DNA of 64,000 bases from NCBI RefSeq assembly GCF_039613825.1, contig NZ_CP154826.1:3224001-3288000 (forward strand). Direction: 5' to 3'. The stretch comes from Diaminobutyricibacter sp. McL0608 (GTDB taxonomy: Bacteria > Actinomycetota > Actinomycetes > Actinomycetales > Microbacteriaceae). The notes beneath the pieces are model-generated. The model was not told where the DNA came from. It saw only the letters and a program-made list of their open reading frames with translations, and searched no databases. Numbering within the stretch: the stretch's first letter is position 1; each line of letters starts with the position of its first letter. Positions 1 through 64,000 of this stretch are shown in pieces. Both the position numbers and the translations under genes were made by a program.

Positions 1-1
1 C

Positions 2-1294
2 ACCGGTGGCGCGCCCGCCGATGCTCTCGATCAGCGGTATGAGCTGCGGCGTGAGCGCATCCCGGATCTTGCCGCCGCCGGAAGTGCCGGCACCGACGAG
101 TTCGTCGCCGACGACCACCAGTTCGACGGTCGGCAGGTTGCGCACGGACACGGTGTCGACACCGCACGCGGCTGCGAGCCCGAGGCGCGGCGGCGTGAGG
201 ACCTGGCCGCGACGAAGCACGGCCTCGCCCGCTGACGCCTCCTCACCTGCGGGCCGGATGTGGTGACCACCGCGGGGCTGCGGCAGGCCTTCCCGAAGGG
301 AGAGCTGCGGGGTGCCGGCCGGCACTGCGACGTCGATGCCGTCCTCCCGGCGCACCACAGCCCAGGTGCCGGGCGGAACTTCAGCGCCCGTCATGATCCG
401 GTGGGCGGTGCCCTCCTCCAGTGGCGACTCGTCGATGTCGTCGCCGGCGTGGATCGGCTCCCCGAGCCGCCACGGGCCGGGGCCCGCCACCGCCCAGCCG
501 TCCATGGCCGAATTGTTGAACGCCGGAACGGCTGTCTCGGCGACGACATCGTCGGCGAGAGTGAGGCCTGCCGCGGATTCCACCGCGAGTCGGCGGTGAC
601 CGGTCAGCCGTGCCGCCCCGAGTTCGTGCGCCCGGAGCCGAGCATCCGCCACCGTGGGCGCCAGCAACGTCGGAGCCGGCGGAAGCCCGATGCCGAGCGC
701 CGCCGCCTGCTCCGGAGTGTCGACATCGGCGGTCGCGCCCGCGCCGACCGCGACCTCCACCAGGCGCAGCGATTCGAGAAGCCGCTTCATCGAGCTGTCT
801 GCGACCCCGCCGATCGCATCGCGCGCGGCGCGAAGCGCAGCGACACGGTACAGCCCGATCAGAACCTGGCGGTGTCCGTCCCCGTCGACCGGAACGAATC
901 CGTCGGCGTCCGGATGCGCATCCGCCCCCGCCAGGAGCACGCCCGTCACCTCCGCGGAATGTACCACGTCGCAGGCGATCACAAGCGCCCAGGTCGCCGT
1001 CGAACCGGCGGAGGCCAGAGCGTCGACGCCCGCCATCACAGCGCTGGCCGGACCCGAGTGGACGGGCTCCTCCCGGACGACCCGCACGCCAGGAGGCACG
1101 CTCGCGGGAGCCGCGTCGCCGACCACGATGCGATGGGCCGCGCCATCCGCGGCCGCGAGCGCGCGCTCCACAAGGGTGCTCCCCTCGAAGACGAGCGCGC
1201 CCTTGTCGAGGCCGCCGAGCCTCCGGGCGCGACCGCCCGCGAGGATGACCGCATCCACGTCGGCTCTCGCCGGCACTACCAAGGCTTTCGTCAC
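2..1294 (-). CDS. moeA: MobA-MoeA fusion, molybdenum cofactor biosynthesis (3' end missing)
   Basis: Reading the complement from a GTG at 1294 gives an open frame of 431 codons that runs off the left edge. The first ~190 residues look like a MobA-type nucleotidyltransferase: LAGGRARRLGGLDKGAL near the N-terminus is the NTP-binding loop, followed by an ACD motif. The rest resembles MoeA (molybdopterin molybdenumtransferase): FNNSAMDGWA, then GVDTVSV, VVVGDELV and LIPLIESIGG near the cut end. The known roles are molybdate insertion into molybdopterin and attachment of a nucleotide. The start overlaps the stop of the upstream oxidoreductase as GTGA, so the two are probably translationally coupled. 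That fits supply of cofactor to that enzyme. MobA and MoeA are usually separate genes; the fusion is read directly from one uninterrupted frame. Confidence 0.85.
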   Translation of the reverse strand, partial: MTKALVVPARADVDAVILAGGRARRLGGLDKGALVFEGSTLVERALAAADGAAHRIVVGDAAPASVPPGVRVVREEPVHSGPASAVMAGVDALASAGSTATWALVIACDVVHSAEVTGVLLAGADAHPDADGFVPVDGDGHRQVLIGLYRVAALRAARDAIGGVADSSMKRLLESLRLVEVAVGAGATADVDTPEQAAALGIGLPPAPTLLAPTVADARLRAHELGAARLTGHRRLAVESAAGLTLADDVVAETAVPAFNNSAMDGWAVAGPGPWRLGEPIHAGDDIDESPLEEGTAHRIMTGAEVPPGTWAVVRREDGIDVAVPAGTPQLSLREGLPQPRGGHHIRPAGEEASAGEAVLRRGQVLTPPRLGLAAACGVDTVSVRNLPTVELVVVGDELVGAGTSGGGKIRDALTPQLIPLIESIGGRATG

Positions 1295-3582
1295 TCGACC
1301 GGCTCGAGGCGCACGAGGATCGCCTTCGAGACCGGCGTGTTGCTGCGTTCGGCGGCGCTCGCCAGCGGAATCAGCACGTTGGCCTCCGGATAGTACGCGG
1401 CAGCGCATCCCTTCGCCGTCGGATACGAGACCACCCGATAGTTGCGGAGCACCCGGTCCGGCTCGTCCTTCCACTCGCTGAAGATGTCGACGCGCTGGCC
1501 GTCTGCCAGGCCGAGCTCGGCGATGTCGTCAGGATTCACGAAGATGACGTCGCGACCCTTCCTGATGCCCCGGTAGCGGTCGTTGAGGCTGTAGATCGTC
1601 GTGTTGAACTGGTCGTGCGCACGCACGGTCTGCAGAATGAGCCTGCCCTCCGGCCGCTCGATCGGCTCCAGCCGGTTGACTGTGATCATCGCCTTGCCGG
1701 TCGCCGTGTTGAACGTGCGGGAGTCGCGGGGGCCGTTGGGAAGGACGAAGCCGCCCTTGCGACGGACATCCTTGTTGAAGTTCTCGAAACCGGGCACGAC
1801 ATGGCTGATGTGGTCGCGGATGAGGTCGTAGTCACCCTCGAAACCGGTCCAGTCGATGCCGAACCGGTCGCCGATGGTCGCGCGTGCGAGCCGGCAGACG
1901 ATCGCGATCTCGGAGAGGATGCCCGGGGCGACCGGAGGAACGCGACCGTGCGACCCGTGGACGGCACACACACTGTCCTCGACGGAGACGAACTGCGCGC
2001 CCGACTCCTGGATGTCCACCTCGGTGCGTCCCAGCGTCGGCATGATGAGCGCCGCGCGGCCGGTCACGACGTGCGAGCGGTTCAGCTTGGTCGAGACCTG
2101 GACCGACAGGTCGGTGCCGCGCATCGCCGCCTCGGCGGCCGCAGTGTCGGAGATCGCGCTGACGAAGTTGCCGCCCATCGCGATGAAGACGGAGATCTCC
2201 CCCCGCTGCATGCCCTCGATCGTCTGGAGCGCATCCGTTCCGTGCGTGCGCGGCGGGTCGAAACCGAACTCGCTTTGGAGCGCATCCATGAATTTGTCGG
2301 GCATCTGCTCCCAGATGCCCATCGTGCGGTCGCCCTGCACATTGCTGTGGCCGCGGATCGGCGACGCCCCGGCGCCGGGTTTTCCGATATTGCCGCGCAG
2401 GAGCAGCAGGTTGATCAGCTCGCGCAGCGTCTCGACCGCTTTCTTCTGCTGCGTCAGCCCCATCGCCCAGGTGATGATCGTGCGGTCGGCCTTGATGTAG
2501 CGGTCGGCGAGTTCGTCGATCTCGTCCGAGGTCAACCCGGTGGCCGTGAGGACGTCGGCTTCGTCGAGGTCCGCCAGGTGCGCCTTGAGCTCCTCGAGGC
2601 CGAGCGTGTATCGATCGAGGAACTCGTGGTCGAGCACCGTGCCGGGGCTGGCCTCCTCGGCCTCGAGCACGCGCTTGCCGACGGCCTGCAGGAGCGCCAT
2701 GTCGCCACCAGAGCGGATCTGCAGGAACTGGTCCGCCAGCGCGGTGCCGTGCCCGACCAGCCCGCGCACGGTCTGCGGGTTCTTGTACCGGATGAGGCCC
2801 GCCTCCGGCAGCGGGTTCACCGCGACGATCGAGGCGCCCGAGCGTTTCGCATCCTCGAGTGCGGTGAGCATCCGGGGATGGTTCGTGCCCGGGTTCTGGC
2901 CCATGATGATGATCAGGTCGGTGTGCTCGAAGTCGTCGTAGGCGATCGTCGATTTTCCGATGCCGATCGTCTCGGTGAGGGCGGTCCCCGTCGACTCGTG
3001 GCACATGTTCGAGCAGTCGGGAAGATTGTTCGTGCCGAACGCGCGCACGAACAGCTGGTAGAGGAACGCCGTCTCGTTGGCGGTGCGGCCGCTCGTATAG
3101 AAGGCGGCGCGGTCGGGAGAGTCGAGCCCGTTCAGGGTGTCGGCGACCAGACCGAACGCCTCGTCCCAGGACACCGGGCGGTAATGGTCTTCGCCCGCCG
3201 GTTTGAAGACCGGCTCGACGAGCCGCCCCTGCATCCCGAGCCAGTATTCCGACTTCTCGAGCAGGTCGGTGACGGAGTTCTCGGCCCAGAAGCTCGTCGG
3301 CACGGTGACCGGTGTCGCCTCCCACGTCACCGCCTTGGCCCCGTTCTCGCAGAATTCGAGGGTCTTGCGCTTGTCCGGGTCGGGCCAGGCGCAGCTCATG
3401 CAGTCGAAGCCGTCCTTCTGGTTGATCGCCGTCAGCAGCTTCGCAGTGCGGGCGGGTCCGAGCTTGGCGAAGGCGGGCTCCATCGAATAGAGGATCCCGG
3501 GGATGCCAGCGGCCTCGTGCTTGCTCGGACCGACGGTGAGATCGGGGTAGTCCGTCCCGTCGTCGAGCGGCTTCTTCGTCAC
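1291..3582 (-). CDS. FdhF/YdeP-family molybdopterin oxidoreductase
   Basis: This 763-residue protein has the layout of the YdeP/FdhF-like branch of molybdopterin oxidoreductases. An N-terminal cysteine motif (DCMSCAWPDP, about residue 60) is followed by the molybdopterin domains with GQNPGTNHPRM and RGHSNVQGDRTMG, and a C-terminal dinucleotide-binding domain with RAHDQFNTTIYSLNDRY. Enzymes of this branch are annotated as formate-dehydrogenase-like, but their physiological substrate is generally unknown. The position of the usual Sec/Cys ligand is occupied by SNMCHE, with an ordinary cysteine. It lies in an operon with FdhD upstream (ATGA overlap) and the MobA-MoeA fusion downstream (GTGA overlap). 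No partner electron-transfer subunit is next to it. Family assignment is firm; the substrate is unknown. Confidence 0.9.
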   Translation of the reverse strand: MTKKPLDDGTDYPDLTVGPSKHEAAGIPGILYSMEPAFAKLGPARTAKLLTAINQKDGFDCMSCAWPDPDKRKTLEFCENGAKAVTWEATPVTVPTSFWAENSVTDLLEKSEYWLGMQGRLVEPVFKPAGEDHYRPVSWDEAFGLVADTLNGLDSPDRAAFYTSGRTANETAFLYQLFVRAFGTNNLPDCSNMCHESTGTALTETIGIGKSTIAYDDFEHTDLIIIMGQNPGTNHPRMLTALEDAKRSGASIVAVNPLPEAGLIRYKNPQTVRGLVGHGTALADQFLQIRSGGDMALLQAVGKRVLEAEEASPGTVLDHEFLDRYTLGLEELKAHLADLDEADVLTATGLTSDEIDELADRYIKADRTIITWAMGLTQQKKAVETLRELINLLLLRGNIGKPGAGASPIRGHSNVQGDRTMGIWEQMPDKFMDALQSEFGFDPPRTHGTDALQTIEGMQRGEISVFIAMGGNFVSAISDTAAAEAAMRGTDLSVQVSTKLNRSHVVTGRAALIMPTLGRTEVDIQESGAQFVSVEDSVCAVHGSHGRVPPVAPGILSEIAIVCRLARATIGDRFGIDWTGFEGDYDLIRDHISHVVPGFENFNKDVRRKGGFVLPNGPRDSRTFNTATGKAMITVNRLEPIERPEGRLILQTVRAHDQFNTTIYSLNDRYRGIRKGRDVIFVNPDDIAELGLADGQRVDIFSEWKDEPDRVLRNYRVVSYPTAKGCAAAYYPEANVLIPLASAAERSNTPVSKAILVRLEPVE

Positions 3583-4439
3583 GCTGCCGTCACCTTCTCT
3601 GCGGGTTCCGGCTGCAGGATGCGCTCATCCGCGTTGTAGACGACCATCGAGTTGCCGCGCAGGAAGCCGACCACGGTCATCCCGATCTCCGCCGCCAGTT
3701 CGATGGCGAGCGACGACGGTGCCGACACGGCAGCCAGGAGCGGGATGCCCGCCATCGACGCCTTCTGCGCCAGCTCGAAACTCGCGCGGCCAGACACCAT
3801 CAGCACGGTTCCGCTCAGCGGCAGCCGATCGTTCGTGACCGCCCAGCCGATCACCTTGTCGACCGCGTTGTGGCGGCCCACATCCTCTCGGAGCACCAGC
3901 AGCTCGCCGGTCGCACCGTCGAACAGCGCAGCCGCGTGCAGTCCGCCCGTCTTGTCGAACACATCCTGGCCTTCCCGCAAGCGGTCCGGGAACGTCACCA
4001 GAAGCTCGGCCGGGATGCGCATCCCGTCGTCCCGCACCGGATGCGCGGAGAGCGTGCGAACCGCGTCGATGCTGGCCTTGCCGCACAGCCCGCACGAGCT
4101 CGTCGTGTAGAAGTTGCGTTCGAGGCTCGGATCGGGCGCCGCCACCCCCTGGCCGAGCGTCACATCGAGCACGTTGTAGGTGTTCTCGCCGCCCGGTGTC
4201 ACGCTCGCGCAGTACCGCGCCGCGCCGAAATGCTCGCTCCGGCTGATCACGCCCTCGGAGACCAGAAAGCCCGCGGCCAACTCGAAATCGTGGCCCGGCG
4301 TGCGCATCGTGATGGCGAGTGCCGTACCGCCGACCCTGATCTCGAGTGGCTCCTCGACCGCGAGCACGTCCTCACGACGCGACGGAGGGGAACCCACAGT
4401 GATTCGAGTGACGCGACGGCGCGCCGTGATCCGGCCCAT
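3579..4439 (-). CDS. fdhD: FdhD sulfurtransferase, formate dehydrogenase accessory protein
   Basis: This 286-residue protein matches FdhD, which transfers sulfur from the IscS cysteine desulfurase to the molybdenum centre of formate-dehydrogenase-type enzymes before they become active. The essential paired cysteines are visible as SSCGLCGK (C116 and C119), after the family stretch MRTPGHDFELAAGFL. The C-terminal half carries DVGRHNAVDKVIG and SGRASFELAQKA, also typical. It is the first gene of a three-gene operon with the oxidoreductase and the cofactor-synthesis fusion, and its end overlaps the next start by four bases. The start ATG at 4439 lies in the ~80-bp gap after the DUF488 gene, where the promoter should be. 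Confidence 0.95.
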   Translation of the reverse strand: MGRITARRRVTRITVGSPPSRREDVLAVEEPLEIRVGGTALAITMRTPGHDFELAAGFLVSEGVISRSEHFGAARYCASVTPGGENTYNVLDVTLGQGVAAPDPSLERNFYTTSSCGLCGKASIDAVRTLSAHPVRDDGMRIPAELLVTFPDRLREGQDVFDKTGGLHAAALFDGATGELLVLREDVGRHNAVDKVIGWAVTNDRLPLSGTVLMVSGRASFELAQKASMAGIPLLAAVSAPSSLAIELAAEIGMTVVGFLRGNSMVVYNADERILQPEPAEKVTAA

Positions 4440-4519
4440 GGTCCATCCTCAGCATTCTGCAGTCGGCATTGTTCACGTTGAATGCAATCCTCCGTCCATC
4501 CCCGGCCGGAGGCAACTCG

Positions 4520-4861
4520 CTAGGCGAGGTAGTCGGCGAGGACGACGGCATGGTTGTGCACTTCGTCCCTGGCGCCGTAGACGAGCGTGACGACCGGATG
4601 CTGGCCGGTCAGGTCACGGAGGTCGCGGACGGCGCTGTTCTGCTCGAGTTCGGCGACATAGCGCACCCGGAATTCGGCGAAACGCGCCGGATCGTGGCCG
4701 AACCACTCGCGGAGCTGCGGAGTCGGCGCCACCTCCTTCGCCCAGAGATCGATCGCCGCACGGCCTTTGGAGACACCGCGTGGCCAGAGCCGGTCGACGA
4801 GGACCCGGAAGCCGTCCTGCGGTTCCGCAGAGTCGTACGCCCGCTTGAGCTGGATCGTCAT
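4520..4861 (-). CDS. DUF488 (YeaO-like) protein
   Basis: This is a 113-residue protein of the DUF488 family. The N-terminal VLVDRLWPRG, the central LREWFGHDP and the C-terminal VVTLVYGARDEVHNHAVVL are the conserved blocks of the YeaO-like group. No activity is established for the family, so none is proposed. The length is complete for the family. It is transcribed leftwards, divergent from the phosphotransferase-like gene starting 32 bases away at 4894, so a divergent promoter must lie in that short gap. Confidence 0.85.
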   Translation of the reverse strand: MTIQLKRAYDSAEPQDGFRVLVDRLWPRGVSKGRAAIDLWAKEVAPTPQLREWFGHDPARFAEFRVRYVAELEQNSAVRDLRDLTGQHPVVTLVYGARDEVHNHAVVLADYLA

Positions 4862-4893
4862 GCGTCCACGGTAACGCGTCGGCCAGGAGTACG

Positions 4894-5709
4894 GTGTCTG
4901 TCGTGATGCCGTCTCGTGAAGTCCTCGCCGCGTTCGGGGCGAGCGAGACGCCTGTGGCCCTCCCCGGCGGTCGCGGAAAGTCGTGGCGGAGCGGATCCCT
5001 CGTCCTCAAGCCGATCGACACCCCGCTCGAAGCGCTGGACTGGATGGATGTGACAGTGCGCGCCGCTTCGGTCGGAGGCATGCGGCTCTCGCTCCCCGTC
5101 CGGAGCGAGAGCGGCGCGCTGCTCGTCGACGGGTGGACGGCGTTCCCGTTCCTCGAGGGGAGCCATCCCGTCGGGGACTGGCAGCTGCGAGCGGAGGTCG
5201 CACGACTGTTCGCCTCGACGCTTTCGCCTCTCCCCCGACCGTCCTTCCTCGGCGTGCCGCGCACGCATGCCTGGGCGCAGGCCGATCGCATGGCCTGGAA
5301 GGAGGAAGCACTGGATGCCGCGCCACCGTTCGGCGACTCGCTGGCCGCCCTGTTGGAGGCGTGGCGCCCGGTGTCGGCCCGGGACACCCTCATCCACGGC
5401 GATATCACTGGAAACGTCGTGGTCGCGCCCGGGCTCGCGCCCGCCGTCATCGATCTCACGTTCTATTGGCGTCCGGTCGAATACTCCGTCGCCATCCTCG
5501 CGGTCGACGCGGTGTGTTTCGAGGATGCCCCGCTCGCGCTGCTGCAGACGATCGACCCCCACCCGGATTTCGACCAGTTCCTGGTCAGGGCGGTGCTGTT
5601 CCGCATGGGAACGGACGCGCTGCTGAAGGTGGCCGACACCGGCCGCTACCGCGAAGCCGCTGCGTTCATCCTCGAGCGGGCCGGGAGGCGTCGTGAAGCT
5701 GAAGCTTGA
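4894..5709 (+). CDS. Phosphotransferase-fold protein (aminoglycoside phosphotransferase-like)
   Basis: This 271-residue protein has the C-terminal half of a kinase-like phosphotransferase fold. LIHGDITGNVVV (about residue 165) resembles the catalytic HGD loop and VIDLTFYWRP the metal-binding DL(F/W) segment. The N-terminal part, with the Lys-containing KSWRSGSLVLKPI, would be the nucleotide-binding lobe. It resembles small actinobacterial proteins annotated as TIGR02569-like; the substrate is unknown. The start chosen is GTG at 4894; an in-frame ATG at 4906 is possible. Its end overlaps the Smr-domain gene by 17 bases, so the two are probably co-transcribed. Confidence 0.75.
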   Translation: MSVVMPSREVLAAFGASETPVALPGGRGKSWRSGSLVLKPIDTPLEALDWMDVTVRAASVGGMRLSLPVRSESGALLVDGWTAFPFLEGSHPVGDWQLRAEVARLFASTLSPLPRPSFLGVPRTHAWAQADRMAWKEEALDAAPPFGDSLAALLEAWRPVSARDTLIHGDITGNVVVAPGLAPAVIDLTFYWRPVEYSVAILAVDAVCFEDAPLALLQTIDPHPDFDQFLVRAVLFRMGTDALLKVADTGRYREAAAFILERAGRRREAEA

Positions 5710-5947
5710 CCTGCACGAGATCTACAACAACGGCGCCGAGATCGATCGGGCGCTGCGCGCGATCATCGACGAGGCGGTCGCCAAGAAGGCGCCCCTGGTC
5801 GAGATCATTCCCGGCAAAGGGTCCGGCCAGCTGAAGAAGCGGGTGCTCCGCTTTCTCGACCAGAAAGAGATCAAGGCGCTCTACCACCGGGTCGAGAAGG
5901 ACACCGACAATTTCGGGCGGATCTTCGTGCACTTCCGCTGGAAGTGA
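5693..5947 (+). CDS. Small Smr (MutS2 C-terminal-like) domain protein
   Basis: This 84-residue protein consists essentially of one Smr domain: LDLHEIYNNGAEIDRAL gives the LDLHG-like start and VEIIPGKGSGQLKKRVLRFL the glycine-rich signature. Smr domains in larger proteins (MutS2 and others) bind or nick nucleic acid. A stand-alone copy of this size is common in Actinobacteria and its role is not settled. It starts with GTG inside the end of the preceding gene, which implies translational coupling. Confidence 0.85.
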   Translation: MKLKLDLHEIYNNGAEIDRALRAIIDEAVAKKAPLVEIIPGKGSGQLKKRVLRFLDQKEIKALYHRVEKDTDNFGRIFVHFRWK

Positions 5948-5969
5948 GGTGGGCTCCATTCCGGCTCGG

Positions 5970-7151
5970 CTACGGGGACGCGGGGAACGACTGGCGCGCG
6001 ACGACGACGATGATCAACCCGGCGAGCACCAATGCCGCACCGACGTAGGGCAGCCAGCCGATTCCCGGGCCGGCCAGCACAGCCGCTCCGATCGCCGCAC
6101 CTCCGCCGATACCGATGTTCGCCGTCGAATTGACGAGCGCGCCGATCACTTCGGGTGACGCACCCCAGGTGCGGATCGCCGCCGTCTGGAACACGGAGGC
6201 CACGCCCCCGAAGCCCGCACCCCAGAGCGCTGCGGCCGCCACGACGCCGGCCAGGGCAGGGAACATCGCGCCGAGCGCAATCAGCCCGACGGTGATGACG
6301 CCGAGCAGGAGGGTCACCGTCACGCGCGGGCGACGATCGAGGTTCGCTCCTGCGAACCAGAGACCGAGCAGGCCGACGGCTCCGACCCCGAGGAGGACGG
6401 GACCGACGCCGGCAGCTGAGAGGCCGGCCGTCAGCAGGAGGACCGAGATGTAGGTGTAGACCGTGAACTGTCCGAGGTAGACGACCGCATTCACCGTCGA
6501 GACGATCGCCAGCCGCACTCGGCGCAGCGCCGCTCCCGCTCCCTTGTGGCTGCTCCCTCCACCAGGCACGGCGGGCAGAAGCAGAGCCACGATCACGACC
6601 GTGACCGCGCAGACGCCCGCCAGCACACCGAACGCGGCCCGCCATCCCAACGCCGTTCCCAGCGAGGTCGACAAGGGCACGCCCAGCACGAAACCAGCGG
6701 ATGCTCCGGCTGTGACGAGAGCGAGGGCGCGGCCCGTGAAGGCCGGCTGCACCAGGCGGGAGGCGTACCCGATGCTGACCGAGAAGAACAGTGCGTGGGC
6801 GATGCCGCCGAGCGCACGGCCGGCGGCGAGCACGGCGAAATTCGGCGCGACGGCGACGAGGGCGTTGCTCACGGTGTATGCGACCAGCGTGACCAGAAGG
6901 AGGCCCTTGCGTGAGAAGCGTGCCGTCGAGAGGGTCAGCGGCACGGCGAGAGCCGCGACCATGAACGCGTAGACCGTGACGAGAAGCCCCGTGATCGAGT
7001 CGGACACCCCGACCGCAGCGCCCATCGGCCGGAGAAGGCCGACCGGAAGCATCTCCGTCGTGACGGCGAGGAAGGTCGCAACGGTCAGCGCGACGAGACC
7101 CCCAGCGGCGGTGCGCACGGTTCCGGGTCGCCAGACCGACGCGACAGGCAT
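5970..7151 (-). CDS. MFS transporter, DHA1 drug/sugar efflux type
   Basis: This 393-residue, strongly hydrophobic protein has about twelve membrane segments and the motifs of the DHA1 exporter branch of the major facilitator superfamily. One is LSTARFSRKGLLLVTL, in the loop after segment 2. LGGIAHALFFSVSIGYASRLV in segment 4 resembles the arabinose-efflux/AraJ-type permeases, as does GASAGFVLGVPLSTSLG in segment 5 (motif C). It would export small molecules in exchange for protons. The gene stands alone, convergent with the Smr gene and separated from the amidohydrolase by 38 bases. Its substrate cannot be told from sequence. Confidence 0.85.
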   Translation of the reverse strand: MPVASVWRPGTVRTAAGGLVALTVATFLAVTTEMLPVGLLRPMGAAVGVSDSITGLLVTVYAFMVAALAVPLTLSTARFSRKGLLLVTLVAYTVSNALVAVAPNFAVLAAGRALGGIAHALFFSVSIGYASRLVQPAFTGRALALVTAGASAGFVLGVPLSTSLGTALGWRAAFGVLAGVCAVTVVIVALLLPAVPGGGSSHKGAGAALRRVRLAIVSTVNAVVYLGQFTVYTYISVLLLTAGLSAAGVGPVLLGVGAVGLLGLWFAGANLDRRPRVTVTLLLGVITVGLIALGAMFPALAGVVAAAALWGAGFGGVASVFQTAAIRTWGASPEVIGALVNSTANIGIGGGAAIGAAVLAGPGIGWLPYVGAALVLAGLIIVVVARQSFPASP

Positions 7152-7189
7152 GAAGCGATGCTAGCGCGCTGAGGGTAAGCCGGAATTCG

Positions 7190-8263
7190 TCAGTCGTCCA
7201 GCGAGAGGATCCGCCGGGCGTTCTCTGCGTAGACCGCGGCGAGCGCCTGCGCATCCAGCCCGAGCGCAGACACCGTCCATCGTCCCTGCGGAGGTATCGC
7301 CTCATCCGGCGCGTAATCGAACGACTCGTCCTCCGTCTCGAGAAAGCGGAAGTAGAGCGCGTACGCCTCAGCGGAGACGGGGTAGATGTCGGTGCCGAAC
7401 AGGACACGTTCAGGGAATCGCCTCACGAGTGCGGCGAACCTGCGCGGCTGCCGACCGATCTCGGCCATCCGGCCGCCCATGTCGACGTGGAAGTTCGGAG
7501 CCTGCTCGAAGAGTCGTTCGACCCAATCCAGGTCTTCGCCGACACAGCCGACATGCGCACCGATGTAGGTGGTTCCGGGTGTCGCGATCACGAGCCGCGC
7601 TAACCCGTCGACCAGCCGGTCGAACGTCGGGTAGACGTCCGTGTCGCCGAACCACCAGTCCCGCTGGCCGCGCAACTCGTCGATGCGCTCGTTGGTCTCG
7701 TCGAGCGGGGCGAAGAACGCCTTCGGGTCCGCGACATGGATGAGCACCGGCAGTCCCAGACGACCCGCGTGCTCGAGCACCCGGATCACACGAGGATCGT
7801 CAGGCAGGATCAGTGCCCCGTCGCTGTCCCGAACGGACAGTCCGAGGTTCTTCCAGACCTTCACACCACGCGCCCCCCGCCGCTTGCTGTCGTCGAGGGA
7901 TGCGATCAACCGGTCGGCCCCGTCGGGTTCGGCCAGCTTCGCCCACTCGAGCTGGCAGAAGGTGGCGAAACGCCCGGGGTAGGCGGCGTCGTATCGCTCG
8001 ATGTTCTCACTGAGCTCATCCCCCCACATCCCGTCGAGGTTGACGAGCGTCCTCACGTTCGATTCGTCCATGATGTCGATCAGATCCGACACGTCGTCGT
8101 ACATCCACTCTCCATCGTTCAGCCAACGGCCGAGGTGATTGTGAACGTCGACGGACGGCACGGCGCTGCGTGGGACATCTGTCGCAGGCACGCTCAGTTG
8201 CGAGCGCGGCGTCCAGGACTTCAATTGCAAGGCTTCGAGTTCATCCCAGTCGGATTGATTCAC
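7190..8263 (-). CDS. Metal-dependent amidohydrolase, HNHLGRW family (copy 1)
   Basis: This 357-residue TIM-barrel hydrolase belongs to the amidohydrolase-2 (COG2159-like) group. The metal-binding HxH is in SVDVHNHLGRW near residue 40. A strand-5 His lies in PVLIHVADP, another His in YIGAHVGC, and the catalytic Asp in VLFGTDIYP. The start is GTG at 8263, preceded by AAAGGGA; a longer reading from 8515 would run through the upstream permease gene. It is the last gene of the operon with the ABC importer (binding protein, permease, permease). It is clearly homologous to the divergent gene at 11710 over its whole length. Likely substrates are lactones, ring acids or amides that the importer brings in, but this is inference. 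Confidence 0.85.
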   Translation of the reverse strand: MNQSDWDELEALQLKSWTPRSQLSVPATDVPRSAVPSVDVHNHLGRWLNDGEWMYDDVSDLIDIMDESNVRTLVNLDGMWGDELSENIERYDAAYPGRFATFCQLEWAKLAEPDGADRLIASLDDSKRRGARGVKVWKNLGLSVRDSDGALILPDDPRVIRVLEHAGRLGLPVLIHVADPKAFFAPLDETNERIDELRGQRDWWFGDTDVYPTFDRLVDGLARLVIATPGTTYIGAHVGCVGEDLDWVERLFEQAPNFHVDMGGRMAEIGRQPRRFAALVRRFPERVLFGTDIYPVSAEAYALYFRFLETEDESFDYAPDEAIPPQGRWTVSALGLDAQALAAVYAENARRILSLDD

Positions 8264-8301
8264 GCGAGTTCCATCCCTTTCACAGTTCACTTGTTCGAAC
8301 G

Positions 8302-9162
8302 TCAGCCTTTGATGCCGCTGGAAGCGATGCCTTCCAGCATGTTCTTCTGGAAGATCACGAAAAGCAGGATCATCGGGATGCTGGCCAGAAGAGACCCGGC
8401 CATCAAAACGGGGTAGTTCGTCAGGAACTGCCCCTGCAGAGTGGCGAGGCCTGCTGACAGAGGCATCTTCTCGGGATCGTTGTTCACCACCAGTGGCCAC
8501 AGCAGATCGTTCCACGACCAGATGGCCGTGAGGATCCCGAGCGCCAGCATCCCGTTCTTCGCAAGCGGAAGCATGACGCGCCAGAAGACCTGGAACGGGT
8601 TCGCTCCGTCGAGCCTGGCGGCATCGTCCAACTCCTGCGGCAGCTGCATGAAGAACTGACGCATCAGGAACGTACCGAACGCGCTGAAGATACCCGGGAG
8701 GGCCAGGGCGGCCACCGTGTTCAGCAGGCCGAGAGACTGCATGATCTCGTACTGGGAGAGCAGAAAGAGCTGCGAGGGGATCATCAAGACGGAGAGGAAC
8801 AGGATGAAGATGGCGTTCTTTCCGGGGAATTGGAGCCTCGCGAATGCGTAACCGGCGGCAGCGCAGAAGAACACCTGGCCAACCGTGCGGGCGACTGTCA
8901 TCGCGACCGTGTTGAAGAATTGCTCACCGAACGGCAAGGACTGGAACACACTCACGTAGTTGTTCCATTCGAACGTCGGGAGCAGCTTCGGGGGCAGCGC
9001 CGTCGCATCCGCATAGGTCTTCAGAGAGGTGGAGAATTCCCAGAAGAACGGCACGACCATCACGATGGCGCCGACGATCAGGATGACGTGAACGAAAGTG
9101 TTCCCGTTCGACGATCGTTTCACCGAACGCTGTGGCCGAGCCAACCGAGCGACATCAGCCAT
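8302..9162 (-). CDS. ABC sugar importer permease, MalG type
   Basis: This 286-residue inner-membrane protein has six predicted membrane segments and the cytoplasmic EAA loop (ELDDAARLDGANPFQVFWRVMLPL) that docks the ATPase. It is of the CUT1 MalG type, the second permease of a carbohydrate importer. Its start overlaps the end of the MalF-type gene by eight bases. It resembles the permease at 39586 very closely (FSAFGTFLMRQFFM, WSWNDLLWPLV and YEIVQ/YEIMQ blocks), so the two importers are paralogues. No ATPase gene is present in this operon. Confidence 0.95.
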   Translation of the reverse strand: MADVARLARPQRSVKRSSNGNTFVHVILIVGAIVMVVPFFWEFSTSLKTYADATALPPKLLPTFEWNNYVSVFQSLPFGEQFFNTVAMTVARTVGQVFFCAAAGYAFARLQFPGKNAIFILFLSVLMIPSQLFLLSQYEIMQSLGLLNTVAALALPGIFSAFGTFLMRQFFMQLPQELDDAARLDGANPFQVFWRVMLPLAKNGMLALGILTAIWSWNDLLWPLVVNNDPEKMPLSAGLATLQGQFLTNYPVLMAGSLLASIPMILLFVIFQKNMLEGIASSGIKG

Positions 9163-10117
9163 AGTGGACCCACCTCTTCTGGACGCGGAACTGGAACAGG
9201 GTGATGATCAGGATCAGTGCGAGGAGAACGAAGGCGATGGCGGCCGCGTACCCGCCCTGACCCTGGATGATTCCCTTCTGATAGAAGAGGAAGACCACCG
9301 TCTCCGATTTCGCGAGCGCAGGGCTGTCCTTGCCGATCATCAGATAGATCAGGTCGAACGCCTGGAGCGAGTTGATCACCGTGATCACCGTCACGAAGAA
9401 CGTCGTCGGCGTCAGAAGGGGAATCGTAATCCGGAAGAATTGGCGGATCTTCCCAGCCCCGTCGATGGACGCTGCTTCGTAGTAGTCGGACGGAATCGAC
9501 TGCATCCCCGCGAGGAACAGCACCATGTTGTAACCGACGGAACTCCAGATCGAGACGATGCCGATCGCGTAGATCGCGGTGCTCGAATCGGACAGCCAGT
9601 GCTGACCTTCGATGCCGAACAATCCCAGGAACCAGTTGATCAGGCCGTAGTCGCCGTTGTACAACAGTCGCCAGATCAGACCGATCGCGGCGGGCAGCGT
9701 CACCACGGGCAGGAAGTACAGCGTGCGGTAGACGCTGACGCCCCGCAGACCCTTGCGGTTGAGCAGCGCCGCCAGCCCGATCGACAGCGGCACACTGATC
9801 AGCGTCATCGCCGTGAAGATGAACGTGTTGATCAGCGATTGCCCGAGTTCAGGGTCCTGAAAGACCTGCAGATAGTTCGTCAGGCCGCTCCAGGTGTGCC
9901 CGCCGAACGATCCCCACGTGGTGAAGGAGAAGAAGAAGGTCTGGAACGTCGGCCAGATGGAGAAGACGCCCAACCCGATCGCTGTCGGTGCGATGAGGAT
10001 GAATGCCCAGAAGGTCTCCCCCTTGCGGAGAGCGTTCCTCTTCTTCCGAGGTCCGTCCGGGCGGAGCACCGGCGTCGTGGGCCGGTGCTCCGGTGCCGTG
10101 ACGAGTGTTTCCGTCAT
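9155..10117 (-). CDS. ABC sugar importer permease, MalF/UgpA type
   Basis: This 320-residue membrane protein has a long charged N-terminus (PDGPRKKRNALRKGE), then six membrane segments, starting AFILIAPTAIGLGVFSIWP. The EAA loop is YYEAASIDGAGKIRQFFRITIPLLTP. These are features of the MalF-like CUT1 permease that pairs with the MalG-type partner overlapping its 3' end. It lies 13 bases downstream of the binding-protein gene in the same operon. Its substrate would be set by the binding protein. Confidence 0.95.
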   Translation of the reverse strand: MTETLVTAPEHRPTTPVLRPDGPRKKRNALRKGETFWAFILIAPTAIGLGVFSIWPTFQTFFFSFTTWGSFGGHTWSGLTNYLQVFQDPELGQSLINTFIFTAMTLISVPLSIGLAALLNRKGLRGVSVYRTLYFLPVVTLPAAIGLIWRLLYNGDYGLINWFLGLFGIEGQHWLSDSSTAIYAIGIVSIWSSVGYNMVLFLAGMQSIPSDYYEAASIDGAGKIRQFFRITIPLLTPTTFFVTVITVINSLQAFDLIYLMIGKDSPALAKSETVVFLFYQKGIIQGQGGYAAAIAFVLLALILIITLFQFRVQKRWVHYG

Positions 10118-10130
10118 ACGGCGTCACGCC

Positions 10131-11432
10131 CTATTTCTGTTCCGCGGCGAGTGCCGTGTTCATCATCGCGGTGACGTTCTTGGCGGCGGTCTCCACAGAC
10201 TCGTCACCGGTCCACGCCTTGTCGAACTCCTTGGTCGCGGCGTCCTGCCAGACAGCGGTGTTGAGCGAAGCAGGGTAGGCCGTCGCCGTCTTCAGCGCGT
10301 CGACGAAGACACTGAGGTTGTAGTTGGGCAACGACTTCGCCCAGACTTCCGCGGTGCCGTTGTACGCCGGGATGACGGTGCCGGTCTCAGCCTGGATATC
10401 AGCCGCCCGCTTGGACCCGAGGAACTTCAGGAAGGCCCAGGCCTGGTCGGGGTGCGCCGTCTTGGCAGACATAACGTTTGCCAGTCCGTTGGTGACACCG
10501 CCGGCCTGTGAACCCTTGGGCATCGGCGCGACCTGCGCGTTCGCCTTCGCGTACGGCACACCGTTGAACTGTGTCGCCGCCCACGACCCCTCGTAGATCA
10601 TCGCGACCTTGCCCGACTGGAACATCGTGTCCGGGTCGGTGTCCGTCATCTGCTGGAGGGTCGGCGAGACCTTGTACTTGTTGATCAGGTCGACCCAGAA
10701 CTGCACGCCCGCGATCGCTTCGGGCGTGTCGTAGCCGGACTTCTTCTTGTCCGGCGAAATGACGTAGCCTCCGGCCTGGGGAATCGTCGAATAGTAGCTC
10801 TGCTGTGCCGCATCCTGTGCTGCGATGCCATACACGCCCTTCGCCGGATCGGTCAGCTTCTTCGCCGCCGTGATGAGATCCTGCTGCGTCCAGTCCGCCG
10901 TCGGCACGGGAACTCCCGCGTCCGCGAAGAGTTTCTTGTTGTACCAGAGGCCGATCGCATCGACATCCTTGGGGATGCCGAATACCTTGCCGTCCCAGCT
11001 GTCCGCCTTGACCTGAGCCTGCACGTAGTTGCTCATGTCCATCTTGTCTGCGTCGATGCGGTTCTGCAGCGACGCGATCGCGCCGCCGTTCGCGTAGTTC
11101 GGCAGGTTTGCATCGTTCATCCAGAACACGTCGGGCGCACTCCCGCCGGTGGCGGCCGTCTGGAGTTTCGTCCAGTAGGTGTCCCACGGCGTGACCTGGA
11201 TCTTCACCTGGATGTTCGGGTTCTGCTTCTCGAACTCGTCCACGATCTTCTGCATGGCGGGCTTCTGCGGCGCATCCCAGATCGCATAGCTCAGCGTGAC
11301 CTTGTCGGAACCTGCGTTCCCGGAGCATCCGGCCAGGGCGAGCGAGACGGATGCCGCGGCGGCCAGCACGACCACGATTCGCCTTCGGGCAGAGCGGCTA
11401 CGCATTGGATGCTCGGGGTTCGAAAGTTTCAT
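10131..11432 (-). CDS. ABC sugar-binding lipoprotein (copy 1)
   Basis: This is a 433-residue extracellular solute-binding protein. A basic N-terminus (RSRSARRR) and a hydrophobic stretch lead to the lipobox LALAGC, so the mature protein is lipid-anchored outside the membrane. The CUT1 signature follows: VTPWDTYWTKLQTAATGG, APDVFWMNDANLPNYANGG and VAMIYEGSWA. The start ATG at 11432 is chosen because AAAGGAGA precedes it at the right distance; the longer open frame to 11579 has no such site. It heads the operon with the two permeases and amidohydrolase copy 1, and diverges from amidohydrolase copy 2. Confidence 0.95.
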   Translation of the reverse strand: MKLSNPEHPMRSRSARRRIVVVLAAAASVSLALAGCSGNAGSDKVTLSYAIWDAPQKPAMQKIVDEFEKQNPNIQVKIQVTPWDTYWTKLQTAATGGSAPDVFWMNDANLPNYANGGAIASLQNRIDADKMDMSNYVQAQVKADSWDGKVFGIPKDVDAIGLWYNKKLFADAGVPVPTADWTQQDLITAAKKLTDPAKGVYGIAAQDAAQQSYYSTIPQAGGYVISPDKKKSGYDTPEAIAGVQFWVDLINKYKVSPTLQQMTDTDPDTMFQSGKVAMIYEGSWAATQFNGVPYAKANAQVAPMPKGSQAGGVTNGLANVMSAKTAHPDQAWAFLKFLGSKRAADIQAETGTVIPAYNGTAEVWAKSLPNYNLSVFVDALKTATAYPASLNTAVWQDAATKEFDKAWTGDESVETAAKNVTAMMNTALAAEQK

Positions 11433-11709
11433 GATCTTGAGGTCTCCTTTGATTCGCAAGAGGGCGCCAGCGAGCCGCGCGGGTCTCTCTGAAATGAGAG
11501 CCCGACACGACGATGGGCGGCTGTTCGGGTAATCCTGAGGTGCGCCGACAAACGTTGGCAAGCGATTTTGCCTAAACACTCAGTTCATGTGATCACTTCG
11601 ATGTTCAAAGCGCGCAGTCCAATTGAGCGATCTCGCACATTCCGTTGCGCCGCCAGCGACGGGTGTCAAAGACTGTTGCCACATCCACCGTCGGCAAGGA
11701 GAACGCAGT
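11433..11709. promoter_or_regulatory. Divergent control region of the amidohydrolase/importer cluster
   Basis: This 277-base non-coding stretch separates the leftward importer operon from the rightward amidohydrolase. It holds two short dyads that could be operators: GGCAA-N6-TTGCC at 11557-11572, flanked by TT and TAA, and GTGATCAC at 11589-11596. A strong ribosome-binding site (AAGGAG, 11696-11701) precedes the rightward GTG start. No regulator gene is adjacent to this cluster. The operator role is inference from symmetry and position. Confidence 0.5.
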
Positions 11710-12798
11710 GTGAACAATCCGCTCGCCGACATCGCGCTTCGTGACTTTCGCCCACGCCCCGCCGTTCGTCTCGCCGCACATCACCCTGCACGTGCGACGG
11801 CACCCGTGGTGGACATCCACAACCATCTCGGCCGCTGGCATGACGGCGACTGGCGCGTGGCCGACATCCCGGCACTGGTCGGACTCATGGACGACTGCAA
11901 TGTCGCAACCATCGTCAATCTCGACGGCTGCTGGTCTGATGAACTCGAGCTGAACCTCGACCGGTACGACCGGCAGTATCCGGGTCGCTTCCTGACGTTC
12001 GCGCGACTGGACTGGACGGACACCGCCACGGCGGGCTGGCCTGAACGCTTCGCCGCGTCCATCCGCGACTCCGCTCGCCGGGGGGCGAAAGGTCTGAAGC
12101 TGTGGAAAGACATCGGCCTTCGTGTGCGCGATGAGAACGGCGAGCTCATTTTCCTCGACGACACCAGGCTGGAGCCGGTCTGGACCGCGATCGCCGAATG
12201 CGGGCTGCCCGTTCTGGTTCACACCGCGGACCCTGCTGCGTTCTTCGAGCCCCTCGACGAGACGAACGAGCGCTTGGAGGAATTGCTCGAGCACCCGGAT
12301 TGGCACTTCTACGGCCCCGACGTGCCGACCCTCTCGCGTCTTTTGAGCGCTCTCGAGAACGTGGTCGCCGCGCATCCTTCGATCACCTTCATCGGAGCCC
12401 ACGTCGGCTGCTACGCAGAGGACCTCGACTGGGTGGACCGGATGCTGACCGACTACTCGAACTTCTTCATCGACATCGCCGCGCGGATCGCAGAGTTGGG
12501 CCGTCAGCCCCGCCGAGCGAAACAGCTGATCGAACGTCACCCTTCCCGGGTGCTTCTCGGAAGCGACGTCTCACCGCCGACCGCAGAGGCCTACGCCACG
12601 TACTTCCGGTTTCTGGAGACGGCCGACGAGTATTTCCCCTACACGAATGAGGATCCACCTGACACCGGTCGCTGGAACATCTCCGCTCTCGACCTGAACG
12701 AGGCTCAGATCGAGGCTGTCGAGGGCGGCAACGCGCGAGCGCTCCTCGCCGAACAACTCGTGTCCGGGACTCCGCACGGTGTCGGAGTGGACGTCTAG
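11710..12798 (+). CDS. Metal-dependent amidohydrolase, HNHLGRW family (copy 2)
   Basis: This is a 362-residue amidohydrolase-2 protein, homologous throughout to the product of 7190-8263. Shared blocks are VVDIHNHLGRW (the HxH metal site), NVATIVNLDGCWSDEL, GAKGLKLWKDIGL, PVLVHTADPAAFFEP, FIGAHVGCYAEDLDWVDR and LLGSDVSPPTAEAYATYFRF. The start GTG at 11710 has AAGGAG eight bases upstream; the open frame begins at 11623 but lacks a site there. The two copies flank one ABC importer and are transcribed divergently from a common region, so both probably act on the imported compound or on two related steps. The exact reaction is unknown. Confidence 0.85.
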   Translation: MNNPLADIALRDFRPRPAVRLAAHHPARATAPVVDIHNHLGRWHDGDWRVADIPALVGLMDDCNVATIVNLDGCWSDELELNLDRYDRQYPGRFLTFARLDWTDTATAGWPERFAASIRDSARRGAKGLKLWKDIGLRVRDENGELIFLDDTRLEPVWTAIAECGLPVLVHTADPAAFFEPLDETNERLEELLEHPDWHFYGPDVPTLSRLLSALENVVAAHPSITFIGAHVGCYAEDLDWVDRMLTDYSNFFIDIAARIAELGRQPRRAKQLIERHPSRVLLGSDVSPPTAEAYATYFRFLETADEYFPYTNEDPPDTGRWNISALDLNEAQIEAVEGGNARALLAEQLVSGTPHGVGVDV

Positions 12799-12837
12799 AG
12801 GAACAGCGAGCGACGGCGAGTCTCAGCGGATCCGAGG

Positions 12838-13695
12838 TCAGGCTTTCGACGTCAGCCAGTCGGCGGCGATCCATTCTGCGACCGCGTCGGTGTCGTGGTG
12901 ATCGAGCACTCCGGTGGCGATCGCCTTCAGCTCCGGCACCGCGTTCGCTATCGCGTAGCCCTCGTCGGCGATCGTGAACATCGGGACATCGTTGTGGCTG
13001 TCGCCGAAGACGACGATCCGGTCGGCTGCGAGTCTGGCGGCGAGTCGGGTGATCGCTGCCGCTTTCGTCCCGTCGGGGCTATGGAACTCGAACCAGTCCA
13101 AGCCCGGGGTGTGCGCATCCTCGCTGAGGAAGTGCGCCGCAAGATCGAGCACGGGCGCCAGACCCGACCTGTAGGCGACGAGCGCCGGCCGCGGCGCGAG
13201 CGTCGCGACGTAGAACACCGAGCGGTGATCTGCCGGGTCGTCCGGCGTGATCGGCCGGAGTCGTCTGTCCCCTTCGCGGTAACCGACGAACCGCGCCGTG
13301 CCCGGTGTCATACCCGAGGGATCCCAGCGCAGCCAGTCCCGGCCGTCCTCGAATGTGTGGAGGATCGGCTGCACGCCGTCATGGCGCTCGCTCTCCGCGA
13401 CCGCGTGTTCGACGACTTCTGCCGGTAGCAGCCGCACGTCGATAGGCACGCCCGTCTCCGCGTCGGCGACGATCGTGCCGCCGTAAGTGATGACCGGCAA
13501 CGCGATGCGGAGCGATTCTGTGGCCTTCCGCGAGGATGCGAAGGAGCGGGCGGTCGCATAGGTGATGAGTCCGCCCTCGGCGATGACCTCGTTCAGCAAC
13601 GCTGCTGAACGCGCACTGACGGAGTCGTCTGACCGCAGAAGCGTTCCGTCGAGGTCCGAGACGTAGAGCGTCCGCCCCGTTTCGCGAGTATCCAT
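12838..13695 (-). CDS. HAD-superfamily (Cof-type) sugar phosphatase
   Basis: This 285-residue protein belongs to the Cof/HAD-IIB phosphatases. YVSDLDGTLLRSDDSVS supplies the nucleophilic Asp (motif I) and IVVFGDSHNDVPMF the C-terminal metal-binding motif IV. A cap domain lies between them. Family members dephosphorylate sugar phosphates and similar small molecules in the cytosol. The start ATG at 13695 is preceded by GGGGGAG; the open frame to 13794 has no such site. The gene converges on amidohydrolase copy 2 with a 39-base gap. It may serve the same catabolic cluster, but this is only positional. Confidence 0.85.
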   Translation of the reverse strand: MDTRETGRTLYVSDLDGTLLRSDDSVSARSAALLNEVIAEGGLITYATARSFASSRKATESLRIALPVITYGGTIVADAETGVPIDVRLLPAEVVEHAVAESERHDGVQPILHTFEDGRDWLRWDPSGMTPGTARFVGYREGDRRLRPITPDDPADHRSVFYVATLAPRPALVAYRSGLAPVLDLAAHFLSEDAHTPGLDWFEFHSPDGTKAAAITRLAARLAADRIVVFGDSHNDVPMFTIADEGYAIANAVPELKAIATGVLDHHDTDAVAEWIAADWLTSKA

Positions 13696-13828
13696 AAGGC
13701 TCCCCCTCTGATCGACCAGTAAACACCTCGCCTCAATGTGTTGTCGTCCAGGCGTTGCAGTCGGATTTGAGAATCGATGGAGGCGTGCAATCACTCAGAC
13801 GGCAGTCGAGCCAATTCTCCGAGTCCAA

Positions 13829-14359
13829 TCACCGCCGCAACAGGTTTGAGCAGCGCGATCTCCCCACATCGGTAATCTGCCCCACGTCGGAGCCGCGCGG
13901 CGAGGTCCGGCCGAAGCTTCCGTCATCCCCGAATGTTGGTCGATCACGTGCCGGCCATAAGCCAATCCTCGAAGCGCCGACGTCGTCGAACTCACGCCGC
14001 AGGTACTTCGGAGCCTGCACACGCCACGCCTCCGTGACGAGTTCGGCGAGATGGTCCTCCTCGATGCCGGCCATGCGGAATGCGACCTTCGGCTCGCCCC
14101 AAGGGGTCGTGGTGCGCAGGAACACGTTGGGCGCCATTTCGACAAGGGCGAGCGCGTCCAGGCTGTCGGCGACCTTCACGCCGACGACGAGCTCGGTCGC
14201 AACTATCTCGCGTATGTCTGCGGGGATGCTCGGCCAAGGATGGCACTCCCACGCATACAGCTTGCCGCGAACGAACCAAGCGGCACCGCCTGTCGTCGCG
14301 CGCTCCTCGCTACCGGGCAACCCAACGGCGGTCCGGCGCAGGTCGTCGAGGGTAGCCAC
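13829..14359 (-). CDS. MmcQ/YjbR-family protein with unusual tail
   Basis: The first ~120 residues match the MmcQ/YjbR family: an N-terminal helix with DDLRRTAVGLPGSEE, then AAWFVRGKLYAWECHPW, FLRTTTPWGEPKVAFRM and finally LVTEAWRVQAPKYLRREFDD, where family members normally end. About 55 further residues follow that look unrelated (rich in Gly, Arg, Ser and Asp). They may come from a lost stop codon or a frameshift rather than a real domain. No function is firmly established for the family. The gene is a single unit, divergent from the ArfB-like gene. Confidence 0.75.
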   Translation of the reverse strand: MATLDDLRRTAVGLPGSEERATTGGAAWFVRGKLYAWECHPWPSIPADIREIVATELVVGVKVADSLDALALVEMAPNVFLRTTTPWGEPKVAFRMAGIEEDHLAELVTEAWRVQAPKYLRREFDDVGASRIGLWPARDRPTFGDDGSFGRTSPRGSDVGQITDVGRSRCSNLLRR

Positions 14360-14446
14360 ACTGTGAGCCTATGGCGCACTACCGACATGAGGTCGCGAGC
14401 AGGTCCGTCTGCGTGAGTATCTCGGGCCTGAGAGGATGATGGACCC

Positions 14447-14884
14447 ATGCCCGCTGTTCACCGTCCCGGCCTTCGGGTCGGCCCCGGACTCACGATCCCT
14501 GAGTCCGAGTTGGCTTGGCGGTTCTCGCGGTCATCGGGTCCCGGCGGGCAGGGTGTCAACACTGCCGACTCTCGGGCGGAACTCGTGTGGGATGTGTCAG
14601 GCTCCGCCGTTCTCTCGCCGTCCCAGCGGGAGAGACTCCTCGAGCGTCTGAGCAGTCGCCTCGTCGACGGAACGCTCGCGATCGCGGCATCCGAGCACCG
14701 CGCGCAATTGCGCAACAGGGAAGCTGCCCGCGCCCGGCTGGCCGAAATCGTGGCAGACGCCCTCCGGCCGCCAGAACCGTCGCGAAAACCGACGAGGCCG
14801 AGTCGCGGTGCCGAGCAACGGCGTTTGGACGCGAAGAAGCGGCGCACCGACGTCAAGCGACTGCGTCGCCCTCCTCACGACTGA
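14447..14884 (+). CDS. arfB: ArfB-like peptidyl-tRNA hydrolase, ribosome rescue
   Basis: This 145-residue protein carries the class-I release-factor GGQ motif in the setting FSRSSGPGGQGVNTADSRAEL, followed by SPSQRERLLERLS. The C-terminal tail is strongly basic (RRLDAKKRRTDVKRLRRP). This is the layout of ArfB/YaeJ, which enters the empty mRNA channel of stalled ribosomes with its tail and releases the nascent chain through the GGQ loop. The length is normal for the family. The start ATG at 14447 follows AGAGGA. It is monocistronic; the 3' side is a long non-coding region. Confidence 0.92.
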   Translation: MPAVHRPGLRVGPGLTIPESELAWRFSRSSGPGGQGVNTADSRAELVWDVSGSAVLSPSQRERLLERLSSRLVDGTLAIAASEHRAQLRNREAARARLAEIVADALRPPEPSRKPTRPSRGAEQRRLDAKKRRTDVKRLRRPPHD

Positions 14885-15055
14885 CCACGTGCTGGTGCAA
14901 CCAACTCCGTAGCGGTGCAGGTGACCCCCTATGGGGCGGCACTAGTTTTAGGTATTTTGTGGCTTCGTCCGACGCTGGATACTGATGTGATCGAACGCAG
15001 TCACATGAGAAGACGCCAACCGCGCCGCACCCGAGCCGCCGAAAGCTGAACCGAA

Positions 15056-15211
15056 ATGCCGACAACCGACACCATCACCGCCGACCCGAACGTCGCCGTC
15101 GCCGAAGACCTCTGTGGCTTCTTCGCCTCACCTCACCCGCACCTGTGGGAGTACACGAACGGGCATCTGGTGTGTGCGTACTGCGACTTCAAGCAGTCGC
15201 TCTCGTCGTAA
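15056..15211 (+). CDS. Small Cys-containing hypothetical protein (51 residues)
   Basis: An ATG at 15056 opens a 51-residue frame ending in TAA. It has an acidic start (TDTITADPNVAVAEDL) and a compact second half with C20, HPHLW, CAYC and DFK. The CxxC plus the upstream Cys and His pairs could hold a metal. The ribosome-binding site is weak. It resembles short zinc-ribbon-like actinobacterial proteins in general form, but I do not recognise a named family. It is the only convincing gene between 14.9 and 15.5 kb. Confidence 0.45.
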   Translation: MPTTDTITADPNVAVAEDLCGFFASPHPHLWEYTNGHLVCAYCDFKQSLSS

Positions 15212-15534
15212 GCGTTTGTCAAAGAACTCGACCGGCAAAAACGGGCTGAACAGTGTCTCTCGACAGCGCCGCGGAATCGTGTTCGCGATGGGAGATTGCA
15301 CGTGTAGTGCCACGACGCATTGCTAGGAGAAACCCTCGGAGCCCATCGAGACAGGGTTCACGGGGCTTCACTATGGCGGTACCGGTGGGATTTGAACCCT
15401 GATTCGGGCGCCTGATGCCGTTGGTTCTGGTCGAACTTCCGCGGAAAATCAGCGAAGGAGCCCACTCGATCTCAGATGGTTGTAGTCAAATACAACAACC
15501 AGTGGAGGTGGAAGTTTGAATTCCGTCGTGATAA
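15212..15534. other. Non-coding stretch with tRNA 3'-end fragment
   Basis: No supported gene lies here. At 15374-15399 the plus strand reads as the complement of a tRNA 3' end: an encoded CCA, an acceptor strand (complement of GGTACCG) and the T-arm half (complement of GGGTTCAAATCCCACC). The match stops in the T stem; the preceding bases do not form the T-stem partner, a D arm or an anticodon arm. It is therefore a remnant and not a gene. Such fragments are what phage- or island-type integration at the 3' end of a tRNA gene leaves behind. No integrase is visible nearby. Confidence 0.55.
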
Positions 15535-15550
15535 CGTTAAATCGATTTAC
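15535..15550. promoter_or_regulatory. LacI-type operator, copy 1 (CGTTAAATCGATTTAC)
   Basis: The 16-base palindrome-like site CGTTAAATCGATTTAC is identical to the site at 21994-22009. Its CGTTAAATCGATT portion recurs on the complement at 28293-28306. It has the length and central CG symmetry of LacI-family operators. It lies 28 bases before the start codon of the truncated enolase-superfamily reading frame. The adjacent LacI gene (15719-16729) is the obvious candidate binder. Confidence 0.65.
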
Positions 15551-15577
15551 TGAATCATAAGAATCAGGTATCTATCA

Positions 15578-15643
15578 ATGAAGATCACCGAGATCGAGAT
15601 CCGCGCCTGCAGAGATCCTCTGAGCGTGAGGGCGCGGTATTAG
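15578..15643 (+). pseudogene. 5' remnant of an enolase-superfamily (sugar acid dehydratase) gene
   Basis: An ATG at 15578 begins MKITEIEIRACRDPL, then the frame ends at TAG after 21 codons. This beginning is what mandelate-racemase/enolase-superfamily dehydratases have; compare MKITAVDVVRVTIP of the intact gene at 22369-23469. The LacI-type operator sits just upstream, so promoter and start survived while the body was lost. The remnant stops directly before an 18-base inverted repeat. It could be a chance short ORF, but start, operator and context agree. Confidence 0.5.
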
Positions 15644-15645
15644 AC

Positions 15646-15713
15646 CTGGCCATCTGGTCGCCGGCACACTGACAAACGGTTAGGCCCCCTGTCGACGGCG
15701 ACCAGATGGTCAG
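15646..15713. repeat. Inverted repeat, 18 bp arms, next to the remnant
   Basis: CTGGCCATCTGGTCGCCG (15646-15663) is repeated in inverted form as CGGCGACCAGATGGTCAG (15696-15713), with one mismatch and a 32-base interval. The inner 14 bases pair perfectly. It lies between the truncated rightward frame and the stop of the leftward LacI gene, so it could act as a two-way terminator. There is no T run and the loop is long, so a recombination or deletion scar is an alternative. Confidence 0.6.
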
Positions 15714-15718
15714 CAACG

Positions 15719-16729
15719 CTACCGTGTTGGGGGTGCGGAGGTCGACTTTCGAAGGATGAGCTCGGGTGCCGGTGAATCTATCGTGGCGTGCGAGACGGTG
15801 CCGGAGCCGTTGGAAAGTGCAGTCACGGCCGAGGTCCCCAGGCGCCGGAGGGGCATCCTGACGGTCGTGATCGGCGGCCATGTCGCGTCGGCGTACCACA
15901 CATCGTGGAGGGCGACGATGGAGATGTCGGAGGGAACGCGCAGTCCGTGTGCGTGGATCTCTGCGAGTACGCCGAGTGCCGCGTTGAGGTTGGCAACCAC
16001 GAGTCCGGATGGCATCGGCCCCCGCTCGAGAAGGTCGCGCACCGCCTCGCGGCCGTCCTCTCCCGCATAGCCGCGGTCGGTCATCCAGGTTTCGCGAACG
16101 GCGAGGCCCGCGTCATGCATTGCAGCCCGGAAGCCGGCCTGTCGGCGGATGCCTGTTGCGCTTCCGACCGGGCTGCCCACGAACCCGATCCTGGTGTGAC
16201 CAAGTGCGATCAGGTGTTCGACCGCTTTTGCGATACCCGCTCCATCGTCGAGGACGATCGTGCTCACCGGTCCGTCGGAAACTGAGTTGATCAACACGAG
16301 CGACGTACCAGGGACGATAAGCGCCTCCACGTCCGCCGGGGTGGTGCCGTCTGGTGGCTGCAGGATCGCACCGTCGATCCGGCCTTCGCCGACAAGGCCC
16401 CGAAGCCACCCGCGGTCCTCGTCGAGGCGTTCGGCGCGTCCGAGCACGATGGCGAGGTCTCTCGACGCCGCTTCCTCCTCGACACCCCGAGTGAGCTCTG
16501 CGAACACGGCGCTCGTGATGTCGGGCACGATGAGCGCGATTGTCCGCGTACGCGATGTCCTCAGCGATTTCGCTGCGTAGTTCGGGATGTAGTTGAGCTC
16601 CCGCGCCGCGGTGACGACCCGCTCGCGTGTTTCAGCAGATACTCGCAGGGCCGTATCGCCGGAGAGGATGCGCGAAACGGCGCCGGGAGAAACTCCGGCG
16701 CGCGCCGCGACATCACGCATCCTGACCAT
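15719..16729 (-). CDS. LacI-family transcriptional regulator of the deoxysugar cluster
   Basis: This 336-residue repressor-type protein has an N-terminal helix-turn-helix (MRDVAARAGVSPGAVSRILSG), the hinge region NYIPNYAAKSLRTSRT and a periplasmic-binding-protein-like effector domain with IALIVPDITSAVFAELTRGVEEEA and HTRIGFVGSPVGSATGIRRQAG. The start ATG at 16729 is preferred over an upstream TTG. It is the last gene of the long leftward operon that begins at 21980. It probably binds CGTTAAATCGATTTAC at 15535, 21994 and 28293, with a sugar or sugar acid as effector. That link is inferred from motif type and position. Confidence 0.9.
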   Translation of the reverse strand: MVRMRDVAARAGVSPGAVSRILSGDTALRVSAETRERVVTAARELNYIPNYAAKSLRTSRTRTIALIVPDITSAVFAELTRGVEEEAASRDLAIVLGRAERLDEDRGWLRGLVGEGRIDGAILQPPDGTTPADVEALIVPGTSLVLINSVSDGPVSTIVLDDGAGIAKAVEHLIALGHTRIGFVGSPVGSATGIRRQAGFRAAMHDAGLAVRETWMTDRGYAGEDGREAVRDLLERGPMPSGLVVANLNAALGVLAEIHAHGLRVPSDISIVALHDVWYADATWPPITTVRMPLRRLGTSAVTALSNGSGTVSHATIDSPAPELILRKSTSAPPTR

Positions 16730-16744
16730 GACCAAATCACACCC

Positions 16745-17836
16745 TTACTGACGAAGGCCTGTACCGAGTTGCACGACCTCGTTGGTCTCCATCGACCGAT
16801 AGAGCGCGTCGACGAGCTCGATCGTTCTCACGTTATCAGCGACGGAACTGCGCGGCTCGGCACCCGATCGGATCGCCTCGAACACCGAACCCATCGACCC
16901 GATGAACGCGTTCGGAAACCACCGCTGGGTCACGGGGTAGGGGATCCAGCCGTCGGTGCCGACTATCGAGCTGGTGACGTCGAGTGTGTCTGGGCGGCCG
17001 TTCGGGTAGTCGTACAGCAGGCCGAGCGTGCCCCTGATTGCTCCGTGTGAGCCTTCGATGCGGAACTCGGCGTAATTGTCACCGCCGCTGTTGGTGTGGT
17101 TTGCATGAACCAGGGCTGAGGCGCCGTTGGCGAAGGTGTACATGCTCATCGTGCGCGTCTCCCCAACGGGGAACTGCCCTGGCTTGCGACCGGCAACCGC
17201 GTAGACGGATGACGGCTCGCCCATGAACCAACGGACCGCGTCGTGATAGTGGATCGAATGGACCATGATCTCGAGCCGTTCCATAGAACGAGCCCACTCC
17301 CATTGCGTCCAGTCGGTGTCGATGTTGACGATGATCGAAAACGAGGTGAGCGATCCGAGCCAGCCCAGTTCGATCATCCGGTGGGCGGCGGCGATGCCCT
17401 CGTCGAACCGCATCTGTTGGTTGACCGCAGCTACGAGCCCGGACCGTTCCGCCAACGAGGCGAGTTCGCGTGCCGTGACCGGGTTGTCGGCGAACGGTTT
17501 CTGCGCGAGCACGTGCTTGCCCGCCGCGATAGCGGCAGAAAAGATCGGCGGCTGGGCGCTGACCGGGACCGCGATATCGACGACGACGGCATCACTGGCC
17601 AATAAGTCCTCGAGCGTTGCGAAGACCCGCGGAATGCCGTGGCGATCAGCCACCCGCTGCGCCCTATCGAGATCGGTGTCAGTGATTCCGATCACCTCGA
17701 GCCCAGCGATCGCATAGGCGGGCAGGTGGGCACCGTCTACGATGCCGCCGGCGCCGACGATCGCGATCGGTTGGCGATCCTCCGCCGGGATTTCAAGGCG
17801 GCAGTAGTCCGAGACGTCGGCGAAGAGGTCGATCAT
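16745..17836 (-). CDS. Gfo/Idh/MocA-family NAD(P)-dependent oxidoreductase (1)
   Basis: This 363-residue protein begins with a Rossmann fold ([33 protein letters not shown]). It carries the family's catalytic-lysine motif, here AQKPFADN in place of EKP, and then a C-terminal alpha/beta substrate domain ([23 protein letters not shown]). Such enzymes oxidise sugars or inositols at a hydroxyl. In this operon it could form the lactone hydrolysed by the COG3618 amidohydrolase, or oxidise the deoxy-keto acid. The ATG overlaps the upstream MaoC stop as ATGA; LacI follows 15 bases after its end. Confidence 0.88.
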
Positions 17837-18348
17837 GCTGAAGCCTTCGCAACGAGGGGGTCACGATACTTGACGGTCTGGAGGTGTTCGCAATAGAGCA
17901 CCAGTTGTTCGTCGTCGGCACGAAACACTTCGTACGAGACGACGAACAGGCCCATGTCGTCGTATTTCGGCTCCTTGCGAAGCAGAGTGCGCATCGTGTA
18001 AATGGTGTCGCCGACGAAGACCGGCTTGATGAACCGCAGCCGGTCGTACCCGTAGCTGAACGTGTTCACGTTGTTGTGTGCCATCAGGCCCATGCCGTAG
18101 CTGAAGACGAGTGCGCCCGGGACGATCCTCTTGCCGAAATGGCCTTCTTCACGCGCGAAGATGTCATCGGCAACGTACGGGTGGAGGTCGACGAGGAGGC
18201 TCGAGAACAGCATCATCTCGCCCTCTGAGATCGTGCGTCGAATGGAGCGATCGACCTCGCCGACTTCGTAGTCCTCGTAGAGCTGGACGTCTTGATTCCA
18301 GACCGGTACGGCGTTTCGGGCGGCGGGGTCGGTGTTCGGATTCTTCAC
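17833..18348 (-). CDS. MaoC-like hot-dog dehydratase/hydratase (1)
   Basis: This 171-residue hot-dog protein resembles MaoC (R)-specific enoyl-CoA hydratases. The segment [38 protein letters not shown] includes the Asp...His arrangement and the conserved IVPGAL helix start. [17 protein letters not shown] is also typical of the family. It acts on acyl-CoA substrates in the cytosol. The start GTG at 18348 is chosen because a longer frame reads through the CoA-transferase gene. It lies five bases behind the CaiB-type gene and overlaps the dehydrogenase start. The hydratase signature is a variant, so the true reaction is open. Confidence 0.82.
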
Positions 18349-18353
18349 TGGGT

Positions 18354-19526
18354 TCAGCCTTTCTCTGAGAACTCGGCGCGGATCGCGGCGGTGTGCTCGC
18401 CGAGCCTTGGCGCGCCCTTGCGGTGCTTGATCGGGTGCCCGTCGAAGCGCACCGGTGTCCGGGTCGTCTGGATGGCGACCGGGGCGCCGCCCGCGGCGTT
18501 CGGTCGTTCGGTCTCTTGAGCCATGTCGAGCGCCATGAAGCCGGGGTGCGAGACGAGTTCGGGCAGGCTGAGCACCGGAGCGCACCAGATATCGGCGGCA
18601 TCGAGGATGCAGAGCCAGTGCTCGGTCGACTGCGTCGCCAAATGAGCTGCGAGTACTTGGGTGATTGCTGCCTGGTCGGTCCACCAGCTTTCGGGATCGG
18701 CGTACTCGTGGAGATCGAGACCGACGAGTGTTCCGAGTTCGGGCACCGGTGTCATTGCGATCGCGAGGTACCCGTTGGAGGTGGGATATACGCCATAAGG
18801 CGCTGGCAGGAACGCGTGCGCGGTGTTCTTCGCTCCGCGTCGAACCTCGATCGACGAATCCCCGAGGCGCGAACTCAACAGTTCGAACTGAAGGTCGAGC
18901 AGCGACTCCAACAGGCTCGTGTCGACGCGACCGCCGACACCCGTACGTTCACGTCGAAGCAGCGCGGCCGTGACACCGCTGGCCAGGTGGATGGATGCCA
19001 TCACATCCGCGAGCGCGATACCTACTGGAACCGGCGGGTCGTCGGAGCTGCCGTTGAGCCAGGGAAGCCCCGATAGAGACTGGGCGAGCAGATCCTGCCC
19101 CGGCCGATCCTTCCACGGGCCCTGGTCCCCGTACCCGCTCACGCTTGCGTACACGACGCGCGGGTTCACAGCGGCGACGGCCTCATAGCCGAAGCCCAGG
19201 CGTTCCATGATTCCCGGCCGGAAGTTCTGTACGATCACGTCGGCCTTGGCTACGAGCGCACGAATTCCTTCAAGGTCGTCCTCATTCTTGAGGTCGGCGG
19301 CATAGCTTTCCTTGTTCCGGTTGGTGATGTGGAAGGAGAGGGTGTCGCCGTCCTCCACGATGCCGGCGAACGCGAGACGGCGACCGATGTCGCCGCTTTG
19401 AGGACGCTCGATCTTGATCACGCGGGCGCCCAGGTCGCCGAGGCGCATCGCCGCCATGGGCCCGGAGAGGAACTGGCTGAAGTCGAGTACGAGCATCCCG
19501 TCGAGGGGAAGCGCCGGCTGTGTCAT
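18354..19526 (-). CDS. Class III (CaiB/BaiF) CoA-transferase
   Basis: This 390-residue protein has the family III CoA-transferase hallmarks. They are [35 protein letters not shown] at the N-terminus, [44 protein letters not shown], and the catalytic-region Asp in [16 protein letters not shown]. It moves CoA from an acyl-CoA donor to a carboxylic acid such as carnitine, bile acid or formate. Here the acceptor is likely an organic acid made by the sugar-acid enzymes of the same operon. The ATG overlaps the amidohydrolase stop (ATGA). A CoA-transferase with two MaoC genes inside a sugar regulon is unusual. Confidence 0.93.
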
Positions 19527-20386
19527 GCGATGTCCAAGTTGTAGGCGCGGATGGCAGTGCGGTAGAAGATGTCGTCCTGTTCGTCAGGGCTGTAGCGGCC
19601 GATCACTTCGCGCTGCGCGAGCCAGACACCCTGGAAGTCGCCGGCCAGCGTGGACACGGGCCAGTCACTGCCGAGCATCATGCGATCGGAACCGAAAGAC
19701 GCGAGGGCGTGGTCGACGTAGGGCTTCCAGTCCTGCCACGTCCAGTTGGCGGCGGAGGCGGTGTTCAGGCCGGAGATCTTCACATTCACGTTCGGTCGGC
19801 GGGCGGCGTCAGCGAGCAGCGACGCCCATGGCTCCCAGCCCTTATCCGCGATTGCCGGCTTTGCGAGGTGGTCGATCACGATCGTGAGATCCGGATGCCG
19901 GTCTGCGAGCTCGGCGACGGTCTCCAGGTGCTCCGGAACCACGCTGACCACGTCGAGAGCCAGCGAATGCTTCGGAAGCGCATTGATCGTCGCCTCCACG
20001 TCGTCGCGCAGCAGCCAGCGCGGGTCTGCATAGGTGTGGTTCAGCACGCGGACGCCGCAGACGGCCGGGGACTCAGCGTACAACTCGAGCGCTGCCGTCG
20101 CTTCGGCTTCGCGGTCGAGCGGCACCCAGGCCACGACGCCCTTGACCACCGGGACGCGCGCAGCGACACTCAGCATGTAGAAGGTGTCGTCATAGGTGTC
20201 AGTGGCCTGCACAAGAACGGTGTCGGTGATTCCAGCCGCGGCTACGTCGTCAGCGACATCCTCCGGGCCGAAGTCCGCATCGAGCGGCGCTCCGAAGGCG
20301 TCCAGCCATTCGTAGCGGCGCTCCGACGGTTTCCAGAGGTGCTGGTGAGTGTCGATCATGCGTGCCGGTTGATAAAGCGCGCTCAT
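19523..20386 (-). CDS. COG3618 amidohydrolase, probable sugar-lactonase
   Basis: This 287-residue TIM-barrel hydrolase begins RMIDTHQHLWKPSERRYEWLDAF, the HxH signature of the COG3618 group. That group includes L-fuconolactone and L-rhamnonolactone hydrolases and 2-pyrone-dicarboxylate lactonase. Further marks are VLNHTYADPRWLL, LTIVIDHLAKP and the catalytic Asp in RMMLGSDWPVS. The start ATG at 20386 has AAGGAG nine bases upstream. In the operon it would open the lactone made by the dehydrogenase, ahead of the enolase-superfamily dehydratase. The exact sugar is inferred only from the mutarotase and neighbours. Confidence 0.88.
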   Translation of the reverse strand: MSALYQPARMIDTHQHLWKPSERRYEWLDAFGAPLDADFGPEDVADDVAAAGITDTVLVQATDTYDDTFYMLSVAARVPVVKGVVAWVPLDREAEATAALELYAESPAVCGVRVLNHTYADPRWLLRDDVEATINALPKHSLALDVVSVVPEHLETVAELADRHPDLTIVIDHLAKPAIADKGWEPWASLLADAARRPNVNVKISGLNTASAANWTWQDWKPYVDHALASFGSDRMMLGSDWPVSTLAGDFQGVWLAQREVIGRYSPDEQDDIFYRTAIRAYNLDIA

Positions 20387-20835
20387 TGTTGTCTCTCCTT
20401 GCTGTGGGTACTGACCAGGTAACAATGCACAAAGGCGAGAACGATCTCGCCCCGTTGATTTCGGACTTCGACGGTCTCCTCGACGATGCCGAACTCGTCC
20501 GGGCGCTTCGGATACGGGCGGGTTGCCGTGATGGCGCTGCGCGACGTGATGGTGTCGCCGATGTGGACGGGTTTCACGAATCGGACACGGTCGTATCCGT
20601 AGCTCACGGCGTTCTCATCGACTTCCCCGGCGAGCAATCCGACCGCGATCGACAGGATGAGAGTGCCGTGTGCGATCCGCTGACCCCCGGGAAGTGTCTT
20701 CGCGAACTCGGCATCCATGTGGTGGGGGTAGAAATCTCCGGATTGCCCCGCGTGCAACACGATGTCAGCTTCTGTGACGGTCCGCCCTCGGCTGCGTCGC
20801 GCCGTTCCCAACTCGAACATTTCCATGATGGTCAT
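20383..20835 (-). CDS. MaoC-like hot-dog hydratase (2)
   Basis: This 150-residue MaoC-domain protein has the classical active-site block GQSGDFYPHHMDAEFAKTLPGGQRIAHGTLILSIAVGLL, with the Asp and His of (R)-hydratases in their usual spacing, and ends with VSYGYDRVRFVKPVHIGDTI. The start ATG at 20835 follows GGGAGGAC and overlaps the stop of the binding-protein-like gene by four bases. A second MaoC (17833) is encoded three genes on, so a heterodimer is possible, as known for some hydratases of steroid degradation. It would hydrate or dehydrate an enoyl-CoA made after the CaiB step. Confidence 0.88.
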   Translation of the reverse strand: MTIMEMFELGTARRSRGRTVTEADIVLHAGQSGDFYPHHMDAEFAKTLPGGQRIAHGTLILSIAVGLLAGEVDENAVSYGYDRVRFVKPVHIGDTITSRSAITATRPYPKRPDEFGIVEETVEVRNQRGEIVLAFVHCYLVSTHSKERQQ

Positions 20836-21980
20836 CGGATGTCCTCCCTCAGGTGCACTCCCGGAAGACGTTCGATACGGTCGAGGACTGTGTCGTCGAC
20901 TTTGCGGGCAATGATGGCGTCGCGCACGATGTGCGACAACGCGAATTGGAGATCGGGCCAGCCCAGGACACGGGGTCGCACCCATGCGTTCTCCAGCGTC
21001 CTGAGCGTGTTCCGGAAGAACCCGTGGGTGAGCTGGTTGGTTCGATCGCTCTTCCACGCCCGAAGGTTTCCGGGCTGCCCGCCGCCGATGGTGTACTCGT
21101 TCGATTGCAGTTCGGATCCGGCGAGTGCGGCGGCGACGGCAATGGCCTGCTCCGGGTGGGCGCTCGACGCGGACACTGCAATACCCGCACCTCCCAGCGT
21201 GGAACCGGTTGCTCGGCCGTCGAACGAAGTGATGTCGTCGTAGGCGAGTAGACGTCGTCGGAACCCGCTACGTGAGTAGTTCGAGTATCCGTAAAGCCCG
21301 ATGCCGACGCTGTAATCGTCGCCGTCGATGAGCGCTTCGGCCACATCGATAGGATTCGCATCGGCACACCACCCGGGCACGGAGTCAGCCAGCCGGATCA
21401 TGAATTCGAGCACGTCTCCGGCGGCCGCGCGATCGACGAATCGCTTCCGGGTGGCCAGAGGTTCGCCCCATTGAGCGAGCAGTGTTGCGAACGTGCTGAA
21501 CGCATCCACCGGCTTCCACGGCCACAGCAGCTTGCCCCGCCTGGCGAGCTCGAGCACATCCGACCAATATGTGGGGCCCCCGTCGCACAGGTCCGGCCGG
21601 AACGCGCTCACCTGCGCAGCTGCGTCGATCGCGAAGGCCCACTGCGCCTCGTGGTATTTGTACGAGTCGTGGGACGCGCCGACGCTCTCGAGCTCCAGCG
21701 CCTCGTTCTGAGGGGAATCGGTGAGAGGGAGGAGAGCTCCGGCTGCGACCGCATCCGCAACGTGGGGGTGGTCGATGACCATCAGGTCGAAGCCCGGGGC
21801 GAAATCGGCGATGTGCTGGTCACCGAAGGCGAGCAGTGAGCGTGCCTCCCACTCGATTACCACATTGTGGTGGTCGAGGAGCTGCAGTCCGGACCGGCGG
21901 AGCCCGCCAACGCCACGTGGGTGATCCCACGTCATTCCTTTGAGCACCAGCGGAGGTGCGATCGTCGACTTCATCGTCAT
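20832..21980 (-). CDS. Solute-binding-protein homologue without signal peptide
   Basis: This 382-residue protein resembles sugar-type extracellular binding proteins (for example GAGIAVSASSAHPEQAIAVAAALAG and GGGQPGNLRAWKSD). However, it starts TMKSTIAPPLVLKGMTWDHPRGVGGL, with no signal peptide, hydrophobic helix or lipobox Cys, so it should stay in the cytosol. GMTWDHPRG is a motif I associate with binding-protein-like genes beside CoA-transferase and MaoC genes in other bacteria. It is the first gene of the operon, 14 bases from the LacI-type operator at 21994-22009, and is coupled to MaoC (2) by a four-base overlap. Its job is unknown; an enzyme, a substrate carrier or a sensor are all possible. 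Confidence 0.82.
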   Translation of the reverse strand: MTMKSTIAPPLVLKGMTWDHPRGVGGLRRSGLQLLDHHNVVIEWEARSLLAFGDQHIADFAPGFDLMVIDHPHVADAVAAGALLPLTDSPQNEALELESVGASHDSYKYHEAQWAFAIDAAAQVSAFRPDLCDGGPTYWSDVLELARRGKLLWPWKPVDAFSTFATLLAQWGEPLATRKRFVDRAAAGDVLEFMIRLADSVPGWCADANPIDVAEALIDGDDYSVGIGLYGYSNYSRSGFRRRLLAYDDITSFDGRATGSTLGGAGIAVSASSAHPEQAIAVAAALAGSELQSNEYTIGGGQPGNLRAWKSDRTNQLTHGFFRNTLRTLENAWVRPRVLGWPDLQFALSHIVRDAIIARKVDDTVLDRIERLPGVHLREDIR

Positions 21981-21993
21981 GAGAGGGACCTTA

Positions 21994-22009
21994 CGTTAAA
22001 TCGATTTAC
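21994..22009. promoter_or_regulatory. LacI-type operator, copy 2 (CGTTAAATCGATTTAC)
   Basis: The 16-base site is identical to that at 15535-15550. It lies in the 65-base gap between the mutarotase stop and the start of the binding-protein-like gene, 14 bases before that ATG. It therefore appears to control the leftward operon 21980 to 15719, which ends with the LacI gene itself (autoregulation). A promoter here would split the CoA operon from the transport/dehydratase genes upstream. Confidence 0.7.
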
Positions 22010-22045
22010 CATGTCAAGTCGAGATAGATAACGAAGCGGCCACAA

Positions 22046-22369
22046 TCAGTCCAGGTGGAAGATCTCGGGAAGCTCTTTCCACCATTCGCCCTCGAGGCGG
22101 TCGTCGACCGGCCTCTGAAGGGGCATGCAGACCGCCCACCATTCCTGGGTCACCGGGTCTGCAGCCATCGAGGCCATGTCACGATCGAAGTCGCTGCCCG
22201 CGTACTCCATGTACGAGAACAAGAGCTCGCCGTATCGGTAGATCGAGTAGTTGACCACGTTGTTCGCTGACAGGCACGCGAGAACGCTCGGCCACACATG
22301 CGCATGTAGGCGCTCGTACTCCTCAACGCTCTCGGCGGGCAGTCCTATGACCGAGGCGATCCGTTTCAT
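22046..22369 (-). CDS. L-rhamnose mutarotase-like (RhaM family) protein
   Basis: This 107-residue protein matches the RhaM/YiiL mutarotase family: YERLHAHVWPSVLACLSANNVVNYSIYRYGELLFSYMEY with the active-site His and Tyr, then WWAVCMPLQRP, and the terminal EIFHLD. These enzymes interconvert the alpha and beta anomers of L-rhamnose (related ones act on L-fucose), so the substrate is probably a 6-deoxyhexose. The ATG at 22369 shares a base with the dehydratase stop (TGATG) and follows AAAGGAAC. It is the last gene of the transporter operon from 26674. Confidence 0.9.
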   Translation of the reverse strand: MKRIASVIGLPAESVEEYERLHAHVWPSVLACLSANNVVNYSIYRYGELLFSYMEYAGSDFDRDMASMAADPVTQEWWAVCMPLQRPVDDRLEGEWWKELPEIFHLD

Positions 22370-23469
22370 CAACGTTCCTTTCTGGCGGCTGACATCAGGT
22401 CGGCGAGCGCTTGCGGTGGCCCGTCCAACCATTCACCTTCCCACCCGACGCCCGGGAGGGTCGGTACGTGCACGAAACCGTCCGCATCGACTTCGCTGGG
22501 CCGGCGAACGGGATTCGAGTCGATGAGGGATTCGTAGTATGTGGTGTTGCTGATCGACATGCAGAGGTGGCGGTTGGCGATGCCTCCGCCATGCACCTCG
22601 GCACGCAGAAGGAAGGACTCCGCAAGGTGCGCTGTGCGCATCGCGCCGGTGAAGCCGCCGCGAAGGTGGGTTCCCGTTCGCACTGCTGCCGCGCATCCCG
22701 CAGCGATGAAATCGGCCGTCTTCATGTGGGCTCCTTCAGCGACTTCAGCGACGATCAGCGGCACGTCGACCCGCTCGGCGAGCCGCTGATAGGCCGTGAC
22801 GCTGAATTCGCGCATCGGCTCCTCGTACCAGAGGTAGTCCGCAGAGCTGAGAGCCCTACCCAGGTAGGTGGCGTCGAGCAGGTCGAAACCGGCCGAGCCG
22901 TCGTACATGAGCGGCACCTCCGCGCCGACGTGCTCACGCAGCGCTTCGGCGAGGCGGGCGTCTCGCCGTACATCCCCCCACGCGTGGAGCTTGATCGCCG
23001 AATATCCGAGTCCAAGGCACTGGTCGGCGACAGCGAGATACTCTTCGATCGAACCGAAGGTCACTGTCGACGCGTAAGCCGGCAATGATTCGCGGAATGA
23101 ACCCAGCAGCTTGTAGACCGGCAGACCGACATCCTTTCCAGCGAGGTCCCACAGCGCGACGTCGACGACACCCTGCACCCAGACGGGGAACCGCTCGATC
23201 CTGTCGAGCTCCCAGACACGGTGCCACAGGAACTCGCGTGCGATCGGGTCCTGGCCGAGCAGTTCCCCGCATAGCCTTCGGTCGACGACATCCTGGAGGA
23301 TCGCGCCGCGCAGGGTGAACCCCAGCCCTGCCACCCCTTCATCAGTGCGGATGACAAGCCAGGCACCGTCGAGTTCCGGCTCGGATCCTGGCAGGCCGTC
23401 GCGCCAGATGAACGCGGGGCTGTGGGCCGGGATGGTGACGCGCACGACGTCGACTGCAGTGATCTTCAC
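22369..23469 (-). CDS. Enolase-superfamily sugar acid dehydratase
   Basis: This 366-residue enzyme has the two-domain mandelate racemase/enolase fold. The capping domain starts MKITAVDVVRVTIP. The barrel carries YSAIKLHAWGD (catalytic-base strand), metal ligands D in PLMYDGSAGFD, E in WYEEP and E in VAEVAEG, and a late His in EVHGGGIANRHLCMSIS. Members dehydrate aldonates such as L-rhamnonate, L-fuconate or galactonate to 2-keto-3-deoxy acids. The GTG start at 23469 lies 15 bases after the permease stop; the longer frame overlaps the permease. With the mutarotase and COG3618 lactonase it forms a plausible oxidative deoxysugar route. Confidence 0.88.
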   Translation of the reverse strand: MKITAVDVVRVTIPAHSPAFIWRDGLPGSEPELDGAWLVIRTDEGVAGLGFTLRGAILQDVVDRRLCGELLGQDPIAREFLWHRVWELDRIERFPVWVQGVVDVALWDLAGKDVGLPVYKLLGSFRESLPAYASTVTFGSIEEYLAVADQCLGLGYSAIKLHAWGDVRRDARLAEALREHVGAEVPLMYDGSAGFDLLDATYLGRALSSADYLWYEEPMREFSVTAYQRLAERVDVPLIVAEVAEGAHMKTADFIAAGCAAAVRTGTHLRGGFTGAMRTAHLAESFLLRAEVHGGGIANRHLCMSISNTTYYESLIDSNPVRRPSEVDADGFVHVPTLPGVGWEGEWLDGPPQALADLMSAARKER

Positions 23470-23483
23470 AGAGAATGCTCCGA

Positions 23484-24431
23484 TCAGCTCTTGACGGATC
23501 CGGCAAGTACGCCACGCACAAGCAGCTTCGACGACGCCAGGAAGACAATCAGGATCGGGATGCTCAGGATCAGACCCGCGAGCGCGATCTCCGGTCGCCC
23601 GATCACGCTCTGCTCGGCCCCGTTGCCCGGGTTCAGTGCGGGCGTGGAGCTGAACAGCACGCCGAGTCCGACCGGGAGGGTGAAGTTGCTGGCGGAACCG
23701 AGGAGAACGTAAGGGAGGAAGTAGTTCACCCACGTCGCGCTGAAGCTGAAGAATGCGAGCATCCCGAGCAGCCCTTTGGACAGGGGCAGGGCGACCCTGA
23801 AGAACGTCGCGAACTCCCCCGCGCCGTCCACGCGCGCAGCCTCGTACAGTTCAGTGGGAATCGAGGTCGTGAAATAGATGTACGCGAGGAAGACACCGAA
23901 CGGGTAGAACGAACTGGTGAGGATGACTGCCGCGGGCGTGTCGAACAGTTGCAGGTTCGAGATCTCGATGAAGAGCGGGAGCACCAGCGCGACCGGTGGA
24001 ATGATCATCGCGATCAGCGTGGTGACGAGCAGGGTCCGCTTGAACGGCAGTGCCGTCGCAGCGAGCGCGTACCCGGCGAGGATCGCGGTGATGCAGGAGA
24101 TTCCGACGATCGCGACCGTGTACAGCACAGAGTTGAGGAGCCACTGCAGCACGACGCCGTCCTGGAAGGTGAGCAGGTGCTGCCACGCGACCCCGTAGTT
24201 GCCGAAATCGCCGAAGGAGAAGGGGTTGTCGTCGTTGAGCTGCGTGGCGGACTTCGATGGCGCGAGGAGCAGCCAGATCATGGGGATGATGCTGAAGAGG
24301 CTGTAGAGCACCAGCACCACCCATACGCCGGCGCGTCCCGCGTTTCCGGCTGGGGTTCGCTTCTGTCTTTCCCTGGGCCGAGTTGTTGGCCGCTGGGCTG
24401 ATGGGGCTTCGTCGAGGATGGTGGTTGTCAT
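23484..24431 (-). CDS. ABC sugar importer permease, MalG type
   Basis: This 315-residue protein has a basic, disordered N-terminus (RPTTRPRERQKRTPAG) and six membrane segments beginning VWVVLVLYSLFSIIPMIWLL. The EAA loop is YEAARVDGAGEFATFFRVALPLSKG. It pairs with the permease gene it overlaps by four bases. Its sequence is unlike the permeases at 8302 and 39586, so this importer is of separate origin and probably of different specificity. There is no ATPase gene in the operon. Confidence 0.94.
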   Translation of the reverse strand: MTTTILDEAPSAQRPTTRPRERQKRTPAGNAGRAGVWVVLVLYSLFSIIPMIWLLLAPSKSATQLNDDNPFSFGDFGNYGVAWQHLLTFQDGVVLQWLLNSVLYTVAIVGISCITAILAGYALAATALPFKRTLLVTTLIAMIIPPVALVLPLFIEISNLQLFDTPAAVILTSSFYPFGVFLAYIYFTTSIPTELYEAARVDGAGEFATFFRVALPLSKGLLGMLAFFSFSATWVNYFLPYVLLGSASNFTLPVGLGVLFSSTPALNPGNGAEQSVIGRPEIALAGLILSIPILIVFLASSKLLVRGVLAGSVKS

Positions 24432-25324
24432 TTCTCTTTCACTCCTACGCCGTCGAAGAAATCTGTGCGGAAGATGACGACGAGTGCGCCGACGAGGCAG
24501 ACCAGAAGGAGCATGAGCGACAGGGCGGCTGCTCCGCCGAGGTTGTTCGACTGGAATGCGAAGGTGTAGCTGAGCTGGTTGAGCGACCAGTTCGAGGCCA
24601 GGCCGGGATACACCGACGCGGAGATGAGCTGCGGTTCGACGAACACCTGCAGGCCCGCAGCGAATACCAGGATGCCCATGTACACGAGGTATTTGCGGAT
24701 CAGCGGCAGTTTGATCCGCCAGCCGATCTGCCAGGCATTCGCCCCGTCGATCCGCGCGGCCTCGAGGATGTCGTCAGAGATCGACTGCAGCGACCCGTAC
24801 TGAACGACGATCCAGTTGCCGGCGCCCGTGAAGAAGGCCATCAACACGAAGATCCAGGCGAGGTTCTCAGCGCGCCAAATCTGGCCGCCCTGGGTGATGC
24901 CCAGTGCGTGGAGCACGTCGCGGTACGGGCTCAGGTTCGGCTCGAGAAGGAAGTACCAGACGAGAACGGACGTGGCGCCGGTGAGGGATGCGGGCACGAT
25001 GTAGACGAGTCGGAGCGGGAGGTTCCAGCGGCCCTGCACAGTGTCAAGGAGGAGAGACATGAGAGCGACCACGATGAGCATCAGTGGCACGTAGAGGAGC
25101 AGGAAGATACCGACATTGACGAGTGCGGGCAGGAAACGGAAGTCCTGCAGGACGTTCAGAGAGTTGAGGATGCCGCCGTCGGGGTTGATAGGGGTCGCTT
25201 TTACTGAGGTGGTGGCCGATACGACAATCGGAACGACACCGAACGCCACGAGCAGCACGAGGTACGGCGTGAACATGATCGCCCCGGCGAGGAGGCTCTT
25301 CTTCGTTGCTTTCGAGCGCGACAC
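24428..25324 (-). CDS. ABC sugar importer permease, MalF type
   Basis: This 298-residue membrane protein has six segments starting LLAGAIMFTPYLVLLVAFGVVPI and an EAA loop ILEAARIDGANAWQIGWRIKLPL. The start is GTG at 25324, preceded by AAAGGG. It lies 69 bases downstream of the binding-protein gene and overlaps the MalG-type partner. Its role is membrane passage for the sugar or sugar acid captured by the lipoprotein encoded upstream. Confidence 0.94.
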   Translation of the reverse strand: MSRSKATKKSLLAGAIMFTPYLVLLVAFGVVPIVVSATTSVKATPINPDGGILNSLNVLQDFRFLPALVNVGIFLLLYVPLMLIVVALMSLLLDTVQGRWNLPLRLVYIVPASLTGATSVLVWYFLLEPNLSPYRDVLHALGITQGGQIWRAENLAWIFVLMAFFTGAGNWIVVQYGSLQSISDDILEAARIDGANAWQIGWRIKLPLIRKYLVYMGILVFAAGLQVFVEPQLISASVYPGLASNWSLNQLSYTFAFQSNNLGGAAALSLMLLLVCLVGALVVIFRTDFFDGVGVKEK

Positions 25325-25393
25325 TGCGACCCTTTCGTTGAGGTAGAACTGTGCGGCGCCGGGAGCCCGACCCCCCGGCGCCGCACGGTCGAT

Positions 25394-26674
25394 CTATTCG
25401 GTGACGACCTTGTACCCGGACTGCGGGGCGAGTTGCTGCAGCGAGGTTGCGAAATCATTCAGCGCGGTTTCGAGGGACTTTCCGCTGTTGATGTCCGCCT
25501 GCAGCTTCGTCCCGACCTGAGCCTCGAACGCGAAGCGGACTGGGCGGTTGACCTGGTCGATCTTCGGCGCCTGCTCCGACATCGGCGTGTAGACGTTGCT
25601 CGCGTAGTAGGGGTCGGCCGCGATGCGCGTCTCCCACAGCTTGTTCGCCGGTCCGTAGGCCGGGAACGTCGGTGACGGGGTGGTCGCCGCAGCCGATGTG
25701 GTCAGCCATACCGCCGCGTCGGCGGCAGCCTGCGGGAATTTCGAGTGCGAGGAGACCGTGAAGACTCCGCCGCCCCACGCGCCGGACGTGTTCGTGTCTG
25801 CGCCATCCCATTTCGGCTGCGGAGCAGCGGCGATCTCGCCGGCCGGAACGCCCCACGACGTCGGCGCCTTGATGACGAAGTCACCGAACCACGACGGGCC
25901 AAGCGTCATCGCCACCTTGTCCTTCTTGGCGACGTTCTTGATGAATCCAGCGTCGAAGCTCGAGCGCTTGTCTAGAACCCCCGCATCGAGAAGGGGCTGG
26001 GCCAGTTGCGCGACTCGCGTGCACTCCGGAGCGTTCGGGGCGATCCGCACGGTGTTCTTCGAGGGGAGTGCCGACAGCGGGCACGAACTGGACTGAAGGA
26101 ACGATGCCCAGTAGTTCTCGTCGCCGATCGCGCCTGCGGAGTATCCCGTGCCCTTCAGCTTCATCGCGGTGGCCGCGAATTCGTCCATTGTTGTCGGCAC
26201 CGTCAGGCCGAGCTGTTTGAAGATCTTGGTGTTGTACCAGAGCACCGTCTGGGCCAGATCGTTCTTCAGGCAGTAGAACTTTCCGTTGAACTTGCAGTAG
26301 TCGTTTGCGACGCCGAAGCCGTCCATGACCTTCTTCGAGACCAGGTGGGTCAGGTCGGCTGCATAGCCGTTGCTGGGATCGACGAACTGCGCCGTGTCCG
26401 AGGCCGTGCCGAAGATCACGTCGGGCCAACCGCTCTTGGTCTGGTTGTGGAGGGCGATTTTGGTCTGCGCGTCGGCCTGGGCGATGACCTCGATCTTGAT
26501 GTCCTCTTTGCCTGCCATGAGCTTCTTGTAAGCCTGGGCCTGTGGGACACGCGGCGTGTCCACCCAGAGCAGGAGGCTCGGCTTGGCGCCGCTTGTTCCT
26601 GAGGTTGTCGTCGGTGCGCACGCCGCGAGGCTTAAAGCCAGGATCGCAACGAGCCCGATGGCCAGTTTCTTCAT
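25394..26674 (-). CDS. ABC sugar-binding lipoprotein (copy 2)
   Basis: This is a 426-residue extracellular solute-binding lipoprotein. Its short basic start (MKKLAIGLVAIL) and lipobox LSLAAC mark it for lipid anchoring. The mature part carries WPDVIFGTASDTAQF, VLWYNTKIFKQLGLTVPTTM and VAMTLGPSWFGDF, as in CUT1 binding proteins. It heads the operon with two permeases, the dehydratase and the mutarotase. It is divergent from the GntR gene, whose presumed site AAATCCTATAG lies between them. Confidence 0.94.
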   Translation of the reverse strand: MKKLAIGLVAILALSLAACAPTTTSGTSGAKPSLLLWVDTPRVPQAQAYKKLMAGKEDIKIEVIAQADAQTKIALHNQTKSGWPDVIFGTASDTAQFVDPSNGYAADLTHLVSKKVMDGFGVANDYCKFNGKFYCLKNDLAQTVLWYNTKIFKQLGLTVPTTMDEFAATAMKLKGTGYSAGAIGDENYWASFLQSSSCPLSALPSKNTVRIAPNAPECTRVAQLAQPLLDAGVLDKRSSFDAGFIKNVAKKDKVAMTLGPSWFGDFVIKAPTSWGVPAGEIAAAPQPKWDGADTNTSGAWGGGVFTVSSHSKFPQAAADAAVWLTTSAAATTPSPTFPAYGPANKLWETRIAADPYYASNVYTPMSEQAPKIDQVNRPVRFAFEAQVGTKLQADINSGKSLETALNDFATSLQQLAPQSGYKVVTE

Positions 26675-26851
26675 AGGTGCTCCCGTTCGTGCTGTGAAGG
26701 AACGAAAGAAAGCACCTTCGCTCCGATTCGTAATACTACATGATTTCTCGAAATCCTATAGTCTTTTGTTTATCGACCGATCGTGAGCGTAACTCTGCGA
26801 TCTACGAATCGCGCGATAGCTTTGATGATGAGAAGTGAGACAGGAGACGCA
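26675..26851. promoter_or_regulatory. Divergent control region with TCCTATAG motif
   Basis: This is the region between the leftward transporter operon and the GntR gene. AAATCCTATAG at 26751-26761 recurs exactly at 28350-28360 and as TTTCCTATAG at 28331-28340, all near genes of this cluster. CTATAG is self-complementary. It may be the binding site of the adjacent GntR/FCD regulator; alternatively TATAGT is simply a -10 box. The AGGAG at 26843-26847 supports the TTG start of the regulator. Confidence 0.45.
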
Positions 26852-27622
26852 TTGGCTACCGATTTGGCCAGACGCACCGCAGCCGGCCCCCGCCGCCAGG
26901 TTTTGGCCGACGGCACCTACGGCGCGATCAAGGCGATGATCCTCGACCACGAGATCGCGCCAGGCGAACACGTCGGTATCGATGAGCTGGCCCGCGACCT
27001 GTCCGTTTCGCAGACGCCCGTGCGGGAAGCGCTCGCACGGCTCGAATCCGACGGGCTCGTGACGAAGATTCCCCTGCGCGGGTATGAAGCGACGAATCTT
27101 CTCTCGGTTCAGCAGTTCGACGAACTCTTCCACTTTCGCACTCTCATCGAGCCGTGGGCCGCTGCCGAGGCGTCTCATCGCAGCACCCGTCTCGAAATCG
27201 AAGCCATCAAAGCCGAACTCGATCGCGCCCAGCGCGGCTCGATCGATCCTGAGACAGCCACCTACGCTTCATTCATCGAACACGACACCCGGTTCCACAC
27301 CCTGGTGGCGAAGGCTTCGGGCAATCCATTCGTTGAAGACGCTTTCATCCGAACTCACTGCCATCTCCACTTGTTCCGGGTGTACAAAGCGGCGATGAGC
27401 GAAGACCAAGACCGACGCAGCGACGCCAGCTTCGTGAGAAACATGTTCGAGGAGTATTACAGCGCAGGCAGGTTCCCGCTTGCGCTGACAGAGCACGCGG
27501 AGATCGCCGCTGCGATTGCAGGAGGCCGCGCTGACACGGCGCGCGATCTCATGCTCGACCACATCGAGTCATCCCGGCTCCGATTCATTCCGGCGGTCGA
27601 GGCGCTCAACGCACGAGGCTGA
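26852..27622 (+). CDS. GntR/FCD-family transcriptional regulator (1)
   Basis: This 256-residue regulator has an N-terminal winged helix (GTYGAIKAMILDHEIAPGEHVGIDELARDLSVSQTPVREALARLESDGLV). It is followed by the all-helical FCD ligand domain with HFRTLIEPWAAAEAS, a metal-type motif FIEHDTRFHTLVAKASGNPF, and EHAEIAAAIAGGRADTARDLMLDHIESS. A TTG at 26852 is preferred because AGGAG lies five bases upstream. In-frame GTG (26783) and ATG (26825) are alternatives. It is divergent from the importer operon and probably represses it until a sugar acid binds. The 3' neighbour is the converging RraA-like gene. Confidence 0.88.
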   Translation: MATDLARRTAAGPRRQVLADGTYGAIKAMILDHEIAPGEHVGIDELARDLSVSQTPVREALARLESDGLVTKIPLRGYEATNLLSVQQFDELFHFRTLIEPWAAAEASHRSTRLEIEAIKAELDRAQRGSIDPETATYASFIEHDTRFHTLVAKASGNPFVEDAFIRTHCHLHLFRVYKAAMSEDQDRRSDASFVRNMFEEYYSAGRFPLALTEHAEIAAAIAGGRADTARDLMLDHIESSRLRFIPAVEALNARG

Positions 27623-28278
27623 CTACAGGACGCGGTGCCGATCCCACACCGCACGCAGTGATGCACCTGCAAGGAGTTCGGCAAGGACCGTGGATTCGCT
27701 CGACGCTCGCGCACGAGCGATCGCCAGGACCTCCTCCTCTTGCCGCTGTGGGATCACCACTGTTCCGTCGTCGTCCGCCATCACCAGATCGCCATCGCCG
27801 ATCGAGACCCCTCCGATGGTGACCGCGGCGCGCGTCTCGATGATCCCCATTCGACGGCGGTAATCGATCGGGCGACGGGAACGCGAGAAGGCCGGAAAGC
27901 CCATCGCCGCGATCTTTTCCGTGTCACGCAGGTTTCCATCGGTGACCACGCCGAGCGCGCCGGCGCCGATCGCTGCTGCACTGAAAAGCTCCCCCAGAAG
28001 GCGGACTCATTGCTTTCTCCGGTTGCGATCACCACGACTTGTCCGGGTCCCAGTGAGTCGATGAATTCGATCGACGTACCGTATGGGTCGTTCGGCTCAT
28101 CGTGCTCGCTCGGCCCGAACCGCGCTGTTGCCGCACGTCCGAAGGTGCGCGATCCGGCCACTAACGGGGCGAGGCGAGTCTCGAGCACTTGGGTTCGGAG
28201 TCCGCAGCTGTCAAGCGCATCGCTCACCATGGCCGTCGTCAGGCGAGCATCGCGTATCTGGTCTTCAAATTTCTTCAT
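27623..28278 (-). pseudogene. RraA-like aldolase/demethylmenaquinone-methyltransferase-fold gene, frameshifted
   Basis: The first part (from ATG 28278, with GGAGG upstream) reads MKKFEDQIRDARLTTAMVSDALDSCG and continues to VVVIATGESNESAFWG. The second part continues in another frame with VVTDGNLRDTEKIAAMGFPAFSRS, IGGVSIGDGDLVMADDDGTVVIP and the C-terminus. Together they give one complete RraA/HMG-CHA aldolase-type protein of about 218 residues. The break falls at the run of five C at 27991-27995 (plus strand); one more base would restore the frame through GELFSAAAIGAGALG. It may be a real mutation or a sequencing slip. Family members cleave 4-hydroxy-4-methyl-2-keto acids or decarboxylate oxaloacetate. 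Confidence 0.8.
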
Positions 28279-28292
28279 ACGCCCTCCAGAGA

Positions 28293-28308
28293 CAATCGAT
28301 TTAACGAC
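28293..28308. promoter_or_regulatory. LacI-type operator, copy 3 (complement of CGTTAAATCGATTGT)
   Basis: On the complement this site reads CGTTAAATCGATTGT, sharing its first 13 bases with the sites at 15535 and 21994. It lies 15 bases before the RraA-like start codon and about 100 bases before the rightward beta-helix gene. It puts the RraA-like gene in the same apparent LacI regulon. Two TCCTATAG motifs (28331-28340 and 28350-28360, 20 bases apart) lie between this site and the secreted protein gene. Confidence 0.6.
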
Positions 28309-28411
28309 AAACATTGCAGTCGTCGAGTTGTTTCCTATAGCTTTAGCCAAAATCCTATAGCAATGCTGAGGATGTCACTACCGCACTGTTCGAACTACAA
28401 GGGGGTAGCTC

Positions 28412-31150
28412 ATGAAGAACCATCCGCGCACTCGCGCATTGATCACCGCAGTGGGGCTTGTAACCGCACTGACCGCGATGGCTTTGGTGGGAGCCTCGCC
28501 CGCCATCGCCTCAAACGCAGTCCAGGTCACCTATTACGCTTCTCCGTCCGGATCTGGAACGGCATGTGCGAGCGCCCACCCGTGCTCGCTCGAGGGCGCT
28601 CGAGACCAGGTGCGCTTGGTCGACTCGAACATGACAGGCGACATCGTCGTGAAGCTCGAAACCGGCACCTATCTGGTTGGTTCGACCTTTCAGCTGGCCG
28701 AGAGCGGAACAATCCACGACTCCGGGACGAACGGTTTCACCATCCGCTATGAAGCGGATGCCGGAGCCACCCCGTTATTCAGTGGCGAACGATCAATCAC
28801 GAATTTCACGGTCTCCAGCGGAACCGGGACGTCGACGATCTATCAGGCGTCACTTCCCTCCGCCGATTTTCCGTCGAACTTCAATTCGCGCGACCTGTAC
28901 GTGAACGGAGTGCGAGCGATCCGGGCGCGTTCCAGTATCAATCCCGCCGGATTCTCTGTCGGTGACGATATCAACACCCCGGCCTGGACCGTTGCGACGA
29001 CCGGCGAGTTCACTGGCATCGCATCATGGTCGAATCAGAGTGACATGGAGATCGTCAGCCAGCACTCGTGGAAGCTCAACCGCTACGAGATCTCCTCGAT
29101 AAGTGGTTCTACGGCCACGATGGCGACGGCAGGTTGGACTGACGCGTTCACGCAGGCCGGGTACCACCCCGACAACTCAGGAGTCTCCTGGGTGGAGAAC
29201 GCGAAAGCCTTCCTCGACGCTCCCGGTGAGTGGTATCTGGACCGAACCGCGCACACGTTGTACTACATGCCTCGGGCAGGCGAGAACCTGTCCACGGCGA
29301 ATGTGGACTTCGGCGGCACGCCCGAGCTCGTCGACGGCGCTGGCTCCTCCGCGACCCCCCTGCACAACGTGACGTTCGACGGCATCACCTTCGAATACGA
29401 CAGCTGGATCGGTCCGAACGACGGAAGCGGTTACGCCGACTTCCAGTCGGGTGCGATCTATCACGCCCCTGGTGACTGGGCGAACGCGAACTACGAGACA
29501 CCAGCCGGCGTCAGCTTCGAATACGCCGCCTACGTCACTGTGAAGAACTGCACATTCAGCCACATGTCGAACGCGGCAGTCTCCTTCGGCGCCGGCGTGA
29601 AGGACAGCCGGATCGACTCCAATGCATTCAGTGACATCGGTGGCAACGGTATCGATCTCGGAGGAATCACTGTCGCTGACCACACCCCAACGGATGCGGC
29701 GGCAATTACTCGGAACGACACCGTCTCGAACAACACGATCACCACCGTGGGAGCTGCCTACTACGACAACTCGGCGATCGCCGTCGGCTACACCCAGGCG
29801 GCAGACATCGCCCACAACACCCTCCACAACCTGCCATACACCGGCATCACGCTCGGCTGGGGCTGGGGCTACGAAGACACACTCGGAGCCCCCATCCCCA
29901 AGAACAACCTTGTGCGCGGCAACCAGATCTACGACTTCAACAAGGCTCTCAACGACGGCGGCGGCATCTACACACTCGGCGACCAGCCCGGAACCATGGT
30001 CGTCGACAATTACATCTACGGCGACGTTCTCCAATACTCGAACCTCTACCGAGACAACGGTTCCGGCTTCATCACGGACACAAACAATGTGGTGAGCAAA
30101 GTCGGTACGAGCATGAACACGTGGTATTTCACCAACGTCGGGAGCGGCGGATACTGGAACGCACACGACAACGTCAGCCAGGGGAACTACTTCTCAGCCG
30201 GCATGACGAACAGCGGAGCCAGCGGCCAGAACACGGTCGGATCCAACACCTCGGTAGCAATGTCGGGGGGCGTTTATCAATGGCCGACAGGAGCGTTGAA
30301 CGTCATCGACCAGTCGGGTGTGGGCGGCGCGAATATCACCCCAGTCGGCGAAGTACCGCTCTCGCAGGGTAAGGCCGCGACCGCATCCTCGATGTACTCA
30401 TCGACGTACGATGCGTCCAAGGCGGTGGATGGGGACTCGACCACGCGCTGGGCTCAGGCGAGCGGCGCCGCTGATCCCTCCTGGCTCCAGGTCGACCTCG
30501 GCGCCACGTATTCGATCACTCGAATCAATACAGCCGCGTACATGATGAGCGGGCACGGTATGAAATACAAGATCGAATCCTCCACCGATGGAACGACGTG
30601 GGCCGATTACGCCACCCATACCGCGCAGTACACGGCTCCAGCCGAAGACATGCCCGCCGGCCAGGTCCTGGCACGCTACGTGAGGATCACCTTCATCGAC
30701 ACGCAGCATCAGGGCGGGAGCATCTACCAGTTCGACGTCTACGGGACGAGCCCGCCACCGCTGTCTCAAGGAAAGACCGCGACCGCATCCTCGATCTATT
30801 CGTCGACATATGACGCATCCAAGGCGGTTGATGGCGACACGACCACACGGTGGGCGCAGGCGAGTGGGGCAGCAGACCCATCCTGGCTCGAGGTCGATCT
30901 CGGTGCGAACCATTCAGTGACGAGCATCACGACGCTCGCGTACCTGACCAACCCCGTCCGCTACAAGATCGAGTACTCGACGGACAACTCGTCCTGGACC
31001 AGCTTCGCCGACCACCAGGGTACAGACACCACGCCCGGAACGGATGCGGCGCCAGGCGGATCGGTGACAGCCAGGTACCTGAGAATCACCCTGACGAACA
31101 CGCACAGCCAGGGAGGAAGCATCTACGAATTCGACGTCAACGGCACCTAG
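28412..31150 (+). CDS. Secreted right-handed beta-helix protein with two F5/8C domains (GH141-like)
   Basis: This 912-residue protein has a signal peptide (ALITAVGLVTALTAMALVGASPAIA, cleaved after ASPAIA). A beta-helix catalytic region of about 600 residues opens with YYASPSGSGTACASAHPCSLEGARDQVR and contains HNVTFDGITFEY, VKNCTFSHMSNAAVSFGAG and NNLVRGNQIYDFNKALNDGGGIYTLGD. Two coagulation factor 5/8 C-type (CBM32-like) domains follow, about 130 residues each, both starting LSQGK.ATASS.YSSTYDASKAVDGD. The beta-helix layout recalls GH141-type glycosidases, which include alpha-L-fucosidase and xylanase activities; a lyase is an alternative. It has no anchor and is likely released. A hairpin terminator follows. 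Confidence 0.8.
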   Translation: MKNHPRTRALITAVGLVTALTAMALVGASPAIASNAVQVTYYASPSGSGTACASAHPCSLEGARDQVRLVDSNMTGDIVVKLETGTYLVGSTFQLAESGTIHDSGTNGFTIRYEADAGATPLFSGERSITNFTVSSGTGTSTIYQASLPSADFPSNFNSRDLYVNGVRAIRARSSINPAGFSVGDDINTPAWTVATTGEFTGIASWSNQSDMEIVSQHSWKLNRYEISSISGSTATMATAGWTDAFTQAGYHPDNSGVSWVENAKAFLDAPGEWYLDRTAHTLYYMPRAGENLSTANVDFGGTPELVDGAGSSATPLHNVTFDGITFEYDSWIGPNDGSGYADFQSGAIYHAPGDWANANYETPAGVSFEYAAYVTVKNCTFSHMSNAAVSFGAGVKDSRIDSNAFSDIGGNGIDLGGITVADHTPTDAAAITRNDTVSNNTITTVGAAYYDNSAIAVGYTQAADIAHNTLHNLPYTGITLGWGWGYEDTLGAPIPKNNLVRGNQIYDFNKALNDGGGIYTLGDQPGTMVVDNYIYGDVLQYSNLYRDNGSGFITDTNNVVSKVGTSMNTWYFTNVGSGGYWNAHDNVSQGNYFSAGMTNSGASGQNTVGSNTSVAMSGGVYQWPTGALNVIDQSGVGGANITPVGEVPLSQGKAATASSMYSSTYDASKAVDGDSTTRWAQASGAADPSWLQVDLGATYSITRINTAAYMMSGHGMKYKIESSTDGTTWADYATHTAQYTAPAEDMPAGQVLARYVRITFIDTQHQGGSIYQFDVYGTSPPPLSQGKTATASSIYSSTYDASKAVDGDTTTRWAQASGAADPSWLEVDLGANHSVTSITTLAYLTNPVRYKIEYSTDNSSWTSFADHQGTDTTPGTDAAPGGSVTARYLRITLTNTHSQGGSIYEFDVNGT
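30355..31147 (+). repeat. Tandem repeat encoding two F5/8 type C domains
   Basis: The DNA for the two C-terminal domains is repeated with an offset of about 402 bases: GACCGCATCCTCGAT starts at 30379 and again at 30781. The first ~150 bases of each unit are nearly identical (shared GCGGTTGATGG-like and GCTGATCCCTCCTGGCT-like stretches), and the rest has diverged more. This indicates a fairly recent internal duplication, or gene conversion, of one carbohydrate-binding domain. Confidence 0.75.
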
Positions 31151-31163
31151 AAAGACGAGTAGG

Positions 31164-31201
31164 GAAGGACCTCGTGATCGCGAGATCGCGGGGTCCTTTT
31201 T
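31164..31201 (+). terminator. Rho-independent terminator after the beta-helix gene
   Basis: AAGGACC (31165-31171) pairs with GGTCCTT (31192-31198), with an inner GATCGCGAGATC-like region, and is followed by a run of T (31198-31201). It lies 14 bases behind the TAG stop. It fits a classical intrinsic terminator. The remaining ~165 bases up to the converging glycosidase stop show no other gene. Confidence 0.8.
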
Positions 31202-31365
31202 CGCAGGCGGTTCCCAGTCACAGCATCACCTCGTTCCGGCACACCTGTGTGGTTCTTGTGTGGACGGCCATTAGGACGATCGACCACGATGATCCGAATG
31301 GAGAATCGAGCGATGACATCGGTGGCGGCCCCAATACGGCGCGCTGATGGTGCCGCTGACTGTTC

Positions 31366-33966
31366 TTACACTTTCGCGTCCTGAGGCGCCAGCGAACTCG
31401 ATAGGACGCCGTATTCGCTTCGCACCCGAACCGTTGTGCCGGCTCGTTTGACCACGTCCCCATCGATGAGGAGCTTAGTGCCGCTCACAATTATGGCCTC
31501 TATTGCGATCGACCCGCCTTTGACCGTGAGCTCGCCGGTGACGACGTCGCCGCGCGCGCCCTGTGACCAGGTGCCCCATGCTGAACCCGTCGACCAGAAG
31601 GTACCTCCCTCTGGGGCGGCAAGATCGATCGTGAAAGTGCGGGATCTTCCGTTGTACTCAAAGCCGTTCCATGCGACGAATGCAGACCAGCTCGCCATTG
31701 CCCGCGAATAGTGGTGACCGCATTCTGCCTCGTTGAAAGGATTGCGGCGGAGGCCGTTGTAGCGCGACCGAATTGCGTCGATCACGGTTACCGCGTCTTC
31801 TCGGTTGCCATCTTGGATCATGCCGACGGCGGCGGTGTATTCGAATCCAGTCATGACCTCGCTGAAATAAGGAAAGGGACGCGATGGCCGCTTGCCTTCC
31901 TCGTAGGTGCACATCAGCAGGCCTGACTCGTCCCCGAGAACAAAGCTGCGCATGTGGTTGAAATGATCATGGAAATCGCGCCGGAAATTACGCTCGAAAA
32001 TGGTGTTCAGAGTGGTTGCCACGTGGTCCGAGTCGAGAACTCCTCCGAGCCCCGCCAGACGCGACGCGTATTGGCCAACCAGTTGGTCGACGAGCACGCC
32101 ATCGCCGAGTTGGAGGTCGGGGTCCTCCAGCGACCTGGAGCCCATGGTCGCATGACGCAAGCCGTTGGCAATGAAACCATCGGGCCCCACGGGACGGATC
32201 TCGTGTCGATAGTAAGAACCGGTAAACAGCGAGTCATCAATCCACTTGGATCCCGACACAAAGAGGTTGTGGCATTTGTCGGCGAACTCGTCGTCCCCCA
32301 TCGCTCGCGCCATTTCGGTACACGCGCGGAGTGCTGCCAGATACCAGGTCCCCATCTGTGGATTGGGGCCGAAATACTCGACATCCATCGTGTTGTGCTG
32401 GCAGCCCTCCATAACTCCGTCCTGGTCGGCATCCCAGCCCCCCGGAATCCATGCGAACTCAAGTGATTTTCGCGCTGCGGGCCAGAGCCGAGCTAGACGC
32501 GAGTTATCGCCGCTCAGCGTCCAGTCGTGATAAAGGTGAACAAGAGTGGCCATCTGACCATCTGCTGCAGCAGTTTCCCACTTCTGACTCTCGGATATCG
32601 GCAGTCCAACGCGGAAGGACATCAGCCCATTGTCATGGGTGGCGAGCTCGTACTGTGTCTCGCGAAAGGACCATGCCAGATCAGCGAACCAGTAGGAGGT
32701 TGCAAATTCGTAGGCCCAGACATGGTTGCACGTTCCAAAACATGATCCCACCTTGTCCATGACTCCCTCCCAGGCATAGAACCGGCCGTCCGAAGTTCGA
32801 AAGACCGTCGGGCTTCGCAAGGTGCTCAAGTTGAAAAGTGCTGCCTCCCGAATTGCGATCGGGGTTGACGAGTCGACGATGCTGGAGATCGCGGCGACCG
32901 TTTCGGCTTCTAGTTTTGGCAATGCGTCGACGGCGTCGAGCGCCGTCTGCCATGGGTCGGGGTAAGCGATCGAATAGTGGTTGCCAACTATTTCATCGGT
33001 GTAGTCGGTCTCGTCGAACAGCACGGACTCGCTATTCCAAGCGCGTCGATTTGGGAATGACCACGTTAGAAGCACGGTAAACGCGTGACTTTCACCTGCA
33101 TTGATCGTGGTCGAGCTTGCCAGGGATGCAATCGGGCGCTGCGCCCTTGACTCGCGCTCGTGAAGTGCTCCGTCAGCAATGAAATCGTCCCAGAAGTCGA
33201 GAAGGGGGTTGCCCCAGGATCCATCCGCCCAGCTGGTGCGTATGGATGTGGCTGAACCCTCAGCGTGGACCATTGCCATGACGAATTCCCCGCCAGCTTC
33301 GGATCGCGGATCGAGTTCGGGTGCAGTCATACTCACGCCGATGATTCCATTGCCTCTTCTGACCTCGTTCCGATTCGCGCCGACCGATGAGTCGGTTCCA
33401 TTAGCCCCAACGAAGTTCTCAATGACGCTGGCGACAGACGCAACGATTGCAGTATCGAATGTGTTGGTAACGGTGACGCGGATCGCCGCAAGTGGCCAAC
33501 TGCTGGCTTCGAGGTCACCCGGAACGAGCGGATTGAAACCTCCAAGTGTTACGGCGGGGAGCGCTGCATCCTCCAGATGCACCTGCCCAAAGGGATATGC
33601 GGCCTCAAATCGGGCGCTGGAGAACCGGGGAAGCCCATGATTCGACGCGGGCGAACCCTCCATTCCCTCGAACTCGCCGTCGCCGAGTGGCCCCTCGAGA
33701 ACGCGCCCGACAGTTGGAAAGCCTTCGCGCTCGATTCTGATCGCGAGGAAAGCATAACTCGGGCGGAATCCTTTGGCCGGCCTGTTACCGACTTCGAAAT
33801 CCCTCAGATCGCCCCGGCCTCCTAGGCCGATAGTGCCGGTCCCGATCCCGCCAATTGGGAGGGAGATCCTGTCGAGGTGACGTCTATCGTAGCTCCGGAG
33901 GCTAGGCCAAATCGGATTGCCGGGGATCGACCGGTTTGGGGCCCGGTTGCCGTCTTTGGCGTTCAT
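31366..33966 (-). CDS. GH116-family beta-glycosidase
   Basis: This 866-residue cytoplasmic protein (no signal peptide) matches GH116, the family of GBA2-like beta-glucosidases. The N-terminal beta-sandwich has ISLPIGGIGTGTIGLGGRGDLRDFEVGNRP. The (alpha/alpha)6 domain has FYAWEGVMDKVGSCFGTCNHVWAYE around residue 400, GVMEGCQHNTMDVEYFGPNPQ around 525, and AWSAFVAWNGFEYNGRSRTF near the end. E400 and D528 are candidates for the catalytic Glu/Asp pair known in this family. GH116 enzymes hydrolyse beta-glucosides, beta-xylosides or N-acetylglucosaminides. Its base composition looks less GC-rich than its neighbours, which may mean separate acquisition. It is the last gene of the galactoside operon, 90 bases after GH36. 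Confidence 0.88.
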   Translation of the reverse strand: MNAKDGNRAPNRSIPGNPIWPSLRSYDRRHLDRISLPIGGIGTGTIGLGGRGDLRDFEVGNRPAKGFRPSYAFLAIRIEREGFPTVGRVLEGPLGDGEFEGMEGSPASNHGLPRFSSARFEAAYPFGQVHLEDAALPAVTLGGFNPLVPGDLEASSWPLAAIRVTVTNTFDTAIVASVASVIENFVGANGTDSSVGANRNEVRRGNGIIGVSMTAPELDPRSEAGGEFVMAMVHAEGSATSIRTSWADGSWGNPLLDFWDDFIADGALHERESRAQRPIASLASSTTINAGESHAFTVLLTWSFPNRRAWNSESVLFDETDYTDEIVGNHYSIAYPDPWQTALDAVDALPKLEAETVAAISSIVDSSTPIAIREAALFNLSTLRSPTVFRTSDGRFYAWEGVMDKVGSCFGTCNHVWAYEFATSYWFADLAWSFRETQYELATHDNGLMSFRVGLPISESQKWETAAADGQMATLVHLYHDWTLSGDNSRLARLWPAARKSLEFAWIPGGWDADQDGVMEGCQHNTMDVEYFGPNPQMGTWYLAALRACTEMARAMGDDEFADKCHNLFVSGSKWIDDSLFTGSYYRHEIRPVGPDGFIANGLRHATMGSRSLEDPDLQLGDGVLVDQLVGQYASRLAGLGGVLDSDHVATTLNTIFERNFRRDFHDHFNHMRSFVLGDESGLLMCTYEEGKRPSRPFPYFSEVMTGFEYTAAVGMIQDGNREDAVTVIDAIRSRYNGLRRNPFNEAECGHHYSRAMASWSAFVAWNGFEYNGRSRTFTIDLAAPEGGTFWSTGSAWGTWSQGARGDVVTGELTVKGGSIAIEAIIVSGTKLLIDGDVVKRAGTTVRVRSEYGVLSSSLAPQDAKV

Positions 33967-34056
33967 CTAACCTCTTTTGCTTCTAAGGCGAACCGCATAC
34001 GCGATCACGGATGTCACGTGTTACTTCTTTGAATGAGAGGCCGCTGGTGTCCGTGA

Positions 34057-36198
34057 CTAGGAGAGGCGCCGGAGTACCGTAAGGGCGCTGGAGTAGTCCG
34101 CCTGAGAGGCGGACATCACATCGCGCGAAGTGTCCGGGTCAGACACAATGGGGATGCCCCAGCAAGTGAGGAGCGCGCCGCGATATTCGGCGCTTCTTGA
34201 CTCGTCGCGGTACGTCGCGTTGGGGTCGAGGCCGCGCAGCCGCAACCGCCGGGGTGTCTCCGAAAGCGACCGATGCGGCTCGTAGGACAGGACGACGACC
34301 TGATCCTCGTCGATGTACTGGAGTGCGGAGTAGTCGCGTCCCGGCTCGCCGCCGAGTCGATGTAGCGTACCCAGCTGCACGGTCTTGCGGATGCGCTTGT
34401 ACGCCTCGATGTGCTCAGCGCTGCGTGCGAGATCGGTCTCACTCCACGACCTCAGGTCTCCGCCAAGGCCCATGCTGCCCGCCATGGCGACGTGGAAGCG
34501 ATAGTCGAGGGGAATTCGTCGTCCCGTAAGCGGGTTCACCTCATCAGTCACCCAGGCGTACATAACCTGCGCAGGGTAGATCTGCGAGAACCCGCTCTGG
34601 ATCACCTGCCGGTCAAGAGCGTCGGTCGCGTCGCTCGGCCACACCTGGTCGGTGCGGGCCAGGATGCCGAGATCCACCCGTCCCCCACCACCCGCACATG
34701 ACTCGATCGTCAGCCAGGGATGGGCACGACGCAGTTCATCCATGATCCAATAGACCCCCCGCGTGTGTTCGATCCACACCCAATCCTGTCGGTCCGGGTC
34801 CGCGGGCCAGCCCGCTTGGGTGAACGAACGGTTCATGTCCCACTTGAGGAAGTCGACGTGGTGTTCAGAAACGAGCGCGCTGAGCCACGAGAACGCCCAC
34901 TCGCGCACGTCGGGGCGCGCGAAGTTGAGCACAAGCTGTTTGCGCTGCTCGTCACGTCGGCGGCCGGGCCAGTGCAGCACCCACTCTGGTTTCTCGCGGT
35001 AGAGATCGCTGTCCGGGTTCACCATCTCGGGCTCTACCCAGAGCCCGAAGTTCATCCCCAATTCCCTGATCGTGGTGACGAACGGAGCGACACCATTGGG
35101 GAACTTGGTCGTATTGACCGTCCAATCACCGAGCCCGGATGCTGAACTGTTCCGACTGCCGAACCAGCCATCGTCCAGGACGAAGGTTTCGACGCCGATG
35201 GCTGCGGCGCGGCGAGCGAGGTCGCTCTGATTCTCCTCTGTGACGTCGAACCACGTGGCTTCCCATGCGTTGTACTCGATCGGTCGCACATTCTCTGGGC
35301 GCGGAAGGACGTGAGCTCTGACATAGTGATGCCACGCCTGGCTTGTGCCGCCGAAGCCTTCCGCGCAATAAAGCCCGAGGAAGCGCGGTGTTTCGAGCCG
35401 TTCCCCAGGCTCCAAGCGCCAGGAAAGGCCATCGTGTCCGAAGCCGCCCGTGATAGACACTCCGCCTTCAGCTCGTCGCGTTGTCGTGATGCGCCAGCTC
35501 CCACTCCACGCCAACGTAAGTGAGTGCACCTCTCCGTGCTGCTCCGTGGCTGTGCCATCGTCGATCATGACCCAGGGATCCGACTGGTGTCCTGTCGTGC
35601 CGTGCCGGCTGCCGATGGTGTGTTCACCCCGGCCGACCTCGCGTCGTTCAAGCTGATTTTCGCCGGCCCAATATCCGTGGGCGGTGGACTGACGATAACC
35701 GGTTTGGTCAGGAATGACCCAGTTAGCCGAATCGGCCCTCAGGATCTGGATAGGCTCGGGGCCCCCGTTTGCGACGGTCACCCAACGCTCGATCACGTTG
35801 CTGTCTTGGTGCACGGTGTACCGCAACTCCACTTGCAGCCCAAAGCTGCGGTCGACAAGGTGGAGCGTGAGCGTGCGGCCGACGACTTCCGAGCGTTCGT
35901 ATGACAGCTCCACCGACCGCACTCCGCCGGCGAAGACAACCTGAAGCGAGGGCACTCCCCAGTGCACACCGCCGTCGACGGGCAGTTGTTCGTCGATTTC
36001 ACTTGGACGCTGAAAACTGGAGAACATCCTGGTCCGCTCGCTCGGCGCGAAGTCGTTCTCCACCCCCGCCGGAAGGGTGGCGCCCCAGTACTTCTGTACA
36101 GGTGTTCCCTCTGCATCAAGGCCGACAATGTAGCTGGAGCCGGGTGTGCGCAAGTGCCACACCCTGGCGTCGCTACTCGTCAGAATCCATTCATTCAA
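34057..36198 (-). CDS. GH36 alpha-galactosidase
   Basis: This 713-residue protein shows the GH36 layout: an N-terminal beta-supersandwich, a central barrel from about residue 300 (EYNAWEATWFDVTEE, FVLDDGWFGSRN, FGLWVEPEMVNPDSDLY) and a C-terminal sandwich. The nucleophile is D454 in FLKWDMNRSF and the acid/base D523 in WPSDATDALDR; the substrate-specificity block CAGGGGRVD is also present. It removes terminal alpha-galactose from raffinose-type sugars in the cytosol. There is no signal peptide, so it acts on sugars imported by the ABC system of the same operon. AGGAGA precedes its start. Confidence 0.95.
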   Translation of the reverse strand: MNEWILTSSDARVWHLRTPGSSYIVGLDAEGTPVQKYWGATLPAGVENDFAPSERTRMFSSFQRPSEIDEQLPVDGGVHWGVPSLQVVFAGGVRSVELSYERSEVVGRTLTLHLVDRSFGLQVELRYTVHQDSNVIERWVTVANGGPEPIQILRADSANWVIPDQTGYRQSTAHGYWAGENQLERREVGRGEHTIGSRHGTTGHQSDPWVMIDDGTATEQHGEVHSLTLAWSGSWRITTTRRAEGGVSITGGFGHDGLSWRLEPGERLETPRFLGLYCAEGFGGTSQAWHHYVRAHVLPRPENVRPIEYNAWEATWFDVTEENQSDLARRAAAIGVETFVLDDGWFGSRNSSASGLGDWTVNTTKFPNGVAPFVTTIRELGMNFGLWVEPEMVNPDSDLYREKPEWVLHWPGRRRDEQRKQLVLNFARPDVREWAFSWLSALVSEHHVDFLKWDMNRSFTQAGWPADPDRQDWVWIEHTRGVYWIMDELRRAHPWLTIESCAGGGGRVDLGILARTDQVWPSDATDALDRQVIQSGFSQIYPAQVMYAWVTDEVNPLTGRRIPLDYRFHVAMAGSMGLGGDLRSWSETDLARSAEHIEAYKRIRKTVQLGTLHRLGGEPGRDYSALQYIDEDQVVVLSYEPHRSLSETPRRLRLRGLDPNATYRDESRSAEYRGALLTCWGIPIVSDPDTSRDVMSASQADYSSALTVLRRLS

Positions 36199-36262
36199 TC
36201 TCAGTCTCCTCGCAGTGGTTCAGGTCGTTCGGTGTCTTGCGCGTCGGCGCCCATCAGCGCGT

Positions 36263-37306
36263 TCAGAGTTCCGTCCAATCGAGGATGACTTTGCCGCCGT
36301 GTGCCGATGCTGCTGCGGCGAACCCGTCTTCCCAGCGGCTCGCCGGGAACCGGTCGGAGACGATCGAGGCGATCGCGGTGCGCAGCGTCGCGCTGGTCTG
36401 CAGCATCGCGCCCATCGCGTTCCAGGTCTCGAACATCTCACGACCGTAGATGCCCTTGAGGGTGAGCATGTGGGTGACCACGATTCCCCAGTCGACGGCG
36501 ATCTGGGTCGACGGCAGGCCGAGCATCGCGATCCGTCCGCCGTGGTTCATGTTCTCGATCATCTGCGGCAGCGCGGTCGGGGCGCCGCTCATCTCGAACC
36601 CGACGTCGAAGCCTTCGCGCATGCCGAGCGCGGTCTGCGCATCCCGGATGGTCGCGTTGCGCACATCGACGGTGAAATCGGCGCCCATCCCTTCGGCGAG
36701 CGCCAGCCGGTCGGGGCTGATGTCGGTTCCGACGATGAACCGGGCGCCCACGTGGCGGGCGACCGCGATCGCCATCAGGCCGATCGGTCCGCAGCCGGCG
36801 ACCAGCACATCCTCACCCACCACCGGGAACGCGAGAGCGGTGTGCACCGCGTTGCCGAGCGGGTCGAAGAGCGCACCGACGTCGGGCTCGATCGAGGAGT
36901 GATGCACCCACGCGTTGGTCGCAGGCAGCGTGAGGTATTCGGCGAAGGCGCCGTTGCGCTGCACGCCGAGGCCCTGCGTGCGGATGCACATCTGCCGGCG
37001 TCCGGCACGGCAGTTGCGGCAGGTCCCGCAGACGATGTGGCCCTCGCCGGAGACCAGGTCGCCGACAGCGACGTCGTGCACCAGCGGGCCGACCTCGACG
37101 ACCTCGCCGAAGAACTCGTGCCCGGGGATCAGCGGAGCCTTGACGGCCGAGGCCGCCCAATCGTCCCAGCGCAAGATGTGCAGGTCAGTCCCGCAGATAC
37201 CGGTGCGCAGCACGCGGACCTTGACATCTTCCGGCCCGGTCTCGGGCTCGGGAACGTCGATCAGTTCGAGGCCTGCTGCAGCCTCGGCTTTGTACAGCGC
37301 TTTCAT
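36263..37306 (-). CDS. tdh: L-threonine 3-dehydrogenase-like zinc alcohol dehydrogenase
   Basis: This 347-residue medium-chain dehydrogenase has the catalytic zinc ligands in GICGTDLHI and [10 protein letters not shown], the structural zinc cluster [15 protein letters not shown], and the NAD fold [22 protein letters not shown]. The C-terminal blocks [27 protein letters not shown] and [13 protein letters not shown] are hallmarks of threonine dehydrogenase (threonine to 2-amino-3-ketobutyrate). However, its usual partner Kbl is absent and it sits between an alpha-galactosidase and a Gfo/Idh/MocA gene. A sugar or polyol dehydrogenase role in this operon is therefore possible. The start ATG has AGGAAAAG upstream. 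Confidence 0.85.
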
Positions 37307-37364
37307 TGCTTTTCCTCGCCTCGCCGGCCGAACTCAGCCGTCGTTCGATCATGACCTTGCGTCA

Positions 37365-38543
37365 TCAGCTGATGACGCGGGTGGGCTGTCCTGCGTCGAA
37401 GTACGCGATCAGGTCCGGGTCGAGCGCGGGGACGTCGAGCGCGCATCCCGCGCCGCGCAAGGACTCGGTGGCGCATACCCCGGCAGCAACGGCAGCCCGT
37501 GCCGCGATGGGCGACGTCTCCGTGGTTCCACCGCCACGCACGAAGTCGACGAACTCACTGATCAACAAATCATCGGCACCCCCGTGACCGCCCTCAGCCT
37601 CGGGAACGACGAAAGTCTCATCGGCTGGGGCACTCGAGGCATGCCTGCGGTTCCATAACCTGACTTCGGCATTGGACTCGTCGCCGACGTTCTCGATGCG
37701 TCCTTCAGTGCCGATCACGGTGTAGTTGCGCCAGTAGTCGGGGGTGAAATGGCATTGCTGGTAGGAGGCGAGAACGCCGTTCTCGAGCACCATGTTCATC
37801 ATCGAGATGTCTTCAACGTCGACCACCGGGTTGAGTCCGGTCTGTGTCGTTGGAGGCCAGTTGTCCAGACTGAACCAGTCGCGCATCCGCTCACCGGATC
37901 GGTCGCGCCTGTCGTCGATGCCGCCGTAAACACTCAAAGAGCCGAACGCCTGTACCCGGGTGCTGTACCCGCCAGCCAACCAATGGATCACATCGAGGTC
38001 ATGCGCGCCCTTCTGCAGCAGGAGGCCGACAGAATGAGACCGGTCGGCGTGCCAGTCCTTGAAGTAGTAATCGCCGCCGTTGCCAACGAAATGCCGGCAC
38101 CACACAGCCTTGACATCACCGATTCTGCCGTCCTGGATCAGCCGACGCATCAGAGTCACTACCGGCATGTGCCGCATGTTGTGACCCACGTAGAGACGGC
38201 TGCCCGAGCGATATGCGGCCTCCAGGATCTTGTCGCAATCCTCGATCGAGGTTGCCAGGGGCTTCTCGCAGAACACAGCAACCCCAGCCTCCAGGGCGCG
38301 GACCGCCACCGATGCGTGCTGATCGTCGGGCGTGAGAACCATCACCGCGTCCACCCCGGACGCGAGCAACTCGTCCAAGTCCGCGGTGATCATTGCATCG
38401 GGGAATGTACTGTGGGCCTCTGCCCGCGACCTCTCGTTGAGGTCGCACACCGCCGTGACTCGCGAGCCTCGTCCCGGTCTGTGCGCCTCGAGCGCGAGAT
38501 GCCCCCTCAGACCGAATCCGACGACACCGATCTTTACGTCCAC
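37365..38543 (-). CDS. Gfo/Idh/MocA-family oxidoreductase (2)
   Basis: This 392-residue protein has the N-terminal Rossmann fold (DVKIGVVGFGLRGHLALEAHRPGRGSRV), the catalytic motif VFCEKPLATS, and the second-domain motif QKGAHDLDVIHWLAGGYSTRVQAFGSLSVYGG. These are close to glycosidase-type or sugar-oxidising members of the family. It starts with GTG, overlapping the end of the LacI gene by ten bases, with AAGGAAGTG upstream. The likely role is NAD-dependent oxidation or epimerisation of a galactoside or its product. Some relatives are GH109-type hydrolases, so a glycosidase role cannot be excluded. Confidence 0.85.
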   Translation of the reverse strand: MDVKIGVVGFGLRGHLALEAHRPGRGSRVTAVCDLNERSRAEAHSTFPDAMITADLDELLASGVDAVMVLTPDDQHASVAVRALEAGVAVFCEKPLATSIEDCDKILEAAYRSGSRLYVGHNMRHMPVVTLMRRLIQDGRIGDVKAVWCRHFVGNGGDYYFKDWHADRSHSVGLLLQKGAHDLDVIHWLAGGYSTRVQAFGSLSVYGGIDDRRDRSGERMRDWFSLDNWPPTTQTGLNPVVDVEDISMMNMVLENGVLASYQQCHFTPDYWRNYTVIGTEGRIENVGDESNAEVRLWNRRHASSAPADETFVVPEAEGGHGGADDLLISEFVDFVRGGGTTETSPIAARAAVAAGVCATESLRGAGCALDVPALDPDLIAYFDAGQPTRVIS

Positions 38544-39580
38544 GAGTGTTCACTTCCTTCTTGTTTGCGATTCTGTTTGGTTGCGGTCGATTCCCTCACG
38601 ATCAGCGACCACGGGAACTCGTGCACACGCCCGGGCTCCCCCTCTAGAGCGGTAGCCCTACTCACGATCACTTCGGCCTGACGGCGGTAGAAATCCTCCG
38701 GGCCGACGGTGCTCAAGGACGGCTGGATCAGACTTCCGTCCGGGGTGTTGCCGACGCCGATGACCGCGACGTCGTCGGGAACCCGCAAACCAAGCCAATG
38801 CGCAGCGCTGATCGCCGCTATCGCGGCGAAGTCAGTTGTCGCATAGACAGTTGCTGGCCGGTCATCACCCGAGAGGAGGCCAACAGCGGCGGTGAATGCA
38901 CTGGCTTGGGTGTCCTCGAAGAAAGCGACGCGATCGTCGCGCACGGCCAGGCCTTTCTCGGCGAGGACATCTGCGTACACCGTGAACCGGCTGGGTACTC
39001 GGCTGTCGTAGGCGGTCCTGGTTGTCAGGCAGGCGACATCGGTGTGTTCAGTAAGGATGTGCTCGACGGCGAGACGGCAGCCGGGCAGCGCTTTCGAGCG
39101 GATCACATCAAATCCGTCCGGTTCAAGCGTCTCATCGAACACGACAAGACGCTGACCGCGAGCAACCAGGGACGCGAGCTTGCTCCGCGCACTTTCGACG
39201 TCACCGACACGGTCGACATACGCCACGTCGCATTGCAATTGCTCCAACGCGCCGAACCAGTCACCGTCGGCCTGGATCACCGTTGTCAGACTTTGGTCGT
39301 TAGCAGCGCGATTAACAGCGTCGGCGACGGCGAGCGACCACGGGTCGCTGAGCATATGTAACGACAGTTGCACAAGCCCGTTGCGGCCCGTCCGCACCGC
39401 TTGCGCTGACCGGTTTGGATGATAGTCCAAGGCGCGCGCGGCCTCGCGCACGCGTTGAGCCGTGGTCTCGGAAACCCCTGGAGCGCCTCCTGAGCGTCCG
39501 GAGAGTACGTACGAGACGGTTGCCGTCGATACGCGCGCTTCCTCGGCAACCATCCGAAGTGTGGTTCGCTTCTGTGTCAT
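38534..39580 (-). CDS. LacI-family regulator of the galactoside operon
   Basis: This 348-residue protein has an N-terminal HTH (LRMVAEEARVSTATVSYVLSGRSGG), a hinge LDYHPNRSAQAVRTGR, and an effector domain with LRVPDDVAVIGVGNTPDGSLIQPSLSTVG. The ATG at 39580 is preferred because AAGGATGAG lies at the right distance; a longer frame overlaps the permease. The gene sits inside the operon between permease and oxidoreductase. It is the natural binder of the GTTAAACGTTTAAC palindrome at 42752, which is a typical LacI-family operator. Confidence 0.9.
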   Translation of the reverse strand: MTQKRTTLRMVAEEARVSTATVSYVLSGRSGGAPGVSETTAQRVREAARALDYHPNRSAQAVRTGRNGLVQLSLHMLSDPWSLAVADAVNRAANDQSLTTVIQADGDWFGALEQLQCDVAYVDRVGDVESARSKLASLVARGQRLVVFDETLEPDGFDVIRSKALPGCRLAVEHILTEHTDVACLTTRTAYDSRVPSRFTVYADVLAEKGLAVRDDRVAFFEDTQASAFTAAVGLLSGDDRPATVYATTDFAAIAAISAAHWLGLRVPDDVAVIGVGNTPDGSLIQPSLSTVGPEDFYRRQAEVIVSRATALEGEPGRVHEFPWSLIVRESTATKQNRKQEGSEHSWT

Positions 39581-39585
39581 CGGGC

Positions 39586-40461
39586 TCATCCTTTCGTCCC
39601 TGAGAACGCGATTCCCTGGATGAACTGTTTCTGCAGTATCGCGAACGTGATCAGCATCGGAATCGTCGCGAGCAGCGCACTGGCCATCAGAATAGGGAAA
39701 TTCGTCAGGTGGATCCCGACCATCTGGGCGAGGCCAACCGATAGGGGCATCTTGTCGGGATCCGTTGTGATCACGAGCGGCCAGAGCAGATCGTTCCACG
39801 ACCACAGCACGGTGAAGACCGTGAGCGCGACGATGCCCGGTTTGGCCAGGGGTAGCATCACCCTCCAGAACGTCTGCCAGACGTTAGCTCCGTCTATCCG
39901 CGCCGCTTCCTCCAATTCGACCGGCATCGACATGAAGAACTGGCGCATCAGGAACGTGCCGAATGCACTGAAGATCCCAGGGACGATCAAGCCCTGAAGA
40001 GTGTTCAGCCACCCGAGAGCCTGGACGATCTCGTACTGCGGCAGCAAGTAGAGCTGTGACGGCACCATCAGTACCGAGAGGAAGACGATGAAAACGACAT
40101 TGCGCCCCTTGAACGGAATGCGCGCGAACGCGTAGCCCGCCATAGTGCACAGAACCACCTGACCCAAGGTGCGGCCCACCGTCAGTACCACGGAGTTGAG
40201 GAACATCTGCCCGAAGGGTATCGATTCGAAGACGGCGGCGAAGTTGGTGAAGAGCCAGGGGCTGGGAATGATCTGCGGCGGCACCTGGACAGAGCCGGCG
40301 AAGGTCTTGAATGCGGTCAAGACTTGCCATACGAACGGGAAAACCATGATCAGGGCACCGACGCTCAGCAGAACGTGCACCACGACCGGCGGCCTGCTTC
40401 TACGCACCGGCTGTCTGCTGGCGGGCGCTGCCGCTCGGGATCGCGTCGAAGCGCTATTCAT
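39586..40461 (-). CDS. ABC galactoside importer permease, MalG type
   Basis: This 291-residue membrane protein has six segments and an EAA loop (ELEEAARIDGANVWQTFWRVMLPLAKPG). Large blocks agree with the permease at 8302-9162, such as GYAFARIPFKGRNVVFIVFLS and FSAFGTFLMRQFFM, so it is a paralogue. It overlaps its partner by eight bases and ends six bases before the LacI start. Through the GH36 gene in the same operon, the substrate is probably an alpha-galactoside. Confidence 0.95.
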   Translation of the reverse strand: MNSASTRSRAAAPASRQPVRRSRPPVVVHVLLSVGALIMVFPFVWQVLTAFKTFAGSVQVPPQIIPSPWLFTNFAAVFESIPFGQMFLNSVVLTVGRTLGQVVLCTMAGYAFARIPFKGRNVVFIVFLSVLMVPSQLYLLPQYEIVQALGWLNTLQGLIVPGIFSAFGTFLMRQFFMSMPVELEEAARIDGANVWQTFWRVMLPLAKPGIVALTVFTVLWSWNDLLWPLVITTDPDKMPLSVGLAQMVGIHLTNFPILMASALLATIPMLITFAILQKQFIQGIAFSGTKG

Positions 40462-41431
40462 AGTGCACCCACTTCTTCTGCAGCCGGAACTGAATCACGG
40501 TCAGGACGAGGATGATTATCAAGAGGAGAAACGCGATCGCCGCCGCATATCCCCGATCGTTGTCGAGGAACCCGGCTTGGTAGAAGAGGTAGACGATGGT
40601 TCGGGTATCCGGCATGGCCGGGTTGGTACGTCCGATCATCATGTAGACCAGGTCGAAAACCTGTAGCGCGCCGATCACACTGATCACGCTGACGAAGAAG
40701 ATGCTCGGGCTCAGCAGCGGCACAGTGATCGAAAAGAACTTCCGCACAGGCCCCGCGCCATCGAGGTCCGCCGCCTCCATCACCGTGTCAGGAATGCTCA
40801 GGAGTCCTGCCATGAAGATCACGATGTTCGTTCCGAGTCCTGCCCAGATCCCCACAACGGCCACCGCGATCAGTGCTGTTGCCGGATTGGTCAGCCACGA
40901 GGTGCCCTGGATACCCACCAAGCTGAGCGTCTCGTTGAGGATTCCGTAGTCGCCGTTGTAGAGCATCCGCCAGACCAGGGCAATTGCCGCTGGCATGGTG
41001 ACGACCGGAAGGAAGTACAGCAGGCGATAGAAGCTTCGCCCCCTTAACCCTTTTGTGTTCAGTAACGCCGCGATCGCCACAGCAATCGGCACACCGAGTA
41101 GAGCGACGAACGTGTAGATCGCGGTATTGCGGAGCGCGCCGAGCAGGTCCGGGTCGCTGAACAGCGATGCGTAGTTGGCGAATCCCACCCATGTCGAACC
41201 GCCGAAGGCGCCCGACTTGGTAAACGAGAGAATGAACGTACGAATTGTGGGCCAGAGGTAGAAGACGGTCAGACCGAGAGCGGTGGGGCCGATGAACAGG
41301 AGCGCCCACCACGGCGACTGCCTCGGTCCCCGACGGCGCGACGCCGCCCGGGGGCGCGCCCCGCCCGGCGCCGGGATGGTACCCGACGCCGGAACGGAAC
41401 GCTCCAACGGCCTTGTGGTTGCAACGGACAC
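40454..41431 (-). CDS. ABC galactoside importer permease, MalF type
   Basis: This 325-residue protein has a basic, proline-rich cytoplasmic start (PGGARPRAASRRRGPRQ), then six membrane segments from LLFIGPTALGLTVFYLWP, and an EAA loop (VMEAADLDGAGPVRKFFSITVPLLSP). It resembles the permease at 9155-10117 in many blocks, among them FYRLLYFLPVVTMPAAI and WRMLYNGDYG. The GTG start has AAGGAG upstream. The gene follows the binding protein by six bases. Confidence 0.95.
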   Translation of the reverse strand: MSVATTRPLERSVPASGTIPAPGGARPRAASRRRGPRQSPWWALLFIGPTALGLTVFYLWPTIRTFILSFTKSGAFGGSTWVGFANYASLFSDPDLLGALRNTAIYTFVALLGVPIAVAIAALLNTKGLRGRSFYRLLYFLPVVTMPAAIALVWRMLYNGDYGILNETLSLVGIQGTSWLTNPATALIAVAVVGIWAGLGTNIVIFMAGLLSIPDTVMEAADLDGAGPVRKFFSITVPLLSPSIFFVSVISVIGALQVFDLVYMMIGRTNPAMPDTRTIVYLFYQAGFLDNDRGYAAAIAFLLLIIILVLTVIQFRLQKKWVHYE

Positions 41432-41437
41432 GAGTGA

Positions 41438-42694
41438 CTACTCCTTGTCCAGCGCGGCCTGCATCTGCCTGGCGAGCTCCTTGAGGCCAGCCTCCGGGGT
41501 CACGCTGAGTGCCCACACCTGCGAGAGGATGCTGTCTTCGCTGCTGTTCCACGCGGCCGTGTTCTTCGAGACCGGGTATGGAACGGCCGTCTTGAGCTCA
41601 TCGATGAATGTCGAGAGATGGTAGTTCGGCATTGAGTCCACCCACAGTTGCTGCGTACCGTTGTATGCGGGTATGACGGCACCGACCTTGGCCGTGATGA
41701 GCGCGGCCTGTTTGCCACTGGCGAACTCAGCGAACTTCTTGGCGAGATCCAGGTGCGCGGACTTTGCGTTGGCCACGTTTGCGAGGCCGTGAATCACGCT
41801 CTGGCTTCCGTCATGCCCCTTGGGCAGCGGCGCGACATCGATGTCGTTCTTGATGGCGTCATTGCTGTTGAAAGTGCCCGCGCTCCACGAGCCACTCCAA
41901 TACATCGCGACCTTGCCCGAAGTGAACATGTCCTCCGGCGCAGTATCGGTCATTTGCTGCTGGGTCGGCGAGACTCCGTCTTTGATCTGGTCAACCCAGA
42001 AGTCGATGCCTTTGAGTGCCTCGGGCGAACCGTAACCGGACTTCGTGCCGGCCTTGTTGATGACATAACCGCCAGCCTGGGGAATCGTGTTGTAGTAATT
42101 CTGCTGGTTATTCAGCGCTGCTGCGCTGCCCCAAACTCCCTTGGCCTTGTTGGTCAGCGCTTTGGCGTCCGAGAGGTAGTCGTCCCAAGTCCAACCCGCT
42201 TTGGGGTAAGCGAGACCAGCAGCATCGAACAGCTTCTTGTTGTACCAGACACCGATTGTGTCGAAGTCCTTCGGCGCTCCATACTGCTTGCCGTCATAGG
42301 TGTAGAGGTCGACCAGACCTTTGGGGTAGTTGCTGGTGTCAAAAGTCAGCGGGGCCAGCTGCCCATTCGACGCATAAAGCTGGAAGTTCGGGCCATTCAT
42401 CCAGAACACGTCCGGGCCGCTGCCCCCGGAGAGCGACGTCTGAAGCTTGGTGAAGTAGTCGGCGTGCGGGGTCATCTCCTCCTCGACCGTAACGTTCGGG
42501 TTCGCCTTCTCGAACGCGGCAATGATCTGATCCTGCATGGGCGACGGCGACTTGTCCCAGCTCGCATAGCGCAGAGTGACATGAGCGTTGGTGTCACCGG
42601 CTTGCGATGAGGAGCAGGCCGAGAGGCCCGCCAGGCCCAGCACGGCGGCGGCGAGTATGGCTGCCGTTCGGTGGTGTTTTGATAGGTGGCGCAT
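41438..42694 (-). CDS. ABC galactoside-binding lipoprotein (copy 3)
   Basis: This is a 418-residue solute-binding lipoprotein. The signal (HRTAAILAAAVLGLAGLSAC) ends in a lipobox Cys. The mature part has MTPHADYFTKLQTSLSGGSGPDVFWMNGPNFQLYASNG and VAMYWSGSWSAGTFN. It is homologous to the protein of 10131-11432, which matches the paralogy of the permeases. It is the first gene of the galactoside operon, with AAAGGAGA before the ATG and a palindromic operator 58-71 bases upstream. Confidence 0.95.
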   Translation of the reverse strand: MRHLSKHHRTAAILAAAVLGLAGLSACSSSQAGDTNAHVTLRYASWDKSPSPMQDQIIAAFEKANPNVTVEEEMTPHADYFTKLQTSLSGGSGPDVFWMNGPNFQLYASNGQLAPLTFDTSNYPKGLVDLYTYDGKQYGAPKDFDTIGVWYNKKLFDAAGLAYPKAGWTWDDYLSDAKALTNKAKGVWGSAAALNNQQNYYNTIPQAGGYVINKAGTKSGYGSPEALKGIDFWVDQIKDGVSPTQQQMTDTAPEDMFTSGKVAMYWSGSWSAGTFNSNDAIKNDIDVAPLPKGHDGSQSVIHGLANVANAKSAHLDLAKKFAEFASGKQAALITAKVGAVIPAYNGTQQLWVDSMPNYHLSTFIDELKTAVPYPVSKNTAAWNSSEDSILSQVWALSVTPEAGLKELARQMQAALDKE

Positions 42695-42751
42695 CTATTT
42701 CTCCTTTGACTGTAGGTGGCACGGACTTTCAGAACTTGCGTAATCATTGCG

Positions 42752-42765
42752 GTTAAACGTTTAAC
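42752..42765. promoter_or_regulatory. Perfect palindromic operator GTTAAACGTTTAAC
   Basis: This 14-base perfect palindrome with central CG has the form of a LacI-family operator. It lies 58 bases upstream of the first gene of the galactoside operon, and about 45 bases beyond the end of the neighbouring TIM-barrel gene. The LacI gene at 38534-39580 in the operon is the likely binder. It is related to, but distinct from, the CGTTAAATCGATTTAC sites of the other cluster. Confidence 0.7.
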
Positions 42766-42809
42766 AAACGGATCACTCGAATGAGCCCGATCGGAGTTGA
42801 TGGTCAGTG

Positions 42810-44810
42810 TTACTGGCCCCCGACGACGACGATGAACTCCCATGGCCGCAAAGGTTCGCTGAGCCGCACCACTCCGCCGACCCACGTCCCTGCCGCGCGG
42901 CTGCCATCGCGGCGGACGTGCACAACAGTCGTCTGCTCCTCTCGCACGTTCATGCGGAGTGGGAACTCGGCGGGCGCGTCGTCGCCTCCAGCGTTCCATA
43001 CCGCGACAGCCTCGCGGTCGCCGTCGGCGAGTGAATACGGGACAAGCCACGGCGCTCCCGACGCGCGCACGCCGCGACCGCCGAGCCAGTCGACGATCGC
43101 AGTCAGCTGCGCGGCGAGCTGCCGGCTGAGAACGAGGTTCGGCCGGTCCGCCGGCCACGGGACCGTGGCGACGCGGCCGCCGCGATCGTTCTCGAAGAGA
43201 ACGGCGCCGTGTCCGGCCGGCCGGCCGGCCGCGTCCACCAGGGAGCTGATGATGCGCGCGCCCTCAGCGGGCACGCCTTGCATGATCCGGCAGGGGGCGC
43301 CGCCTGGGACCTCGGGCCACGTGGCCGGGTCCACCGAGAACGAGGCGCCGGGGCGAAGCGTGAAGGGCGCGTCGTGGCAGACCTCGCGAGTCGCGACGAT
43401 AGCGGCCGGGCGTTCGACGAACTCCGCACCGTCGAGGCCGATGAGATGGCCGAAGCCGCGCCGGGCCAGCACGACGGCCGCGCCGGCATCCAGCAGCAGG
43501 CCTCCCCCGAGCATCCGACCGAGCTCGTCGTCGTCGAAGCCCCAGGCGGACTCCCCGGACAGCGCGTTCACCGCACTCGCCGTCGCAGTCGTGGCGTGCC
43601 CTGTGCCGAGCAACGCGTGCGCCCAGCCGCGGTTGTGCACGACGAGGGACTGCCAACGGGGCGTCGAGCGGTCGAGCGCGACGTCCCGCCCAGCCGACAT
43701 CGACCACGGCAAACCGACCCCGGTGCTCCGCATCGTCTTGGGGAAGCTCTCGGATAGCCAGTCCATGGTGCCGCGCCACTGCGCGAGAAAGCCGGAGAGC
43801 CCTGGCTCGTCGTCAGGATGGTTCGCCAAGAAGTCCGTCACGCTCAGCGCCAGCCCGTCACTGCCGGCGACGTGCGCCAGCGCCATCTGGGCGGCCGTCT
43901 GAGCGTATGACTTGTTCCAGGCGCCGTACGGCCAGCACTCGATCTCCGGGTATGACTCGAGCCCGGCGGGCTGAACGCCGCGTTGCTGGTCGATGAGGAC
44001 GACGGAGCTGGCGAACTCGCGCCCAGTCACCTCGGAGTAGCCCCAGAAATGCGGGCGGTGTGCCGCGGGGATCTCCAGCCATGCGGGCCAGTCGCGACCC
44101 TCGGCGGCATGCTGCTCTGTCCGGCTCGACATGAGGCCGAGCCGGCTTCCTTCGGCCGCGACGGCGGCGCGACACAGGGCGAGCAGTTCCCGACCCGTCT
44201 CATCCCACATCCGCATCCACTCGGAACGCCAGGGACTCGGGGTGCCGGGCGCGGTGCACGTGGCCACCAGCTCCTCCCGGGATGTCTCGATGCCCGTCCT
44301 CACCGCGAACTCCTGCAGGTGGAGCGGGCAAAAGCAGCCGCCCCAGTCCAGAGGCATGTGGTTGTGGAGGCGGATGTCGTCCTCGATCCACACGGTTCCG
44401 TACCCGTCCCGGGCGCACCGGGACAGAACGTCGACGAAGTAGTCGCGCCACGTCGGGTCGAGCGGGCACACCTGCGCGGTCGCGGCACGTCCCCGCTGAT
44501 CGACCATCGGCTGCCACCTCTGGTCCGCGTGGAAGGTCCGGTCCCAGTCGCCATGGCCGAGCGTGTTTGCGGGATTGAGGCTCACGTCGATGCCTGCCTC
44601 GAGGAGGGCGTCACGCCAGCCGCGGGCTGCCCCCAGCCAGCGCTCCAGCTCCTCGACAGTGACATGGCCGTCCCAGAACTCCATGTTGCACAGGAACAGG
44701 CACACCTCGTCGGCGCGCGAGTCCTTGGCGAACCGCGCGAGCCGCTCGCCGACCTCGCGTGAGTCCTCCGCCACATCGGGCTGGATCCGGAGTATGTAAC
44801 GGGTGGGCAT
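42810..44810 (-). CDS. Unrecognised TIM-barrel protein, probable glycosidase
   Basis: This 666-residue cytoplasmic protein does not match a family I can name. The first ~380 residues have barrel-like strands, for example VCLFLCNMEFWDG, GIDVSLNPANTLGHGDWD, GYGTVWIEDDIRLHNH and GCFCPLHLQEFAVRTG. The acidic E143-D144-D145 cluster and an E in PAGLESYPEIECWPYG are candidate catalytic residues, as in clan GH-A. The middle part may be a GH42-like trimerisation domain with VVLARRGFGHLIGLDG and the C-terminus a beta-sandwich. It is the last gene of the importer operon from 48072, so it probably acts on an imported oligosaccharide. Confidence 0.7.
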   Translation of the reverse strand: MPTRYILRIQPDVAEDSREVGERLARFAKDSRADEVCLFLCNMEFWDGHVTVEELERWLGAARGWRDALLEAGIDVSLNPANTLGHGDWDRTFHADQRWQPMVDQRGRAATAQVCPLDPTWRDYFVDVLSRCARDGYGTVWIEDDIRLHNHMPLDWGGCFCPLHLQEFAVRTGIETSREELVATCTAPGTPSPWRSEWMRMWDETGRELLALCRAAVAAEGSRLGLMSSRTEQHAAEGRDWPAWLEIPAAHRPHFWGYSEVTGREFASSVVLIDQQRGVQPAGLESYPEIECWPYGAWNKSYAQTAAQMALAHVAGSDGLALSVTDFLANHPDDEPGLSGFLAQWRGTMDWLSESFPKTMRSTGVGLPWSMSAGRDVALDRSTPRWQSLVVHNRGWAHALLGTGHATTATASAVNALSGESAWGFDDDELGRMLGGGLLLDAGAAVVLARRGFGHLIGLDGAEFVERPAAIVATREVCHDAPFTLRPGASFSVDPATWPEVPGGAPCRIMQGVPAEGARIISSLVDAAGRPAGHGAVLFENDRGGRVATVPWPADRPNLVLSRQLAAQLTAIVDWLGGRGVRASGAPWLVPYSLADGDREAVAVWNAGGDDAPAEFPLRMNVREEQTTVVHVRRDGSRAAGTWVGGVVRLSEPLRPWEFIVVVGGQ

Positions 44811-44811
44811 G

Positions 44812-45720
44812 TTACTTGACGCTCCCTGCGGTGAGACCGGCGCGCCAGAACCGCTGCAGGCAGAGGAAGGCTATGACGAGCGGGATGATCGAGAGGAAGG
44901 CACCGGTGATGGTCACGTTGTACGGAACACCGTTGTTGAACTGCGAGCGCCAGCCGGCCAGCCCTACGGTGACTGGTTGGAGAGACGCATCCGAGAGCAT
45001 GATTGCCGGCAGGAGGTAGTTGTTCCAGATCGCCACGAACTGGAATAGGAAGATAGTGACGAGCGCCGGCGCCATCACCGGCGCCGCGATGCGCCAGAAG
45101 GCGCCGCCCTCGCTCGCCCCATCCAGTCTCGCGGCTTCGATCATCTCGTCGGGGACTGACGACGATGCGTAGACGCGCGACAGGTAGACCCCGAACGGGC
45201 TGACGATACTCGGCAGAGACACCGCCCAGAACGTATTCACAATCCCGATCGACGTGAACATGAGGTAAAGCGGCAGCGCGAACATCGGCGCCGGTATCAG
45301 AACGGCGGCGAGGATGACGTTGAAAACGGCGTTCTTGCCGCGGAAACGGTATTTCGCCAACGCGTACCCAGCCATCACCGACAGCGCGGTGCCGACCGCT
45401 GCGCCGAGGACGCTGTAGAGGGCGCTGTTGAGCATCCATCGCGCGAACAGGCCGCCCTGCATCGTGAACACCTGTTGGATGTTGTTCCAGAGGTCGAAGT
45501 GGGAGAACCAGAAGCCGTTCGTCGAGAAGAGGTAGCCGTTGTTCTTCGTGGCGGTCACCAGGAGCCACCAGACCGGAGCGAGCGAGTAGATCGCCGTGAT
45601 AAGCAGAACCAGCCCGACGACGACCTTGCTCGGCAGGGGGGCCTGGGTTGGCGTGTATCCGCCGGAGGATCGCCGCCGGCGAGGGGCTGTGACGCTTGGC
45701 TTCAGTGTGGCAGTGGTCAT
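44812..45720 (-). CDS. ABC glycan importer permease, MalG type
   Basis: This 302-residue membrane protein has six predicted segments starting VVVGLVLLITAIYSLAPVWWLL and an EAA loop (MIEAARLDGASEGGAFWRIAAPVMAP). It ends one base before the TIM-barrel gene begins and starts one base after its partner ends, so the operon is very compact. It belongs to a transporter different from the galactoside pair, judging by its divergent sequence. Confidence 0.94.
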   Translation of the reverse strand: MTTATLKPSVTAPRRRRSSGGYTPTQAPLPSKVVVGLVLLITAIYSLAPVWWLLVTATKNNGYLFSTNGFWFSHFDLWNNIQQVFTMQGGLFARWMLNSALYSVLGAAVGTALSVMAGYALAKYRFRGKNAVFNVILAAVLIPAPMFALPLYLMFTSIGIVNTFWAVSLPSIVSPFGVYLSRVYASSSVPDEMIEAARLDGASEGGAFWRIAAPVMAPALVTIFLFQFVAIWNNYLLPAIMLSDASLQPVTVGLAGWRSQFNNGVPYNVTITGAFLSIIPLVIAFLCLQRFWRAGLTAGSVK

Positions 45721-45721
45721 C

Positions 45722-46699
45722 TCATACCTCGTTCGCGCGGCGCTGCGTCAGCTTCAGGAAGCCGAACGAAAGGACGCAGGTGGTCAGGGCGAGCACGAGC
45801 GACATCGCGGCTGCCAAGTTGTAGTTGTTCAGGTCGGCCGCGTGCTGGACCACCATGATCGGCGTGAAGGTCGACGTAACGGAGGGCGCGATGTGGCTGC
45901 CAGGTCCGAGGATCTGCGGCTCGTTGTATAGCTGGATGGTGCCGATGATCGAGAACACACCGGTGAGGATGAGCGCCGGCCGCACGAGCGGAACCTTGAT
46001 CCTCCAGGCGATTCGCCACCCGGAGCAGCCGTCGATGGTCGCCGCCTCAATGAGCTCGGCCGGGATCGCCTTGAGCGCCGAGTGGATGATGAGCATGTTG
46101 TAGCCGGTCCAGGCCCAGGTGATCATGTTCGCGATCGAGAAGAGCACGAAGTCGGGCGACACAAAGTCGAGGTGGATGCCCAGCGGCGCAAGCAGGTCCT
46201 CGAACGGGCTGACGCCGGGCGCGTAGAGAAAGGACCACATGATTGCGGCAATCACCCCGGGCATCGCGAAAGGCAGGAAGTAGATCAGCCGGTAAGCCGC
46301 CCCGAACCGGGCGGACTTCGAGTCAAGAAGCAGCGCCAGCCCAAGGGCCACTCCAAGCATGATCGGCACCTGGATGATCCCGACGAGAGCCACGCGACCG
46401 ATCGACTGGAGAAAGTCGGCGTTCTGGAACGTCGCGATGTAGTTCGCGAGCCCGACGAACACTGTCACGGGAGCATCGAAGCCGAGCCCGGAACGGCGCT
46501 GCTGGAAAAAGCTCTGGTAGATGGCGTAAGCGATGGGCGCGAGCATCACGAATGCGAACAGGGTTCCGAACGGCAGCAGGAATCGTGCCGCGTGCTTCGC
46601 ATCGTGTGACTTACGGCGCCGTCGTCCACGGGCCACACGGGCATCATCGTTCCGACTCATGGCGGAGACCGTTGTTGTGGTTGAAGTAGAAGTTGTCAC
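45722..46699 (-). CDS. ABC glycan importer permease, MalF type
   Basis: This 325-residue membrane protein begins with a Thr-rich and then basic N-terminus (ARGRRRRKSHDAKHAARF) before six segments from LLPFGTLFAFVMLAPIAYAIY. The EAA loop is LIEAATIDGCSGWRIAWRIKVPL. The frame begins at a GTG at 46699; an ATG at MSRNDD, 13 codons on, is also possible. It follows the binding-protein gene by 71 bases. Confidence 0.93.
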   Translation of the reverse strand: MTTSTSTTTTVSAMSRNDDARVARGRRRRKSHDAKHAARFLLPFGTLFAFVMLAPIAYAIYQSFFQQRRSGLGFDAPVTVFVGLANYIATFQNADFLQSIGRVALVGIIQVPIMLGVALGLALLLDSKSARFGAAYRLIYFLPFAMPGVIAAIMWSFLYAPGVSPFEDLLAPLGIHLDFVSPDFVLFSIANMITWAWTGYNMLIIHSALKAIPAELIEAATIDGCSGWRIAWRIKVPLVRPALILTGVFSIIGTIQLYNEPQILGPGSHIAPSVTSTFTPIMVVQHAADLNNYNLAAAMSLVLALTTCVLSFGFLKLTQRRANEV

Positions 46700-46770
46700 T
46701 TCGTTACCTGACGTTTTCGCGATGGGAGGACGCTCCGAACCACGGCGGGCCCGGAGCGTCCCGAGAGGAT

Positions 46771-48072
46771 CTATTGGGTGACCGATAGACCCTGCGACTT
46801 CATCGCAGTGACCGTCGATTTCTGCACGGCGGTGACGACGCCGGGGAGCGTGTCGCTACCTGTGGTCGCCTTTCCGATCCCATCTGTGAAGTCCGTCTCG
46901 ACCTGGGTCATCGTCGGACCCCATTTCCAGCTGGTGTCGGTGTTCGCCGCGGCATCCTTGAACACCTTATAGATGTCCTGGCCGCCGTAGAATGCCGAGG
47001 GCTGGTTCAGTTCGGGCATTTCGAGCGCCGCCTTCGACGCGGGGTAGATGCCTGTCTTTTTGATCAGATTCGCGACGCTCGACTTGTCGGTGCTGAACCA
47101 GGTGGCGAACTGAGTCGCCTCTTTGAGGTTCTTGCAACCCTTGAGGACAGCCGTCGTCGAGCCTCCGTTGTTGCCGGCCGCGGTCTCTCCGGCCGTCCAC
47201 TGCGGCATCGGGGCGACAGCCCATTTGCCGGCCTGGGCGGGCAGGCTGGACTGGATGAGCGGCGCTGCCCACACCGCGGAGATCATGATCGGAATGTGGT
47301 CGGCTGCGACGTCCTTGATCCAGCCCTCGGCCAGCGTCGGCTCGCTCTTCACCAGGCCGCCGGCGACGAGGTCCTGCCAGTACGCGGCCACCTTCTGCGT
47401 CTGCGGGTTGTCGATCGACACCTTCCAGGAGTTCCCGTCGATGCCGAACCACGGTCCGCCGGCCTGCCACGAGTATGCGGCGACGTCGTATGCGTCCTGC
47501 GGCGAGGTCGTGAGGTAGTTGGCCGCACCGGTAGCCTTGAACTTCTTCGCGGCGTCAGCGAACTCCTGCCAGGTGGTGGGGACGGCGATGCCGTCCTTCT
47601 TGAGGATGTCCGTGCGGTAGAACATCGCCATGGGACCGGTGTCGACCGGGATCGCGACGATCTTGTCTGCGACGGAGACCTGGTTCCAGGTCCACTTCAC
47701 GAATTTGTCCGCGCTGGCCTTCGCGTACGGAGAAATATCGGCGAGCGCGCCGGATGCGACGAACGTCGGCAGCGACTCGTCCCCCACCTGCGCGAGGCAG
47801 GGCGCCGTGCCGGCCTTGACCGCTGCCTGCATCTTGGCGTATCCGCCGCCCGATCCGGACGGGATCGTATTGAACTTGACCTGGATCTCCGGATGGCTCG
47901 CGTTCCAGAGCTTCACGGAGTCGTCATATCCGGGAGCCCAGCCCCAGAAGTCGAGAGTGATGTGCCCCCCGGAGGCCGCATCGCTGGATCCGGCGCCGCT
48001 GCACGCGGTCATTGCCAGAAGGGGGACCAAGGCGGCCACCGCCAGGGCGGTTCGCGCTCGAGTGGACTTCAT
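46771..48072 (-). CDS. ABC glycan-binding lipoprotein (copy 4)
   Basis: This 433-residue binding protein has a signal ALAVAALVPLLAMTAC ending in a lipobox Cys. Mature blocks include DFWGWAPGYDDSVKLWNASHPEIQVKFN, AMFYRTDILKKDGIAVPTTWQEF and GNNGGSTTAVLKGCKNLKEATQF. The ATG at 48072 has GAGGAGTC upstream; the frame continues to 48345 but only by crossing the divergent promoter. It heads the leftward operon, divergent from the SDR gene. GH101 and the sugar-acid enzymes nearby suggest a galactose- or GalNAc-containing substrate. Confidence 0.94.
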   Translation of the reverse strand: MKSTRARTALAVAALVPLLAMTACSGAGSSDAASGGHITLDFWGWAPGYDDSVKLWNASHPEIQVKFNTIPSGSGGGYAKMQAAVKAGTAPCLAQVGDESLPTFVASGALADISPYAKASADKFVKWTWNQVSVADKIVAIPVDTGPMAMFYRTDILKKDGIAVPTTWQEFADAAKKFKATGAANYLTTSPQDAYDVAAYSWQAGGPWFGIDGNSWKVSIDNPQTQKVAAYWQDLVAGGLVKSEPTLAEGWIKDVAADHIPIMISAVWAAPLIQSSLPAQAGKWAVAPMPQWTAGETAAGNNGGSTTAVLKGCKNLKEATQFATWFSTDKSSVANLIKKTGIYPASKAALEMPELNQPSAFYGGQDIYKVFKDAAANTDTSWKWGPTMTQVETDFTDGIGKATTGSDTLPGVVTAVQKSTVTAMKSQGLSVTQ

Positions 48073-48219
48073 GGTTCGACTCCTCATTGGGTCAAGGTCA
48101 GTGTGGCTGTGTGCCGGGTACAAATATCGAGTATGCACATCGAATTCCGTCTGGTCAACATATAATACGATTACTTCAGTTGGACTGCTCATTTGTCCAA
48201 ACCACGGGAAGGACGAACG
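48073..48219. promoter_or_regulatory. Divergent promoter with AATACGATTA and TTGGAC dyad
   Basis: For the leftward operon the complement has TTGACC (48158-48153), 17 bases, then CATACT (48135-48130). For the rightward operon there is a TATAAT at 48161-48166 without a good -35 box, suggesting activated or tightly repressed use. AATACGATTA (48164-48173) overlaps this box and recurs upstream of the GH101 gene at 58688-58697. An inverted repeat TTGGAC-N9-GTCCAA lies at 48180-48200. The GntR regulator at 51742 is the likely binder of one of these sites. Confidence 0.6.
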
Positions 48220-49032
48220 ATGAACCCCACCACCTCCGAGGCGAGTTGGGCCGGCCGGGTCGCGCTGATCACTGGCGCGACAAAGGGAATCGGCCGCGCA
48301 TGCGCGCTCCGCTTCGGCCGAAACGGGGCCGAGGTCGTCGTTCACGGCCGTGACGCGCTGGCCGCGGCCCGCGTCGTGGAGGAGATCAGTGTTGCCGGTG
48401 GCCGGGCACGCGCCATCCTCGGTGACCTCCGCGACGCCGAATTCTGCAAGCGGCTCATCGATTCAGCGGGAGAAAGCGCCGGACGTATCGACGCGCTGAT
48501 CAACAATGCGGGTGCGAACGTCTTCAAGGGCACGCTCGAGGCCACGCTTGACGACTGGAACGACTGCCTCGACCTCGACCTGCGGGCGGCGTGGCTGTGC
48601 TCGAAAGAGGCCGTCGCGCATATGAGACCGGGTTCCGCGATCGTGAACGTCTCGTCGAATCACGCCGGCTCCACCCTTCCCGGGGTGTTCCCCTACAACG
48701 TCGCCAAGGCCGGACTCAACGCATTGACCCAGTCGCTCGCCATCGAACTGGCAGATCGCGGCATCCGCGTGAACACCGTGGCGCCGGGATACATCGACAC
48801 CCCGATCAACGATGCCTACTTCGCGACATTCCCCGATCCAGAGGGTGCCCGCGCGGACGCCGAGAGACTGCACCCGATCGGCCGGCTGGGCACGGCTGAC
48901 GAGGTCGCCGCTGCAATCGAGTTCCTCGCCGACGACCAGAGCTCAGGGTTCACCACCGGCACAACACTCACCATCGACGGCGGCCGTGCGGCTCTGCTGC
49001 AGGACCCGCGATCGACGGAGGCGACCGCGTGA
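48220..49032 (+). CDS. SDR-family dehydrogenase, sugar oxidation
   Basis: This 270-residue classical short-chain dehydrogenase has the NAD(P) motif ALITGATKGIGRACAL, NNAGAN, the catalytic block VNVSSNHAGSTLPGVFPYNVAKAG (Ser, Tyr, Lys) and the C-terminal VNTVAPGYIDTP. The ATG at 48220 with GGGAAGGA upstream is preferred over a TTG at 48193. As first gene of an operon with an aldonate dehydratase, it probably oxidises an aldose to the lactone, or a sugar acid at another hydroxyl. Its stop overlaps the next GTG (GTGA). Confidence 0.9.
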   Translation: MNPTTSEASWAGRVALITGATKGIGRACALRFGRNGAEVVVHGRDALAAARVVEEISVAGGRARAILGDLRDAEFCKRLIDSAGESAGRIDALINNAGANVFKGTLEATLDDWNDCLDLDLRAAWLCSKEAVAHMRPGSAIVNVSSNHAGSTLPGVFPYNVAKAGLNALTQSLAIELADRGIRVNTVAPGYIDTPINDAYFATFPDPEGARADAERLHPIGRLGTADEVAAAIEFLADDQSSGFTTGTTLTIDGGRAALLQDPRSTEATA

Positions 49033-50789
49033 GCCCCGCAGTCAATCTCGGAAGCACCGGTGCGGCCACCCCGCCACAGTCGCCCCGCCGCAGCGCGGCC
49101 TGGTTGGGCGACGGCGGGAAGAACGGCTTCATCGCCCGCCACCATCTGCGCCAATCAGGGTTGTCCGGCAGGCAGTTCGACGGCCGGCCTGTCATCGGCA
49201 TCGCGAACTCGTGGTCAGAGCTGACCCCGTGCAACGCGCATCTGCGCGACTTGGCGAACGACGTCCGCCGCGGCATCCAACAGGCGGGCGGTCTCGCCCT
49301 GGAGTTCCCGTTCGTCTCTCTGGGCGAGCCGTTCATGCGGCCGTCCACGATGTTGTATCGCAATCTGGCTGCGATGGAACTCGAGGAGCTCATCCGCGCG
49401 AACCCGTTGGACGCGGTCGTGGTGCTCACGGGATGCGACAAGACCACTCCGGCGGGGTTGATGGCCATGGCGAGCGTCGACCTCCCGGCCATCCTGCTCA
49501 CCGGCGGGCCGATGCTGAACGGACGCTTCCGCGGGCGCTCCGTCGGCTCGGGGACCGACATCTGGCGGATGACCGAGTCGTTGCGCGCCGGCGAGGTGAC
49601 GCAGGCAGAGTTCACGGAGTTCGAGAGCAGCCTGAACCGGTCGGCCGGTCACTGCATGACGATGGGTACCGCATCCACCATGGCCTGTCTCGCCGAGGCA
49701 CTCGGGATGCAACTTCCCGGCACGGCGGCCCTCCCCGCTGTCGACTCACGGCGTCGGGTGCTCGCAGAGGACACGGGGGCCCGCTCCGTCCAGCTTGCCG
49801 AAGAGGGTCTGCGGCCCTCGCACATCCTCACCCGGGCCGCGTTCGAGAACGCCATCAAAGTCAACGCGGCGATCGGTGGCTCCACCAACGCGATCCTGCA
49901 TCTTCTGGCGATCGCCGGCCGGGCCGGGGTGGACGTCACGCTCGACGACATCGACGTACTGGGACGAAGCGTGCCTCTGCTCGTAGACCTGATGCCGAGT
50001 GGCCGATTCCTGATGGAGGAATTCGCTTACGCCGGCGGCGTCCCTGCACTGCTGTCCCGGCTCGGCGACGTGCTGGCCCGCGATGCGCTGACCGTGACCG
50101 GCCGGCCGATCGGCGACACGATCGAGGTCGGACGCGTCGACGACGCGGACGTCATCCGGCCGATCGAGGATCCCGTGCAGGCGGCGGGATCCGGCACGGC
50201 AGTCCTCCGCGGCAATCTGGCACCGGATGGCGCCGTCATCAAGATAAGCGCGGCCGATCCACGGCTTCTCAGTCACGAAGGACCCGCTCTGGTCTTCGAC
50301 AGCCTGGAGGACTATCTCGCGGTGATCGACGACGACCTCGACGTCACCGCAGACACCGTGCTGGTGGTTCGGAACCTCGGCCCGCGAGGCTACCCGGGGA
50401 TGCCCGAGGTCGGGAACCTGCCGCTGCCGAAAAAGCTTCTCGCGCAGGGTGTTCGCGACCTGGTCAGGATCTCGGACGCCCGAATGAGCGGGACCGCTTA
50501 CGGTGCATGCGTCCTCCATGTCTCTCCCGAGGCGGCGGTGGGCGGCCCGCTCGCCCTCGTTCACACGGGCGACCGCATCCGGCTGGACGCTGACGCCCGC
50601 CGCCTCGACCTTCTCGTGCGTGACGACGAGCTGGCGACTCGCCGCGCAGAGTGGACGCCTCCCCCTGCGCCCGCGGGAAGCGGATGGATGCGCCTCTACG
50701 TCGACCACGTGCAGCAGGCGGACCGTGGGGCGGACTTCGACTTCCTCGTCGGAGTCCGCGGGGATGCTCCGGCCAAGGCGGCCTTCTGA
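49029..50789 (+). CDS. IlvD/Edd-family sugar acid dehydratase
   Basis: This 586-residue iron-sulfur dehydratase shows the IlvD/Edd blocks. The cluster ligands are in NSWSELTPCNAHL and VVLTGCDKTTPAGLMA, and a third lies in RSAGHCMTMGTASTMACLAEALGM. SGTAYG with DARMSG closes the active site. Homologues in sugar operons dehydrate D-xylonate, L-arabinonate, galactonate or gluconate to 2-keto-3-deoxy acids. Use in this sugar cluster argues against branched-chain amino-acid synthesis. GTG start overlaps the SDR stop; its own stop shares a base with the next ATG. Confidence 0.92.
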   Translation: MSPAVNLGSTGAATPPQSPRRSAAWLGDGGKNGFIARHHLRQSGLSGRQFDGRPVIGIANSWSELTPCNAHLRDLANDVRRGIQQAGGLALEFPFVSLGEPFMRPSTMLYRNLAAMELEELIRANPLDAVVVLTGCDKTTPAGLMAMASVDLPAILLTGGPMLNGRFRGRSVGSGTDIWRMTESLRAGEVTQAEFTEFESSLNRSAGHCMTMGTASTMACLAEALGMQLPGTAALPAVDSRRRVLAEDTGARSVQLAEEGLRPSHILTRAAFENAIKVNAAIGGSTNAILHLLAIAGRAGVDVTLDDIDVLGRSVPLLVDLMPSGRFLMEEFAYAGGVPALLSRLGDVLARDALTVTGRPIGDTIEVGRVDDADVIRPIEDPVQAAGSGTAVLRGNLAPDGAVIKISAADPRLLSHEGPALVFDSLEDYLAVIDDDLDVTADTVLVVRNLGPRGYPGMPEVGNLPLPKKLLAQGVRDLVRISDARMSGTAYGACVLHVSPEAAVGGPLALVHTGDRIRLDADARRLDLLVRDDELATRRAEWTPPPAPAGSGWMRLYVDHVQQADRGADFDFLVGVRGDAPAKAAF

Positions 50790-51745
50790 TGACCGGCGTA
50801 CTGGGAACCGTCGCGCCGCCGGTGCGCGGCATCTGTCCAGTTCTGGAGACACCCTTCAACGACGACGAGTCGGTTGATTACGCCAGCTTCGACCGGTTGG
50901 TCGAACATGTGGTCGGCACCGGGGTGCGAAGCGTGATGTTCCCGGGATTCGCGTCGGAGTTCTACAAGCTCGGAGACGAGGAGCGCACCGAGCTGACCGA
51001 GCGGCTACTGAGGCGGGTCGCCTCGATCCAGGGTTTCACCGCTGTCATCTCGGTACCTGACCACGCCACCCGGCTCGCTGTGACGAGAGCAGTAGCGGCC
51101 GCGGAGGCCGGCGCCGGTGCGATCAATATCCTGCCCCCACACCAGCTGGGTCCAAGCGGGTCCTCGGTGCGCGAACACATCCGTGCCGTGGCGCGCGCCG
51201 TCGCCCCCGTGCCGGTCGTGGTGCAATACGCACCGGCCCAGACCGGCACCGCACTCGACGCAGCGACCATCGCTTCCCTCGCCGCAGACGAGCCCAACGT
51301 GAGCCAGGTCAAGGTGGAATCCACGCCGCCAGGCTCGCTCATCAGTGCCCTTCTGAACCAGACGCCATCGTTGAGCTCTGTCGTCGGCTATGGCGGCGTA
51401 CAGCTGATCGACGCGCTCCGCCGTGGGGCCGTGGGCGCGCAGCCGGGCTGTTCCTTCACCGAACTCTACGTGGCCATCTGGAACGCGTGGGAGGGCGGCG
51501 ATCGCGACGACGCGGTCCGCCTCCACACCCGCCTGCTGCCGTACATCTCCTATTGGATGCAGAGCGTGGAACTCATCATCGCGGCAGAGAAGAGGATCTC
51601 GCAGCGACGCGGGATCATCGCCTCCGACCGATGCCGCTCTCCTCTCCGTAGGCTCGACTCCGAGGAGGAAGCGATGATCGACCGGTTCCTCGCCGAGTTC
51701 GCCCACCATCTTCCGTCCCCGGCCTTCCAGAAGGAGATCCAGTGA
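50789..51745 (+). CDS. DapA/NAL-family aldolase (keto-deoxy sugar acid)
   Basis: This 318-residue protein of the dihydrodipicolinate synthase/N-acetylneuraminate lyase superfamily has the Schiff-base lysine K175 in VSQVKVESTPPG and the catalytic tyrosine Y147 in VVVQYAPAQTG. Sugar-cluster members cleave or dehydrate 2-keto-3-deoxy acids. The longer open frame from 50651 overlaps the dehydratase and is not used. With a kinase and a KDPG aldolase also present, this enzyme could give a second, non-phosphorylating branch or handle a different keto acid. Confidence 0.88.
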   Translation: MTGVLGTVAPPVRGICPVLETPFNDDESVDYASFDRLVEHVVGTGVRSVMFPGFASEFYKLGDEERTELTERLLRRVASIQGFTAVISVPDHATRLAVTRAVAAAEAGAGAINILPPHQLGPSGSSVREHIRAVARAVAPVPVVVQYAPAQTGTALDAATIASLAADEPNVSQVKVESTPPGSLISALLNQTPSLSSVVGYGGVQLIDALRRGAVGAQPGCSFTELYVAIWNAWEGGDRDDAVRLHTRLLPYISYWMQSVELIIAAEKRISQRRGIIASDRCRSPLRRLDSEEEAMIDRFLAEFAHHLPSPAFQKEIQ

Positions 51746-52518
51746 CCATCGATCGACAACACCCCGGCGCCACGGACCCAGCCATCATGGACCCGGTTCC
51801 TCTCCGCGGGCTGCACGGACATCTCCTTGAGCGGCTGGGCACAGCGATCGCTGACGGGTCGCTGGCTCCCGGCGAGCAGATCGTCCCTGAATCGCTCGCC
51901 CACTCCGTGTCCGTCTCCAGGACCGTCGTCCGGGAGGTGCTGAAAGTGCTGGAATCGAAAGGCCTGGTGACGGCCCGGCAGCGCAAGGGTACGCGGGTGT
52001 CTCCGGAGCACGAGTGGAATGTCCTCGATCCTGATGTGATCCGCTGGCGATCGAGCGGACCCAGCTCAGCACGCCAGCTTGCCGAACTGCTCGCGCTCCG
52101 TGGCGCCATCGAGCCGCTGGCCGCACGCACGGCGAGCGAGGCCGCTACCGAGGACGACCTCCGCACCCTCGACGGCTGGTTGACCGAGATGGATACCGCG
52201 GTCACCAACCAGGACTGGGCGGCGTTCACGGACGCCGACGTCTCGTTCCATCGGGCGCTGCTGCACGCGAGCGGCAGCCTGGCGATTGAACGCATCGCCG
52301 ATCCGATCGAGGCCGCGATACGTGTCCGGCACCGGCTCCAGCTCGTCCCGGCGACGCTGTCCGCCGAAATGACCCAGCGCCATCGTGACATCGTCGACGC
52401 CATCCGTGACCACGACAGCAGCAGCGCCGAGGCCGCATCGCGGCGGATCGTGGATGTCGCGGGTTACGAAACGATGACCACGCTCTCCGCCCGCCTCGGC
52501 GGTACGGTCGCCCCGTGA
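51742..52518 (+). CDS. GntR/FadR-family regulator (2)
   Basis: This 258-residue regulator has a winged-helix domain (LLERLGTAIADGSLAPGEQIVPESLAHSVSVSRTVVREVLKVLESKGLV) followed by an FCD domain with LRGAIEPLAARTASEAA, DADVSFHRALLHASGSLAIERI and RHRDIVDAIRDHDSSSAEAASRRI. The architecture is that of GntR proteins sensing sugar acids (DgoR, UxuR and relatives). The GTG overlaps the aldolase stop. It probably controls the divergent promoter at 48.1 kb and the GH101 gene through the shared AATACGATTA element; this is inference. Confidence 0.9.
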   Translation: MTIDRQHPGATDPAIMDPVPLRGLHGHLLERLGTAIADGSLAPGEQIVPESLAHSVSVSRTVVREVLKVLESKGLVTARQRKGTRVSPEHEWNVLDPDVIRWRSSGPSSARQLAELLALRGAIEPLAARTASEAATEDDLRTLDGWLTEMDTAVTNQDWAAFTDADVSFHRALLHASGSLAIERIADPIEAAIRVRHRLQLVPATLSAEMTQRHRDIVDAIRDHDSSSAEAASRRIVDVAGYETMTTLSARLGGTVAP

Positions 52519-53465
52519 GCCTCCGACTCGACGCGGTCTGCCTCGGCGAGACAATGGGGCAGTTCGTCCCCACCGATGGGCTCGGCGTCCAGGACTCGGT
52601 GGCCTTTGCACTGCACCAGGCCGGTGCGGAGTCCAACGTGGCGATCGGATTGAGCCGGCTGGGTCATCGCGTCGCCTTCTCGAGCCGTGTCGGAGACGAC
52701 GCCATCGGGAGACGGGTCACCGCTGCGATCGCAACGAGCGGGGTCGACACCTCGCTAGTCCGCGTCATGCGCGACCGCAGGACAGGCGTGTTCGTCAAGG
52801 ATCCGGGAGGCGGCTCCAGTGTCGTCGCCTACTATCGGTCAGGGTCCGCGGCGTCGTGTCTGAATCGCGACGATGTCGATGCCGCACTTCACAGGTCCCC
52901 CCGGCTCGTGCACCTGAGCGGGATCACCCCGGCTCTCTCCGCGAGCTGCGACGACGCCGTCGGCTACGCGATCGACCGGGCCAAGGGTATCGGTGCGACA
53001 GTGTCGTTCGACGTGAATCACCGGCCGGCACTGTGGCCGGGCGCGAACGCCGCACGCAGGCTCCAGGAACTCGCAGACGCGAGCGACGTGTGTTTCGTCG
53101 GTCTGGATGAGGCTGAGGAACTCTGGGGGATCCAAGATCCCAACGAGTTGCGCGCCCTTCTCCCCGGCCCTCGGGCACTCGTCGTGAAGGACGGGCCCCG
53201 GCGGGCAATCGCGTTCGAAGCCTCTGGCCCCGTCGTGGTCCCGGCGCTGCGCGTCGAGGTCGTCGAGGTCGTTGGCGCAGGCGACGCTTTCGCAGCAGGT
53301 TTCCTCTCGGCGTTTCTCCGCGGGCGTGGTGCCGGCGACTCGCTGCGCTCTGGGCACCTGCTCGCGCGCGCCGCGCTGCTGTCGCTCTCCGACCAAGGGG
53401 AGGCCCCGACGCCTTCTGAGCTGGCAGCATCCATCGACGACGGCTCACTCTGGGGAATTCAGTGA
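52515..53465 (+). CDS. kdgK: PfkB-family kinase, probable 2-keto-3-deoxygluconate kinase
   Basis: This 316-residue ribokinase-fold kinase has the N-terminal CLGETMGQFVP, substrate loop HQAGAESNVAIGLSRLGHRVAFSSRVGDDAIG, and the C-terminal catalytic motif VEVVGAGDAFAAGFLSAFL with the anion-hole GAGD. KDG kinases phosphorylate 2-keto-3-deoxy-gluconate (or -galactonate) made by the dehydratase upstream. The KDPG aldolase gene overlaps its stop by four bases, which strongly supports this pairing. Confidence 0.9.
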   Translation: MSLRLDAVCLGETMGQFVPTDGLGVQDSVAFALHQAGAESNVAIGLSRLGHRVAFSSRVGDDAIGRRVTAAIATSGVDTSLVRVMRDRRTGVFVKDPGGGSSVVAYYRSGSAASCLNRDDVDAALHRSPRLVHLSGITPALSASCDDAVGYAIDRAKGIGATVSFDVNHRPALWPGANAARRLQELADASDVCFVGLDEAEELWGIQDPNELRALLPGPRALVVKDGPRRAIAFEASGPVVVPALRVEVVEVVGAGDAFAAGFLSAFLRGRGAGDSLRSGHLLARAALLSLSDQGEAPTPSELAASIDDGSLWGIQ

Positions 53466-54070
53466 ATCTCGAAGAATCCCAAACCTATTTCGATAGCGGA
53501 TTCGCCGATCGGAAGACGATGGTGATCCTGCGCGGATTCGATGTACCGACGACCATCGAGCTCTGCCACCAGGCATGGGACGCCGGAATCCGGCTGGTTG
53601 AGATCCCGTTGCAGAACGAGGAGAGCGAACGCGCGCTTCGTGCGGCATGCGCAGAGGCCGCCTCGAACGGTCTCGACGTCGGTGCGGGGACGATCGTCTC
53701 GACTGAACTCGCCGACCGCGCCGCGGCCGCGGGTGCCGCCTTCACGGTCGCTCCCGGGACGGACCGAGACGTGTTGGCTTCGAGCGTCGGGCTCGGGCTG
53801 CCGCACCTTCCGGGCGTCGGCACGGCAAGTGAAGTGCAGGCGCTCGATGCAATCGGCATCCGCTGGGTCAAGGCCTTTCCTGCCGACGCCCTGGGCCCCG
53901 CATGGGTGAAGGGGATTCTGGGACCGTTCCCGAGCGCTCGGATCGTCGCCACCGGCGGCATCGACGGCGACAACGCCGACGCATTCCTGACCGCGGGCGC
54001 GGCGGCCGTGTCGCTAGGCTCCTCGTTCGCAAAGCTCGACAGGGAGCGACTGCGTACGATCGGCAGATGA
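53462..54070 (+). CDS. eda: KDPG/KDPGal aldolase
   Basis: This 202-residue class I aldolase has the family's E47 in RLVEIPLQ, the phosphate-binding and wall motifs VGAGTIVS, FTVAPGTD and HLPGVGTASEV, and the Schiff-base lysine K137 in RWVKAFPADALG. It splits phosphorylated 2-keto-3-deoxy acids to pyruvate and glyceraldehyde-3-phosphate, ending the Entner-Doudoroff-like route of this operon. The GTG start overlaps the kinase stop. A large hairpin follows 24 bases after its stop. Confidence 0.93.
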   Translation: MNLEESQTYFDSGFADRKTMVILRGFDVPTTIELCHQAWDAGIRLVEIPLQNEESERALRAACAEAASNGLDVGAGTIVSTELADRAAAAGAAFTVAPGTDRDVLASSVGLGLPHLPGVGTASEVQALDAIGIRWVKAFPADALGPAWVKGILGPFPSARIVATGGIDGDNADAFLTAGAAAVSLGSSFAKLDRERLRTIGR

Positions 54071-54093
54071 TCGGCTGATGACATCGGAGATCG

Positions 54094-54133
54094 GTGAGAG
54101 CTGCAACCCGAACGGACGGGTCGCAGCTCTCAC
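54094..54133. terminator. Bidirectional hairpin terminator between eda and the GH101 gene
   Basis: GTGAGAGCTGCAACCCG (54094-54110) pairs with CGGGTCGCAGCTCTCAC (54117-54133), with one mismatch and a six-base loop. It sits between two converging genes, 24 bases after the aldolase stop and ten bases before the end of the GH101 gene. It lacks a long T run but is very stable, and it probably stops transcription from both sides. Confidence 0.75.
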
Positions 54134-54143
54134 TACTTCTACC

Positions 54144-57100
54144 TCAGCTCCCGCAGTGGAACATCGCATTCGCCCAGTCGCCGTGGTCGTTTCCGTTTCC
54201 GTCGCCACCATCGTTCGTCTGAAGTTGCACCGTGTGCGCACCGGTCAGCGGCACAGTGATCGTCTGTGGCGCCGTGGCTGGGGTGAAAGCGCCGCTCGAG
54301 AAGACGGTGGCGCCGTCTGCGACAACCGCGAAGGCGACCGAGCCTCGTGCCGGCTCCTCGTGGTCGAGCCCGATCGTGGCGGTCAGCGAAGTGCATTTGC
54401 CGCCCAGGTCGTAGGTTATGACCGCTGGCGTTCCCGCAAATGGCGCGGCACCGAGGCCTTTGGGGTAGACCGTGCCGCCGAGCGTGATGGCGTTACCGTC
54501 GCCGGCGAGGTCCTCTCCGAGGCTGTGATCGCGTTCGACCGAGCCCCATCCGTTCGTTGTCGACGTCCATTGCAGATCGCTGGCGTAGACGTCTGCCGTG
54601 GGTGGCGGGGACGTGAACTTCTTGGTCGTCATTGCGAACAGGTGCAGATTCGGCGCATCAGGCAGTGTGACCGCCTTTACCGTCTTCCCGTCGTCGAGCG
54701 GGACGGTGTTGTAGAAGACGTCGTAGTGCGTGCCTTGGTGGGTGTGGCCGGCGGGGCTGTTGTTGCCGTCGCTGTCGATCACGACCTGGGAACCGAAATG
54801 GCTGAGGTTGTCGCCCGTCCAGCTCGGCAGGCCGACGACCGCACTGGACGATGAGCCGTCCGTATAGGTGACGATGATAGTTCCTTGTACTGCGGTGGTG
54901 GCCGACCCGAGAACGGCCAGCGCCCCACTTCCGTTGATGCTGATGGTCTGGCCCTCCGCACTGACATTGTCCGGCTCACCGGACGGCACGTCTGGCCAGG
55001 AGAAGGCGGTGCCGTCGTGGGTGATCGTTGCGCCCGGGGTTGCCCCGGCGGCCGCAAGGGACTGCGCTGAGAAGCTGTCCCCACCGCTGCCGTCGAACGC
55101 GCCGGACGCGGTTTTCGCATCATCCGTGATGCCGACGTTGTTATACGCGTCGGCCAGGGACCCGTACGCTACCTGCGCATTGGTCGACATGGCGACGCCG
55201 ATCGCCTTCCCGTTCCAGCTGTAATCGGCGCGGGCCGTCAACACATTGTCACCCGCACTCGCCTGGCTCGGTACAGCGACATCGTAGGTGGCAGTTGCCG
55301 TGCCACCGTCTGGAACGTTCGCCGCCTTGCCGCTCGAGGTTGGGTTGGTGGCCCAACCGTCAGGTGCGGCCAGAGAAAGATGGACACTCGTTTCCGGTTC
55401 CGTACTCGTGTTGGTGAAGGTGACGGTCACCGTGCTGGTCGTGCCCCCGGGAAGCTGGTTCGGCGTTACCGTCAGAGTTGACAGTGCCTTGCCTGCGTCC
55501 GTCGGAGCGGCAGGCCCGAGGTCGTCCACGACCAGGTTGTCGATCGTCGATGCGCCGTTGGTGTCGGAGTTCTGATTGAGCGCCAGGTAGGCGGGCTGCG
55601 ATCCAGCGACGAAGGTTGTATCGATGGACGCGTGCGGTGCTGACGTCTGAGGAGGCAGACTATCCGTCCAACCGGCCGGTTTCGGCCCATCTTTCGGCGC
55701 GGACGTCAAGCCACGATCGGTTGTCTGGGCGAGAGGTACATCCACGATCGGCGCGTCTGCACCATCGGCATCGACCTGGAAGTCATAGAGGCCCGTGGCG
55801 TCGGACTGGTAGTCCAACCGGACTCGGTAGGCGTGCCCTGGCTGAAAGTTGATCGTTCCCGGCCAGGTTCGGTACTGCAGCCCGGCACCGTTGTTGATGC
55901 TCTCCAGCGAATACTTTCCACTGATCGTGTCGCGCGTGTAGCCCGGATTGGTCTCCGAAAGGATCAGACTGGGCTCGCTCGATTTGCCGATGATGAAGGG
56001 CCCGAAGCTTCCTCCGTCGGGGTGTTCGAAGTCTTCGGTGTAGAAATGCCCACCGATCTGGTGGTTCGCGCCGTCGTCCAACTGCACGCGAACGTCAGTG
56101 AACTGCACGACGTTCGAACCGGAACTGGCGGCGCCGATCAGGCGAAGGTTGGCCTCGGAGCTGCCGCTGCTCTTGGGTAGGGTGAACAAAACCTTGAGCT
56201 GCTGAAATTCTTGTCCAGCAAGTCGGTTGTCAAGGTCGTCTTGCACGGGCGGGGGCGCGTCGATTGACGCGCTGACGGCTTTTCCGCCGAAGCCACTGAC
56301 GCTGATCGTGGCCGTCCGATGCCCTTGCACGTTGACATAGGCGGACGCGGCATAGGTGTGCCCCGGTTTCAGCCCGGTGAGTTTTTGGCTGACCTGCCCC
56401 TCGGCGGCTCCACTGATCTTGAGGTTTTGGAACCCGTTCGAGTCTGTGACGATCTGTACGCCCTTGGTGTTTCCCGCAGAGGACGCTGGCGTCCATGCCT
56501 GGAAAGAGCCGCTGAAGAACTCTCCATCCTTTGCGATCGTTCCCGCCCCGAAATCGACCGACTGGGCGGTGCTCCGCGTGATCACCGGGGAACCAGTGTT
56601 GCTTCCGTTCGCCGTGGGGTCGGTGATGTGCGGTGCGTCGATCGGGCGCTGTGGATACAGCACGTACGGCGTGTTCGCTGCGATCTGTACGCTGACCGTG
56701 CCGTTGTGTACCGGCAGAACTCCCGCCTTGACTTTCCCGGTGTCCGTTAGCCGGTACAGCGTGACCTCGTGCTGCCCCGACCAGCTCTTGGGCAGCGTCC
56801 AGGTGCGGGATTTGCCGCTGTCACTCCAGGCATAGATCTTCTGCTCGCCTTGCGCCGACCAGGGCAGGAAGATGTTGTTGCCGTCGCGTTCGAGCGTTCC
56901 GTCCTTCCAGATCTGGGGTGTGGGTCCGTTCATCGTGGCCTTGACGCCGCCGGTGAAATCGATCTCGTTCGCGGCCCACTTGGTGATCTGGAAGTTTTGC
57001 AGGTACTTGGTCGGGAGATTGTTTGTGAAGACTTGAGCGATCTCCTTGCTGACGGAATTGGCGCTGTGCCAACCCATGAAGCTTGCGTTGTTCTGCTCGC

Positions 57101-58667
57101 CGCCGAGCATCGGCTGACTGTTCTGGATCCAGGCATCAGCGTTCGAGTTATCGATGAAGCGGAGGATCTGGCTGTTGATGCCGACATCGTTGTATTCGTT
57201 GGAGTCGTGGTACCAGGTGGCGTCAGGCCACATGTAGGTGGGGAATTCGGTGTAGATCGGGATGCCGTGGGAGTTCACAGCGTTGGCTCCCTTCCAGGCG
57301 TTCCAATCCTCGCCGAAGAACGCATCTGAGTAGATGAAACCCAGGTCGGGGACCTGCTGCAGCAACGCGCCGATCCGTGCGGCGTAGTCCCCGTTGGCCT
57401 GATCGGCCGTCATGTCCATTGCGTACTGGGTGTCCCCGTAGATGTAAGCCGGAGTCGGGGCGGTCGGATCAGTGGTCTTGTCCCACCGGAAGGCATCCGA
57501 GCGCGGCGCCTCGGCGGTGTCGTTGATGTGCACTCCGACGATCGCGTTGTACTGCTTGGCGTGGCTGACGACGTACTGGATGTCGGAAAGGCCGCCGGCG
57601 GCTTCGTTGTAATGGCCGGCGAAGTCCGGGTGGGCCGAGTCGTGGCCTTGGTCCTGGTATCCCTTCAGTTCGATCGATTGCCCGAGACCGTCTGTGAGGA
57701 GGCTCACCTTCTTGATGTCGTCCAGGGTTTTGATGAACGGATTCTGGGCCTGGCTCTCGAAGTTCAACGCGATCTGCGAGACGACGTTGTTCTTCGTCGC
57801 AGCGGCGCCCGTCGGTAGCGGCTGAATCTCGCGATAGGCAATCGCCGCGTCCTGCCAGTCCAGAGTCCTGTCGCCGTTGCGGTCACCCGTCACGACAACT
57901 TTCACTTCAGGCAGGGCGACGACTTTGCCGTCCGGTCCACGGTACGTCCAGGTATTGCTCGCCGCGCTCGTCTGCTTCCCCGAGCTGGCCTGGGTCGTTT
58001 GGACCAGCAGGTTGCCGTAGGTCTGGATGGCGTTGGAAACAACGCCCGCGGCGATATCTTTCGTGTTGAAAAGGGCGACGCTCGACTGATGTGGCGCGGT
58101 CTCGACGCTGCGATCCGCGACGGATTTCAGGTTGTCAAGGTCGGGACCCGGTGCGTAGTTGGTCCGGTAGACGGTCGCATCCGAGACGGTTGCTCCGGTC
58201 TGATCGCTGTTCAGCGAGATCAGCTGCTGGCCAGGGATCCCGATCGTCGTGACCTTCGTCGCCCCTGTCTCATCCACCTTGGTGATCTTGAAATCGACGA
58301 CATCGTCTCGCACGGACAAGCGCGCAGTCAGGGTGACTCCGATCGATTCGATAGCCACGACGTAGTCAACGTGATCCTTCGCTGGCGCGGAAGTAACGGA
58401 TGGCGTGTACATCGTCCCGTTGATCTGAACTTGCGGCGCGGTTCCTTCGTGTCCGGAAAGCACCCCACCGGTCGGCAGCCAGGTGTACTCGAGAACATCG
58501 GGGAAGTCTGCTGCAAGCTGAACCGAAAGTCGGGGCGACGCGATGGTCAGGGTGGAATCGTCTGCCGCGTCAGCGCGAGACGGCGATTGCACGCCCACCA
58601 CCGCGGAGGCGATGAGCCCGAGACTGAGGACAACGGCTGTACTGCGTGCGGGACGGAGCCAAATCAT
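54144..58667 (-). CDS. Secreted GH101 endo-alpha-N-acetylgalactosaminidase-like enzyme
   Basis: This 1507-residue protein has a signal peptide (STAVVLSLGLIASAVVGVQS...ADA). A GH101-type catalytic part covers about residues 40-700: KGYQDQGHDSAHPDFAGHYNEAAGG, candidate nucleophile D448 in FIYSDAFFGEDW and candidate acid/base in GIPIYTEFPTYMW. Beta-sandwich domains follow, then a NEW3-type alpha-galactosidase-associated domain (about 1080-1170, PNQLPGGTTSTVTVTFTN) and a C-terminal NPCBM/CBM51-like domain (VYASDLQWTSTTNGWGSVERD to LDHEEP). GH101 enzymes release the Gal-GalNAc disaccharide from O-glycans. There is no LPxTG anchor. An ATG at 58667 (GAGGA upstream) is preferred over a TTG six bases earlier. 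Confidence 0.88.
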   Translation of the reverse strand: MIWLRPARSTAVVLSLGLIASAVVGVQSPSRADAADDSTLTIASPRLSVQLAADFPDVLEYTWLPTGGVLSGHEGTAPQVQINGTMYTPSVTSAPAKDHVDYVVAIESIGVTLTARLSVRDDVVDFKITKVDETGATKVTTIGIPGQQLISLNSDQTGATVSDATVYRTNYAPGPDLDNLKSVADRSVETAPHQSSVALFNTKDIAAGVVSNAIQTYGNLLVQTTQASSGKQTSAASNTWTYRGPDGKVVALPEVKVVVTGDRNGDRTLDWQDAAIAYREIQPLPTGAAATKNNVVSQIALNFESQAQNPFIKTLDDIKKVSLLTDGLGQSIELKGYQDQGHDSAHPDFAGHYNEAAGGLSDIQYVVSHAKQYNAIVGVHINDTAEAPRSDAFRWDKTTDPTAPTPAYIYGDTQYAMDMTADQANGDYAARIGALLQQVPDLGFIYSDAFFGEDWNAWKGANAVNSHGIPIYTEFPTYMWPDATWYHDSNEYNDVGINSQILRFIDNSNADAWIQNSQPMLGGEQNNASFMGWHSANSVSKEIAQVFTNNLPTKYLQNFQITKWAANEIDFTGGVKATMNGPTPQIWKDGTLERDGNNIFLPWSAQGEQKIYAWSDSGKSRTWTLPKSWSGQHEVTLYRLTDTGKVKAGVLPVHNGTVSVQIAANTPYVLYPQRPIDAPHITDPTANGSNTGSPVITRSTAQSVDFGAGTIAKDGEFFSGSFQAWTPASSAGNTKGVQIVTDSNGFQNLKISGAAEGQVSQKLTGLKPGHTYAASAYVNVQGHRTATISVSGFGGKAVSASIDAPPPVQDDLDNRLAGQEFQQLKVLFTLPKSSGSSEANLRLIGAASSGSNVVQFTDVRVQLDDGANHQIGGHFYTEDFEHPDGGSFGPFIIGKSSEPSLILSETNPGYTRDTISGKYSLESINNGAGLQYRTWPGTINFQPGHAYRVRLDYQSDATGLYDFQVDADGADAPIVDVPLAQTTDRGLTSAPKDGPKPAGWTDSLPPQTSAPHASIDTTFVAGSQPAYLALNQNSDTNGASTIDNLVVDDLGPAAPTDAGKALSTLTVTPNQLPGGTTSTVTVTFTNTSTEPETSVHLSLAAPDGWATNPTSSGKAANVPDGGTATATYDVAVPSQASAGDNVLTARADYSWNGKAIGVAMSTNAQVAYGSLADAYNNVGITDDAKTASGAFDGSGGDSFSAQSLAAAGATPGATITHDGTAFSWPDVPSGEPDNVSAEGQTISINGSGALAVLGSATTAVQGTIIVTYTDGSSSSAVVGLPSWTGDNLSHFGSQVVIDSDGNNSPAGHTHQGTHYDVFYNTVPLDDGKTVKAVTLPDAPNLHLFAMTTKKFTSPPPTADVYASDLQWTSTTNGWGSVERDHSLGEDLAGDGNAITLGGTVYPKGLGAAPFAGTPAVITYDLGGKCTSLTATIGLDHEEPARGSVAFAVVADGATVFSSGAFTPATAPQTITVPLTGAHTVQLQTNDGGDGNGNDHGDWANAMFHCGS

Positions 58668-58859
58668 GATCAATGATCCTCACCATTTAATCGTATTGTC
58701 AGATTATATGGATTGTGGCGTTGTCTTCCGTGTCTGTCAACAGTCAATCCCTCGCCCAATTGCCCGGGTGGACTTGCCGCACGCCGGGAGACGCGTACCG
58801 TCGGCCTCATTCCGGACCCCATGCGGGCCGGGCCACCTCGATCGAGAACGGAGAGAACA
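58668..58859. promoter_or_regulatory. Control region of the GH101 gene with AATACGATTA
   Basis: On the complement, TATAAT (58708-58703) is followed five bases later by AATACGATTA (58697-58688), the same ten bases that overlap the TATAAT at 48161 in the divergent promoter of the sugar-acid operon. No good -35 box is seen at 16-18 bases. The rest of the stretch, up to the small acidic protein gene, shows nothing else that I can support. Confidence 0.55.
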
Positions 58860-59084
58860 ATGGACGGCACGCACGAAGACGAACCGGTCGCCGACTTTGA
58901 CCAGACGAACGGGCGGGCGCCCGGCCTCGACGGAGAGGACGGAGCGATCGCGGACAGCGACACCGAGAAGCACGGGGTGCTCGCCGACCTGATCCAGGAC
59001 GTCGAGACCGGGTTCCAGGACCGCGACGACGACACGACAGACACGGACGCGGAGACCACCTATAGCGGGGAAGGCAAGCCCTGA
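58860..59084 (+). CDS. Small acidic hypothetical protein
   Basis: This 74-residue, strongly acidic protein (MDGTHEDEPVADFDQTNGRA, then DSDTEKHGVLADLIQDVETGFQDRDDDTTD) starts at ATG 58860 with GGAGA upstream. Composition and length suggest a disordered, stress-type actinobacterial small protein. I do not recognise a family. The upstream in-frame extension to 58713 is arginine-rich and unlikely to be translated. It is a single gene. Confidence 0.65.
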   Translation: MDGTHEDEPVADFDQTNGRAPGLDGEDGAIADSDTEKHGVLADLIQDVETGFQDRDDDTTDTDAETTYSGEGKP

Positions 59085-59502
59085 GAATCAACCTCCGTGC
59101 GGCCAACCAATTCGCCGGTCCTCGTCCACCACGCGACGACGATCCCGGAGCTGGGAAGCATCGAGAATCTCGGTCAGGCCGATCTGGAGCTAGAGGCCAA
59201 CCCGGACGGTCCATCGGCTACCCCATAATCGAACCGGCTAGGGTCACCTCGCATGCTCCTACTCCTGATCGCGGCTGATTTCGCCCCCTGCCCGCCGACC
59301 GGATGCGCGGCTAGCCTATGGGCATCACGCCAGGCGACCGGCCGGACCACATGATGCGGGCGGCAGTTACGGCTCCGCGGGCGTGCTCGGCTCGGGCGCG
59401 ACGTGGTCTCGCGTCGCGCCCGAGCTTCTCATCTGTGATGTCAGCCCATAATCGACGAATCTTCACTTACCAAGTCCTTCAAGCCGGGCTACCGTTCGCT
59501 TC
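59085..59502. other. Intergenic stretch with one strong hairpin
   Basis: No convincing gene is present. A GTG frame at 59097-59228 would give 43 residues but has no clear ribosome site. The main structure is a hairpin: GCTCGGGCGCGACG (59390-59403) pairs perfectly with CGTCGCGCCCGAGC (59412-59425) across an eight-base loop, followed by TTCTC. It is probably an intrinsic terminator for the rightward transcript or a stable regulatory hairpin, 78 bases before the hydrolase gene. Confidence 0.6.
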
Positions 59503-60372
59503 ATGGCGGCACACATGTTCGAAGGCTTCCTCGAAGACAAGATCGACGTGGGGAGCGCAACCTTATTCGTGCGCCACTGCGACGGTGAGGCGCCCGTGGT
59601 GCTGCTCCACGGGCATCCCCGCACGTCGGCCACCTGGCACCGAGTTGCTCCGATGCTCAAGGACCACGGCTTCGCCGTCGTCTGCCCCGACCTCCGCGGC
59701 TACGGCCGCTCGAGCAAGCCGCCCACGACATCCGACCACGCGCCATACTCGAAGAGAGCGATGGCGAATGACATCGCGACGCTGATGACAACGCTCGGCC
59801 ACAACACGTTCGGTGTGGCCGGACACGATCGCGGTAGCTATGTCGCGCTCCGGCTCGCCCTCGACCATCCCGAGCGCGTGTCTGCGTTGGCCGTGCTCGA
59901 CGGCGTTCCGATCAGTGAAGCCCTCGCCCGGTGCGACGCGACCTTCGCGGAGGCCTGGTGGCACTGGTTCTTCTTCGCGCAGCCCGACAAGCCCGAACGC
60001 GCGATCAACGCTGACCCGGTGGCCTGGTACCGTCCCGATCGCGACCGGATGGGTGAGGAGAACTATGCAGAATGGCTGGCGGCGGTGAGCGACCCGCGCA
60101 CCGTCACCGCGATGCTCGAGGACTATCGAGCGGGCCTCGGAATTGACCGGGATGTCGAAGAAGCGGACTTGGCGGCGGGTCGCACCATCGCATCACCCGT
60201 TCTGCTTCTCTGGTCCACGCGAGACGACCTGGAAAGTCTTTATGGCGACCCGCTCGCTGTCTGGCGCGGATGGGCGACCGACCTTCGTGGTCGCGGCATC
60301 GACTCAGGCCATCACATGGCAGAGGAGGCACCAGAACAGCTCGCGGCAAGTCTCACCGAGTTCTTCCGTTGA
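59503..60372 (+). CDS. Alpha/beta hydrolase, fluoroacetate-dehalogenase-like
   Basis: This 289-residue alpha/beta hydrolase has the blocks of fluoroacetate dehalogenases: VVLLHGHPRTSATWHRVAPML, VVCPDLRGYGRSSKP, the nucleophile D109 in VAGHDRGSYVALRLALDHPERV, and the late catalytic His in DSGHHMAEEAPEQL. The fluoride-binding triad of characterised enzymes is matched by H154-W155 in WWHWFFFAQP and Y208 in LEDYRAG. Such enzymes hydrolyse fluoroacetate, and some act on other haloacids or epoxides. The physiological substrate in this organism is unknown. The gene stands alone. Confidence 0.82.
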   Translation: MAAHMFEGFLEDKIDVGSATLFVRHCDGEAPVVLLHGHPRTSATWHRVAPMLKDHGFAVVCPDLRGYGRSSKPPTTSDHAPYSKRAMANDIATLMTTLGHNTFGVAGHDRGSYVALRLALDHPERVSALAVLDGVPISEALARCDATFAEAWWHWFFFAQPDKPERAINADPVAWYRPDRDRMGEENYAEWLAAVSDPRTVTAMLEDYRAGLGIDRDVEEADLAAGRTIASPVLLLWSTRDDLESLYGDPLAVWRGWATDLRGRGIDSGHHMAEEAPEQLAASLTEFFR

Positions 60373-60565
60373 TCCGCGAGCCGAGGCCGAACATCAGCGC
60401 TGAGTACCAACGCGAGGCGGATTGTCGAGACGATAGCAGGGCCTCGACCTGGTCCTCGTCAATCACCTGCATGCCGCCGGTCCGCGCCGAGACGGCTGAT
60501 CGGAGGCTCCTGCCTGAGTCGCCCCGTGCAGAAGCCTCTTGAATCCGAATCAGTTCGTCGGAGAT

Positions 60566-60742
60566 TTAGTGCTTGAAGGCGTCCTTGACTTTCTCGCCTG
60601 CCTGCTTGAGATCGGCTTTGGCCTGGTCGCCCTTGCATTCGGCTTCAAGGCTCTCGTCACCGGTCGCCTTGCCTGCCGCTTCCTTCGCCTTGCCGCCGGC
60701 GTTCTCCGCCGAGTTCTTGATCTTGTCGTCCAAACCGCCCAT
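60566..60742 (-). CDS. CsbD-family stress protein
   Basis: This 58-residue CsbD-like protein reads MGGLDDKIKNSAENAGGKAKEAAGKA... and ends LKQAGEKVKDAFKH, a helical, Lys/Ala/Glu-rich sequence with the KAKEAAGKATGD core of the family. CsbD proteins are induced by general stress and have no known biochemical role. The ATG at 60742 is used; the longer open frame to 61309 is the antisense of the next gene. It is divergent from the SRPBCC gene, 93 bases away. The 193-base stretch to its left shows nothing that I can support. Confidence 0.85.
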   Translation of the reverse strand: MGGLDDKIKNSAENAGGKAKEAAGKATGDESLEAECKGDQAKADLKQAGEKVKDAFKH

Positions 60743-60835
60743 CGCAATCCCTAGCCGAACTAGCGAACGAGGAGTACGGTCCCCGGAAGATGGCCCGCTC
60801 TCGCTGCGGGCATAGAACCGAAGGGAAAGAAGAGC

Positions 60836-61291
60836 ATGACACAGGTAATCGAAACGATCGATGTCGATGTGCCCATCGCCGTCGCGTACAACCAGTGGAC
60901 CCAGTTCGAGTCCTTCCCGCATTTTTTGGACTTCGTCGAGTCGGTCGCGCAGCTCGATGACACTCACACGCACTGGAAGGTGAAGATCGCCGGGGCCGAG
61001 CGCGAATTCGACGCAGAGATCACGGAGCAGCACCCGGACGAGCGCGTTGCGTGGAACAGTATCGGCGGAGACGAGAACCATGCCGGTGTCGTCACGTTCC
61101 ACAAACTGTCCGACTCCACGACCCGCGTGACGGTACAGCTCGACTGGGAGGCCGAAGGCTTCGCCGAAAAGGTTGGTGTCGTCTTCGGGGTGGACAACCA
61201 CGCGATCAAGAAGGATCTCGAGAACTTCAAGCAGTTCATCGAGCAGCCGGCCAACCGGAGCGGCGCCTGGCGCGGGGATGTCGCGCGCTGA
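60836..61291 (+). CDS. SRPBCC (START-like) family protein
   Basis: This 151-residue protein has the SRPBCC helix-grip pattern of the YndB/cyclase-dehydrase group: VIETIDVDVPIAVAYNQWTQFESFPHFLDFVESV, then HWKVKIAGAEREFDAEITEQHPDERVAWNS, and GVVTFHKLSDSTTRVTVQLDWEAEG. Members bind hydrophobic ligands, and many actinobacterial copies are stress-linked. GAAGAG-type ribosome sites precede the ATG. It stands next to CsbD and a stress-type SDR, suggesting a common stress response. Confidence 0.85.
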   Translation: MTQVIETIDVDVPIAVAYNQWTQFESFPHFLDFVESVAQLDDTHTHWKVKIAGAEREFDAEITEQHPDERVAWNSIGGDENHAGVVTFHKLSDSTTRVTVQLDWEAEGFAEKVGVVFGVDNHAIKKDLENFKQFIEQPANRSGAWRGDVAR

Positions 61292-61380
61292 GCCGACCTG
61301 ACGAGCCATGTCAACCTCTTAACTTAGGGGGACGGGAGGCGTTATGTGGAAGCTAAAGTCCGCTCCAGTGGGAGGTCGTC

Positions 61381-62220
61381 GTGTCATTTCCAGAACAGCA
61401 GCAGGAACCGCCGGGGCACACGGGCGAGATGTCGCCACGTCCCGATCACGGTGAGGAGAGTTACACCGGGTCGGGAAGGCTGGCCGGCAAAGTAGCACTC
61501 ATCACTGGGGGTGACAGCGGCATCGGCAAGGCCGTAGCAATCGCCTACGCCCGCGAAGGTGCGAGCCTCGCCATCAGCTATCTCAGCGAAGACGAGGACG
61601 CCGAGGACACTGCGAAGTGGGCTCGAGAAGCCGGTGCATCGGTGATCCTCATTCGGGGCGATCTCGCCGACCCTGCGCACTGCCGCGCCGTCGTCGACCG
61701 TACCGTCCAGGAGTTCGGGCGGGTCGATGTGCTGGTCAGCAACGCTGCCTTCCAGATGACTCACGAGACGATCGAAGAGATCACCGACGACGAGTGGGAC
61801 CACACGATCGCCACCAACGTCTCGGCCTTCTTCCATCTCGTCAAAGCCGCGCTGCCCCACATGAGGTCCGGGTCGTCGATCATCGGGTCTTCCTCGGTGA
61901 ACTCCGATTCACCGTCTCCGACCTTGATGCCATATGCAGCGACCAAGGCGGCAATCGCCAATATGACGGCGTCTCTGGCGCAATTACTCGGGGAGCGGGG
62001 CATCCGCGCGAACAGTGTCGCGCCGGGCCCGATCTGGACACCCTTGATCCCGTCAACGATGCCCAACGAGAAGGTCACCCACTTCGGCGAGGACACCCCC
62101 CTCGGCCGAGCAGGTCAGCCGGCCGAGCTTGCCCCCGTCTACGTGCTGCTGGCATCAGACGAAGCCAGCTACATCTCCGGAGCCAGGGTCGCCGTCACGG
62201 GTGGCCGCCCCATCCTGTAG
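61381..62220 (+). CDS. SDR-family oxidoreductase, general-stress type (YhxC/YdaD-like)
   Basis: This 279-residue classical SDR has an N-terminal extension typical of the stress group (FPEQQQEPPGHTGEMSPRPDHGEESY) before the NADP motif VALITGGDSGIGKAVAIAYAREGA. It carries NAAFQ, an Ser-Tyr-Lys triad in IIGSSSVNSD...MPYAATKAAI, and ANSVAPGPIWTPLIPSTMP. Relatives are general stress proteins of unknown substrate. The GTG start at 61381 is preceded by GGGAGG. It is monocistronic. Confidence 0.9.
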   Translation: MSFPEQQQEPPGHTGEMSPRPDHGEESYTGSGRLAGKVALITGGDSGIGKAVAIAYAREGASLAISYLSEDEDAEDTAKWAREAGASVILIRGDLADPAHCRAVVDRTVQEFGRVDVLVSNAAFQMTHETIEEITDDEWDHTIATNVSAFFHLVKAALPHMRSGSSIIGSSSVNSDSPSPTLMPYAATKAAIANMTASLAQLLGERGIRANSVAPGPIWTPLIPSTMPNEKVTHFGEDTPLGRAGQPAELAPVYVLLASDEASYISGARVAVTGGRPIL

Positions 62221-62355
62221 TCACACCCTCCGTGGGTCCGTCAACCATTCCGGCGTGTCCTCGGGATGCCAACTTCGGAACGACAGGAAGGGGCGGCGTA
62301 CGGCGAGACGCCGGGCATCACGCATCCGGAGCTGATCATCCAGTTGCTTCGTCAT
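62221..62355 (-). CDS. Small basic hypothetical protein (44 residues)
   Basis: On the complement an ATG at 62355, with GGGGAAG upstream, opens a 44-residue frame: MTKQLDDQLRMRDARRLAV, then RRPFLSFRSWHPEDTPEWLTDPRRV. Its stop abuts the stop of the SDR gene with no gap. The mix of basic helix and tryptophans is protein-like, but I do not recognise a family. Moderate confidence only. Confidence 0.45.
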   Translation of the reverse strand: MTKQLDDQLRMRDARRLAVRRPFLSFRSWHPEDTPEWLTDPRRV

Positions 62356-62566
62356 CGGAGCTCTTCCCCGCAGGGTCCAGGGAATGGAAGCGACAGACAT
62401 GCGAGGCCGCGGACGTAGTCCGGAGGTCGCGGCGAGCGACAAGCTGCGGCACGCGTTCGAGGAAATCGCGCAGCATGGATACGCGGTCCGCGCCTGACCC
62501 CGTGGAATTGAGATGAGCGACACGATGCGACGCGCTCCCCACTTCTCAACCGGTGGGGAGCGCGAG

Positions 62567-62707
62567 TCACACCTTGAACAGCTGGACCTGGCGGACGACC
62601 CGGTCGAGCAGCAGACGTTGGAACAGGATTCCGGACTTCTCATAGACGGAAACGTGGACAGGATCTCGGACCCGCCACGGACGCGCTGAACCGTCGTCGA
62701 GAGTCAC
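62567..62707 (-). CDS. Small protein translationally coupled to udgX (46 residues)
   Basis: A GTG at 62707 overlaps the UdgX stop (GTGA) and opens a 46-residue frame: VTLDDGSARPWRVRDPVHVS, then VYEKSGILFQRLLLDRVVRQVQLFKV. A predicted beta-type start and an amphipathic C-terminal helix look protein-like. The overlap strongly suggests that it is translated with the glycosylase. I know no family for it. A longer frame to 62833 lies inside udgX and is unlikely. Confidence 0.55.
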   Translation of the reverse strand: MTLDDGSARPWRVRDPVHVSVYEKSGILFQRLLLDRVVRQVQLFKV

Positions 62708-63324
62708 ATCGCCTGTGCGGTCGATCGCGCAGTCTCCAAGTCGGCGACGAAAGCGTCGAACGCGGCATCCCACCCCGACTCCCCTCGCAACCGGAGAAGT
62801 GCGGACGGATGAATGGTGATCAGAACCGCCCACGGGACTGCCCCCCGCTGGTCCGGCGCGATCACTCTTCCGCGCTCGGCTCCGATCCGTACCGGGCGGC
62901 CCAGCACCGAGCGCGCAGCCGTCGCGCCTAGACAGACCACCAGGCGGGGGCGCACAGCTTGAAGTTCAGCGTCAAGCCACGGATGGCAGGCGACGATGTG
63001 GGCGACGGCCGGTTTGTCATGGATGCGCCTCTTGCCTCGCTGGTCGAGATGGTGCCGAAAATGCTTCACGGCATTGGTGACGTACAGTTCGCTGCGATCG
63101 ATTCCTGTCACCTCAAGTGCGTCGTCGAGAACCCGGGCCGCCGGCCCGACGAAGGGTTCGCCTTCCCGGTCCTCCACATCCCCTGGCTGCTCACCGACGA
63201 GCATCAGGCGAGCGGATGCGGACCCGCGTGAGAAGACGACCTGCGTGGCATCCTTCCACAGTTCGCAGCCCCGGCATCCGGCCGCCGCCGCCCGCAAAGC
63301 GTCGAGATCGTGGGCGACAGGCAT
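62704..63324 (-). CDS. udgX: UdgX-type uracil-DNA glycosylase
   Basis: This 206-residue protein belongs to the family-4-like Fe-S uracil-DNA glycosylases. Cys17 and Cys20 (CRGCELW) begin the cluster site. LMLVGEQPGDVEDREGEPFVGPA is the uracil-binding motif, and LITIHPSALLRLR is the C-terminal motif. The insertion GKRRIHDKP (K98-H102) is the KRRIH loop diagnostic of UdgX, in which the His forms a covalent bond with the deoxyribose after uracil release. GGAGGGG before the ATG at 63324 fixes the start. UdgX is known mainly from Actinobacteria and some Proteobacteria. Confidence 0.92.
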   Translation of the reverse strand: MPVAHDLDALRAAAAGCRGCELWKDATQVVFSRGSASARLMLVGEQPGDVEDREGEPFVGPAARVLDDALEVTGIDRSELYVTNAVKHFRHHLDQRGKRRIHDKPAVAHIVACHPWLDAELQAVRPRLVVCLGATAARSVLGRPVRIGAERGRVIAPDQRGAVPWAVLITIHPSALLRLRGESGWDAAFDAFVADLETARSTAQAM

Positions 63325-63474
63325 GAACCCCTCCGCCCCGGCGGATGTCATGCCGCGAACTCTACGCCGCTGGCAACCCAGGTCAAGCTGTTCGGTCGCG
63401 GCCCGATTGTCTGGCTCGACTGAGGGGGGTACCGTGAACGCCGGTCGAACGCATCTCAGTGAGGAGGATGTTCG

Positions 63475-63948
63475 ATGCGCGCTCTGAAGGCCAACGGAGG
63501 GGGCAGGAATCGTGCGATCGTATTCGGTCCGGTCCTGTGCGTGGCGATCCTGCTGACCGGATGCTCGTCTGACGGCGCCGTTCGCAGCTCGCTTTCCCAA
63601 TCCGCCTCCGTCGCCGCGTCGGCCTCGCGCGCGGCGGGCCTCGTTCTCGGCCTGAACGAGAACGACCAGATCCTCGGCACCGTAGCTGACACCGGACTCT
63701 CTGATTCTGCCGACCGGCTGGCCTCGGAGGCCAAGTCAGTCGCGGTCGTGACTGCTGTCGGGGGCATTGCGACCGAGCGCGACCGCATACTCGCCGACAT
63801 TCGGGCAGCGCAGGACACACTCATTTCGGCTCGGGATGCCGCATCCGCTGGTAAGGACGGTGGCGACGCCCTCGACAAGCAACGGGCCCGCCTTGACGAG
63901 CTAGCTCAAGAACTCGACGCGCTCGCAAAGAAGTTGGAACACCAGTGA
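63475..63948 (+). CDS. Lipoprotein with helical C-terminal domain, unknown function
   Basis: This 157-residue protein has a signal peptide ending in lipobox LLTGC (FGPVLCVAILLTGC) and a mature part that is mostly alpha-helical, with long heptad-like stretches (RLDELAQELDALAKKLEHQ) and a Ser/Ala-rich linker. It is probably anchored on the outer side of the membrane. GAGGAGG precedes the ATG. The next gene starts inside its stop (GTGA), so they form an operon. No family is recognised. Confidence 0.75.
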   Translation: MRALKANGGGRNRAIVFGPVLCVAILLTGCSSDGAVRSSLSQSASVAASASRAAGLVLGLNENDQILGTVADTGLSDSADRLASEAKSVAVVTAVGGIATERDRILADIRAAQDTLISARDAASAGKDGGDALDKQRARLDELAQELDALAKKLEHQ

Positions 63949-64000
63949 AGGGCCTATTCGCCGTCGCCCTCGGCGTCCTGACCGCGATCGGTGGATTCGT
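63945..64000 (+). CDS. Membrane protein, 5' end only (Nramp-like start)
   Basis: Only the first 18 codons are in the window: MKGLFAVALGVLTAIGGF, a hydrophobic start. It resembles actinobacterial Nramp-type divalent-metal transporters, which often begin with a similar LGxLTAIGGF(VD) segment, but 18 residues do not prove this. The GTG overlaps the lipoprotein stop, so they are probably co-transcribed. Confidence 0.4.
   Translation, partial: MKGLFAVALGVLTAIGGF

Follow-up and report, generated by a model that had tools for sequence, protein, structure and literature searches.

A conserved CoA-transferase, hydratase and signal-less solute-binding-protein homologue in bacterial fucose and pentose clusters: a candidate CoA-linked sugar-acid module

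A CoA-transferase of family III (CaiB), a hydratase and a cytosolic homologue of sugar-binding proteins (here SBP-like) form a conserved set in fucose and pentose clusters of distant bacteria. We propose that this module probably performs a CoA-linked sugar-acid step missing from the described sugar pathways. Our preferred reading, to which we give a probability of about 40%, is that CaiB and the SBP-like protein convert a sugar acid to its CoA thioester, and that the MaoC-type hydratase MaoC1, or a crotonase, then eliminates at C2-C3. The window, that is, the whole stretch of DNA analysed, covers 64,000 nucleotides of Diaminobutyricibacter sp. McL0608, and the features of interest are the following.

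20832-21980, minus strand: SBP-like protein, sugar-ABC-type solute-binding fold, signal-less, first gene of the unit
20383-20835, minus strand: MaoC1, hydratase-2-type hot-dog protein
19523-20386, minus strand: COG3618-type amidohydrolase, probable sugar-acid lactonase
18354-19526, minus strand: CaiB, family III CoA-transferase
17833-18348, minus strand: MaoC2, a MaoC paralogue
16745-17836, minus strand: Gfo/Idh/MocA oxidoreductase, probable aldose 1-dehydrogenase
15719-16735, minus strand: LacI-family regulator, last gene of the unit
21995-22009, no strand: palindromic operator-like site, 15 bp, 14 bases ahead of the SBP-like ATG
15536-15550, no strand: second copy of the same 15-bp palindrome, downstream of LacI
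22046-22372, minus strand: rhaM-family mutarotase
22369-23469, minus strand: MR/MLE enolase-superfamily protein
23484-24431, minus strand: ABC sugar permease 2, named from similarity to annotated relatives
24428-25324, minus strand: ABC sugar permease 1, named likewise
25394-26674, minus strand: the transporter's own SBP, N-terminus lipoprotein-like as judged by eye
26783-27622, plus strand: GntR/FCD regulator, divergent
27623-28350, minus strand: RraA-like (aldolase superfamily) gene with an interrupted reading frame

Read 5′ to 3′ on the minus strand, the order is SBP-like, MaoC1, amidohydrolase, CaiB, MaoC2, Gfo/Idh/MocA and LacI, and the cluster continues upstream (26674-22046) with the SBP, the two permeases, the MR/MLE enzyme and the rhaM mutarotase. 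ATGA overlaps occur at the SBP-like/MaoC1, MaoC1/amidohydrolase, amidohydrolase/CaiB and MaoC2/Gfo junctions, and MaoC2 starts with GTG after a 5-base gap behind CaiB. The coordinates and these junctions bear out the arrangement given in the initial annotation, five coupled genes followed by Gfo/Idh/MocA and LacI. A promoter scan returned no promoter-like site, fewer than in shuffles. The palindrome brackets the LacI unit and has no further copy in the genome; a LacI operator common to the relatives is rejected, as the exact core is present in 0 of the 112 other loci searched.

CaiB matches CoA_transf_3 (PF02515) with 332.4 bits (Pfam; cut-off 23.3). Its Asp174, which we take to be the catalytic residue of the family III enzymes, aligns with the Asp of three solved members, and an equivalent Asp is present in 84 of 84 module CaiBs. 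A carnitine-type CaiB is discarded, the score against the L-carnitine CoA-transferase equivalog of NCBIfam being 83.7 bits for a cut-off of 413. Since the closest NCBIfam equivalog reaches 207 of 750 bits, well short of its cut-off, the substrate of CaiB is not deducible from sequence; CoA transfer onto a sugar acid may be its activity.

Both MaoC1 (80.8 bits) and MaoC2 (46.3 bits) match the MaoC domain (Pfam; cut-off 27). The GDFYPHH motif of MaoC1 has the catalytic Asp and His of hydratase-2 enzymes, with Tyr where the usual motif has Asn, and both catalytic residues are kept in all the MaoC1 motifs listed (72 of 76). In MaoC2 the catalytic His is replaced by Val in the window copy (DLHPYV), and likewise in all the motifs listed (28 of 32). 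Thus, the two MaoC hydratases first proposed stand as family members, but MaoC2 is a degenerate one. Similarly, the proposed lactonase-like hydrolase belongs to the Amidohydro_2 family (162.8 bits; Pfam cut-off 26.4), but falls below the NCBIfam cut-off for L-fucono-1,5-lactonase (155.4 of 400 bits, the better of two family matches).

The SBP-like protein matches SBP_bac_8 with 32.4 bits (Pfam; cut-off 27), and its predicted structure (pLDDT 95.9) is a complete sugar-ABC binding fold, which resembles the sugar ABC proteins MalE3 (6dtq), SmoF (7ofy) and TMBP (1eu8) over its entire length, with TM-scores of 0.75-0.82; the ligand-site region is alignable in parts. Since the ATG at 21980 is the first start codon past an in-frame stop, and residue 11 already opens the first strand of the fold, a signal peptide cannot fit, in line with the initial annotation; the window reading frame and the predicted structure leave no place for a lipoprotein anchor either. 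Among relatives, 11 of 33 loci have a stop no more than 48 nt ahead of the aligned start, a count that excludes L038, at a contig edge, and is uninformative where the frame stays open further up. Unlike the sugar ABC solute-binding proteins, the SBP-like protein is signal-less, and its gene partner is CaiB instead of a permease. We therefore reject its reading as a mis-annotated ordinary ABC SBP, since the transporter has its own; two Bacteroidota plasmid loci, in which the SBP-like gene accompanies a RhaT symporter and ABC permeases are absent from the 25 kb shown, also counter it. An alignment of 44 sequences has 23 invariant columns, among them W18, H20, R22, D70, D119 and R335, of which D70 and R335 fall at positions where sugar-binding proteins align. 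The profile built for a second cytosolic SBP family also caught ordinary SBPs, and its count was left unused.

In a class sample of 394 genomes, the own one among them, CaiB, SBP-like and MaoC1 each have close homologues in 11 genomes, and the three sets are identical. Two independent sets of 11 would coincide with a probability of about 1e-21, a figure that ignores kinship and the presence of the own genome by construction. The families are conserved together, and no close homologues of CaiB or MaoC were found away from sugar genes in these 394 genomes, the occurrence that the initial annotation had named as telling against its reading. Among loci picked by SBP-like similarity, some of them from sister or identical genomes, 83 of 112 have CaiB no more than 1.5 kb from SBP-like, directly adjoining on the same strand in 79 of these 83; with the limit set at 10.5 kb, CaiB is present in 83 of the 86 loci whose flanks are complete. 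Neighbours in these 86 are Gfo (60), amidohydrolase (60), rhaM (43) and MaoC2 (24). One replicon with CaiB next to SBP-like is pSymB of Sinorhizobium meliloti 1021. The distance correlation between SBP-like and CaiB (r 0.83) is barely over that between SBP-like and Gfo (0.80). Clusters of this kind with L-fucose-type genes occur in Actinomycetota, Pseudomonadota, Bacteroidota and Planctomycetota, and the genes around the set in relatives (L-fuconate dehydratase, lactonase-type, rhaM, SDR and FAH-type) place it in oxidative deoxysugar catabolism, as first suggested. Clustered unassigned neighbour frames were mostly transporter-, regulator- or antisense-like.

The proposed deoxysugar scope holds for the fucose-type clusters but is too narrow, as a sister form of the cluster has pentose-type genes and a crotonase in place of MaoC. 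All 14 crotonase-like genes in the loci have both Glu positions intact, and 11 of the 14 lie within 3.5 kb of SBP-like, the distance used for comparing hydratase with sugar class (the crotonases of L116 and L134, at 6.8 and 9.5 kb, were excluded). Of the 11 crotonase loci, 7 have the KDP-dehydratase-like FAHlong gene and 4 have deoxyhexose markers; of 84 MaoC1 loci, the numbers are 1 and 73. Hydratase fold therefore tracks sugar class, with one exception, L065, where MaoC occurs together with FAHlong. L-Fuconate has the R configuration at C3, which MaoC hydratases require, while D-xylonate and L-arabinonate have the S configuration, which crotonases require. The pattern agrees with this stereochemistry, a fit limited by L065, by the 4 crotonase loci with deoxyhexose markers and by the pentose of the crotonase loci being known by class alone.

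How does the module relate to the metal-dependent aldonate dehydratases? An L-fuconate dehydratase orthologue is found in 11 of 11 module genomes versus 98 of 394 overall; in the own genome it lies 451 kb away (G000:C1 3693134-3694387; 59% identity, 560 bits). Genomes of 1.5-1.9 Mb retain both. In the class sample, the module thus adds to the genome's L-fuconate dehydratase and does not replace it, and its reading as a plain substitute for an aldonate dehydratase is weakened by these genome-wide searches. The window MR/MLE protein departs from this enzyme in its residues: its metal Asp/Glu/Glu and His are intact, and it has RTGT for QIDA and KLH for KLK, so that the strand-6 Asp of the His-Asp pair is gone; we take this Asp, paired with the strand-7 His, and the KxK to be the functional residues of L-fuconate dehydratase. 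Within 10.5 kb, L-fuconate dehydratase is present in 23 of 86 loci and an enolase- or UxaA-type gene in 56; of the 30 without, L127 and probably L119 have L-fuconate dehydratase some 16-17 kb off. L087 and L095 combine a dehydrogenase, a lactonase-type gene, the module and a DHDPS-family gene, with no known aldonate dehydratase within 10.5 kb, and no L-fuconate dehydratase orthologue is found anywhere in the L095 genome. In the pentose loci L063 and L064, enolase-, UxaA- and IlvD-type genes were undetected within 10.5 kb; both have a xylose-isomerase-like TIM-barrel gene (Pfam for L064), which could be a dehydratase.

Among known systems, carnitine CaiB/CaiD consists of a CoA-transferase and a crotonase with recycling of CoA, and CoA activation permits loss of the 3-hydroxyl; CoA-transferase and hydratase pairs do CoA-activated dehydration in other systems as well. 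Both carnitine CaiB/CaiD and the module pair a CoA-transferase with an adjoining hydratase class, but the module differs in the low carnitine score of its CaiB, MaoC as the window hydratase, the sugar-acid context and the extra cytosolic SBP-fold protein. To our knowledge, neither a CoA-transferase nor MaoC nor a cytosolic SBP takes part in the oxidative L-fucose routes. The non-phosphorylative pathway of Xanthomonas/Burkholderia type shares Gfo/Idh/MocA, COG3618-type amidohydrolase, rhaM, L-fuconate dehydratase, SDR and FAH-type genes with related clusters, while L-fuconate dehydratase is absent from the window cluster itself. The available part of the published description of these routes (PMC6336799) likewise has none of the three proteins, which agrees with the earlier statement that known deoxysugar routes lack CoA-transferases and MaoC enzymes. 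Route II of pentose oxidation has a COG3970 KDP dehydratase and a KGSA dehydrogenase (PMC6336799); in similar fashion FAHlong, mostly plus a KGSADH-like gene, accompanies the crotonase version of the module, to which CaiB, SBP-like and crotonase are additional. No paper describing this gene combination was found in the open-access literature, in keeping with the pathway having been called undescribed.

From the gene set, its co-occurrence, the folds, the catalytic residues and the context, we infer a substrate, a CoA transfer, an order of steps and a role for the SBP-like protein. The ABC transporter would bring the sugar in, and, judging from families and neighbours, the Gfo/Idh/MocA enzyme would oxidise C1 and the COG3618-type lactonase would open the lactone. 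CaiB would then place CoA on the sugar acid, with the SBP-like protein as acid-binding partner; the thioester would make the C2 proton acidic, and MaoC1 would eliminate the group at C3, a hydroxyl or, if the sugar is modified, an OR. The product would be a 2-keto-3-deoxyacyl-CoA. Its CoA may be handed on to a fresh acid molecule, as happens in carnitine conversion by CaiB and CaiD, and the 2-keto-3-deoxy acid would enter the usual lower pathway. In pentose clusters, a crotonase would do the work of MaoC1. Because the module runs beside a metal-dependent dehydratase, it probably acts not on L-fuconate itself but on a modified or epimeric acid related to it; O-methyl sugars of pectin or algae would be a plausible possibility. 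Against this scheme speak the strict coexistence with L-fuconate dehydratase, unexpected of pure replacement, the enolase- or UxaA-type genes near 56 of the 86 loci, the TIM-barrel gene of L063 and L064, the low equivalog score of CaiB, the exceptions to the stereochemical fit and the small margin of the distance correlation.

That same nesting would suit a module that turns another 6-deoxy-aldonate, epimeric or O-substituted, into L-fuconate, for instance if MaoC1 and MaoC2 take water out of the CoA ester and add it back, with L-fuconate dehydratase as the obligatory next step. The 24 loci with MaoC2 and the 23 with a nearby L-fuconate dehydratase fit as well. We consider this unlikely: the module genomes of L095, L114 and L116 have no L-fuconate dehydratase orthologue and no close UxaA-type gene, MaoC2 lacks the catalytic His, and by chemical reasoning a 2-hydroxy-2-enoyl-CoA should tend to the keto form.

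A shade less probable is that the CoA chemistry concerns not the sugar acid but an acyl group, or else a hydroxy acid formed later in the pathway; examples are the organic acid freed from an esterified sugar and lactate of the lower pathway. An Abhydrolase_3 esterase-type gene adjoins SBP-like in L040 and belongs to a family found in 9 of the 80 loci compared, and an FMN-dependent dehydrogenase family is present in 8 of 80 (Pfam on one member in each case). However, the esterase family is limited to those 9 loci, pentose clusters with other products use the same CaiB and SBP-like families, and the hydratase fold switches with sugar class. Rather improbable is that the module simply amounts to another dehydratase for L-fuconate or pentonate, one that needs no metal and duplicates the enolase-type enzyme, perhaps of use under metal scarcity; the compact clusters L087, L095, L063 and L064, where a known enzyme is missing for dehydration alone, and the altered strand 6 of the window MR/MLE protein favour it, but such redundancy is unlikely to persist in genomes of 1.5-1.9 Mb having both. 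Finally, that the SBP-like protein is itself an enzyme acting on the sugar acid, with CaiB and MaoC in another CoA step, has a precedent in cyclohexadienyl dehydratase, an SBP turned enzyme, and would suit its invariant columns, several of them polar, but is very improbable, since binding alone can explain D70 and R335 and the pairing with CaiB is near-constant.

As far as searched, a sugar-acid CoA ester and a cytosolic SBP-fold enzyme partner are in no described sugar-oxidation route. If the CoA-linked module is real, we would suggest, more tentatively than the scheme itself, that an export-less sugar-binding protein became the substrate-presenting subunit of a CoA-transferase, that the configuration of the acid at C3 decides between MaoC and crotonase, and that aquatic and soil bacteria may thereby use sugar acids, likely modified ones, beyond the reach of the metal-dependent aldonate dehydratases. 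Since the gene set recurs across phyla, and is present in 1.5-Mb Actinobacteria of freshwater type and on a contig labelled Pelagibacteraceae, it would bear on deoxysugar use by abundant aquatic bacteria.

The window gene coordinates bear out the coupling that the initial annotation had described within a run of genes opening with a sugar-ABC-type solute-binding-protein homologue (SBPlike) and closing with a LacI gene. The surrounding genome is a single contig of 4.2 Mb. The unit, each gene of which has Pfam support, and the genes upstream are as follows.

21980-20832, reverse strand: SBPlike, first gene of the unit
20835-20383, reverse strand: MaoC1, first MaoC hydratase-type gene
20386-19523, reverse strand: COG3618-type amidohydrolase
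19526-18354, reverse strand: CaiB, family III CoA-transferase
18348-17833, reverse strand: MaoC2, second MaoC hydratase-type gene
17836-16745, reverse strand: Gfo/Idh/MocA oxidoreductase (Gfo)
16735-15719, reverse strand: LacI, last gene of the unit
26674-22046, reverse strand, upstream of SBPlike: SBP gene, two permeases, MR/MLE enzyme, rhaM mutarotase

Beyond the SBP gene lie a divergent GntR gene and then an RraA-like aldolase gene (27623-28350, reverse strand) whose reading frame is interrupted, the switch between its two frames near 27,990 reflecting a disrupted gene or an assembly error. GH116 and GH36 glycoside hydrolase genes (31366-36198) stand close to the sugar clusters, and an IlvD/EDD-family gene (49029-50789, forward strand) with GntR/FCD and PfkB genes (51742-53465) is probably a separate sugar-acid cluster. 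The stretch 15374-15401 (reverse strand), unique in the genome, resembles a tRNA 3′ end by eye and is possibly an old integration site at the operon edge; ARAGORN found no tRNA in the whole 64-kb window.

The palindrome GTAAATCGATTTAAC, which has a central CG like that of LacI-family operators, is found 14 bases upstream of where SBPlike translation starts and recurs downstream of LacI. Exactly two copies exist genome-wide, even with one mismatch allowed. Since both flank the SBPlike-LacI unit and none lies elsewhere, the unit is probably controlled by its own LacI.

The predicted SBPlike fold (mean pLDDT 95.9) is that of a complete sugar-ABC-type binding protein, with TM-scores of about 0.80 to MalE3 and about 0.81 to SmoF; its first strand lies at residue 11, so there is no signal peptide. 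An alignment of the window protein with 43 relatives has in common an N-terminal WDHPRG-like motif, a DHPH motif and an RP motif. D70 and R335 fall within stretches alignable with TMBP and LpqY, whose ligand-contacting residues are known. A second signal-less SBP family occurs near a second CaiB on two Bacteroidota plasmids and one from a sphingomonad (L059, L060, L061).

In a class sample of 394 genomes, own genome included, SBPlike (at least 275 bits), CaiB (at least 370 bits) and MaoC1 (E 1e-25) each occur in 11 genomes, and the 11 are identical; together with the coordinates and Pfam assignments, this establishes the proposed gene set as real and conserved. A second tier, pentose type included, has CaiB at about 249-297 bits and SBPlike at about 112-184 bits, and such CaiB genes are also present in genomes with no SBPlike match (e.g., G289). 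At least 556 SBPlike relatives came up when 84,980 species genomes were scanned. The best 80 of these, 13 plasmid-record loci and 19 class-sample loci (L037, a short contig, excluded) make up 112 loci that are not all independent (by length, L036 and L068 share a contig, as do L039 and L074). They come from Actinomycetota, Alpha- and Betaproteobacteria, Marinomonas, Bacteroidota, a Phycisphaerae bacterium and Dormiibacterota, and from a record titled Pelagibacteraceae (L102). Among the 86 loci with more than 7.5 kb on both sides, the neighbours are CaiB (83), MaoC1 (66), Gfo (60), amidohydrolase (60), SDR (57), MR/MLE (47), rhaM (43), MaoC2 (24), L-fuconate dehydratase (23), RraA (20), FAH (15), crotonase (12), KGSA dehydrogenase-like KGSADH (9), the KDP-dehydratase-like FAH-type gene FAHlong (8), UxaA (6) and DHDPS (5); no IlvD gene was found in them. 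An esterase-type Abhydrolase_3 gene adjoins SBPlike at L040 (10506-11429, reverse strand), with relatives in 9 of 80 clustered loci in all. At L165 (G360:C3, about 9000-12600), where SBPlike was not detected, a second CaiB-MaoC pair lies with a crotonase-like gene and with genes that by eye resemble LacI and TRAP transporter genes; this pair perhaps serves a related acid pathway supplied by direct acid uptake.

Across 81 non-redundant pairs, SBPlike and CaiB distances correlate with r 0.83, a value that none of 200 shuffles reached. The correlation with SBPlike is nearly as high for Gfo, amidohydrolase and MaoC1 (0.79-0.80), so the result shows that the cluster is inherited jointly, not that SBPlike and CaiB are in contact.

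The module (CaiB, SBPlike and a hydratase) comes in two versions. In the fucose type the hydratase is MaoC1, and some loci have nearby a true L-fuconate dehydratase (589 bits against the solved 2hne), alpha-L-fucosidases, or FAH proteins that come near 2,4-didehydro-3-deoxyrhamnonate hydrolase (429 of 500 bits). In the pentose type the genes run CaiB, SBPlike, crotonase, FAHlong, KGSADH (L045, L046, L048, L050), with an extra LacI gene inserted at L047; L063 and L064 have the first four genes. FAHlong scores 384 bits against 9kkt, named only FAH family protein, and 72.6 bits against the 2-keto-3-deoxy-arabinonate dehydratase 2q18. With crotonase counted within 3.5 kb of SBPlike, FAHlong accompanies 7 of 11 crotonase loci versus 1 of 84 MaoC1 loci, and deoxyhexose markers 4 of 11 versus 73 of 84; neither hydratase occurs in 17 of the 112 loci, short contigs among them. 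Hydratase fold and sugar class go together, L065 being an exception. This pattern agrees with the configuration at C3, which is R in L-fuconate, the form that MaoC requires, and S in the candidate pentonates D-xylonate and L-arabinonate, the form that crotonases require.

Oxidation to the aldonate and formation of the 2-keto-3-deoxy acid are common to both versions, so the module should act in these early steps. An unactivated hydroxy acid is commonly dehydrated via a CoA-transferase and a hydratase. The catalytic Asp of CaiB is kept in 84 of 84 sequences, and Asp and His of MaoC1 in 72 printed of 76 rows; in MaoC2 the catalytic His is Val in 28 printed of 32 rows, and this protein may be a structural partner. 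The window MR/MLE enzyme keeps the metal ligands and, in the alignment, is without the strand-6 Asp present in L-fuconate dehydratases; among solved structures its closest relative is 1rvk, which carries just the name isomerase/lactonizing enzyme. The aligned MR/MLE genes of L045 and L048 encode enolase-superfamily proteins with neither Asp nor His of the usual dyad. Known aldonate dehydratases are, according to PMC6336799, of the IlvD/EDD (COG0129), enolase and UxaA (COG2721) types. At L087 and L095 the module is accompanied by a dehydrogenase, a lactonase-type gene and a DHDPS-family gene, and an aldonate dehydratase of a known kind is absent within 10.5 kb. At L087, on the Phycisphaerae contig, a microcompartment shell (BMC) gene (14170-14796) follows the module; fucose/rhamnose microcompartments are mentioned for Planctomycetota in PMC8857213.

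Could the module replace L-fuconate dehydratase? Orthologues of that enzyme occur in 98 of 394 class genomes, including 11 of 11 module genomes (chance of such nesting about 1.4e-7, a figure that ignores kinship), and at 495 bits or more in 17 of 23 searched SBPlike genomes, in several of them distant from the module (G000, the own genome; G059, G131, G360, G396-G399). None was found in the L087 genome, whose UxaA-type gene (356 bits) lies away from the locus, nor in the L095, L114 and L116 genomes, where UxaA-type matches reach just 131-209 bits and other MR/MLE and IlvD members are present. A known dehydratase is absent within 10.5 kb from 30 of the 86 loci, of which L127 and probably L119 carry one about 16-17 kb away. 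The module is therefore no general replacement for this enzyme.

No description of the CaiB/MaoC/SBP gene set was found among the open-access papers listed, most subscription papers and bioRxiv preprints lying outside the search; CaiB and L-fucose are co-mentioned, once each, in one Shigella RNA-seq study. To that extent the gene set is undescribed, as had been suggested. As for the proposed route through a CoA ester of a deoxysugar acid, the link of the module to deoxysugar, and also pentose, oxidation is strong, and the CoA-ester mechanism is a plausible hypothesis. What fits most of the observations is that the module would handle a related acid, e.g., one that is O-substituted or epimeric, which the metal-dependent dehydratases would not accept.
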